Assembly: GCA_024280855.1 (NCBI GenBank)
Contig: JAJRPG010000065.1
Span: forward strand, 1-34,334
Origin: Planctomycetota bacterium
GTDB lineage: Bacteria; Planctomycetota; Phycisphaerae; UBA1845
DNA length: 34,334 nt
Reading direction: 5' to 3'
The number at the start of each line of letters is the position of its first letter. Positions within the stretch are counted from its first letter, which is position 1. Of the stretch, positions 1-34,334 are shown piece by piece. A program made the position numbers and the translations under genes. The notes under the pieces were generated by a model that worked only from the letters and a program-made list of their open reading frames with translations, had not been told where the DNA came from and ran no database searches.

Positions 1-386
1 TCGCCGTTCGAGCGCTGACACCGATCCAGCGCCTGCCCCAAAGCCTGCTGAACCCGTTTCAAGTCCTTCATCTTCTCGTTGACTTCCGCGAGGCGCTGTG
101 CAAGCAGTCGCCGCACTTCCGCCTTGCAAGATTTACCACTCTCTTGTTCGAGCCGACCGAGTGTGCGGATGTCATCGAGCGTAAACCCCACAGCCTGCGC
201 GGAACGGATGAACCGTAGCTGCTCGACCGCTTGGGCGTCGTAGAGGCGGTAACCTGCTCGGCTCCGCGTGGTCGGTGAGAGGAGACCTTCCTCTTCGTAG
301 TACCGCAGCGTAGGCGTCGCCACGCCAACGGTGCGGGCCACCTCTCCGATAGTCATCAACTCGTCTGTTCGTGCTTTCGTTGTCAT
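1..386 (-). CDS. MerR-family metal-sensing regulator, C-terminus beyond the window edge
   Basis: Translated from the ATG at 386, the protein opens with the MerR winged helix-turn-helix (residues 11-50: MTIGEVARTVGVATPTLRYY, then EEEGLLSP and the wing RAGYRLYD). A long dimerisation helix follows, with EKMKDL as in MerR/ZntR. Cys87 sits at the start of that helix and Cys123 lies 36 residues later; these align with the Cys79 and Cys115 positions of divalent-metal sensors of the ZntR/MerR group rather than with the Cu(I) sensor CueR. The third expected cysteine would lie past position 1. An in-frame ATG at 356 is an alternative start. The gene is transcribed away from the efflux genes and has its own MerR-type promoter. 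I infer a Zn/Cd/Pb/Hg-type sensor; the actual metal cannot be decided. Confidence 0.9.
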   Translation of the reverse strand, partial: MTTKARTDELMTIGEVARTVGVATPTLRYYEEEGLLSPTTRSRAGYRLYDAQAVEQLRFIRSAQAVGFTLDDIRTLGRLEQESGKSCKAEVRRLLAQRLAEVNEKMKDLKRVQQALGQALDRCQRSNG

Positions 387-395
387 CTCACCCGT

Positions 396-427
396 ATTCT
401 ACACCTTAAAGTCAACATGAAGGTCAA
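396..427 (-). promoter_or_regulatory. MerR-type promoter and operator of the metal regulator
   Basis: On the minus strand a -35 TTGACC (427-422) and a -10 TAGAAT (401-396) are separated by 20 bp. That overlong spacer is the hallmark of promoters untwisted by MerR proteins. Inside the spacer edges lies the dyad ACCTT (403-407) / AAGGT (420-424), as in ZntR/CueR/PbrR operators. The start codon is 10 nt downstream of the -10, so the leader is very short or absent. I infer autoregulation of the MerR gene and of whatever follows it off the left edge. Confidence 0.85.
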
Positions 428-587
428 GCGGATGGTTGAGATTTCCTAAGATTTTTTCGTGAGGCAGAGCTACCAGTGCCTCAGACCCGATTCTTGGGGC
501 TTTCCCAGGTGGCTACGGGCGTCGTTCACGCCCACGGCGCTCCGCCGATTGCGATGTCTCGTGCTTCGACATGCGTGCCGAGATTCT

Positions 588-616
588 TTGACGCACACAA
601 AGGCGTTGCATAGACT
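588..616 (+). promoter_or_regulatory. Sigma70-like promoter of the efflux operon, leaderless start
   Basis: TTGACG (588-593), a 17-bp spacer and TAGACT (611-616) form a plausible sigma70-type promoter. The ATG of the next gene is at 623, where transcription would begin, so the message would be leaderless. No Shine-Dalgarno sequence precedes that ATG, which agrees with this. A 7-bp inverted repeat (460-466 / 477-483) lies further upstream; its role is unknown. Confidence 0.5.
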
Positions 617-622
617 GTAGTT

Positions 623-1045
623 ATGCGGATTCTTGCACTCATTCCGATTGTCTGGAGCTTCGTGGCGATGCCGACGCTTTGCCGAGCGGGCATCCTTGTC
701 GAATGCTGCACACAGGGGATTCCGGGGCATGAAAAGTCGCACGACGCGCCGGATAGATGCCCCGGTGGTTGTCCTTGCAACAAGAACGACGAAGCTCCTG
801 ACGACGATGATTCATCCCATCCGCGCGACTGCGACTCCTGCGCGGAATCCTGCAATGTCGTCTCTACGCACTCGAAGCAAACGGACGGTGATGATGTCGC
901 CGTCATGCTAGTTGTGACGATTGCCGTGGCACAAGTACCTTGCGATGCATTTCTGTCGCATCAGTATCATTCACGCAATCTGAACGCGACTCGATTAGTT
1001 GAACTCCTCACCATCCCGGACTCAGACCGACCACTCCTCATCTGA
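623..1045 (+). CDS. Small secreted Cys/Asp/His-rich protein, probable metal binder
   Basis: This 140-residue protein is not recognised as a named family. Residues 1-22 form a Sec signal peptide ending in LCRAG. The mature part is rich in Cys, Asp and His: ECC near the start, CPGGCPC around residues 46-52, an acidic DDDD run and CDSCAESC around 70-77. That composition suggests periplasmic binding of a soft or divalent metal. It is the first gene of a rightward group with the RND adaptor (181 nt downstream) and pump, which supports a role as a metal sponge or chaperone. It probably uses a leaderless start. The last 40 residues, including a hydrophobic stretch VAVMLVVTIAVAQV, show no motif I know. 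The reading frame is open and codon use is normal, but the function is inference. Confidence 0.65.
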   Translation: MRILALIPIVWSFVAMPTLCRAGILVECCTQGIPGHEKSHDAPDRCPGGCPCNKNDEAPDDDDSSHPRDCDSCAESCNVVSTHSKQTDGDDVAVMLVVTIAVAQVPCDAFLSHQYHSRNLNATRLVELLTIPDSDRPLLI

Positions 1046-1226
1046 TTTCTGATCCGACCCTCTGATGTTACCGCTGCGCAAGTGGTGCGCCCGTTCATGG
1101 GTCGCCGCTCGCGTTGTTGGCCATTGGCATACTTACTGATGCCATAGAACTCAATGAACTTGCAGGCGTTCCGCTGCGCGATATCGCGGCGGCGATGCTG
1201 GGCTTATCACGAAGAGATGGAGAACA

Positions 1227-3554
1227 ATGATGAACACATTATGTGGCCACGGCTGTCGCGTGGCTTTTTCGATGACGGCTCTTGCGCTGATCATCTTGGG
1301 CGGTTGCAAAGAGAAAGATGAGCAAGAGAAACGAATAGGTGACGACCCACCAACAAAGGTCGTCACGGCATCCATGATCGGCCCGGACACAAGTGCGGTT
1401 CCGATTGACATGTCCAAAGGTTGGTGCAAAGGACACGGCGTGCCGGAGTCCGTCTGCACACGATGCGATGCATCGCTGATTGCGATGTTCAAAGAGCGGC
1501 AAGATTGGTGCGGGGAACATGGTTTGCCTGTGTCGCAGTGTACGAACTGCAATCCGGGGGCGCGTGAACAATGGGCGGCGCTGAACCCCGTCAGCACAAC
1601 ACAGCCAAGTAAATCTAGCGGCGCACTCGCCAGGAAAAAGGCCGCGCTCCCGCTTGGGCCAGCGTCAAGTCCTGTTGAACCAACACTCGATGATGGCTGG
1701 TGCGGCGGACACGGGGTGCCGGAGTCGGTCTGCACGCGGTGCGGCGCTTCGCCTGAGAAGTTCAAGGAAGCGGGCGACTGGTGCAAAGAACACGATCTGC
1801 CTGAGTCACAGTGCGTGACTTGTCATCCAGAGGTTGCGGCGGAATGGGCTAAGCTCAATCCCGCAAACCAGAAAGACAACCAAAGCGGTGATGCGTCAGA
1901 TGTAAAGAGCGAAAAAACACCCAACGAGCAACAGGCAGGCATGACGGGTAAGTGGTGCGCGGAACATGGCGTGCCGGAATCCGTCTGCAGCCGATGTGAT
2001 GATTCGTTGGTCGCCAACTTCAAGAAAACAAACGACTGGTGCGCCGCGCACGGGTTGCCCGAATCGCAATGCACGCTCTGCAACCCCGAAGTCAGAGAGA
2101 AATGGATCGCGCTGAGGCCGAAGACGCTGACCCGTCGTGACAGCGACGCGCAAGGTTCGATTCGCTTGGAACCCAACCGTCGGCTTCTCACGGGGAGCAA
2201 CGATAGCCAGTGTCAGGTAGATCGTTTGCAGGTTCGGTTTCTCGACGCAACGACGACACGCAAGGCGGGTATTGAAACGGAAGTCGTCCGAACCCGCCGT
2301 CTGTCGAACACGATTGAGTGTCTTGCGGAAGTGGGCTTTGATGAGACGCGGCTTGTCAGAATCACGCCCCGCGTGGGCGGTGTCGTGACGGAGGCATCCG
2401 CCGAAATAGGAAGCGTTGTCAACGCGGGTGATGTTCTGGCGGTGCTTGAAAGTCCAGCGCTGGGACTTGCGAAGAGTCGCTACATCAGCGTCCGCGAAGG
2501 TCACCTACTCGCAGCGGCAGACTTCGAGCGTGTGGACACCATCTATCGTGGCACGCAACGGATGCTGGATGTTTGCACAGCGACGACTCCTTCCAATGAG
2601 GTGAGAAACAAACTCAACGAGGTTCGAGTCGGTGATGCCAAGAGTCGCCTGTTGCAAGCGCATGCCGGACTGGAATTAGCCCGCTCGACGCTTAAACGGG
2701 AGCGAACGCTGTTCGATAAGAAGATCAGCAGTGAACAGGACTTAGATACTGCCAAGAGCAACCTTGCTTCGGCGGAGGCAGGATTTCACGCTACGCATGA
2801 GGCCGTCACCTTCAACAGCAAGCGAGATCGCCTTGCAGCGATGCGTACGCTCAAGGTGGCCAAGAGCGAAATGGATGCTGTCGCACGCGAGCTTCACATC
2901 CTCGGTTTGAGTGATGCGCAGTTGGCGGCAATTGGCAGCGAATCGGGCGTCGCACTTTCGCGCTACGATCTGCGCAGCCCAGCGGCGGGTCGCATTGTCG
3001 AAAGAAGCGCAGTTGTTGGCGAAGTCGTCGAGCAGCGGGACGCGCTTTATGCAGTCGCCGATCTATCCACGATGTGGGTGATGATGGACTTGCGTGAGCA
3101 TGACCTCACGCTGGTGCGCGTTGGCCTCCCGGTACTGCTCACCGTAGACGGTCTGCCCGGTCACTCGTTCGACGGAACCGTCTCATGGATCGCTAGCACG
3201 GTGGACGACCGAACCCGCACCGTCAAAGTCCGCGCGAATCTTCCCAACAAAGACGGCCTGCTTAGGGAAAACATGTTCGGGCTTGCGCGAATCATCATTC
3301 TCGACAACGACGAAGTGGTCTCCATCCCCAGCGAAGCCGTCCAAACCGATGGCTGCTGCCAACTGGTGTTTGTCAAGCAGGACGACACTCTCTTTGAGCC
3401 GCGCAAGGTATCACTAGGCGCGAGCGCCAACGGGCATGTTGAGATTCTTGCGGGTCTTACGCCCGGTGAATCCGTGGTCACCATCGGCAGCTTCCTGATG
3501 AAAACAGAAATCCTCAAGTCCAACATCGGCGCTGGCTGCTGTGATGTGGAATAG
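1227..3554 (+). CDS. RND efflux periplasmic adaptor (HlyD/CusB-like) lipoprotein with N-terminal Cys/His repeats
   Basis: This is the membrane-fusion subunit of a heavy-metal RND pump, linking the inner-membrane pump to an outer-membrane channel. The N-terminus is a lipoprotein signal with lipobox LGGC (Cys27). Residues 66-293 hold three paired repeats of the form WCxxHGVPESVCxRC...DWCxxHGLPESQCxxCxPE, described separately. From about residue 330 comes the adaptor proper: a barrel-sandwich/lipoyl half (RVGGVVTEASAEIGSVVNAGDVLAVLESP), a long alpha-hairpin (about 425-560), the second lipoyl half (DLRSPAAGRIVERSAVVGEVVEQRDALYAVADLSTMWV) and the beta-barrel and membrane-proximal domains. It ends in GCCDVE, a possible extra metal site. 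At 775 residues it is much longer than usual adaptors, mainly because of the repeats. ATGs at 1227 and 1230 are both possible, with GGAG at 1219-1222 ahead of them. The pump gene starts 14 nt downstream. Confidence 0.93.
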   Translation: MMNTLCGHGCRVAFSMTALALIILGGCKEKDEQEKRIGDDPPTKVVTASMIGPDTSAVPIDMSKGWCKGHGVPESVCTRCDASLIAMFKERQDWCGEHGLPVSQCTNCNPGAREQWAALNPVSTTQPSKSSGALARKKAALPLGPASSPVEPTLDDGWCGGHGVPESVCTRCGASPEKFKEAGDWCKEHDLPESQCVTCHPEVAAEWAKLNPANQKDNQSGDASDVKSEKTPNEQQAGMTGKWCAEHGVPESVCSRCDDSLVANFKKTNDWCAAHGLPESQCTLCNPEVREKWIALRPKTLTRRDSDAQGSIRLEPNRRLLTGSNDSQCQVDRLQVRFLDATTTRKAGIETEVVRTRRLSNTIECLAEVGFDETRLVRITPRVGGVVTEASAEIGSVVNAGDVLAVLESPALGLAKSRYISVREGHLLAAADFERVDTIYRGTQRMLDVCTATTPSNEVRNKLNEVRVGDAKSRLLQAHAGLELARSTLKRERTLFDKKISSEQDLDTAKSNLASAEAGFHATHEAVTFNSKRDRLAAMRTLKVAKSEMDAVARELHILGLSDAQLAAIGSESGVALSRYDLRSPAAGRIVERSAVVGEVVEQRDALYAVADLSTMWVMMDLREHDLTLVRVGLPVLLTVDGLPGHSFDGTVSWIASTVDDRTRTVKVRANLPNKDGLLRENMFGLARIIILDNDEVVSIPSEAVQTDGCCQLVFVKQDDTLFEPRKVSLGASANGHVEILAGLTPGESVVTIGSFLMKTEILKSNIGAGCCDVE
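1422..2105 (+). repeat. Three tandem paired Cys/His modules in the RND adaptor
   Basis: Modules begin at Trp66, Trp158 and Trp243 of the adaptor and the last ends at Trp293. Each has two half-modules: WC-x-x-HG-VPES-x-C-x-x-C followed about 15-20 residues later by DWC-x-x-H-x-LP-x-SQC-x-x-C-x-P. Each half offers three Cys and one His, a plausible zinc- or copper-binding knuckle, six in all. The modules are joined by linkers of variable length rich in Ser, Lys and Asn. The middle half-modules vary slightly (EHD for EHG, PVSQ for PESQ), so this is an old duplication, not a recent slip. Confidence 0.85.
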
Positions 3555-3568
3555 GAAAGACTTTCGCC

Positions 3569-6500
3569 ATGCTCAATGACATTATCTACTGGTCACTCCG
3601 ACATCGCTTCATCGTGATCGCCATCGCCGTTGGTCTCGCGGTGACGGGTGCATTCTCCTTGTCACGACTACCCATCGACGCCTTTCCTGATACCACGCCC
3701 GTGCAGGTTCAGGTCAACACCGTCGCAGCCGCATTATCTCCTGTCGAGATCGAACAGCAGATCACTTTCCCAGTGGAGCAAGCCATCAGCGGATTGCGGG
3801 GGCTTGTCGAAGTCCGCTCTCTCTCCAAGTTTGGCCTTTCGCAGGTCACGGTCATCTTCGACGATGACACCGACATCTATCTCGCCCGGCAGCAGGTCAT
3901 GGAGCGCCTCAGTACCGTGGAATTACCCGAAGGCTTATCGCAGCCCGCGATGGGGCCAGTTGCCACGGGTTTGGGAGAAGTTTTTCACTACATCCTCACC
4001 AGCGACACGAAGAACCTCAGCGACCTGCGAGCGATTCAGGACTGGATCATCAGACCGCAACTTCGCAGCGTCTCCGGTGTGGCCGAGGTGAACAGTTGGG
4101 GCGGTCACGAGCGCCACTATCAAGTTGTCGTCGATCCGGTAAAGCTGACCAAGTACGACCTGTCGCTTTTGGACTTGTTCAACGCACTTCGCCGCAACAA
4201 CGCCAATGTCGGCGGCGGCAACATCACGCGATCCGGCGAGCAGTTGCTCGTTCAGGGCATCGGATTCGTGACAACGCTTGAAGAAATCGGCAACATCGTC
4301 GTGACCGCAACGGACGGTGTACCCATCTATGTGCGCGACCTCGGCGATGTCATTGATGGTCACGAGGTGCGGCGAGGAGCTGTCACTTATGGCGGTAAGG
4401 GCGAAGCTGTGCTTGGGCTAGGGTTCATGCTCATGGGTGAGAACAGCCGTGATGTCACTGAGCGACTCAAAGCGCGCATGGAGCAAGTCAAAATGTCGCT
4501 CCCGCCGGATGTCGAGGTCAAGACAGTCTACGACCGGACGGACTTGGTTGATCTGGTACTCAACACAGTGAAGACCAATCTGTTCGAGGGTGCGATCCTT
4601 GTGGTCGTCGTGCTGTTTCTTTTCTTGGGGAACTTTCGGGCTGGGTTGATCGTTGCATTGGCCATCCCGCTTTCGATGCTGTTCGCGGGGAACTTGATGC
4701 TCCGCGTCGGCATCGCGGGCAGTTTGATGAGCTTGGGCGCTATCGACTTTGGACTCATCGTAGATAGCTCGGTCATCATGATCGAGAACAGCGTTCGGCA
4801 CTTGGCCGAGAGCAACGATGGACGATCCAGAATCGAGATCGTGCGCGACGCTGCCATCGAGGTGCGAAAACCGACGATGTTCGGTGAACTCATCATCATG
4901 ATCGTGTACTTGCCAATCCTTACGCTGGAGGGGATTGAAGGCAAACTCTTTTCGCCTATGGCACTCACAGTGATCTTCGCGTTGGCTGGTTCGATGATCG
5001 CGTCGCTGACCCTCATGCCAGTGCTGGCCAGCTTGTGTCTGCCGAAGAAAATCAAGGATCGTGAGCCGCTCATTGTCCGACTCGCAAAACGGGCGTATGC
5101 TCCAATGCTCCGTTATGTCCTCAGCGCTCGCGGGGTGGTTCTATCCTTCACGGGGGTCGCTCTGGTCAGTGCCGTATGGGTTGCGCTCAATCTTGGCGCA
5201 GTATTTATTCCGCGGCTCTCCGAGGGAGCGATTGTCATCAACACCGTGCGCCTCGCGGGTGTCTCCCTCGAAGAATCGGTGCGTTACGGAACAAAGATTG
5301 AGCAGGAACTGCTAACGAGCTTCCCGGATGAAATCAAAGATATCTGGTCGCGCACCGGGACAGCCGAGGTGGCGACAGACCCAATGGGGATCGAACTGAC
5401 CGATGTGTTCATCACGCTCCACCCGCGAACGCAATGGCAACGAGCAAGCACGCAGGCCGAACTGGTACTCATGATGGAAGGCAAGCTGGCTTCGATGCCC
5501 GCCATGCGAGCCATCTTCACGCAACCCATCGAGATGCGGGTCAATGAGATGGTCGCTGGCATCCGCAGCGATCTCGGCATCAAGGTGTTTGGTGATGACT
5601 TCGTTCAACTCAAAACCATCGCCGGGCAGATCGAAGACATTCTGAAATCCATTCCCGGCACCGCCGACGCGGTGACGGAGCAAGTCACGGGGTTGCCCGT
5701 GTTGAAGATTCGGCTGCGCCAAGACCAACTCGCGCGACACGGCGTACCCGCCAGTGAGGTACTGGATTTCGTCGCGGCTATCGGCAACATCCGCATCGGT
5801 GAGATTCGTCAGGGGCAGGTTCGGTTTCCGCTCTCGGTGCGGTTGCCCGATGAGTACCGCACAGACCCGGAGCGCGTAGCCAATCTTCTAATTCCCACAG
5901 CTTCGGGACAACTTCTACCGCTTTCGCGTCTGGCGGATTTGGAAATCGTTGATGGGCCATCCACCATCAATCGTGAATGGAGCAAACGCCGCGTGGTCGT
6001 TCAGTGCAACGCCCGTGGTCGTGATGTGGCCAGCTTGGTCGCCGAGGCGCGGACACGAATCGAATCAGAGATTGACTTCCCGCCGGGCTACTTCGTTCGA
6101 TACGGCGGACAGTTCGAGCATTTGGAACGAGCATCCAGACGACTGATGTTTGTAGTGCCTCTCGCGCTCAGCCTCATCTTCGTCCTACTGTATATCACTT
6201 ATGGTCGAGTCACCGATGTGATCCGCATCTTCATGACGCTTCCGCTTGCTGTTGTGGGAGGTGTCTTTGCATTGCACTTCCGAGACATGCCGTTCAGCAT
6301 CTCAGCCGGAGTCGGCTTCGTAGCTATGTCAGGAGTCTCTGTTCTCGGTGACATGGTGTTCGTGTCGTACCTTCGGAGCCTGCTCGATAAGGGCATGTCG
6401 ATGTACGAAGCAATCGAACAAACAGCCATGATGCGCCTGCGCCCCGTCCTGATGACTGGGTTGGTTGCTGCCTTGGGTTTTGTCCCGATGGCATTCAACA

Positions 6501-6634
6501 CGGGCGTAGGTGCAGAAGTTCAGCGCCCCCTCGCCACGGTCGTCATCGGCGGCGTCCTAACATCCACAATGCTGACCCTGCTCGTGCTTCCCGTGTTCTA
6601 TTCATTGCTGAGCGGAAACGCGAAGAAGTCCTAG
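3569..6634 (+). CDS. Heavy-metal efflux RND pump (CzcA/CusA family)
   Basis: This inner-membrane proton/metal antiporter has 1021 residues, the normal length for HME-RND pumps. It has TM1 near residues 12-32, a first periplasmic loop opening with PIDAFPDTTPVQVQVNT, TM2-TM6, a second large periplasmic loop, and TM8-TM12 at the end. The TM4 signature is D393-FG-LIV-D399-SSVIMI-E406-N. Its Asp/Asp/Glu spacing matches the proton-relay residues of CzcA, and the DFG form fits divalent-cation pumps better than Cu(I) CusA, which lacks DFG there. It follows the adaptor by 14 nt with GGAAAG upstream of the ATG, so the two are one operon. No outer-membrane factor gene follows: the next gene is on the other strand. 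A weak 5-bp hairpin (6693-6709) lies downstream. The exact metal is not decidable. Confidence 0.95.
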   Translation: MLNDIIYWSLRHRFIVIAIAVGLAVTGAFSLSRLPIDAFPDTTPVQVQVNTVAAALSPVEIEQQITFPVEQAISGLRGLVEVRSLSKFGLSQVTVIFDDDTDIYLARQQVMERLSTVELPEGLSQPAMGPVATGLGEVFHYILTSDTKNLSDLRAIQDWIIRPQLRSVSGVAEVNSWGGHERHYQVVVDPVKLTKYDLSLLDLFNALRRNNANVGGGNITRSGEQLLVQGIGFVTTLEEIGNIVVTATDGVPIYVRDLGDVIDGHEVRRGAVTYGGKGEAVLGLGFMLMGENSRDVTERLKARMEQVKMSLPPDVEVKTVYDRTDLVDLVLNTVKTNLFEGAILVVVVLFLFLGNFRAGLIVALAIPLSMLFAGNLMLRVGIAGSLMSLGAIDFGLIVDSSVIMIENSVRHLAESNDGRSRIEIVRDAAIEVRKPTMFGELIIMIVYLPILTLEGIEGKLFSPMALTVIFALAGSMIASLTLMPVLASLCLPKKIKDREPLIVRLAKRAYAPMLRYVLSARGVVLSFTGVALVSAVWVALNLGAVFIPRLSEGAIVINTVRLAGVSLEESVRYGTKIEQELLTSFPDEIKDIWSRTGTAEVATDPMGIELTDVFITLHPRTQWQRASTQAELVLMMEGKLASMPAMRAIFTQPIEMRVNEMVAGIRSDLGIKVFGDDFVQLKTIAGQIEDILKSIPGTADAVTEQVTGLPVLKIRLRQDQLARHGVPASEVLDFVAAIGNIRIGEIRQGQVRFPLSVRLPDEYRTDPERVANLLIPTASGQLLPLSRLADLEIVDGPSTINREWSKRRVVVQCNARGRDVASLVAEARTRIESEIDFPPGYFVRYGGQFEHLERASRRLMFVVPLALSLIFVLLYITYGRVTDVIRIFMTLPLAVVGGVFALHFRDMPFSISAGVGFVAMSGVSVLGDMVFVSYLRSLLDKGMSMYEAIEQTAMMRLRPVLMTGLVAALGFVPMAFNTGVGAEVQRPLATVVIGGVLTSTMLTLLVLPVFYSLLSGNAKKS

Positions 6635-6812
6635 TGCCGTCCACCCTACGGTTGCTAGCGACTATGAGCATCGTGCGCCTCCGAGAATGCGTACCATGAT
6701 AGCTATGGTGGTTCCCATTTCATTCGACACACATTTTCTGCGGACGGCTGTTCAGTGTTCGCCTAATCGCTGCCTTATCTGTTGTTCGTAAGCGTCCTCG
6801 ACGGTGCGATTC

Positions 6813-9716
6813 TTAGTCCACAGCACGAACATTTGCCCACGACCCTGCGACTGGCGTTGCATTAGCCCCAAAACCTATGACGCTAGCGCCAACCAGAACG
6901 CCTTTTCCTACCCGCGTCGTGAAGTGCCAGTCTCCGGTACTCGCGCGATACCTAGCCGGGTCGTCCAAGCCGTCGCCGTCCCAGTCGCCTGCCACGCCCG
7001 TGTCGATGGATGGGTTGCCCCATGACCAGTTCTGGTCGCGGTAGGTCGTCCCCCATATCCATCGACGATCGTTGTCTAGGTCAAACTGCCAGCCGACCGA
7101 TCCGTTGGGCGTGTTGCCGAGGTTGCTGATTCCGTCTCCTGTCCAGTCGCCGACAACAGAAATGGATCGATTGTATTGAGTATCGAGTGCTTCTCCAGAG
7201 CCGTCCACATGATCGCCGTTGAGATCGAGATGCCAAAGATTGTCTGGCGTTGTGAACCCAAGCTCGGATGTTCCGTCGCCGTTCCAATCGCCCGCGATAG
7301 CAATCGCACCAGCGTCCGCGCCGTAAGTGAAAGTTACATCACCACTATCGAACACACCGTTGCCATTCATGTCGAGCATCCACATATTGCCGGACGCCGA
7401 CGGCGTCATTACGCCGATCTCGTCGAGTCCATCGCCGTTCCAGTCGCCAACCACGGGGGTGTCGCCCGCTTGTCCAAATGTCGTAGTAAAATCGGCCACT
7501 CCATCGAAGTTGTAGTCAAACGCCCACTGTCCCGCATCAAACCATCCGATGCCGTCCTTGGGATCGTTCGGGTTACCCGTGTAGAAGCGGGTTGCAGCGA
7601 GCGGATCAGACGGCAGCGTTGCATGTGCGATGGCTTCAACTGTTACATCGAAGCTACCGCTATTGTCGATGATGAGTCCTTGCTGCTCGGCCACACCAAA
7701 AAACAGGCGTGTCGCATTCTTGGGGATCACGACTTGGCTAGATGTTCCGATCACAAATATGTGTTGCAGAAGCGGTGTCGTTGTTGTAATCCCGGACGAC
7801 GACATATACGGCAGCAAACCGGATGACGGCAATGCGGCTGTGAGGAAAACGCCGACGAGAGCGCCTTCCTTGTAGTCGGTCATCGCAGTCAGGCCAAACA
7901 CCTGGCTCAACCCGTTTGGGCGAAGCACCCAGTTACGACCATCGGGCGTCGCGGCGTTGTTTCCTCCAGTGACGACAACACCTGTTGCCGTGAAGCGGAG
8001 TTCCATCCCTGCCCACGCGGAAACATCAATCATTTTCGGCGAATGTTGAGGCGCGACGCTCGTGAATCCAGTCAACGACCATGTTGCCGTTGTACCATCG
8101 GGCTGACCGGAAAGATAAATATCGGTCGGGCCGGGTACTGTCACAGTCATGGTCAACTGCGATGTCGAACAGCCGTTACTATCTACCGTTTCGCCAGCAG
8201 GGGTCTGAGCGCACTTATCGTTGCAATCGTTCGCGCCGTCGTTGTCCGCGTCGAGTTGGCTGCAATGGCAACCGCTCGCATCGACCGTGGCTCCGGTGGC
8301 TGTGTTTGGGCAATCATCCGCATCGTTCATCACGCCATCATTGTCGTCGTCAATCTGATTGGTTGCACATCCGTTAGTGTTTACTGTCAGTCCGGCGCTT
8401 GTGCTGGCGCAAGTATCGTCGCAGTCGTTTACGCCGTCCGAGTCGGTATCCAACTGCGAACATGAGCAGCCTGCGGTATCTGCCGCCTCGCCGGACGGCG
8501 TGCTTGCGCAGTTGTCGCTACCATTGATAACCCCATCACCATCGTCGTCATCGAGATCGTCGTCTGCGCAGCCCGTATCATCAACGACTTCTGTACTCTC
8601 GCTATTCAAGCAATCATCATCACAATCGTTCACTCCATCGGCGTCGCCATCGCGTTGAGAGCAATCGCATCCAACATCGTCCACAGCTTCACCCGCGAGC
8701 GTGTCCGGGCAAGCATCTGTTCCGTTGCTCACTCCGTCATCGTCGTCGTCATCAATATCCGACTCCGAGCAGCCCGAATCATCTATCGCATCTTCGCTGG
8801 CCGTGCGAGGACATGTATCGCTGCAATCATCAACGCCGTCGTTGTCGCCGTCGCGCTGCGCGCACGAGCAACCACTCTCATCAACAATCTCTTCGGCAAT
8901 CGTTTCCGGGCAAGCATCGGCGTCGTCGGTGACACCATCGGCATCGGTGTCCACTTCGGAGTTATCATCATCTTCGTCAGAATCATTACCGCCATCATCA
9001 AGGTCGTCACAATCGCCAAGGTAGTCGCCGTGGGCAAGATGAGCGTCCACAGACGATGAACCCACGGTGATCGTGTGCGGGTCGCCTTCGTCTTTTTCCG
9101 GCGGGATATGGCAAATCACAACACGCTTTTCGTCGTTGGGAAGCCGTCCAAACTCGAAGGACGCGCCGCCCAAAGAGATCGACCCGTCGAAGTCCGCTTC
9201 TGTTTCCGAACAAAACTCAAAGCGACCGCCACGAACCAGTGATCGAAAGCGGGCGTTGAGCGGAAATGAATCTTGTTCCAAGGTGACGACGCCATCAATG
9301 ATGGTCAACTCAAACGGCCCGATGGTTTCAAGCGCATCGCACGCATCGGAATCTCGCTCAGCCATCCGAAAGGTAATAGAAGCATGGTGTCCTTGTCCCT
9401 TGGATGTAGGACTTCGGCGACTCGCCGCTTCGCCATCGACAGACACAGTAATGCTCTCTGCTTGAAGCGTCAGGGATACCTCGTCTTGCGTGTCAGCAAG
9501 AACATTGTCCGGCATGGTGACGGTAGCTGGCTCAGATTCAACGACGCCTGCTTTGGCGGTTAATCCATCCGAGCCGCCGATCTCAGGAAAATCGACAGCC
9601 ACAAACTCTTGGTCAGCGAGAGTGCCACCATCAAGCGACGACAAAGCATCGCAACCAGAGAGGAAGCACATAACGCTTAGCAATCCCAGCGCATTCATCT
9701 TTCGTCTTTTTAGCAC
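6813..9716 (-). CDS. Large surface lipoprotein with thrombospondin type 3 calcium repeats and FG-GAP/VCBS-like repeats
   Basis: The protein starts with a lipoprotein signal (lipobox LSGC, Cys22 counted from the GTG at 9716; an ATG at 9698 is an alternative start). Residues about 198-237 carry the CHIPP...HTITVG...AHLAHGDYLGDC motif common in secreted bacterial proteins. Residues about 250-520 are many repeats of the type DxDxDGVxDxxDxCPxT with paired cysteines, typical thrombospondin type 3 Ca-binding repeats. The C-terminal third has repeats VVGDWNGDGLDEIGV, IAGDWNGDGTSELGF and VAGDWDGDGLDDPAR, which resemble FG-GAP/VCBS beta-propeller blades with Ca-binding loops. I infer a rigid Ca-loaded surface or adhesion protein; no catalytic domain is seen. 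It is transcribed alone, opposite to the efflux operon. The many long open frames across this gene on the + strand are shadows of its Asp-rich repeats. Confidence 0.9.
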   Translation of the reverse strand: MLKRRKMNALGLLSVMCFLSGCDALSSLDGGTLADQEFVAVDFPEIGGSDGLTAKAGVVESEPATVTMPDNVLADTQDEVSLTLQAESITVSVDGEAASRRSPTSKGQGHHASITFRMAERDSDACDALETIGPFELTIIDGVVTLEQDSFPLNARFRSLVRGGRFEFCSETEADFDGSISLGGASFEFGRLPNDEKRVVICHIPPEKDEGDPHTITVGSSSVDAHLAHGDYLGDCDDLDDGGNDSDEDDDNSEVDTDADGVTDDADACPETIAEEIVDESGCSCAQRDGDNDGVDDCSDTCPRTASEDAIDDSGCSESDIDDDDDDGVSNGTDACPDTLAGEAVDDVGCDCSQRDGDADGVNDCDDDCLNSESTEVVDDTGCADDDLDDDDGDGVINGSDNCASTPSGEAADTAGCSCSQLDTDSDGVNDCDDTCASTSAGLTVNTNGCATNQIDDDNDGVMNDADDCPNTATGATVDASGCHCSQLDADNDGANDCNDKCAQTPAGETVDSNGCSTSQLTMTVTVPGPTDIYLSGQPDGTTATWSLTGFTSVAPQHSPKMIDVSAWAGMELRFTATGVVVTGGNNAATPDGRNWVLRPNGLSQVFGLTAMTDYKEGALVGVFLTAALPSSGLLPYMSSSGITTTTPLLQHIFVIGTSSQVVIPKNATRLFFGVAEQQGLIIDNSGSFDVTVEAIAHATLPSDPLAATRFYTGNPNDPKDGIGWFDAGQWAFDYNFDGVADFTTTFGQAGDTPVVGDWNGDGLDEIGVMTPSASGNMWMLDMNGNGVFDSGDVTFTYGADAGAIAIAGDWNGDGTSELGFTTPDNLWHLDLNGDHVDGSGEALDTQYNRSISVVGDWTGDGISNLGNTPNGSVGWQFDLDNDRRWIWGTTYRDQNWSWGNPSIDTGVAGDWDGDGLDDPARYRASTGDWHFTTRVGKGVLVGASVIGFGANATPVAGSWANVRAVD

Positions 9717-10038
9717 TTACTTTCATTCCCCCGCATTTGGATATGACAGCCTGAGTTGGCTGGATGGTTGTTCGTGTCGCACTTCGGATTGCGGACAGCA
9801 TCTTCTGCCGTCCCGCCAAGAAACCCGCGCGCTATCCCGGCAACTATATGATATCTTTTGGCTCGGCGTCACTGGCTGAAACCGCGTGGTTATAGGGTGT
9901 CAACGAGAATCGGGTCTGAGCTAGTCTCGACATCCTCTTGGTATGGGGGGCGGAGCTAGCCGCCCGGATTCAGCCTCGGAAATGCGATCCTGAGCTGTTG
10001 AGATAGAAATTATCCGGTCTGCAGTACGCCGCATATTA
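9717..10038. other. Intergenic stretch between the lipoprotein gene and the methyltransferase operon
   Basis: I see no gene here. The only clear structure is a hairpin at 9948-9965 with arms GGGCGG and CCGCCC around AGCTAG. It lies downstream of the leftward methyltransferase operon but has no T-run in either direction, so it is at best a weak terminator. The left border of the proposed mobile element may be in this stretch, but I found no copy of the tRNA sequence here to mark it. Confidence 0.5.
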
Positions 10039-10095
10039 TTATCGGGCTTTTCTTGGCGCGGTTCGCTCTCTGTAGTCGTTACTTCGGTGGATCAT
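10039..10095 (-). pseudogene. Vestigial start of a fourth methyltransferase copy
   Basis: An 18-codon frame begins at an ATG (10095) that overlaps the last 17 nt of the third methyltransferase gene, the same arrangement as at the two upstream junctions. Its peptide MIHRSNDYRERTAPRKAR resembles the N-termini of the second and third enzymes (MNHRRNDNQGTQALC and MTRSRNNNQSTQAIC) for about nine residues and then stops at TAA. Part of the likeness is forced, because the same bases encode the conserved C-terminal NYDPPK in another frame. I read it as the scar of a lost copy or of the duplication process; it is unlikely to be a functional gene. Confidence 0.4.
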
Positions 10096-10984
10096 AGTTC
10101 ATCCAAAGTGAAAGCGTGCGCGACGGGCGCTTACGCCCCCGCATCGTCGGCCCGACGCAACTGTTGGCCTTGATATCCACTCGCCGAAACTTTCGCAATT
10201 CGTTATCGTACAGGTCGCTTCGATATCCACAGAGCAAAACCCTTGTCTTCTTGAGCCTCCGCACGATTTGTAGCAAGTGCTGATGTTCCTTGCGGCCAAA
10301 TTCGTGCAGATACTTGTTCTGCGTGACGCGCGTCTCTGGCAAGTAGGGAGGATCCAAAAATGCGGCTGTGTTCGACGCATCTACCAAAGTCTTATCGTAG
10401 GTGTCGCATTCGATCCTCACGCCCCGAAGCCTGCGCCCTGTATGCTGGAGCATTCCCGGCAACCGCGCCCACAGATTCGCGTGCTTGTTCGTGAAGGATT
10501 TACCGTATGACCAACCAGACTCGTTGGTGTAGCTGCCAACTCGGCTCTGGCGACAGGCAACCAAGAACAGGAATGCCTGCTGTACGGAATCCTCACTACT
10601 GCCAGCGCGTCTCGTGGCGACACAATCCCGGTAAACGCTTCGGCTGTAGGGCGTGAATTCGACTTGTTCCATGAGGCGACGGCGTGAGGCAGGTTGCTGA
10701 ATCACACGCCAGAGGTTGACGATGTCGGCATCGCGGTCTCCGATGGTCTCGCTCTTGGACTCGCCCACGGGCTTCCGTCGTGCGAGCAGTACCGATGCCG
10801 TTCCCGCAAACGGTTCAACATAGTGGTCGTGGGGAGGGAGCATCGCAGCAATCTTGTGTGCATGATAATGTAGACTTCCGTACCACTTGAGCGGGGATGC
10901 GCGGAGCATGGCTGTCGTGCGACCAACGGCGGCGGGGTCACATATCGCTTGCGTGCTTTGGTTGTTATTTCGACTGCGGGTCAT
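10079..10984 (-). CDS. Dam-like D12-class DNA N6-adenine methyltransferase, third of the tandem set
   Basis: This enzyme of 301 residues would transfer methyl from S-adenosylmethionine to adenine N6 in DNA. It has SPLKWYGS near residue 30 (the D12-family K-W-x-G entry), the SAM-binding motif EPFAGTASVLLA (57-68), the acidic loop GDRDADIVNLW, and catalytic motif IV D211-PP-Y214 followed by YLPETRVTQNKYLHEF. The target recognition region lies between. The start at 10984 is chosen because its N-terminus MTRSRNNNQSTQAICD aligns with the second enzyme, and because the ATG overlaps the preceding gene by 20 nt; an earlier in-frame ATG at 11008 lacks this support. It is the last functional gene of the leftward operon. 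All key residues are intact. The target sequence cannot be predicted from what I see. Confidence 0.88.
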   Translation of the reverse strand: MTRSRNNNQSTQAICDPAAVGRTTAMLRASPLKWYGSLHYHAHKIAAMLPPHDHYVEPFAGTASVLLARRKPVGESKSETIGDRDADIVNLWRVIQQPASRRRLMEQVEFTPYSRSVYRDCVATRRAGSSEDSVQQAFLFLVACRQSRVGSYTNESGWSYGKSFTNKHANLWARLPGMLQHTGRRLRGVRIECDTYDKTLVDASNTAAFLDPPYLPETRVTQNKYLHEFGRKEHQHLLQIVRRLKKTRVLLCGYRSDLYDNELRKFRRVDIKANSCVGPTMRGRKRPSRTLSLWMNYDPPK

Positions 10985-11861
10985 AATTCGTCCAAATTGA
11001 CAACACACGCTCGTCGCGTTTGCTGCCCTTACCGCGTAGCGCGGCGAAGCTCTTGGTCTCGATATCTGTTCTTCGCCACCCTTCGAGGCGCGTTCTGTAT
11101 AGTTCGCTTCTATAGCCGCAGAGAATCACCTTGGCCTTCTTGAGCTTGCCAACGAGGTAGAGCAGTCGCTCATGTTCCTTGGTACAGAATTCATGCAGGT
11201 AAATCTTGGGCGCAACTCGCGTGGACGGGATAAACGGCGGATCCAAAAAAAGAACCGTTTTCGGTTTGTCGAGCCAGCGAAGGGTCTCCTGATACGGCAG
11301 ACACTCGATCTGCGTCCGCCGGAGTCTGCGTCCGGCCAGTTCGATCCGCGCTGGTAGTCTTGCCCACGAATCCGCCTTCTTGTTCGCAACACCCTTTTCA
11401 TATGCCCAAGAGTTGTGGGTGCCAGCCCCGTTACGGCTTTGGTTACAACGCACGAGAAGCGACCACGCGCGCCGCACGGAGTCTCGTTCGCCGTTTTCGA
11501 GGACGCCGATGCACTCCTTGAAAACCACTCTGCTGTACGGCGTCATCTCAAGTTGCTGGATCAAGCGTCGTCGGGTGCCGGGCCGCTGTACCACCTGCCA
11601 GAAGTTGACGAGATCGGCGTTGATATCCGAGATACACTCCGTTTCGCGCACGGGCTTCGACAGCAAGACGGACAGTCCGCCCGCAAAAGGCTCAGCGTAG
11701 AAGTCATGCCGTGGCATCATATCCACGATCTGGCGAGCGAAGGACTGGAGACCTCCGTAGTACCGAAGAGGAGACGCGGGCGTAGTAGCCTCCGTGAAGG
11801 CTACCGCTGGTGCGTCACACAGCGCCTGCGTACCTTGATTGTCATTTCGACGGTGGTTCAT
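10965..11861 (-). CDS. Dam-like D12-class DNA N6-adenine methyltransferase, second of the tandem set
   Basis: It has 298 residues from the ATG at 11861: SPLRYYGG at 30-37, the SAM motif EPFAGGLSVLLS (57-68), SDINADLVNFW, and motif IV D207-PP-F210. The Phe in place of Tyr is an accepted variant of [DNS]PP[YFW], but both neighbours have Tyr. The ATG at 11861 overlaps the end of the fused methyltransferase gene by 20 nt; the open frame extends further upstream to 12068, but that part runs antiparallel to no known domain and lies within the upstream gene, so I reject it. Its sequence resembles the first and third enzymes along the whole length (for example TPYSR, NQSRNG, LCGYRSELY, NYDP at the C-terminus), so all three are paralogues. 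Translational coupling through the overlap is likely. Confidence 0.88.
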   Translation of the reverse strand: MNHRRNDNQGTQALCDAPAVAFTEATTPASPLRYYGGLQSFARQIVDMMPRHDFYAEPFAGGLSVLLSKPVRETECISDINADLVNFWQVVQRPGTRRRLIQQLEMTPYSRVVFKECIGVLENGERDSVRRAWSLLVRCNQSRNGAGTHNSWAYEKGVANKKADSWARLPARIELAGRRLRRTQIECLPYQETLRWLDKPKTVLFLDPPFIPSTRVAPKIYLHEFCTKEHERLLYLVGKLKKAKVILCGYRSELYRTRLEGWRRTDIETKSFAALRGKGSKRDERVLSIWTNYDPQSK

Positions 11862-13629
11862 AGTTTGTGTAGACCGACAGCATGCGATCAGGGAGCTTGC
11901 GGCTTTTGGTACGCGGCCCGGCGTAGCTTTTCCCCTTGATGTCTGTTCTCTGCCAGCCGTCGAGCAAGTCGTCGTAGAGATCAGAGCGATACGAACAAAT
12001 GGCCACCTTTGCATCCAGTCCGCGAGCGATGCGGAGCAACCGTACATGATCGTCGCGGGTGCATTCATGGGTATAGCGATCGCTCGTTACCCGCGTCTCC
12101 GGGAGGTATGGTGGATCAAGCAGGTAAAAAACGCCGCGCGAATCATAGCGCCGAAGGATATCTTCAAACGGCAGGCTCTCCACTTGGACACGCTTGAGAC
12201 GCTGGCCTACTTCGGCGAGTCGAGTTGGCAGCGTTGCCCATGCGTTCGGGTTCGTACCTTGGGTTTTCGTGTAAGCCCAATCGGATTCGTTCTTGGCACA
12301 GCCGTTACGAGATTGGTTGGACGCCACCAAGAATCTCCATGCATCCGTTACTGGGTCTTCGGCTGTGTCCCGTCCGGCGAGGCAATCGTGAAACTCCACT
12401 CGGCTGAAAGGCGTAAGTTCGATCATCTCTATCAGACGCTTTCTCAAGCGCGGCTCTCGCAAGACACGCCAGAACCCGACGAGCTTCTCGTCGATGTCGT
12501 TGTAGGTTTCGATTTTGCTCGGCGGCTTGGCCAACAGAATGGCAGCGCTGCCGCCGAAAACCTCGCAGTAAAATTTGTGTGTCGGGAACAAGTCCACGAT
12601 CTTGGCAGCGTAGCCGTTCAAACTTCCATACCAACGAAGCGGAGAGGTGGGACTTCTCGCCGTGACGGGCTTTGCTCCCCTCGGCTTTCGGAGACGGGAG
12701 TCCTTGGCCACGACCTTGGCGCTCGTTTGTTTTTTCACTTTGCAGGAACCCGGTCGAAGCTCCGCAACAATTCGCTCCGCGACAGCAGCCGCTACCGGAA
12801 CAGGTATACAACGCGACAACTGCTTTCGTGCGGTGCGCCATTCGGGATAAACAACGAACGAGTCGGCTATACCTTGCAGGCGTGCGATTTCTCTCTCGTT
12901 GAGAATACGCCATCGGCCATCTGGCAGGGTCAGGATGTTGTCATAGGGTGCATCGGGCGAATCAGTCAATTCGTTTGCGCAGCCATCGGTGACAAATCCC
13001 ATGTGCCATGTGTTGCCGTTGTTCATGCTGCGTCCGCGACGGGCGATCAGTTTGTCACGGCTCATCTCTGAGATGAAGTAGCGATCATGCGGTGTCGGAT
13101 CGAGCAGCGTGTCGATGCTGCTCATCCTGCCCTGTTTGGTCGGAAAGCGAAATGCGGTCTCCCGGTCAAAGGCCACGATGCACTCAGTCTCGCCTGTTTG
13201 TGGAAGCCCGAACTGTCTGGCGTCCAGCTTGGCACGGTGTACGAAATAGCCGAGGCGAACCAACTCGTTGATCAGTGCCGCGCGGCTCGTTGTGCTTACA
13301 GCATCGGCCTTTCCCGCCAGCAGGCAGGCGAGGGGTCGGTGCAGGCAGACCACATCAAGGATCATCGCGTGGGGATGCTGCGCCGATCTGCGTCGCTTGG
13401 CGGTTGCTGCGCACTCGTCAAGATTTACGGCCAGAATGTCATGCGCGGGAATATCGTCAGCGGTGCCGATGATGCTGTCGCCGAAGTTCTCGTGGTAGCA
13501 GCGGCGCGCCTTCCCATCGGCGGTGTATGACCAAACACACTCGGCACCTGATCCCTCGAACGCCAGCCGCATCGCACCGATGCCGCAGTGCATTTCGGCG
13601 TACTTGAGTGGTTTGCTGTGTCGAGGCAT
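11842..13629 (-). CDS. Fusion of a catalytically degenerate C5-cytosine methyltransferase domain with a D12-class adenine methyltransferase
   Basis: Residues 8-290 align by eye with C5-cytosine DNA methyltransferases: motif I HCGIGAMRLAFE (15-25), motif II CVWSYTADGKARRCYHENFGD (31-51), RQFGLPQTGE (138-147) and LNEREIARLQG...IPVPVAAAVAERI (243-287). The catalytic motifs are gone: the Pro-Cys of motif IV is Leu70-Asp71, the ENV of motif VI is Asp92-Val-Val, and the two Arg of the QxRxR motif are lost. Residues 329-595 are a D12 adenine methyltransferase with SPLRWYGS, the SAM motif CEVFGGSAAILLA (355-367) and D505-PP-Y508, all intact. Lys/Arg-rich residues 292-325 link the halves. The start at 13629 has AGGA eight bases upstream. 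It is the first gene of the methyltransferase operon, 68 nt after the DUF3102-like gene. I infer that only the adenine activity works and that the dead half recognises DNA or regulates. Confidence 0.88.
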   Translation of the reverse strand: MPRHSKPLKYAEMHCGIGAMRLAFEGSGAECVWSYTADGKARRCYHENFGDSIIGTADDIPAHDILAVNLDECAATAKRRRSAQHPHAMILDVVCLHRPLACLLAGKADAVSTTSRAALINELVRLGYFVHRAKLDARQFGLPQTGETECIVAFDRETAFRFPTKQGRMSSIDTLLDPTPHDRYFISEMSRDKLIARRGRSMNNGNTWHMGFVTDGCANELTDSPDAPYDNILTLPDGRWRILNEREIARLQGIADSFVVYPEWRTARKQLSRCIPVPVAAAVAERIVAELRPGSCKVKKQTSAKVVAKDSRLRKPRGAKPVTARSPTSPLRWYGSLNGYAAKIVDLFPTHKFYCEVFGGSAAILLAKPPSKIETYNDIDEKLVGFWRVLREPRLRKRLIEMIELTPFSRVEFHDCLAGRDTAEDPVTDAWRFLVASNQSRNGCAKNESDWAYTKTQGTNPNAWATLPTRLAEVGQRLKRVQVESLPFEDILRRYDSRGVFYLLDPPYLPETRVTSDRYTHECTRDDHVRLLRIARGLDAKVAICSYRSDLYDDLLDGWQRTDIKGKSYAGPRTKSRKLPDRMLSVYTNYEPPSK

Positions 13630-13697
13630 TGGGGCGTTCCTTTAGCATGATGATGGTAGCATCTGCATTCCGCTGCTCGGCTGAAGCGCACTTGCGT

Positions 13698-14366
13698 TCA
13701 CCGTTTCTTGGATGTCTTTCGTTTTGCAGATGCTTGTATCCGAGCGTGTTGCTGCTGGATGACCGCACGCACTTTCTTGAAAGCCGCAGCGTCGCTCGCG
13801 GCGATCTCCGCCAGTTGTTGCTGGGCGGATCGCAACTGGTCGCGCGTTCGCGCCGAGCCGGGCAGCGCCGCCGACGGTCGGTAGACTTCGACTTCACTCA
13901 AAGTCTCGGTTTCGAGTTTCCTGTTGCAGTTCGTTTGTATGCGGGATTCGCGTGTTCTCCCATCCGCCCGTTTCGTGGCCTCATCGACTTCCTGATTCGC
14001 CTGCAAGTGAGAGATCGCACCACGCACAGATTCGATTCCCTTGGGGAATGCCTTGAGCGAGGGGAAGGCACGATTGACTCGCATGATGTCGTAGGCTTGG
14101 CGTTCGCCAAGATCGAAATGCTTTTTGATGAAGGCGACCCACGCCCGACCGCGCAGGTCGGCTCGCTGTTCTTTGATGAAAATCAATTCTCTACCAGCCA
14201 GCCATGCATGGTGGATGGTTCTGCGCCCGCATATCTCGATGGCTCGGATGTGGTTCTTGATAAAGGCTACACGCTCTGTCTCTGCCACGCTGGACGAGAG
14301 GATGCGCAGCGCAGGGACTTCTAGTGAATCGCTCTTAGCACGGCGAACTACATTGGCTGCGGGCAT
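13698..14366 (-). CDS. DUF3102-like protein
   Basis: This 222-residue protein resembles the DUF3102 family of plasmids, phages and integrative elements in residues about 50-100: AWLAGRELIFIKEQ...AWVAFIKKHFDLGERQAYDIMRVNRAF. The usual family pattern is G-x-x-L-x-x-K-x-x-L then W-x-x-W-x-x-x-F-x-x-S-x-R-T-A-Q-x-Y-M, so the match is by pattern only. The rest is a charged, mostly helical tail, with a Gln/Ala-rich stretch (TRDQLRSAQQQLAEIAA) that could be a coiled coil and a basic end (KRKTSKKR) that could touch DNA. The start at 14366 has GAGGAG six bases upstream. It lies 68 nt before the fused methyltransferase, probably in the same transcript. Its role is unknown; a DNA-associated accessory of the element is my guess. 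Confidence 0.65.
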   Translation of the reverse strand: MPAANVVRRAKSDSLEVPALRILSSSVAETERVAFIKNHIRAIEICGRRTIHHAWLAGRELIFIKEQRADLRGRAWVAFIKKHFDLGERQAYDIMRVNRAFPSLKAFPKGIESVRGAISHLQANQEVDEATKRADGRTRESRIQTNCNRKLETETLSEVEVYRPSAALPGSARTRDQLRSAQQQLAEIAASDAAAFKKVRAVIQQQHARIQASAKRKTSKKR

Positions 14367-14461
14367 AATTGGCTCCTCGGTTGGGGATTCTCGTACGGAA
14401 GTGCAGATCGGGTTGCGTAGCCCGACGCCTCGCGCTCACCGCGCCGGACGCCCCAGTTTTC

Positions 14462-14920
14462 TTATCGGAAGTTGGCGGGCGTGATTGAAGTTGCTAGTGG
14501 GGTAGGGTCGCCACCGGGATACGCTCGGCGGCGTCTTCGATCGCCCCTGTACGGCTCGCACAGGCACCTGTCGGACGGCTGTCCCGGCTTAACAGCCATT
14601 AGGCACTCGTATCGGCGATCACGCACGACAGTTGTCCTACGATGCAGGACGGTAGTCTGGGAGTCATGTCCCACATCGCCGGACGGAGCTGAGCCGTCTG
14701 TCGGGAGTCCCGCCCCCTCCTCCACGACGCACCCTGGCAGCGAGTCTAATAGAATCCGGTTGAGGCGCTCGGCGACCCATTTCGGCAGCGGGATGTTCTG
14801 ATCCGACTTCGGCACTTGGCTCACCTTGCGGCCACGGTAGCGCTGGGCGGTCATCGTCTCCGCTTGTTCCCAACTCGGCATGGCGAGTGCCAAGTCCCTC
14901 GTGCGCCAGTCGAACGCCAT
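14462..14920 (-). CDS. Hypothetical protein of the mobile element
   Basis: The family is not recognised. From the ATG at 14920 the protein has 152 residues. The first 50 look like real protein (MAFDWRTRDLALAMPSWEQ, then RYRGRKVSQVPKSDQNIPLPKWVAERLNRILLDSL), and AGAAGAG lies just upstream of the start. The second half is rich in Arg, Gly and Pro (GDRRRRRAYPGGDPTP) and may reflect GC-rich DNA rather than a folded domain; an open frame of similar length lies on the opposite strand at 14472-14801. It is the first leftward gene from the hairpin region and sits 95 nt before the DUF3102-like gene. An in-frame ATG at 14935 is less likely because nothing resembling a ribosome binding site precedes it. 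Confidence 0.45.
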   Translation of the reverse strand: MAFDWRTRDLALAMPSWEQAETMTAQRYRGRKVSQVPKSDQNIPLPKWVAERLNRILLDSLPGCVVEEGAGLPTDGSAPSGDVGHDSQTTVLHRRTTVVRDRRYECLMAVKPGQPSDRCLCEPYRGDRRRRRAYPGGDPTPLATSITPANFR

Positions 14921-15082
14921 GACATCTCTTCTCATTCGCGTTTCAGTTACGACACTCCATGTGATGCACTTTCATGCAAACCGTTTTTGAAATCCTGAAA
15001 ACTTCTTGCCGTGGATCGTACAGAAACTAGCGAAAGATAGAGCCGTCTTTGGATGGGCATCAGACATCTATAGAGCATTCTC

Positions 15083-15131
15083 GCCTAGGAGGGGGTGGGC
15101 CTCCTATAGGGAGGCCCACCCCCTCCTAGGC
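15083..15131. repeat. Perfect 22-bp inverted repeat with 5-nt loop
   Basis: Arms 15083-15104 and 15110-15131 are perfect reverse complements, with loop TATAG between. The arms are very GC-rich and begin with GCCTAGGAGG. The palindrome lies between divergent genes (14920 leftward, 15355 rightward), so it is not at the end of a gene and has no T-run, which argues against a terminator. A DNA cruciform, a regulator or replication-protein site, or an RNA leader structure is possible. Confidence 0.9.
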
Positions 15132-15194
15132 TGTCCGAGTTCTGGCGAATAGTCGGACACCACCCTCTTCTTGGTATGAATACGCGCGATTCTC

Positions 15195-15226
15195 CTGTCC
15201 GTTTTCTCTGCAAGGAAAACGGACAG
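15195..15226. repeat. Perfect 12-bp inverted repeat with 8-nt loop
   Basis: Arms CTGTCCGTTTTC (15195-15206) and GAAAACGGACAG (15215-15226) are exact reverse complements around an 8-nt loop. It is 63 bp to the right of the 22-bp palindrome and is followed at once by a third, shorter hairpin (GTGCC / GGCAC, 15229-15245). All three lie in the leader of the gene at 15355. It could be an operator, or an RNA stem-loop acting on the downstream transcript. Confidence 0.85.
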
Positions 15227-15354
15227 CAGTGCCGTTTCGTGGCACGCCAGATAGCACCTTGATTTCCAAAATATCAGGTCTAAAACAAGTAGACGAGCAT
15301 GACGAAGCGCGGTCGCTTTGTTTGCAATGGAAGTTCAAGACAAAGGAGCTTGAG

Positions 15355-15999
15355 ATGGCCAACCGGAAGAAAAAGAAGATAAGCCGAGCGGGGATGCGTC
15401 AGAACATTGGTGGTACGCGGACGGAGCGTAACAATGATCAGGCGGCACCGCCGACCATGACCCCTACGGGGGAGAAAGGAGACGGGCTGATGTTCGTCAA
15501 CAACGAATCAGGCAAGGCGCGTGAGAGTGAAAAAGGAATGCGGAAAGCCGCAGAAATCAAGCCCGGCGATGCCCGGCAGAAAGGAGAACAGGTCATGAAC
15601 AATAACATGCCGTTACCGTCGCAGGATAGCATCTTTCGGATGGACGCCATCGCGCTGGCTAGAGATGCCTGCCCGAAACTCACACACGACGAATGGCAAG
15701 TCGTCATGAACGCCCTCAACTCACACAGGAACGCGCTGATGCTCGGCTGCATCGGCCAGATCACGGACGCGCTCTTCGACACGCGGATGAAGGTGGCCGA
15801 CGCCACGCACATGGGAGCCGGGACGCACCCCGACTGGCCGAACAACATTCCGTATCCAGACACTGACGGCTCGGCGTCGGCTCTGACCCGCAAGTATCCG
15901 GCTTGGACAGACACGCAGTGGCGGGCGGTATCGCTGCTGGCTCAGGCGTTCTGGCATTACGGGCTACAGTCCGACGAACTTCCGTTAGCCAGCGAGTAG
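15355..15999 (+). CDS. Hypothetical protein with nested in-frame start sites
   Basis: No family is recognised. From the ATG at 15355, with AAAGGAG six bases upstream, the protein has 214 residues. The first 80 are hydrophilic and low in structure (MANRKKKKISRAGMRQNIGG...). The region after residue 81 looks folded and helical, with two similar pieces, LTHDEWQVVMNAL and WTDTQWRAVSLLAQAFW, which may be a duplicated helix motif. Two further in-frame ATGs at 15490 and 15595 each have AAGGAG-type ribosome binding sites at eight bases. The shortest product would begin MNNNMPLPSQDSIFRMDA and consist of the folded part only. The open frame also extends upstream to 15229, but that part covers the hairpins and has no ribosome binding site. 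It is the only rightward gene between the hairpins and the excisionase-like gene. Confidence 0.6.
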   Translation: MANRKKKKISRAGMRQNIGGTRTERNNDQAAPPTMTPTGEKGDGLMFVNNESGKARESEKGMRKAAEIKPGDARQKGEQVMNNNMPLPSQDSIFRMDAIALARDACPKLTHDEWQVVMNALNSHRNALMLGCIGQITDALFDTRMKVADATHMGAGTHPDWPNNIPYPDTDGSASALTRKYPAWTDTQWRAVSLLAQAFWHYGLQSDELPLASE

Positions 16000-16009
16000 A
16001 TTGGGTTCG

Positions 16010-16042
16010 GCGGCAGGGGGCGGCGGCGCTGCCCCCTACCGC
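16010..16042 (+). terminator. Strong GC-rich hairpin after the hypothetical gene
   Basis: Arms 16010-16024 and 16028-16042 pair over 15 positions with one mismatch and one wobble, around a 3-nt loop. The hairpin starts 10 nt after the stop codon of the gene at 15355, the expected place for a terminator. It has no T-run, so it may act as a factor-dependent terminator or as a 3'-end stabiliser. Confidence 0.55.
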
Positions 16043-16271
16043 GAAGGGGATTGGTACGCAGAAATGATCCGGCACGCCTAGGTGCGGCTGGACAAACTAA
16101 TTGAGTGTGTTTCCCCGTGGTTGATTTTCGTTCCCGGTATGTTCCAAAAGCGTAATTGGGTTCCGTAGGCGAAGCGTAAAGTCAGCAGATTATGCGGTAG
16201 TGGCAGGGGGCGTGATTCCGTAGCTGAAATCGGATGGAAAACGATTCGGATAGAATAGGTCAGAGGCACTG

Positions 16272-16670
16272 ATGTATCGAGGGGATGAAGACAATCTGCG
16301 GCAAGGTCAGCTTGACGGCGAGATGAGCGCGCCGTCCGACGCCAGCGTTCCGCGTGGTTCCTCCGTCGGCAAGCGGAGTCGCCAATGGACGGATGCTGTC
16401 CAGCGACTGCGCCCCCTCAGCATCGACGAGGCAGCCAAGGCAGCACGGTGCCGCCGTGGTGACCTTGAGAAGCGGATTGAACGAGGTGACCTACCCGTTA
16501 TCCAGCGCGGGTCGCGGCGGTATGTTCGCCAAGAAGACTTGCAGAAGATGCTTGAAGATGAAGCTCAGGTCTCGCCGGAGTCCGGGCGGCGCAGGCCGCG
16601 CGGGAATGGCCGCCGTGTGAAGATGAACCCCGATGACATCGACCCGCGTTTGCGGAGGTTCTTCGATTAG
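16272..16670 (+). CDS. Excisionase-like MerR/Xis-type helix-turn-helix protein
   Basis: The protein has 132 residues. Residues 49-95 (LSIDEAAKAARCRRGDLEKR, then IERGDLPVIQRGSRRYVRQEDLQKML) are an excisionase-family DNA-binding domain: a helix-turn-helix entering with S-x-x-E-A-A and ending in the RGSRRYVRxEDL wing. Flanking parts are charged and disordered, with a basic stretch SGRRRPRGNGRRVK. Such proteins direct excision of integrative elements or act as small regulators. It converges on the integrase gene, and the two stop codons overlap by 4 nt (TAG at 16668-16670, TAA in the other strand at 16669-16667). The start at 16272 has AGAGG upstream; an ATG at 16324 is possible. Pairing with the integrase supports the excisionase role, but recombination directionality is inferred. 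Confidence 0.7.
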   Translation: MYRGDEDNLRQGQLDGEMSAPSDASVPRGSSVGKRSRQWTDAVQRLRPLSIDEAAKAARCRRGDLEKRIERGDLPVIQRGSRRYVRQEDLQKMLEDEAQVSPESGRRRPRGNGRRVKMNPDDIDPRLRRFFD

Positions 16671-17950
16671 GCTCCTTCTTTTTCCTTCCACGAATCCAAG
16701 TCGTCCGAGTCGAGCATCCGGTTGACCCACTCTACAACCTCCTTCACATTTGGCGATAGATTTTTCATATACTGGTCAGCGGCGTCACTCTTGCCGTGAC
16801 CCAAGAAGGTTCGTACTGCCGCCAACCCAACACCATCACGAGCCGCATACGATGTTGCCCCAACATGTCGCCAGATGTAGAAGCCTTCCGGCCAGTCATC
16901 CATCCCGGCTCGCGTCTTCAATTTCCTGAACGCCTGCCAAACGCTATCGGATCGCTTGTACGGAGTCTTGCACGCCTCGCGCGTCGTCGTGCCATTTCGC
17001 AATTCATCGTCCGTCTTTGCCTTGACCCAGACGAGCGGGAGTCCGTTGCGCGTTCTAAACAGGAGGTCGTCCTTGTCGCCCCCATTTGTCTTCATATATT
17101 TCTCAAGGTGCGCCCACACCATCGGCCACATTGTTCCGTAGCGAGCGAACCCGGTCTTGCCGCGTTTCATGTCGTAGCTGTCCTTGTCGAAATGAACGGG
17201 ACATGAACGGGCGAGATCGTCGTTGCCAAACCCCAACCCGATGCCGAGCCAAATCCACACGCGCTCGCGTTCGCGTGCCGCCTTGAGAATCGTTTGAATC
17301 ATCTTGACCGAGGGGATTTCTCGCTCACGATTGTTCTCGACACCACCAAATTGCTGAACATCATTCGGCCCGAATGATAATCGCGCCTGAAATGGACGGC
17401 GTTTCGCAAAGTCAGCGATCTTCCAAAACCGCTGTCGATGCTTGTTTACCTGTGAAGCACCGAGACGCTTGGAGAAATACATCATCATGGCCTCGTAATC
17501 AGTCTCCGTGAACAGGTCAGAGAAGGCATCCGACTTTAGGCGGTCGTCATAACGCTTCTCGGCCCAATCGAGGATGCTGACGACTTGGCGGCAGTTGTCG
17601 TCGAAGACGCGCAGGGTGATCGTTCCCTTTTTCCGGGCAGCACCGTCGGGTCGCACCCGACCCTCGTCGTGCTTGATGAAGGCATTGGCGATATGGGGCA
17701 GCGTTTGCACCGAATCGCCCTTGAAGCCCGACCCGTCTCGGATTACGATGTCGGCAGCGTCATCGTAGTGTTCGATGACCCAGCGACGGTACTCCTGCTC
17801 GGATTCCTTGCGATCCCGGCTGAACCGTCGCCGTTGACATTTGCCGTCGGCATCGCGGTAGGCAGCGTAGTACCTACCCTTTCGCCCCTCGGTATTCTCG
17901 GAGAGCTTTGGTATGCGTCGCCTTGTTGCCAATCGTGGGTTTGTTGCCAT
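16667..17950 (-). CDS. Tyrosine recombinase/integrase of an integrative element, planctomycete type
   Basis: It has 427 residues from the ATG at 17950; an in-frame ATG at 17980 is less likely. The N-terminal part has GRYYAAYRDADGKCQRRRFSR, an arm-binding-like beta-sheet, then a core-binding helical domain (about 100-200). In the catalytic domain WRHVGAT (about 357) supplies the usual Arg-His, LGHGKSDAADQYMKN supplies the second His and the Tyr nucleophile (about 394), and GKTGFARYGTMWP matches the Lys beta-turn region. The first catalytic Arg, usually in TGxRxxE, is replaced by LGFGNDDLAR, a form I know from planctomycete integrases. It catalyses strand exchange between attachment sites. It is convergent with the excisionase-like gene and lies 139 bp from tRNA-Gly, on that gene's 5' side. 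Confidence 0.88.
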   Translation of the reverse strand: MATNPRLATRRRIPKLSENTEGRKGRYYAAYRDADGKCQRRRFSRDRKESEQEYRRWVIEHYDDAADIVIRDGSGFKGDSVQTLPHIANAFIKHDEGRVRPDGAARKKGTITLRVFDDNCRQVVSILDWAEKRYDDRLKSDAFSDLFTETDYEAMMMYFSKRLGASQVNKHRQRFWKIADFAKRRPFQARLSFGPNDVQQFGGVENNREREIPSVKMIQTILKAARERERVWIWLGIGLGFGNDDLARSCPVHFDKDSYDMKRGKTGFARYGTMWPMVWAHLEKYMKTNGGDKDDLLFRTRNGLPLVWVKAKTDDELRNGTTTREACKTPYKRSDSVWQAFRKLKTRAGMDDWPEGFYIWRHVGATSYAARDGVGLAAVRTFLGHGKSDAADQYMKNLSPNVKEVVEWVNRMLDSDDLDSWKEKEGA

Positions 17951-17987
17951 GCACAGACAGTATCGGATGCCGGGCTGCAACGCATCA

Positions 17988-18047
17988 GCAACTTGGCAAC
18001 TTAACCGTGAAAATGGGATGTTTGAGGCCTATATTTGGCAACTTGGC
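17988..18047. repeat. Short direct repeats between integrase and tRNA-Gly
   Basis: GCAACTTGGC occurs at 17988-17997 and again at 18038-18047, and the overlapping TTGGCAACTT at 17993-18002 and 18035-18044. The inverse TTGTTGCCA occurs inside the start of the integrase gene (17929-17948 area). Repeats next to an integrase gene are often arm-type binding sites or part of the attachment site. No tRNA sequence is repeated here. Confidence 0.5.
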
Positions 18048-18089
18048 CTTGAAGACGAAAACACATAAGTGCTGTATTTACAGTACTTT

Positions 18090-18161
<72 letters not shown>

Positions 18162-18389
18162 TTTTCGTTTGTATGGATTTCCACGTCGAGTTATATCACT
18201 AATGCGCCTTGTTAACGCTCACACGCATGGCTGGCGGTCTGCTACGATGTGCCCCACAGTTCCGGTTGCTTGGGGGCCGGTGAGAACCCTGGGTCGAGCG
18301 ATTGTGGAAAGTCTGGTCGGTGCATTTTTTATTGATCTAATTGCCAAGGGCTCACGCGAGCTGTGGCGTGGTGTTTGACCGGAAGCGGA

Positions 18390-18869
18390 TTAAGAACCAA
18401 ACAGAGATTGGATATTGTCGAAATCTTTTTGATCGACGTCGTTGTCATTGTCGAAGTCGAATGCATCGCAACCAGGCTGCAACCCTTGGCTAGGACCAGT
18501 CATGCAGTCGAAAAAGCAAGTATAGTCATTCAGGTCTACGACGCCGTCCTGGTTACAATCGCCGGGAATGGGAATGAAGATGGGTTGTGACCAGTATCCG
18601 CCAGTAATTTCAAACGCGCCGCCAATCATCACACCGGTATCAGGCTGGCCAATGGTTCCGCTTACGGAGAACTGACCTCCTTCGGAAGATCCTCCGCCAC
18701 CGTCGATTGTATACCAAGGAATTGTAAATGACTGTGGATCATCTGTTCCAGCTGCGTAAGAGAAAGTCATCATGAATAGCCATGATGCTGCGGGGAGCAT
18801 GAGAATGATTGCGCGGGAGCGTATGCCTACTGACTTGCGATTATCAATTTTTTTGCGGTTTGTTTTCAT
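18390..18869 (-). CDS. Secreted protein with dockerin-like C-terminus
   Basis: The protein has 159 residues. It has a long signal peptide ending near SYAAG (about 41). The core FTIPWYTIDGGGGSSEGGQF, followed by SVSGTIGQPD...GGAFEITGGYWS, is a secreted-protein pattern I recognise from planctomycetes. The C-terminal 55 residues hold two Asp-rich loops, DCNQDGVVDLND and DFDNDNDVDQKD, which fit dockerin type I or EF-hand-like Ca-binding repeats (GDCNQDGVVDLNDYTCFFDC). Such ends may anchor the protein to a surface or serve in protein sorting; no cohesin gene is seen here. The ATG at 18869 has no strong ribosome binding site. It lies 107 nt from the next leftward gene upstream (18977-20035). Confidence 0.8.
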   Translation of the reverse strand: MKTNRKKIDNRKSVGIRSRAIILMLPAASWLFMMTFSYAAGTDDPQSFTIPWYTIDGGGGSSEGGQFSVSGTIGQPDTGVMIGGAFEITGGYWSQPIFIPIPGDCNQDGVVDLNDYTCFFDCMTGPSQGLQPGCDAFDFDNDNDVDQKDFDNIQSLFGS

Positions 18870-18976
18870 GGCTTATTGATTCTATTTATGCTTATATAAA
18901 GCTACGAACTTTCCTTTGGGCTACTTACCACAACCGAGACGAATAGTTTTCGGTGACGGCGTATCGCATCGGCTGA

Positions 18977-20035
18977 TCATTTCACGTTTGCACAAATCGC
19001 ATAAGTTTCCAATACGTAGAAACCTACTTGATCTCCTGCTTCACAATGCCAATTCGTATTAGAAGACGGATAACTTGCTCTAACTTCTGCGTCACCAGCG
19101 ATGCGACATCCGCCACCTATCACTTGAGTTCCAGACGGGCAGGTAGCGTCAGACAGTCCCGTTACGATTGAATAATTAATATCCAAAGAGCCGCCGCAAA
19201 TGATGTTTCCTCCGTTGGCATTAAGATGCAGGTTGGAGGTTCTACCATTGAAGCGAGCCATAATTTCGTTGCTGTCAATCGCAATGTTCTGTCCAGTGAG
19301 ATTTCCTAGCACAAGAAAACCGCCACCAGCGGGGGAGACGTCGGTGCCGCCTACAATCTGAAGTTTTTCAACAGGATCGCTCGTACCAATACCGACTTTC
19401 CCTCCGTTAAAGCTTACGTCACCGCTGAAGTCTGCGGCTTTGCCCACGCCGTCATTGGCTATGCTCACCACGCTATTAGTAGTGACTCCATAGAAAGACG
19501 CCGCTCTCGCTGATCCGCAGATGTCGGCAATGATTAACCCGGTGTTATCCATGTTGGCACAACTGCCGCCGTTAGAAATGCGCACGGTGGGTTGAGAACC
19601 ATCGCCTACGACTTTCAGGTCGGAGTTCGGGCTAGTCGTGCCGATGCCAACGTTGTTATTGTCATCCACGAAAATACCACGTGTCTGAATTGAATATGGC
19701 GAGCGCGTGATTGGTTGTCGTGGAGATAATGTGAATCCTTCAACGGTGATCTCCAGCCAACGACCATTGTTATCGAAGGCATTTGCGCCCATGTCTAATT
19801 GAACTGTAAATCGACCATCCGTGACGACTATGCCGGGTTTATCAATAGCCAGACCAATCTGAACGCCTCCAGCGTCTACATCCCACAGTGAGAAGCTCAT
19901 ATCAAACGAACCACTAGCTACGCCGCCAGCATTTTTCAACTCACCTTGGTAGGTGAAAATAGTGTCAGGCACTGGCACTGCCATGACTGATTGCGAGGCG
20001 AGGGCTATCATTAAGATTGCGATATATTTTTTCAT
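18977..20035 (-). CDS. Secreted tail-fibre-like surface protein
   Basis: It has 352 residues with a signal peptide MKKYIAILMIALASQSVMA. The first half, FTYQGELKNAGGVASGSFDM...SLWDVDAGGVQIG...GRFTVQLDMG...WLEITVEG...LSPRQPITRSPYSI, is a beta-rich domain common in secreted bacterial proteins. The pieces NNVGIGTTSPNSDLKVVG and GKVGIGTSDPVEKLQIVG are the VGIGT-SP repeats of phage tail-fibre and surface proteins. The C-terminus has six Cys that could form disulphides (TCPSGTQVIGGGCRI, HCEAGDQVGFYVLETYAIC). GGAG lies nine bases before the ATG at 20035. It follows the 1713-residue gene by 40 nt on the same strand, so the two are probably co-transcribed. I infer surface display or adhesion; there is no enzyme motif. 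Confidence 0.8.
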   Translation of the reverse strand: MKKYIAILMIALASQSVMAVPVPDTIFTYQGELKNAGGVASGSFDMSFSLWDVDAGGVQIGLAIDKPGIVVTDGRFTVQLDMGANAFDNNGRWLEITVEGFTLSPRQPITRSPYSIQTRGIFVDDNNNVGIGTTSPNSDLKVVGDGSQPTVRISNGGSCANMDNTGLIIADICGSARAASFYGVTTNSVVSIANDGVGKAADFSGDVSFNGGKVGIGTSDPVEKLQIVGGTDVSPAGGGFLVLGNLTGQNIAIDSNEIMARFNGRTSNLHLNANGGNIICGGSLDINYSIVTGLSDATCPSGTQVIGGGCRIAGDAEVRASYPSSNTNWHCEAGDQVGFYVLETYAICANVK

Positions 20036-20075
20036 GTCTTCATGCTCCGTTTTTGTAATGAAAGTCGATCGCTGC

Positions 20076-23000
20076 TTACGGTGTGATAGCCGCGAACAGG
20101 ATCATGTAGTCGTCGAGGTCAACGTCGCTATCCATATCAAGGTCAGCGTTTACACCGGCTGTGCAACTTGCGGATGGCGGTTGGCCTGCTCCGTTATAGC
20201 AAGATTGAAACAACGCGAAGTCCTTTAGATCGACCACGCCGTCGCCGTTCAGGTCTGGCGAAGGCGCGACGCCTTGAATCGTTACGTTTGTGGCGTTGTA
20301 AATCACGATGTAATGGTTCGGTATGTTTTCAACGTCAAACGTCCCGGCTATCGACGCAGCCGTCATAATGACAAATGTATTACCGGCTTGCGGAGTGAAT
20401 CCAGCTAGGTCTGTAATGCGAAGTTCACCAGCGAGGGTAACAGCGCCAGTTACGGTTAATACGTCGAATTCACCTGTGTTTGCGCCGCCGATTTCTATTT
20501 CGAGCGATGCGGTCGCGCCTTGTGTGTAGTCGCCGTCGATAGTTAATTCACCAGCGGATAAACCTGGGGCTGTCGTGCCGCCATTGTTATCCACGTCTGC
20601 GTCGATCATGCCGATACCCATGAGGATGCCGCCGTCGATGGTCATGGGGTCGTTGGATGACACCATCAGAAAATCGCCGCCGCTAAGAATGGTTTCGCCA
20701 GCTGTCTGCGTATAACTACTTATTTGCATGACCAGGCGGTTGGTTTGGATATCAACTGTGCCTGCATTGACGAAATCATGGAATAAGAAATCGCTTGAAA
20801 CGTTACCGGCTGACTTTAGGAACAGTCCTTCATTGAGGAACGATCCGCCTGAAATTCGCGTGTCGTCGCCTGGCATATCAAACACGCCAGAAGCGAGATT
20901 TGTGATTCGTCGCCCGGAACTTAGCGAAAATCTTCCGAGCAAAGTGAAATCTCCGGCATTGAATACTTGCCTATTCATAGTACGCGCGCTGCTGGTCACA
21001 TTAACTACGGAAGTCCCGTTAAGTGTCACGTCGCCGCCCGCGAAAAAGTTTCCACGCGTCCAAACGAACATATTAGCCACATTGATTGGGCTGGCCCCTG
21101 TTATTGTGCCATTGAGACTTGTTAGCGTAGTCACATTGACCGGCTGACCTGTGTTGAACTCTGCGGTGCCACCGTTGAATGTAATCGTATCAAAAACAAT
21201 CGGCGCATCGGTAGGTGCTTCAAATGTCACTTTCCCTGTATTCACAACTAGGTCGGTTCCATAGCTGATGATGTTGGCTTCGTTGGTGAATGTCCAAGGC
21301 CCACTTTTGACGGTCATGACACCGCTAATGTTCACATTTCCACGAACCATACAGTTGCTACTGGATAACTCAATATCATCGGCGACAAGGCTCGAACCCG
21401 GCAGGAATTCTGTCGTCCCCCAAATTGATAATAGTGTCCCGGCGTCACTACGAAGCTCACCGCTATGAACGCCACCACCCCTCAGGTCCATCATACCAGT
21501 TTGGTTATGTATGAGGCCTGAGTTATCAAACGCCGAGCCGATAAAGGCATTACCTGTGCCGGAAGACCTAAGCAACGTGCTTTCATTATGGAAAGTTCTT
21601 CCAGTGATTCTGACGGTGTTGGCTTGAATATCAAAAAGTGAACCGGGCAGATTGTGCCAGCGAACGGATGAAGGACCGCCAAGGCCAAGTCCGCCACCGA
21701 ACATAGTGGTCGTTTGCTTATTGTGAAATGTACGGTTGAGGATTTTATCGGTGTTGCTTGCCGCAATTGTGACAGGGCAATTAGCAGTTATGTCTCCGCC
21801 AGAAAAAAATCTACCATTTCCGCGCCAGGAAAACGAGCCACCAATGTTGATGGGGCTACTGCCATCAACCACTGAACTTGTTAGCGTGAAATCCGTAATA
21901 TTGAACGGTTGGCCTGTATCAAAATGTACTGATATAGCGCCTTGGGTTGGTGGGCCGATGTCAACAGTGTCGAAGTTAATCGGGCCATTCGTCGGCGCTA
22001 GGAAGTTGGTATTGCCAGCACGCGTGGCTATAAAATGTCTTCCGTAATCAATAACGTTAGCTTCAGGGTGGAATGTCCATGTTCCTCCGCTACAAGCCAG
22101 CGTGTCGACGATATTCACTGAGCCTCGGATGTTTCCTGAGGTACTAGCAAGTTCAAATTTATCTGCAACAACACTCGATGATGCGAGCAGTTCAGTTGTA
22201 TTGGCTCCGAAACCGCTTAATACTAGATTGGCTCCAATGTCGCTAGCGAGTAGCCCGGTATGTACACCGCCGCGGGCTAGAACAAGATCACCTACCTGAG
22301 CACGAATCGTTCCGGAGTTATCTACAGGTGTCTGGACATAAACGTCACTGTCAGTAGCCGAGCTATTCAAGGTGCCGCGTACATCGACGAGGCCGTTCCC
22401 ACCGTCAACAATGACAGAACTTCCTGTATAGTTGTAGGTCGCTTGGGTGTCGATGGTGACGACCGCGCCACTGGACACAGTGATTCGTGGCCCGTCTGAG
22501 ACGCTTTGTCCGCCAGTGATTTTGAGTTCGCTACCAATTAGTTTTCCTGAAAACTGTGTCAGATCGATGCCACCTTTGACCTCAACCACGCCCGGACCTG
22601 TAATCTCTCCCATACTCCATGTGAACTTGCCGTCCACATACAAGCGATCGTCCACGACCATTCTGGTTGAGCCGCCTATCATTCTGAAATCGCCCAACAC
22701 AAATGAATTGATTACCAAACGCAGATCAGGGGTGATTTGAGGTGTCAAATGGGCAATGGTAAAGTCTAACCTAGAGGATAAAGATGCCAGAAGTGTGTCA
22801 TCTTCTTCGTAAACAACTGGCGCATTCAGCGCATTAGCCGGGATGCATACATGGTCACCAAATTGAGGGATTTGCATTTCAACCCAGTTGCCTGCGGTTT
22901 TCCATTCTGAGCTTATATCGCCAGTCCAGTGCTTGAATGGCTGGCATTCGTCTGGTATGTTGTCGATGTTACAATCTTCACTAAACCCGCTGATGATATC

Positions 23001-25217
23001 ACAGCCATCGGGCACGAGGTTGCCATTACAATCTTCTTCAGTGCCACATCCAAATATGTTGCACCCATTGGCTGGCATGCCCCCAACGCAAGTATCTGAA
23101 AAATCCAGTTCAGATCCGTCGCAGGTAATGTCGCAGACATCCACAATGCCAGTACTGTTGCACTCTGTAATTTCAAACGGACCATAAATTCGATGAGGCC
23201 CCCAAAGCCCGGCGCAATCTTTTGCGCGAATACCAAAGTAGTATTCGTCAAGTCCATAATGTTCTAAGTGTGCAGTTGGAAGGCAGCCACTGAAGTCAAC
23301 GGTATTCGCAGTCGTATTCGGAATCGCTTGCGTGACGTCCGTGACCCATGTGTAACTGTACTCGCACGCACCAATGACATCATCAACAGGCGGCTCCCAC
23401 TCAATAGCTACGCAAGATGAAGTCCCTCCCACGGTTAGCGGATGTGTCGATGAGTCTAAAATAAGTACAGCTTCTGGTGGCAGCGTGTCGGCAGGGTAAA
23501 GCCCGTTTACAAGTATCGGGTCGATGTTGACCGCTGTTTTCCAGAACGAAGTACGATGCTGTGGGTAATTATTATAAAATTGATTTACGAATCCCTGCAA
23601 GCTCTGAGGAGGATTTGCCCCCGAAACAATGCTAAATATTTCACTGACGCCCAGGCACATGGAATCGAAAATGCCATCACCATTGTGGTCATCTTGCAGG
23701 CCTGTGCCGTCAATTGAAACGCCATCGTCTATGTCTCTCAGCAGCGCACTGACAAAGGTCTCAGTAATCAGGATTTCGCTGCCGGTTCTTAACACATCGT
23801 CCTGACAGCAGGTTTGTGGGGTTTCCTGGCTTCTGGCGCAGGCGGGTAGTTCGACCCACGGCGTACCATCTGAGAATTGATAATCATCTGCCCAAGACCG
23901 AACGATTACGTCAGCCATCCAGCTTGGAAATCCTTCTTGCCAGGCGTCGGCGGGATTTTCAGGGCATCCTCCACAATGGCCAACTTGCTCGCAATCCATT
24001 CCTGCGGTACACGCTGTCGTTCCGTCGCAGAAGTCGTTGCAGTAATCCGGCGGTTGGCTAAACGACTCATTTTCCATGTAATGATGGCCATATTCATGAA
24101 TGTGCGTGCCGATGTTCCACTGCCGACTGTTACTGATGTTTATTTCCGGCTCAGACTTATCATAAAAAGCGTTTGTTCCCCAAGGCCAAAGTACGTCTAC
24201 TTCGGGTAGGGTCGCGATGCCACGACTGGTGAGAAAGCGATGCGAGCGGGTGATGCTGTTGTGCATGTGTAACGCAGGCATCTCAGACACGTTGGATGGC
24301 ATTTTCGTGCCGAAGTTGTAATAGCTACCGCCAAAGTCATCCACGACTTCGCCCACATGGTCCCAGGTCCAATCGCTCTCGAAAATATCATCGCCATCCT
24401 GCACGTTCACAACAGCCGTGTCGCATTCGTAGCGAAGGTATATGTCTGGCAAATCGCAACCCACGGTACAACCGATATCGCAGTCGTCCCAAGCAATCAT
24501 CCCGGAATCAAAAGTGCCGTCAGGTCTGGTAAATCCGGTCCAAATGACTTCGTCGAAAACCGCGTCTTGATCGACAACTTCAACTTTTATGCCGTCAACG
24601 CCTTCTAAGGTAAAGCTGGTCGGCGTTGTGCAACTGCCGTCGATAGCGCTGGGATGCTGATAAACAATTCGTCCTTCGAATCGCAGCGTTTGGCAGCCTT
24701 GCGCAACCGAAACGTAGTCACCGTCGTTCGATATTTCTGAAGCTTTGGCCGAGAGAGATGGCGGGCTGCTTTGTATGGTTGCATTTGTATATAGCAACGG
24801 TTGAGTTCTGATGAGTCGTCGCGCCGCCATGGCTGGTCCAAGCGCCAACGAGCGCGTGACATGCTGGCCATCAAAGCTCATGGTCATTGAGAGGACGGCG
24901 TCAGGGTCGGTAGGGATTGCGCGAAACGGCACACGAAACAGGCCGACTTCAACCTGGTGCGGGCCAGGCGTCACTCCGACTTTGACGATATTCCATCCAT
25001 CACCAAAAATTTTGATAACAGTGAGCTTGCCAGGGCGTCGAACATTGATCGTAAACTCACCCTGAAATTCCACCCCAGCCATCGCAGTCACCAGCGTTGG
25101 CGTCATGCTGATTTTAGCCGGTGGCCCCACGTCCGCGCGAGAGTTCGCACTAAAAGACATAGCTAGACCAACAAAAAACATGCTATTGATTAACTGCCTA
25201 TTTTTACGTCCGATCAT
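20076..25217 (-). CDS. Giant secreted protein: HExxH metalloprotease-like domain, beta-rich repeats and dockerin-like end
   Basis: This 1713-residue protein starts with a signal peptide ending near SANSRA. A beta-sandwich-like region follows, with a Cys-rich part (GCTVGCDLPDIYLRYECD). Near residue 373, HIHEYGHHYMENE holds an HExxH zinc motif; the third ligand was not identified, so protease activity is only possible. After about residue 600 comes a fibronectin-III-like piece and the planctomycete Cys motif EDCNGNLVPDGCDI...EDCNIDNIPDECQ. From about 800 to 1600 there are beta-helix-like repeats; two blocks of about 260 residues (roughly 966-1230 and 1231-1484) repeat a shared pattern (RGGVHTG / GGGVHSG, NFLAPTNGPINFDTV / TFEAPTDAPIVFDTI). 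The C-terminal stretch has two Asp-rich dockerin-like loops (DLNGDGVVDLKD, DLDMDSDVDLDD). AGGA lies eight bases before the ATG. A surface-bound or secreted adhesin-protease is inferred. Confidence 0.85.
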   Translation of the reverse strand: MIGRKNRQLINSMFFVGLAMSFSANSRADVGPPAKISMTPTLVTAMAGVEFQGEFTINVRRPGKLTVIKIFGDGWNIVKVGVTPGPHQVEVGLFRVPFRAIPTDPDAVLSMTMSFDGQHVTRSLALGPAMAARRLIRTQPLLYTNATIQSSPPSLSAKASEISNDGDYVSVAQGCQTLRFEGRIVYQHPSAIDGSCTTPTSFTLEGVDGIKVEVVDQDAVFDEVIWTGFTRPDGTFDSGMIAWDDCDIGCTVGCDLPDIYLRYECDTAVVNVQDGDDIFESDWTWDHVGEVVDDFGGSYYNFGTKMPSNVSEMPALHMHNSITRSHRFLTSRGIATLPEVDVLWPWGTNAFYDKSEPEINISNSRQWNIGTHIHEYGHHYMENESFSQPPDYCNDFCDGTTACTAGMDCEQVGHCGGCPENPADAWQEGFPSWMADVIVRSWADDYQFSDGTPWVELPACARSQETPQTCCQDDVLRTGSEILITETFVSALLRDIDDGVSIDGTGLQDDHNGDGIFDSMCLGVSEIFSIVSGANPPQSLQGFVNQFYNNYPQHRTSFWKTAVNIDPILVNGLYPADTLPPEAVLILDSSTHPLTVGGTSSCVAIEWEPPVDDVIGACEYSYTWVTDVTQAIPNTTANTVDFSGCLPTAHLEHYGLDEYYFGIRAKDCAGLWGPHRIYGPFEITECNSTGIVDVCDITCDGSELDFSDTCVGGMPANGCNIFGCGTEEDCNGNLVPDGCDIISGFSEDCNIDNIPDECQPFKHWTGDISSEWKTAGNWVEMQIPQFGDHVCIPANALNAPVVYEEDDTLLASLSSRLDFTIAHLTPQITPDLRLVINSFVLGDFRMIGGSTRMVVDDRLYVDGKFTWSMGEITGPGVVEVKGGIDLTQFSGKLIGSELKITGGQSVSDGPRITVSSGAVVTIDTQATYNYTGSSVIVDGGNGLVDVRGTLNSSATDSDVYVQTPVDNSGTIRAQVGDLVLARGGVHTGLLASDIGANLVLSGFGANTTELLASSSVVADKFELASTSGNIRGSVNIVDTLACSGGTWTFHPEANVIDYGRHFIATRAGNTNFLAPTNGPINFDTVDIGPPTQGAISVHFDTGQPFNITDFTLTSSVVDGSSPINIGGSFSWRGNGRFFSGGDITANCPVTIAASNTDKILNRTFHNKQTTTMFGGGLGLGGPSSVRWHNLPGSLFDIQANTVRITGRTFHNESTLLRSSGTGNAFIGSAFDNSGLIHNQTGMMDLRGGGVHSGELRSDAGTLLSIWGTTEFLPGSSLVADDIELSSSNCMVRGNVNISGVMTVKSGPWTFTNEANIISYGTDLVVNTGKVTFEAPTDAPIVFDTITFNGGTAEFNTGQPVNVTTLTSLNGTITGASPINVANMFVWTRGNFFAGGDVTLNGTSVVNVTSSARTMNRQVFNAGDFTLLGRFSLSSGRRITNLASGVFDMPGDDTRISGGSFLNEGLFLKSAGNVSSDFLFHDFVNAGTVDIQTNRLVMQISSYTQTAGETILSGGDFLMVSSNDPMTIDGGILMGIGMIDADVDNNGGTTAPGLSAGELTIDGDYTQGATASLEIEIGGANTGEFDVLTVTGAVTLAGELRITDLAGFTPQAGNTFVIMTAASIAGTFDVENIPNHYIVIYNATNVTIQGVAPSPDLNGDGVVDLKDFALFQSCYNGAGQPPSASCTAGVNADLDMDSDVDLDDYMILFAAITP

Positions 25218-25325
25218 CGATTCAATCCTGTCTGCCTAAAAATCAGCAAATTATTCCCGAAAACGGCTTTTTTGGGGACTCACTATGAGTACCACTTACA
25301 GCCACGCTCAATTCCACGACGATGG

Positions 25326-25354
25326 CTGACTCCGGACGCTACAAGGGATATAAT
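25326..25354 (+). promoter_or_regulatory. Sigma70-like promoter of the ECF sigma-kinase operon
   Basis: CTGACT (25326-25331), a 17-bp spacer and a perfect TATAAT (25349-25354) form a good promoter about 95 nt upstream of the GTG start. The intergenic region (25218-25450) separates divergent genes. A small inverted repeat GACAT / ATGTC (25375-25389) lies in the leader and may be an operator. The consensus -10 suggests transcription by the main sigma factor rather than strict autoregulation. Confidence 0.55.
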
Positions 25355-25450
25355 CCTCGATAGCAAATTCAGTTGACATCCTATATGTCGTGGTCAGGTG
25401 TTAATTCGCCGTTGGGGATCATAGGCTGTCAAAAATCTGGAGATTATTTT

Positions 25451-26035
25451 GTGGCTGATAGTGCAAACGATTTAACCAAACTGGTGCAAGCTGCCAATCG
25501 TGGCGACAGAAAGGCCGCTGCTGATCTGTTACCGGTGGTTTACGCTGAGTTGCGTAATCTCGCCCGGTCTCGGATGGCCCATTTACCCCCTGGCAGCACC
25601 CTTCAGCCCACGGCTTTGGTACACGAGGCTTACATGCGGGTAGCCGGTAAACAAGACCCTGGATGGGATAATAGGGGGCATTTTTTCGCAGCGGCTGCGG
25701 AATCTATGCGGCAAATCCTGGTCGATCACGCTCGGCGAAAAAAACGTTTGAAGAGGGGCGGGGATAAAAAGCGAATTGATGTTGAGGACTTCGATATGCC
25801 GTTGGCTAGTCCGGTTGAGGACATCCTGGCTTTGGACGAAGCATTGGAGCGCCTTAAGGAAGATGATGAGCGAAAAGCTCAGATTGTGAACCTGCGGTTT
25901 TTCGCAGGATTGAACCGTGAGGAAACAGCCGCTGCTATGAATATCTCAGTATCCACCGTGGACCGGGAATGGCGATATATCATCGCCCGTTTGCATAAAG
26001 AAATAGCTGGGGCCGAAACCCTAAATGAGTCATAG
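25451..26035 (+). CDS. ECF-type RNA polymerase sigma factor
   Basis: From the GTG at 25451 the protein has 194 residues, a normal length for ECF sigma factors. I chose this start because GGAG (25439-25442) lies eight bases upstream and VADSANDLTKLVQAANRGD aligns with the N-terminus of this class; the longer frame to 25373 lacks such a site. Region 2 is AAADLLPVVYAELRNLARSRM through HEAYMRVAG, HFFAAAAESMRQILVDHARR; region 4 is NLRFFAGLNREETAAAMNISVSTVDREWRYIIARLHKEI with a helix-turn-helix. It resembles the planctomycete-rich ECF group found upstream of Hanks kinases. The kinase ATG follows its TAG stop with no gap, so the two are probably translated together, and the kinase may control the sigma factor. 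The genes it drives are unknown. Confidence 0.92.
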   Translation: MADSANDLTKLVQAANRGDRKAAADLLPVVYAELRNLARSRMAHLPPGSTLQPTALVHEAYMRVAGKQDPGWDNRGHFFAAAAESMRQILVDHARRKKRLKRGGDKKRIDVEDFDMPLASPVEDILALDEALERLKEDDERKAQIVNLRFFAGLNREETAAAMNISVSTVDREWRYIIARLHKEIAGAETLNES

Positions 26036-28537
26036 ATGAAAGAACGTGATCGACAAATTGAATCGCTTTTTCAAAGCGTGCTGGACCAGCCTTCTAATCA
26101 ACGTGAACAATTTTTAAGCGAGCAGGCTACCGGCGATGCAGACTTGTTACAGGAAGTCAACGCGCTGCTGAGTCATTACAGCATTGCTCAGGATACTTTT
26201 CTAGGAACGCCCGCTCATGGGTTAATAGCCGCTTCGACTGAAACTGATGAGCTACCGAAACAAATTGGTAAATATCAGGTTATTGGAAAACTTGGTGAAG
26301 GGGGGATGGGGGTCGTGTATCGTGCGCGGCAGGAAAATCCTTCTCGAGAAGTCGCAGTGAAGCTGATTCGCGCTGGCCTTACTGGGGCTAGCATGATTCG
26401 AAGATTTGAATATGAGGCTTCTATTCTAGGCCGGCTTCAACACCCCAGCATCGCCCACATTCTTGAAGCAGGTATGTCAGATGACGAGCTGGGCAAACGG
26501 CCATTCTTCGCCATGGAACTCGTGGATGGTATTGAGCTTACTACATTTGTGAAAAATGCCGAGCTAGATACAAAGCGACGGCTAAAGCTTTTGGTTAAAA
26601 TATGCGATGCCGTTCATCATGCTCATCAAAAAGGTGTAGTTCATCGAGACCTTAAACCGGCTAATATCTTAGTCGCTACGGAACAAAAGGGGGACGCCAA
26701 CGCCTTAAATCCCACACCGAAAATTCTTGACTTCGGCGTGGCTAAATCCATAAGCGAAGAGGGTAGCCCCAACACGATGCACACGATGGCCGGGCAAGTC
26801 ATCGGCACGTTAGCCTACATGAGTCCGGAGCAGTTGGAAGGTAATTCACTCGGTGTGGACGCGCGGACCGACATTTACGCTTTAGGCGTTTTGTTGTACG
26901 AGCTGCTCGTGGATAAGCTTCCGTTTGATGTCAATGGGATGGCACTTGCGAAAGCCGCTCAGATTATTAGCGATGAAGAGCCGCCATCTTTAGGGTCGAT
27001 TAATCGCTCGCTTAAAGGCGATTTGAACACCATCGTCATGAAGGCCTTGGAGAAAGACCCGGCTCATCGTTATCAATCTGCGGTAGAATTGTCGTCTGAC
27101 ATAAGATTTTTTCTTTCTAATAAGCCCATTACCGCCAGGCCTATGACAACGATGTATCAGGTGCGAAAGTTTGCCAGGCGAAACCGGGGGCTGGTCGCCG
27201 GTGTGTCCAGCACCTTTCTCATGCTAATCGTAGGCGTTGTTGTAAGTCTGTTTTTCGCGGTGGGGCAGTCTCGTGCCCTGGAAGAATCTGAGAGACAAAG
27301 GCAGATGGCTCAAGCGGTCAACGATTTTCTCAATAAAGATTTATTAGCCAATGCCAGTCCCAAGCATGAGGCTAACAGGTCCGTCACGCTGCGAGAAATT
27401 TTAGATCGTGCGTCTACGAATATCTCAACGCAATTCACGGATGAGCCGTATGTGGAAGCGACCATTCGCACGACGCTCGCGGATACCTACAAATCTCTTG
27501 GTGAATATGAAGAAGCGAGGACACATGCCGAGATAGCTGTTGCACTGTTGCAAAAATCTGGTGACATGTATCTTCGTCAGTCGCTGTATGCCATGAACCG
27601 GCAAGCCTCGCTTGAGGAATTGATGGGGCATACCGAAAAAGCAGAAAATTTGTTTCGAGCTGCTTTAGAAAAAGCGACGCCCTTGTATGGCGAGGAAGAC
27701 TCATTGACGCTGACTATTTTGAACAATCTTGCGTTATTGCTAAATCAAGACGGTCGTTATGAGGATTCATTAGTCATGTTGGAGACGCTGGTTGAAAAGC
27801 GTACTAAGATTCTTGGCCTTGAGCATCCTCGCACCATGATTTCCATGAACAACCTTGCCTTGGCCTATCTTAGTTTGGGAAGATTTGATGATGCGATACG
27901 CATGCACGAGCAGGAGGCTAATCTTTGTAAAAAAGTTCAAGGAATGGAGCATCCCGGTACGCTAATATCCTTTAACAACTTAGCCGTAGCTTACTTAAGA
28001 AAGGATAATTTTGAGCAGGCAGAAGTTATTGTACGCGATGTTCTGGAAGTTCGCCAACGCGTCCTAGGCCCGACGCATCCCATAACGCTTGAAAGCGTGG
28101 ACACATTAGCAGTCATCCTGGCCAATCTAAAGCGTTACGATCAGGCGATACCACTCGCCACGGAAAACATGAACCAGGCTACAGAAGCGCTTGGTTCAGA
28201 CCATCCGATGACCCTGCATACGCAAAACAGGTTGGCTAGAATCTATTACGCAGCCAAGCAATTAGACCAGGCAGAAGCGGCTACGATGGTCTATTTACAA
28301 AACATTAGCCGGGTTCGCGGGGAAGATAATTTTCGTACTGCACTCGCTATGTTGCAACTTGGCGAGATTTATTTAGACCTCGAAAAATATGAGCAGGCCC
28401 AATCGTATGGCCAACAGGGCGTTTCAATTTTAGAAAAAAAATACGCCCCAGACCATGAACATTTGAAACGGGCCAATAAACTATTGGCTGATATTCAGAA
28501 AAATTCCACGGCAAGTCAAACGAAGCCTGAAGATTGA
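26036..28537 (+). CDS. Transmembrane Ser/Thr protein kinase (Hanks type) with TPR domain
   Basis: The protein has 833 residues. The kinase domain spans about 79-365: glycine loop LGEGGMGVVY, K109 in VAVKLIR, HRDLKPAN with H203-R204-D205, D232-FG-V, activation segment ending MSPEQ, and DIYALGVLLYELL. All catalytic residues are intact. A single transmembrane segment follows near 390-415 (LVAGVSSTFLMLIVGVVVSL) and then a coiled-coil-like stretch. The C-terminal half has seven or eight 42-residue TPRs of the kinesin-light-chain type (for example LNNLALLLNQDGRYEDSLVM, LGLEHPRTMISMNNLALAYL). These probably bind a protein partner. It is the second gene of the sigma factor operon. By analogy with linked ECF-kinase pairs it may phosphorylate the sigma factor, but this is inference. 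Confidence 0.95.
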   Translation: MKERDRQIESLFQSVLDQPSNQREQFLSEQATGDADLLQEVNALLSHYSIAQDTFLGTPAHGLIAASTETDELPKQIGKYQVIGKLGEGGMGVVYRARQENPSREVAVKLIRAGLTGASMIRRFEYEASILGRLQHPSIAHILEAGMSDDELGKRPFFAMELVDGIELTTFVKNAELDTKRRLKLLVKICDAVHHAHQKGVVHRDLKPANILVATEQKGDANALNPTPKILDFGVAKSISEEGSPNTMHTMAGQVIGTLAYMSPEQLEGNSLGVDARTDIYALGVLLYELLVDKLPFDVNGMALAKAAQIISDEEPPSLGSINRSLKGDLNTIVMKALEKDPAHRYQSAVELSSDIRFFLSNKPITARPMTTMYQVRKFARRNRGLVAGVSSTFLMLIVGVVVSLFFAVGQSRALEESERQRQMAQAVNDFLNKDLLANASPKHEANRSVTLREILDRASTNISTQFTDEPYVEATIRTTLADTYKSLGEYEEARTHAEIAVALLQKSGDMYLRQSLYAMNRQASLEELMGHTEKAENLFRAALEKATPLYGEEDSLTLTILNNLALLLNQDGRYEDSLVMLETLVEKRTKILGLEHPRTMISMNNLALAYLSLGRFDDAIRMHEQEANLCKKVQGMEHPGTLISFNNLAVAYLRKDNFEQAEVIVRDVLEVRQRVLGPTHPITLESVDTLAVILANLKRYDQAIPLATENMNQATEALGSDHPMTLHTQNRLARIYYAAKQLDQAEAATMVYLQNISRVRGEDNFRTALAMLQLGEIYLDLEKYEQAQSYGQQGVSILEKKYAPDHEHLKRANKLLADIQKNSTASQTKPED

Positions 28538-28562
28538 TATGCGCAGGCTGATTGAATTCCCT

Positions 28563-30461
28563 TTAACTTCCCAACGCTGTTTTGCCGAGACTTCGTTGAG
28601 CGTCTTGCAGGTTTCGCTGGGCTTGGTTGTGGTTGGGATCAATTTTCAGCGCTCGTCGGTAATGATTGATTGCCAGGTTGGTGTCGCCAAGCATTTGATT
28701 GGCTAGGCCTAGATTGCTGTGAACGCCAGCTAAGTTTTCATTCAGGGACAAGGCCTTCTCGTACATGGGGATGGCGTCCTGAGTTCGGCCTAAAGCTAAA
28801 AAGGAGCTACCAATATTTTCGTATACCTGCGCGTCTCCTTTTGTCCCTTCGAGAGATTGTTGGAAATGCTTAGCCGCGTCAGCAAAACGACCGTATGACG
28901 CCAACGCATTTCCATAACTAAAATGGGCTTTGGTAAGTCTAGGATTCACCACAAGCGCTTTCTTAAATTGTCGCATTGCCTCATTGAAACGCCCCTTCTT
29001 AAGTAGGGCGTTACCCAAACTGTCGTAGCTATATGCATAATCGGGATTTATTTCTACGACTTGATTGAAACTTTCAATGGCTTCGTCAGTGCGGTTTTGG
29101 TCGATTAATTCTTCGCCCAAATTAAAATGCGCCAGCCAACATGCGGGGTTTTTGTCGATTGTATCACGCCAGAGTGTCTCACGGTCTGCGTAGGCTTGGC
29201 CTTGATGCCATGTTAATGACGCTAAAATTGTTAGCATCGCTATGCCCATACCGCGCTCCAGCATTTGCATTCTGATTTTCATTCGGGCTGTCAGTGACGT
29301 AGCCACGCCAACTATTAAAACCATAATCGCAGCGCTTGGCAGATACTGAAAATGGTCCGCGACGAATGAAAATCGCATGGGATAAACATCGAAGAAGCCC
29401 AGCGCCGGTACGAGCATTCCTGAGAAAATCAGCACGCAAACCAATGGCCCTCGTGAGATGCGATGGCGCAAAAGCCAAAGCGAGAGAATGCAGATGGAGA
29501 CGCCAACGGGGAATAAATATTGCCACCAGACGCTGGAATCGATTTGCCAGCGTGGGTATATGAAAGTCAAAGTTGTAGGCCAAACGATGGTGCTTACATA
29601 GAAGACCAACGCTCTACTGGCGATTAACACGCGATCAACAATCGACAAGTCCCAGGATTCGCCGCTTGCGCCAACATGCGTCTTTTCCAACCAGGCAGTG
29701 ACTAAGCCCATCGTTATGCCGACGACGAAAAATGGCAGCAAGCGAACCACGTCTTTGACGGATACTCGATTATGCTTCCACCAGATGATAAGCAGGATGA
29801 CAGCAGGAAGTGAGCATGTCACTGTTTTACTGAATAGGGCACCCATAAATAATATCAGGCTGGTTGTGTACAGGAGGTATTTACGGCGATTGGAAATAAG
29901 TGATGATGGAAAAGCCATGTGCAGATATGTCAGCTGTGAAGCAAAAAAGAATGCGCCAGACAGGGTGTTTTTTCGTTCTGTAATCCAGGCTACGGATTCG
30001 ACGCAGACGGGATGTAACGCGAACATGATACCGGCCAACCAAGCGCCCGGCAGGCCGAGGAATTTTAGTATTTGCCACAACAGGATGCTGCTGAGAGCGT
30101 GCAAGAGGATATTTACAAGATGATAGCCAAACGGGTTCAGCCCCCAAAGGTGATATTCCAACCAATATGATGTGTGGACCAACGGGTAATACTGAGGGGT
30201 CGCGTCGATTTGAAACCAGATTTGCCCCAGCCCTGTCCCTGTTCGCAGCGTCTGATTATTTTCCACATAAGCGTCGTCATCCCAGATAAAACCGCCCTGC
30301 GACGCTGGCCAATATGCGGTAAGGGTCAGCGCTAGAATTGCCGCGCATTTCCCCCAATCGCCCAAGGTGCGGTGAGGCTTTACTGGTTCTAGCCGTTGTA
30401 GTTCATTAGCGGTGGCTGGTTGATTTACAAGCCCGCGTTTATTTTTTTTACGAGACGCCAT
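28563..30461 (-). CDS. Membrane protein with GT-C-like fold and C-terminal TPRs (TMTC-like)
   Basis: It has 632 residues, with several transmembrane segments in residues 38-410 and TPRs in about 425-620. In the first extracytoplasmic loop lies F-I-W-D61-D62-D63-A-Y-V, the acidic motif expected in GT-C glycosyltransferases; AYWPASQGGFIWDDDAYVEN and LHPVCVESVAWITERKN match bacterial members of the TMTC/PMT-like group. The TPRs (NLGEELIDQNRTDEAIESFN, ALLKKGRFNEAMRQFKKALV) face the other side of the membrane or a partner. The best guess is a sugar transferase acting on exported proteins; the donor is not known. GAGGGG lies just before the ATG at 30461. It converges with the kinase operon with only 25 nt between stops, and no hairpin is seen there. 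Confidence 0.82.
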   Translation of the reverse strand: MASRKKNKRGLVNQPATANELQRLEPVKPHRTLGDWGKCAAILALTLTAYWPASQGGFIWDDDAYVENNQTLRTGTGLGQIWFQIDATPQYYPLVHTSYWLEYHLWGLNPFGYHLVNILLHALSSILLWQILKFLGLPGAWLAGIMFALHPVCVESVAWITERKNTLSGAFFFASQLTYLHMAFPSSLISNRRKYLLYTTSLILFMGALFSKTVTCSLPAVILLIIWWKHNRVSVKDVVRLLPFFVVGITMGLVTAWLEKTHVGASGESWDLSIVDRVLIASRALVFYVSTIVWPTTLTFIYPRWQIDSSVWWQYLFPVGVSICILSLWLLRHRISRGPLVCVLIFSGMLVPALGFFDVYPMRFSFVADHFQYLPSAAIMVLIVGVATSLTARMKIRMQMLERGMGIAMLTILASLTWHQGQAYADRETLWRDTIDKNPACWLAHFNLGEELIDQNRTDEAIESFNQVVEINPDYAYSYDSLGNALLKKGRFNEAMRQFKKALVVNPRLTKAHFSYGNALASYGRFADAAKHFQQSLEGTKGDAQVYENIGSSFLALGRTQDAIPMYEKALSLNENLAGVHSNLGLANQMLGDTNLAINHYRRALKIDPNHNQAQRNLQDAQRSLGKTALGS

Positions 30462-31030
30462 TTTCTACCCCTCAAAGATCATTGTCTAAGCAATATGACA
30501 AATTTTTTCGCGTCGAGACATATTGTCCTGACTGGTGATGAAAGTTGTGTGGTTTGACAGGGGCTAAGGCCTTGTATGGGGGCTCGCTCCGCGCGCACCC
30601 CAAGCCTTAAAGTAATTAGCCTTTTCAATATTTTGCATCAACACCGTGGTTTACCATGCGTTGAGCGCTAAAACCCCCGAAGCAAAAACACGTCCCTCCA
30701 TTGACCCAGCATCGACTTTACAAAATCGCACACATCGCGCCGGACTGCTCGCCCACTCTGTTACACTTACACTATGTACAGGCGTTTTATATTCGCATGT
30801 CCGTCAAAATATTCTGTAAGATTTTGTATTTATGTATCAGATGCTACGGAGCATGATCCATAACATTGAATTCCCGAATTGATACTTAGAGTTACTTGGA
30901 GGCTGCGGACCGGAGATTAATTAATTGGATACAGAAGCGTGTGCGATTTTGGTTTGAAAATGAGGGATGCGGACAAGGTGTCAGTGTCCCGCAGTCATAC
31001 CAGAACCCAAAAGTAAACAGGATACTTATC
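30462..31030. other. Intergenic region with a bulged hairpin
   Basis: No convincing gene lies in this stretch of 569 bp. A frame at 30896-31171 is open, but it runs into the oppositely oriented kinase gene and has no good start signal. At 30566-30608 an imperfect hairpin pairs AAGGCCTTG...GGGG with CCCCAAGCCTT; in the leftward direction it would follow the upstream kinase gene by about 420 bp. A short perfect repeat ATGCT / AGCAT around ACGG lies at about 30841-30854. A promoter for the leftward membrane-protein gene should lie just upstream of 30461, but none stands out. Confidence 0.5.
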
Positions 31031-34000
31031 TCATTTGTGAGCCGTTTGCTTATTCTTGTTCTGCTTAGTCAGCATAGCTTGCCACTTGTCGAGTTTGGCA
31101 ACATCTGCTGTGTCGGGCATGATTTCTTGCCAGGACATATAAAGATCAACGATGTATTGCACGCATTTTAATGCGAGTGAATGTTCGATGCCGAGTTGTT
31201 CCGCCAAAATAGCGTGAGCTTCTAAGAGTTTCGACTCTGCTTCGGTGAATCGGTTCAATTTTGCAAGGACTTTTCCGTGTGAAACCAAAGACCATCCCAC
31301 GCGCCAATGTCCTTCAGGATAGGCCTGCATATGACCATCTACACATTTAGAAACAAGCAATTCTGCTTCTTCAAGTTGTCCAAGGTCTCGTAAAACGGAC
31401 CCTAAACTTTGCATGGAACCCAGTGTACTCGCGTGATTTTCGCCTAGTGTTTTTCTTTGGGTTTCATGCACTTCCCGGATATAGGGCAAAGCTTCGGCGT
31501 GTCTATTCGTTGAGGTCAGAAGGATGCCCATGTTGTAGATTGCACCTACCGTAGTAGGGTGATCGTCGCCCAGCACGCGTCTCAGACCTTCAATCGCCTC
31601 AAGAATATAGTCTGACGCTTCCTCGTATTTTTCCATTGATTGTAGGAGTGTGCCCATATTGTTAATAGAAATCAGCGTATTATAATTGTCGTCACCAAGT
31701 ACTTGTCGTTGGCCCTTGAGCGCTTCTTGGAAGTAGCGTAGCGCTTCATCGTTATCACCTAAAGATTTGTACAGTAAGCCCATGTTATTGATCGCGTTTA
31801 GCGTGTCCGGATGCTTAGCTCCAAGCGCACGCTTGGAGGTTTCCATAGCCTCACGCACATAAGGTAAGGCTTCTTGGATTTTTCCCATCGAGCTTAGGAG
31901 CCAGCCCATGTTACTAATCGAACTTGCCGTCTCAGGATGGTCGTTGCCCAGTACGCGTCGATAGCCTTCCATGGCTTCGCGCGAATACTCCAGTGCTTCA
32001 TCGGGCTTGTTCATCAAGTTGAGCAGTTCGCCCATATTGTTAACGGATTTCAATGTGTCCGGGTGGTCATTGCCCAGAAATTGACGACGGGCATCAAGCG
32101 CTTCGCGACAAAACGGTAATGCTTCAGCGTACTTTCCCATGCGTATTAAAAGGGTGCCCATTTCGCTAATTGCGCTGAGTGTTTTTGGATGTTGACTTCC
32201 CAATACGCGACGGCGAGTATCCAGCGTCGCATGACAATATGATAGCGCTTCAGCGTTTTGGCCCATTTCAACGAGTAATAAGCTCATGCTACTCATGGCG
32301 TTCAGTGTGCTGGGATGGTCATTGCCCAATACGCGTCGAGACGTGTCCAACGCTTCGCGGCAGTGAGGCAAGGCCTCGGTGTATTTACCCATCGACATGA
32401 GTAAAATGCCCATATCGATCATCGAATCCAATGTATCTGATTGTTCGTTGCCTAGCAGTTGGCGACGAATGGTAAGCGCTCGTTCAAGCTGCGGAAGGGA
32501 TTGAGGGAATAAGCCGATCTCACGATACGTGTTGCCGATCGCTTGTCGCAAAGCTGCTTCCAGTAATGGTTGGTCGGCGAAATCGTTGTCAATCGTGGCC
32601 ACGGCTCCAGCGAGTATTTCCTTATCGACAATATTTAGTGCGATGTCCGTTGCGTTCAGGTCCTCGAAGGAGGCGAGGACTGAATCAATATGTTCTTGTG
32701 ATGCGCCGCTTTGGATCAATTTTTCAAGAGTTCGCTCGCTTAGACTTGTAAAGATTTTGCGACCCATCATCTCAGCGTCAATGTCGGAAATCATGGACGA
32801 CTGAATTTCAACAACAGCTTCTAATTGGTCGAGCGCGCTTTGGGTCTCTTGAGCATGTTGCTCTGCCAGGGCAAGGCTATCCTGCGCCCGTTGCGTGGCA
32901 ATCTCCGCGAGATCCCGTTGGGCTGCCTCCGCCACAGCGAATTTTAACACCAGGCCCGCTGCGACGAAAAAGACTAAAGCGAAAACGCTTCCAGCGATCA
33001 CGCCACCTCGGTTACGCTGTGCAAACTTTTTAAGCCTGTATGTGAAGCTCGGTGGCCCTGCAGAAACAGGTTCATGAATAAGGTAGCGATGGATGTCCGC
33101 CGCGAGTTCAGAGGCATTGGTATAGCGGCGGGTGCGGTCTTTTTCGAGTGATTTCATCGTGATCCAATCTAGATCACCAGTCACGCATTTCGAGAGCGAA
33201 CGTCGATCGGTGTTGCGAAGACCGGCAATGTTGATCGTAGTAGCGCTGATTTGCTCGCTTGGCTTGGGAGGTTCATCCTCTCGGATGATGCGACTAATTT
33301 CAACTAGCGAGGCTCGTCGAAGATTGGTTGGATCGAATGGAAGTGAACCTACGAGCAACTCATATAGTAATACACCTAAAGCATAAATATCAGTGCGTGT
33401 GTCGATGTCTTCACCAGATTGGCCGGTTGGCTCAGGACTCATATATTCGGGCGTGCCAATCATTTGGCCCTGCATGGTATTAACCGATTGTGTTGAAAGC
33501 CGTTGGTCGAGTGCCTTAGCCAGACCGAAATCAATGACCTTTGGAATATGCTCGTGCCGCTGCTCGGAAACCAAAATGTTGCTTGGTTTGATATCTCGGT
33601 GGATGACGCCTTTTTGATGCGCGTGTTGAATTGCCTCACAAACTTTGATAAATAGTTTTAGCCGTTGGGGGATGGTTAGTTTATGTTCATCGCAATACTT
33701 TGTGATTGGCAATCCTTCGACATATTCGAGGGCGAAATAGGGCCTGCCATCTTCCGCGCATCCCGCATCGAAAACCTTCGCTACATGAGGATGGTTGAAC
33801 ATCGCTAACGCCTGGCGTTCTGTTTCGAACCGGGCGATGGTCTGTTCGGTGTCCATGCCCCGTTTGATGAGCTTTAGTGCCACTTGCCTTCGTATAGGCT
33901 TTTGCTGCTGGGCGAGATATACGACGCCCATGCCGCCTGCCCCGATTCGGCGGATAATTTTGTAATGGCCAATTTGGGCTGGTATCTGAGAATCCGCTTG

Positions 34001-34201
34001 CGAATCGTCCACGCCAAAGGCAAGCGTTTGAACAAAATCGTCTACCTCTGTTGTAGGTAGCTGAAGTAATCTTTCTACCTTGTTGCGCAGCGATTCGTCT
34101 GTTCCGCAAGCCTCGTCCAGCATAGCTGATTGCTCTTCTCTGGATAGATTCTCCGCGCGATGGAACAGCTCTTGTATTCTTTTTAGTTGATTATCGTGCA
34201 T
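31031..34201 (-). CDS. Large transmembrane Ser/Thr protein kinase (Hanks type) with TPR array
   Basis: This 1056-residue protein has a kinase domain at about 80-375: IGAGGMGVVY, K110 in VALKLIK, H201-R202-D203-IKPSN and D224-FG-L, all intact. The activation segment ends GTPEYMSPEPTG, with Pro in place of the usual Gln in SPEQ. A transmembrane segment follows (GGVIAGSVFALVFFVAAGLV), then a coiled coil rich in Ala, Gln and Glu. The C-terminal half is about eleven 42-residue TPRs with strong internal likeness (MGKYTEALPHCREALDTSRR, VLGNDHPSTLNAMSSMSLLL), a recently expanded array. No sigma factor gene precedes it within the window, but its ATG lies only 133 nt from the right edge. It is similar in layout to the kinase at 26036, so the two are probable paralogues. 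Partner and target are unknown. Confidence 0.94.
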   Translation of the reverse strand: MHDNQLKRIQELFHRAENLSREEQSAMLDEACGTDESLRNKVERLLQLPTTEVDDFVQTLAFGVDDSQADSQIPAQIGHYKIIRRIGAGGMGVVYLAQQQKPIRRQVALKLIKRGMDTEQTIARFETERQALAMFNHPHVAKVFDAGCAEDGRPYFALEYVEGLPITKYCDEHKLTIPQRLKLFIKVCEAIQHAHQKGVIHRDIKPSNILVSEQRHEHIPKVIDFGLAKALDQRLSTQSVNTMQGQMIGTPEYMSPEPTGQSGEDIDTRTDIYALGVLLYELLVGSLPFDPTNLRRASLVEISRIIREDEPPKPSEQISATTINIAGLRNTDRRSLSKCVTGDLDWITMKSLEKDRTRRYTNASELAADIHRYLIHEPVSAGPPSFTYRLKKFAQRNRGGVIAGSVFALVFFVAAGLVLKFAVAEAAQRDLAEIATQRAQDSLALAEQHAQETQSALDQLEAVVEIQSSMISDIDAEMMGRKIFTSLSERTLEKLIQSGASQEHIDSVLASFEDLNATDIALNIVDKEILAGAVATIDNDFADQPLLEAALRQAIGNTYREIGLFPQSLPQLERALTIRRQLLGNEQSDTLDSMIDMGILLMSMGKYTEALPHCREALDTSRRVLGNDHPSTLNAMSSMSLLLVEMGQNAEALSYCHATLDTRRRVLGSQHPKTLSAISEMGTLLIRMGKYAEALPFCREALDARRQFLGNDHPDTLKSVNNMGELLNLMNKPDEALEYSREAMEGYRRVLGNDHPETASSISNMGWLLSSMGKIQEALPYVREAMETSKRALGAKHPDTLNAINNMGLLYKSLGDNDEALRYFQEALKGQRQVLGDDNYNTLISINNMGTLLQSMEKYEEASDYILEAIEGLRRVLGDDHPTTVGAIYNMGILLTSTNRHAEALPYIREVHETQRKTLGENHASTLGSMQSLGSVLRDLGQLEEAELLVSKCVDGHMQAYPEGHWRVGWSLVSHGKVLAKLNRFTEAESKLLEAHAILAEQLGIEHSLALKCVQYIVDLYMSWQEIMPDTADVAKLDKWQAMLTKQNKNKQTAHK

Positions 34202-34334
34202 TATCTTTCTTTGGCCTAACAGCCTGTTGAAGAATCCTCATTTTCAGCCATCGTTCAGATATGGGCGGACGTGTAAGCTGGCGTAGCCCATTTCAATTTC
34301 TGAGGCCAAAAATTGGGCAATTGGATTCGATGAA
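34202..34334. other. Upstream region at the right edge
   Basis: The last 133 bases hold no gene I can support. They include AGCCTGTTGAAGAATCCTCA, which recalls the terminal repeats of some insertion sequences (the CTGTTGAA core), but no transposase or matching second end is visible, so this is only a hint. The promoter of the kinase gene should lie in or beyond this stretch. Confidence 0.25.

Follow-up and report, generated by a model that had tools for sequence, protein, structure and literature searches.

One open reading frame of the window, by which we mean the whole analysed stretch of 34,334 nucleotides, joins a cytosine-C5 methyltransferase domain stripped of its catalytic motifs to a methyltransferase domain of the D12 class. 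With a probability of about 0.45, we read it as a mobile-element modification enzyme with a C5 half that has become a pseudo-methyltransferase, next to a D12 domain that is altered as well; the fusion has the look of an enzyme put to a new use. As judged from aligned residues, the C5 half has lost its catalytic, cofactor and base-holding residues, with scaffold residues retained about as well as in relatives that have complete motifs, and it is a pseudo-methyltransferase, probably under structural constraint. A relative with intact-looking motifs is encoded by Phycisphaerae bacterium OFTM250 (contig JAJDDY010000041.1; hereafter G032), which belongs to the same family as the window genome. The parts of the fusion are the following:

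11842..13629, minus strand: C5*-D12 fusion protein, 595 aa, with AAAGGAA upstream of the ATG
12757..13608, minus strand: putative pseudo C5-methyltransferase domain, residues 8-291, from Pfam PF00145 and the structural match to M.HhaI
12646..12756, minus strand: basic low-confidence linker, residues 292-328, from pLDDT and charge
11845..12645, minus strand: D12-class methyltransferase domain, residues 329-595, from Pfam PF02086 and structural matches

The linker carries a net charge of +10 over residues 293-328 and is predicted with a pLDDT below 50 at residues 296-323, and the AlphaFold model has a mean pLDDT of 84.7.

Fold and erased motifs of the C5 half

The original prediction had placed a C5-methyltransferase region at about residues 8-290, and profile search and structure prediction bear this out. 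Indeed, the C5 half matches Pfam DNA_methylase at 78.1 bits (E 1.1e-21, cut-off 22), it scores 66.5 bits against NCBIfam dcm TIGR00675, under the curated cut-off of 100.65, and residues 7-289 of the fusion align with M.HhaI in phmmer. Its predicted model matches M.HhaI with a Z of 30.2 over 277 residues at 2.7 A, a value to be read knowing that the AlphaFold input alignment included relatives with complete motifs and that the family fold may be returned for a sequence that does not fold. A pseudo-methyltransferase keeps the fold and loses the catalytic and cofactor residues, and the C5 half shows both, the fold at the level of prediction only. The principal sites are:

13393..13434, minus strand: erased motif IV, residues 66-79, LAVNLDECAATAKR, with no Pro-Cys
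13306..13320, minus strand: erased motif VI, residues 104-108, with AGK (105-107) at the place of ENV
13174..13203, minus strand: erased motif VIII, residues 143-152, PQTGETECIV, with R146G and R148T and the Pro-Gln retained
12790..12828, minus strand: erased C5 motif X, residues 268-280, with SRCI at the place of GNSV
12916..13077, minus strand: region equivalent to the target-recognition domain, residues ~185-238, from an identity comparison with the G032 C5 domains

The motifs first described as kept are so in part: G16 and G18 of motif I, F140-G141, P143-Q144, RLQG at 250-253 and VPVAAAVA are present, but motif I is damaged by F14H and G19A and Glu36 of motif II is lost. Likewise, Pro-Cys is gone, as proposed, but its replacement is not simply Leu70-Asp71, as Phe-Pro-Cys aligns to L70, D71 and a one-residue deletion. 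ENV had been equated with Asp92-Val-Val and instead aligns to A105-G106-K107, and the arginines of QxRxR are absent, in agreement with the first description. The loss at three motifs is thus real but was underestimated, as motifs I, II, III (Asp deleted), V (Leu deleted) and X are also affected. Since residues of motifs I, II, III and X are lost, the cofactor pocket looks gone too. That cytosine-C5 methylation is lost, as had been claimed, is almost certain from the motif alignment, and the M.HhaI-like model predicts that the fold remains. The target-recognition region shows an identity of 0.21 between the window protein and the G032 C5 domains, against 0.31 among the latter themselves; it is not specially conserved, and recognition of DNA by the dead half therefore lacks direct support.

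The D12 half and its two tandem paralogues

The D12 half matches Pfam MethyltransfD12 (PF02086) at 52.6 bits (E 6.8e-14, cut-off 22) and NCBIfam dam TIGR00571 at 52.3 bits, under the curated 114.85, below which both paralogues also fall. Its predicted fold (residues 326-592) gives tied best matches to PDB 7m6b (Z 26.1), titled Mcbe1 and from this name taken by us to be M.CbeI, and to E. coli Dam (Z 25.5). Two further D12 genes lie in tandem with the fusion:

12106..12117, minus strand: DPPY of the D12 half, residues 505-508, retained
12619..12621, minus strand: Leu337 at the position of the motif X lysine (WxGGK), from alignment with other D12 domains
10965..11861, minus strand: standalone D12 paralogue b, start taken at MNHRRND, with DPPF, motif X Leu and a 20 bp overlap with the fusion
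10079..10984, minus strand: standalone D12 paralogue c, start taken at MTRSRNN, with DPPY, motif X Leu and a 20 bp overlap with paralogue b

In contrast to the C5 active site of the same fusion, the DPPY expected in this half is indeed present, together with FGG, and all three D12 proteins of the window keep DPPY or DPPF, the FxG motif and the acidic D378 column. The description of the domain as an intact adenine methyltransferase is not supported: the motif X position is Leu in 3/3 window D12 proteins and Lys in all 60 other D12 domains with data there. The D12 half shares its predicted fold, DPPY and FxG with E. coli Dam, DpnM and M.CbeI, but has Leu at the lysine of the Dam WAGGK and the DpnM WTGGK. 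The three window proteins also have in common an S-to-C and an E-to-L change at columns that are 96% conserved in 28 relatives, and of 24 columns with at least 90% conservation they retain 18-19, a lower level than the 21-24 of 24-27 seen in these relatives. They are 46-51% identical to one another and group with the D12 half of the G032 fusion at 100% ultrafast bootstrap in a tree whose 28 relatives include G032. The shared sequence change suggests that Lys-to-Leu predates two duplications, with copies that have since diverged and persisted.

The motif X lysine corresponds to K11 of T4Dam and K16 of EcoRV. In published work, this lysine positions the catalytic Asp in T4Dam, its replacement by alanine abolishes the activity of EcoRV and RlmJ, and M.TaqI has Thr at the equivalent place (PMC3814359). 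The D12 half may therefore not methylate at all, as it is without a lysine essential in EcoRV and RlmJ; the Thr of M.TaqI means in turn that the lysine is not universal among m6A enzymes. In addition, M.CbeI, a D12-annotated DPPY enzyme, makes N4-methylcytosine (PMC3425538), so that adenine is unproven as the substrate, which may be m6A or m4C in its product.

These findings bear on a possible but somewhat unlikely explanation, by which both fusion halves and the two D12 paralogues transfer no methyl group and serve as DNA- or SAM-binding regulators, decoys or sensors. The lysine loss common to all three genes, the accompanying substitutions with the lowered column retention, and an apparent origin before two duplications whose copies persist all point in its direction, whereas DPPY or DPPF, FxG and the D378 column, whose retention would not be required of relaxed or binding-only proteins, and the precedent of M.TaqI point away from it. 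That the whole three-gene cassette turned non-catalytic, through selection that removed methyl transfer but preserved the folds and the greater part of the D12 pocket, we consider unlikely; if true, the genes would encode DNA- or SAM-binding proteins serving the element, such as regulators, or decoys that sit on restriction sites and leave them unmarked.

Is the loss confined to the motifs of the C5 half?

Strongly conserved C5 columns are retained at 4/22 positions inside the motifs versus 19/21 outside when columns with a gap in the window protein are left out (Fisher p = 2e-6), and at 4/23 versus 19/24 when gaps are scored as losses (p = 3.1e-5). Across settings, p ranges from 2.1e-6 to 0.012 with gap columns left out, and from 1.6e-5 to 0.14 over twelve threshold and mask settings with gaps as losses, one of which (0.14) is not significant. 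With gaps counted, the losses outside the five motifs come to five of 24 conserved columns, four of them within the motif III and V stretches. At the best-conserved columns outside the motifs (gap columns left out), the window protein agrees with the family consensus at 0.90 and the three G032 C5 domains do so at 0.89. Every one of 40 C5 relatives retains at least 15 of 21 motif columns (at least 16 of 22 with gaps counted); Pro-Cys is found in 40/40 and motif loss of the window type in 0/40, in a set that was collected by similarity to the intact C5 of the G032 fusion and is for this reason no unbiased census of dead C5 domains.

The motif-specific loss with retained scaffold columns argues against plain neutral decay and for retention under selection, as the original prediction had proposed. 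It also makes improbable that the C5 half is a useless leftover, drifting in a frame kept open only by the D12 half downstream: drift would strike both kinds of column, and the motif columns lost amount to 18/22 (19/23 with gaps) beside the others retained. The openness of the frame proves nothing by itself, as stops in the C5 half would cost the D12 half, ahead of which there is no convincing internal start with a Shine-Dalgarno sequence. In some phage-plasmids (nine among the 60 matches listed) and in phage D6, the match to P1-type Dmt is confined to the D12 half, suggesting that a C5 half is dispensable. Drift would also accord with the long terminal branch of the window protein in the C5 tree (1.47, compared with 0.43-0.54 for the G032 C5 domains), though three of the 36 relatives reach 1.50-1.52; this tree holds 36 relatives and the window protein, four relatives longer than 395 aa having been dropped from it and kept in the column counts.

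A new chemistry of the C5 half through other residues is very improbable: Cys73 does lie near the old site, two residues away from D71, which occupies the former Pro position, but the cofactor-pocket residues (motifs I, II, III and X) are lost along with the supports in ENV and QxRxR. A compensated frameshift was also considered and is not supported by the alternative reading frames of motifs I, IV, VI, VIII and X, which contain no Pro-Cys, ENV or GN, and in some cases contain stops. More generally, a sequencing or assembly artefact, conceivable for one contig of a 112-contig draft, is hardly credible given these frames, changes at five separate sites, a D12 lysine change in three separate genes, and a codon-position G+C of the fusion that resembles neighbouring genes.

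Relatives, mobile-element setting and meaning

The G032 fusion is 37% identical to the window protein over its whole length and also lies in a tandem methyltransferase cassette with a related upstream ORF, but it has Pro-Cys, ENV, QxRxR, GN and the D12 motif X lysine; its cassette contains two extra standalone C5 genes where the window has two extra D12 genes. The phage P1/P7 Dmt, annotated as bifunctional with C5 activity only as 'perhaps', has the same order of C5 then D12 in one chain on a mobile element, but is 21% identical to the window protein. In eight P1-type Dmt examined, ENV, the motif VIII arginines, GNSM, WxGGK and DPPY are present in 8/8, and Pro-Cys is plain in six and split by an intein-like insert in two. 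The window fusion thus shares the Dmt domain order and does not have the two active sites of a Dmt-type bifunctional enzyme. Compared with M.HhaI and other C5-methyltransferases, it has a similar predicted fold but is without Pro-Cys, ENV, QxRxR and GNxV. The motif loss is not shared by G032 and the eight Dmt; a homologue with Pro-Cys at the same place had been named beforehand as evidence against the original prediction, and G032 has one, which makes the C5 motif loss lineage-specific rather than ancestral and does not restore activity to the window protein.

Across the contig and genome searches, the dead version was found in one genome only. The window protein as query found no close relative of the dead fusion in viral_contigs or genome_contigs. 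An alignment of the two fusions matched with both halves in 1/16 loci of genome_contigs, the G032 record, and in 0/6 loci of viral_contigs, where the G032 fusion alone had no match. For the G032 fusion as query, two-domain matches were confined to G000 and G032, both in the order (114 genomes, E 1e-10) and in the class (397 genomes, E 1e-25, up to two candidates scored per genome), and the window protein gave one only in G000 among 392 genomes of the phylum (E 1e-30, at most three candidates), with G032 not listed; these genome sets overlap, and a weaker or broken fusion could escape the thresholds. Among candidates set aside, L094 (566 aa) has a D12 match only, L075 (706 aa) has a C5 match and a weak unrelated one, and phages H57 and H62, the two examined among the two-piece matches, each have two adjacent genes.

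The surroundings of the fusion include:

13698..14366, minus strand: 222-aa ORF upstream of the fusion, a relative of the 311-aa ORF that precedes the G032 cassette (31% over 84 aa; single-comparison E 4e-8)
16272..16670, plus strand: excisionase-like HTH protein (Pfam HTH_17 5.8e-07; phrog_1840 excisionase 3.6e-05)
16667..17980, minus strand: tyrosine-recombinase-like integrase, a weak match (Pfam Phage_integrase 5.9e-04, below cut-off; phrog_216 integrase 5.9e-06)
18090..18161, plus strand: tRNA-Gly(CCC), adjoining the integrase

The excisionase-like protein probably belongs to the same element as the fusion. No direct repeat of the tRNA-Gly(CCC) is present within the window, and 10079-17980 has no DNA match in the phage collection.

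Under the preferred reading of an altered modification enzyme, the ancestor would have been a bifunctional C5-plus-D12 enzyme encoded in a mobile-element cassette, and the G032 fusion would be an intact-looking version of it. The D12 half would still bind cofactor and DNA and would still methylate, probably slowly or with a changed preference for the base (m6A or, with lower likelihood, m4C). The C5 half may act in cis, via the basic linker, as a non-catalytic DNA-binding or positioning module; DNA recognition, flipping or autoregulation, the roles first proposed for it, would be candidates. The mark could then serve as the orphan modification of the element, for protection or regulation.

Pseudo-methyltransferases are already known from RNA modification (RsmC) and from mammals (DNMT3L), an inactivated domain being fused to a catalytic one in the former and helping one in the latter (PMC1282579). 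The window fusion resembles them in having a dead methyltransferase domain beside a partner, but RsmC modifies rRNA, and the fusion combines a dead C5 half with a partner from another class, D12, whose own activity is in doubt. Among the matches listed from the open-access literature, none concerned a bacterial mobile element that encodes a D12 domain joined to a C5 pseudo-methyltransferase. Together with its G032 homologue, the window fusion forms a before-and-after pair for what a DNA methyltransferase fold does once catalysis has been removed, and the motif X change common to three tandem D12 genes is a natural test of whether the lysine is essential in the D12 class.

The fusion gene and its neighbourhood

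The C5-D12 fusion leads a tandem array of three genes, and both domains are recognized by Pfam, with E 1.1e-21 for the C-5 cytosine methylase half and E 6.8e-14 for the D12 methyltransferase half.

11842-13629, minus strand: C5-D12 fusion gene, an open reading frame of 595 aa
10965-11861: standalone D12 paralogue, second gene, start chosen at the ATG of MNHRRND
10079-10984: standalone D12 paralogue, third gene, start chosen at the ATG of MTRSRNN
5' of the fusion: an ORF of 222 aa, an HTH gene resembling excisionases, a gene weakly matching integrases and tRNA-Gly(CCC)

Both paralogues share 46-47% identity with the D12 half of the fusion, and each overlaps the preceding gene by 20 bp, as would be expected if the three genes form a coupled operon. 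The integrase-like gene (16667-17980) contains a WRH...LGH...Y pattern, but on visual inspection box I (GFGNDDLA) shows no evident first catalytic Arg. Near position 18000, at the tRNA and the integrase, G+C drops from around 0.57 (1-18 kb) to around 0.49 (18-34 kb), and four further stretches from this genome have values of 0.485-0.517.

The fusion gene is the sole C5 match in its genome, and its C5 half has no match at E 0.001 in the two genomes of the same genus, one of which (G002) does have other C5 genes. On contig C57 of G002 (locus L116), a tRNA-Gly(CCC) identical to that of the window (2225-2296) has its 3' part repeated, exactly or nearly so, further along at 9516-9564 and 24939-24986, which suggests tandem integrations at this tRNA. 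Contig C12 of the other genome (G001, locus L115) holds, at 6550-6583, a lone stretch of 34 bp that is identical to the 5' part of this tRNA.

Loss of the C5 motifs and retention of the scaffold

The comparison of the C5 half with 40 C5 relatives covered the 37 columns that at least 80% of these relatives conserve. Sixteen columns are kept, including G16, G18, G28, Y45, D64, P99, G127, Y128, P143, Q144, P163, R241, E247 and G253. The other 21 are lost. At motif IV and its surroundings they include Pro, Cys, Gln, Ser and Gly residues; elsewhere they include the whole ENV of motif VI, both arginines of motif VIII, Gly-Asn-Val of motif X and, in motif I, Phe as well as the third Gly. Deletions have removed Asp-Ile from motif III and Leu from motif V. 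The original prediction was right that Pro-Cys and ENV are gone, but misplaced both sites: in the alignments the former falls on D71 and a deletion, the latter on A105-G106-K107 rather than D92-V-V. The C5 motifs serve catalysis and the cofactor pocket. Cytosine-C5 catalysis is nearly certainly absent, as had been claimed, and, as cofactor-pocket residues are gone too, the C5 half probably does not bind SAM.

An open C5 frame alone proves nothing, since stops there would kill the D12 half too; neutral drift, in turn, would strike motif and other columns equally. In columns conserved in at least 75% of 37 relatives (the three C5s of the same-family genome G032 being excluded), the window protein keeps 4 of 22 inside motifs I, IV, VI, VIII and X as against 19 of 21 elsewhere (Fisher p = 2e-6, columns where this protein has a gap omitted). 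When gaps are scored as losses the figures are 4/23 and 19/24 (p = 3.1e-5), and four of the five outside columns then lost belong to the stretches of motifs III and V; pooling these with the motifs, after the fact, gives 4/27 versus 19/20. Across twelve threshold and mask-width settings p lies between 2.1e-6 and 0.012 if gap columns are omitted; including them gives values between 1.6e-5 and 0.14, of which 11 of 12 are below 0.01. All 40 relatives retain 15 or more of 21 motif columns (16 or more of 22 with gaps counted), although these were collected with an intact C5 as query and represent complete-motif C5s, not the frequency of C5 death. At the best-conserved non-motif columns, gaps omitted, the window protein matches the family consensus at 0.90, compared with 0.89 for the G032 C5s. 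Drift is thus disfavoured, and maintenance of the scaffold by selection is well supported, in line with the selection, rather than plain decay, first proposed. In the C5 tree the window protein has a long terminal branch of 1.47 and a weakly supported placement; 3 of 36 relatives lie at 1.50-1.52.

The AlphaFold model of the fusion has a mean pLDDT of 84.7 and a pTM of 0.53, with a low-confidence interdomain linker. Its N-terminal half superposes on M.HhaI (Z 30, 277 residues, 2.7 A), and its C-terminal half has two tied matches, 7m6b (titled Mcbe1) at Z 26.1 and E. coli Dam at Z 25.5. Since the 20 aligned sequences used include relatives with complete motifs, the model indicates that the sequence is compatible with the fold rather than that the protein actually folds.

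The D12 half and relatives of the fusion

The D12 half retains FGG and DPPY but is not plainly intact, as had been predicted, because the motif X lysine (WxGGK) is replaced by Leu337 (12619-12621), and the corresponding codons in both paralogues also encode Leu. Among 64 D12 domains at the loci examined (ORFs of at least 150 aa, E 1e-15), this residue is Lys in 60, Leu in the three window domains and a gap in one. S545 and E584, in 96% conserved columns, are changed in all three, and at columns at least 90% conserved the window D12s keep 18-19 of 24, compared with 21-24 of 24-27 in 28 relatives. Adenine specificity is likewise not assured by D12 class, as M.CbeI, D12-annotated and bearing DPPY, makes N4-methylcytosine according to PMC3425538. 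Identity among the three copies has fallen to 46-51%, yet all retain DPPY or DPPF, so their pockets probably remained under selection, which ranks activity above a binding-only role.

The corresponding cassette in G032 (Phycisphaerae bacterium OFTM250, contig JAJDDY010000041.1) encodes two standalone C5s and a 676-aa C5-D12 fusion; its three tandem C5 domains (L027:10531-11490, 9477-10487 and 7414-9444) mirror the three window D12 domains. Pro-Cys and ENV are present in all three; the fusion also has QSRRR and DPPY, and one standalone C5 reads AHSRRR at motif VIII. The fusion's Pro-Cys, a finding named beforehand as counting against the original prediction, means that the loss is not general among homologues. 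In a tree of 28 relatives, the D12 half of this fusion and the three window D12s form one group with 100% ultrafast bootstrap, and the upstream ORFs of the two cassettes are related (E 4e-8). From these two genomes, the simplest story would be an ancestral C5-D12 fusion, after which one lineage gained C5 copies and the other gained D12 copies, with only the window lineage losing C5 catalysis.

Phage P1-type Dmt has the same architecture and is distantly related; matches covering at least 80% of the query occur in 506 of 72,556 plasmid and 19 of 50,697 phage records. All eight Dmts translated have ENV, the motif VIII arginines, GNSM, DPPY and WxGGK, while Pro-Cys is uninterrupted in six and carries an insert in two, beginning directly after Pro and ending directly before Cys-Gln. 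The latter are 1013-aa proteins with an in-frame insert at the active site (L128:247-3288, phage P1 record OP279344.1; L129:247-3288, NZ_CP099870.1); that of L128, the one scanned, matches the Hint_2 and LAGLIDADG_3 models and looks like an intein. Among the matches listed, 12 of 60 plasmid rows begin at residue 78 (Cys), as expected for such an insert, and 9 of 60 match the D12 half alone. A 2025 review (PMC12707154) describes P1 dmt as essential in Dam-minus hosts because packaging requires Dam methylation.

Proposed working of the fusion

Most likely, the dead C5 half acts in cis, as a non-catalytic module, on an altered D12 methyltransferase, which would methylate and supply the element's orphan mark. 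The C5 half may bind DNA for the D12 half; its target-recognition region is not preserved better than the remainder (identity to the G032 C5s 0.21, against 0.31 among those C5s) and its net charge of +2 lies within the relatives' range (-7 to +26), so neither lends such recognition direct support.

According to PMC1282579, RsmC combines an inactivated methyltransferase domain with a catalytic one, and DNMT3L is a dead C5 relative with a regulatory role. Among the matches listed in the open-access literature, a C5 pseudo-methyltransferase fused to D12 on a bacterial mobile element was not found.
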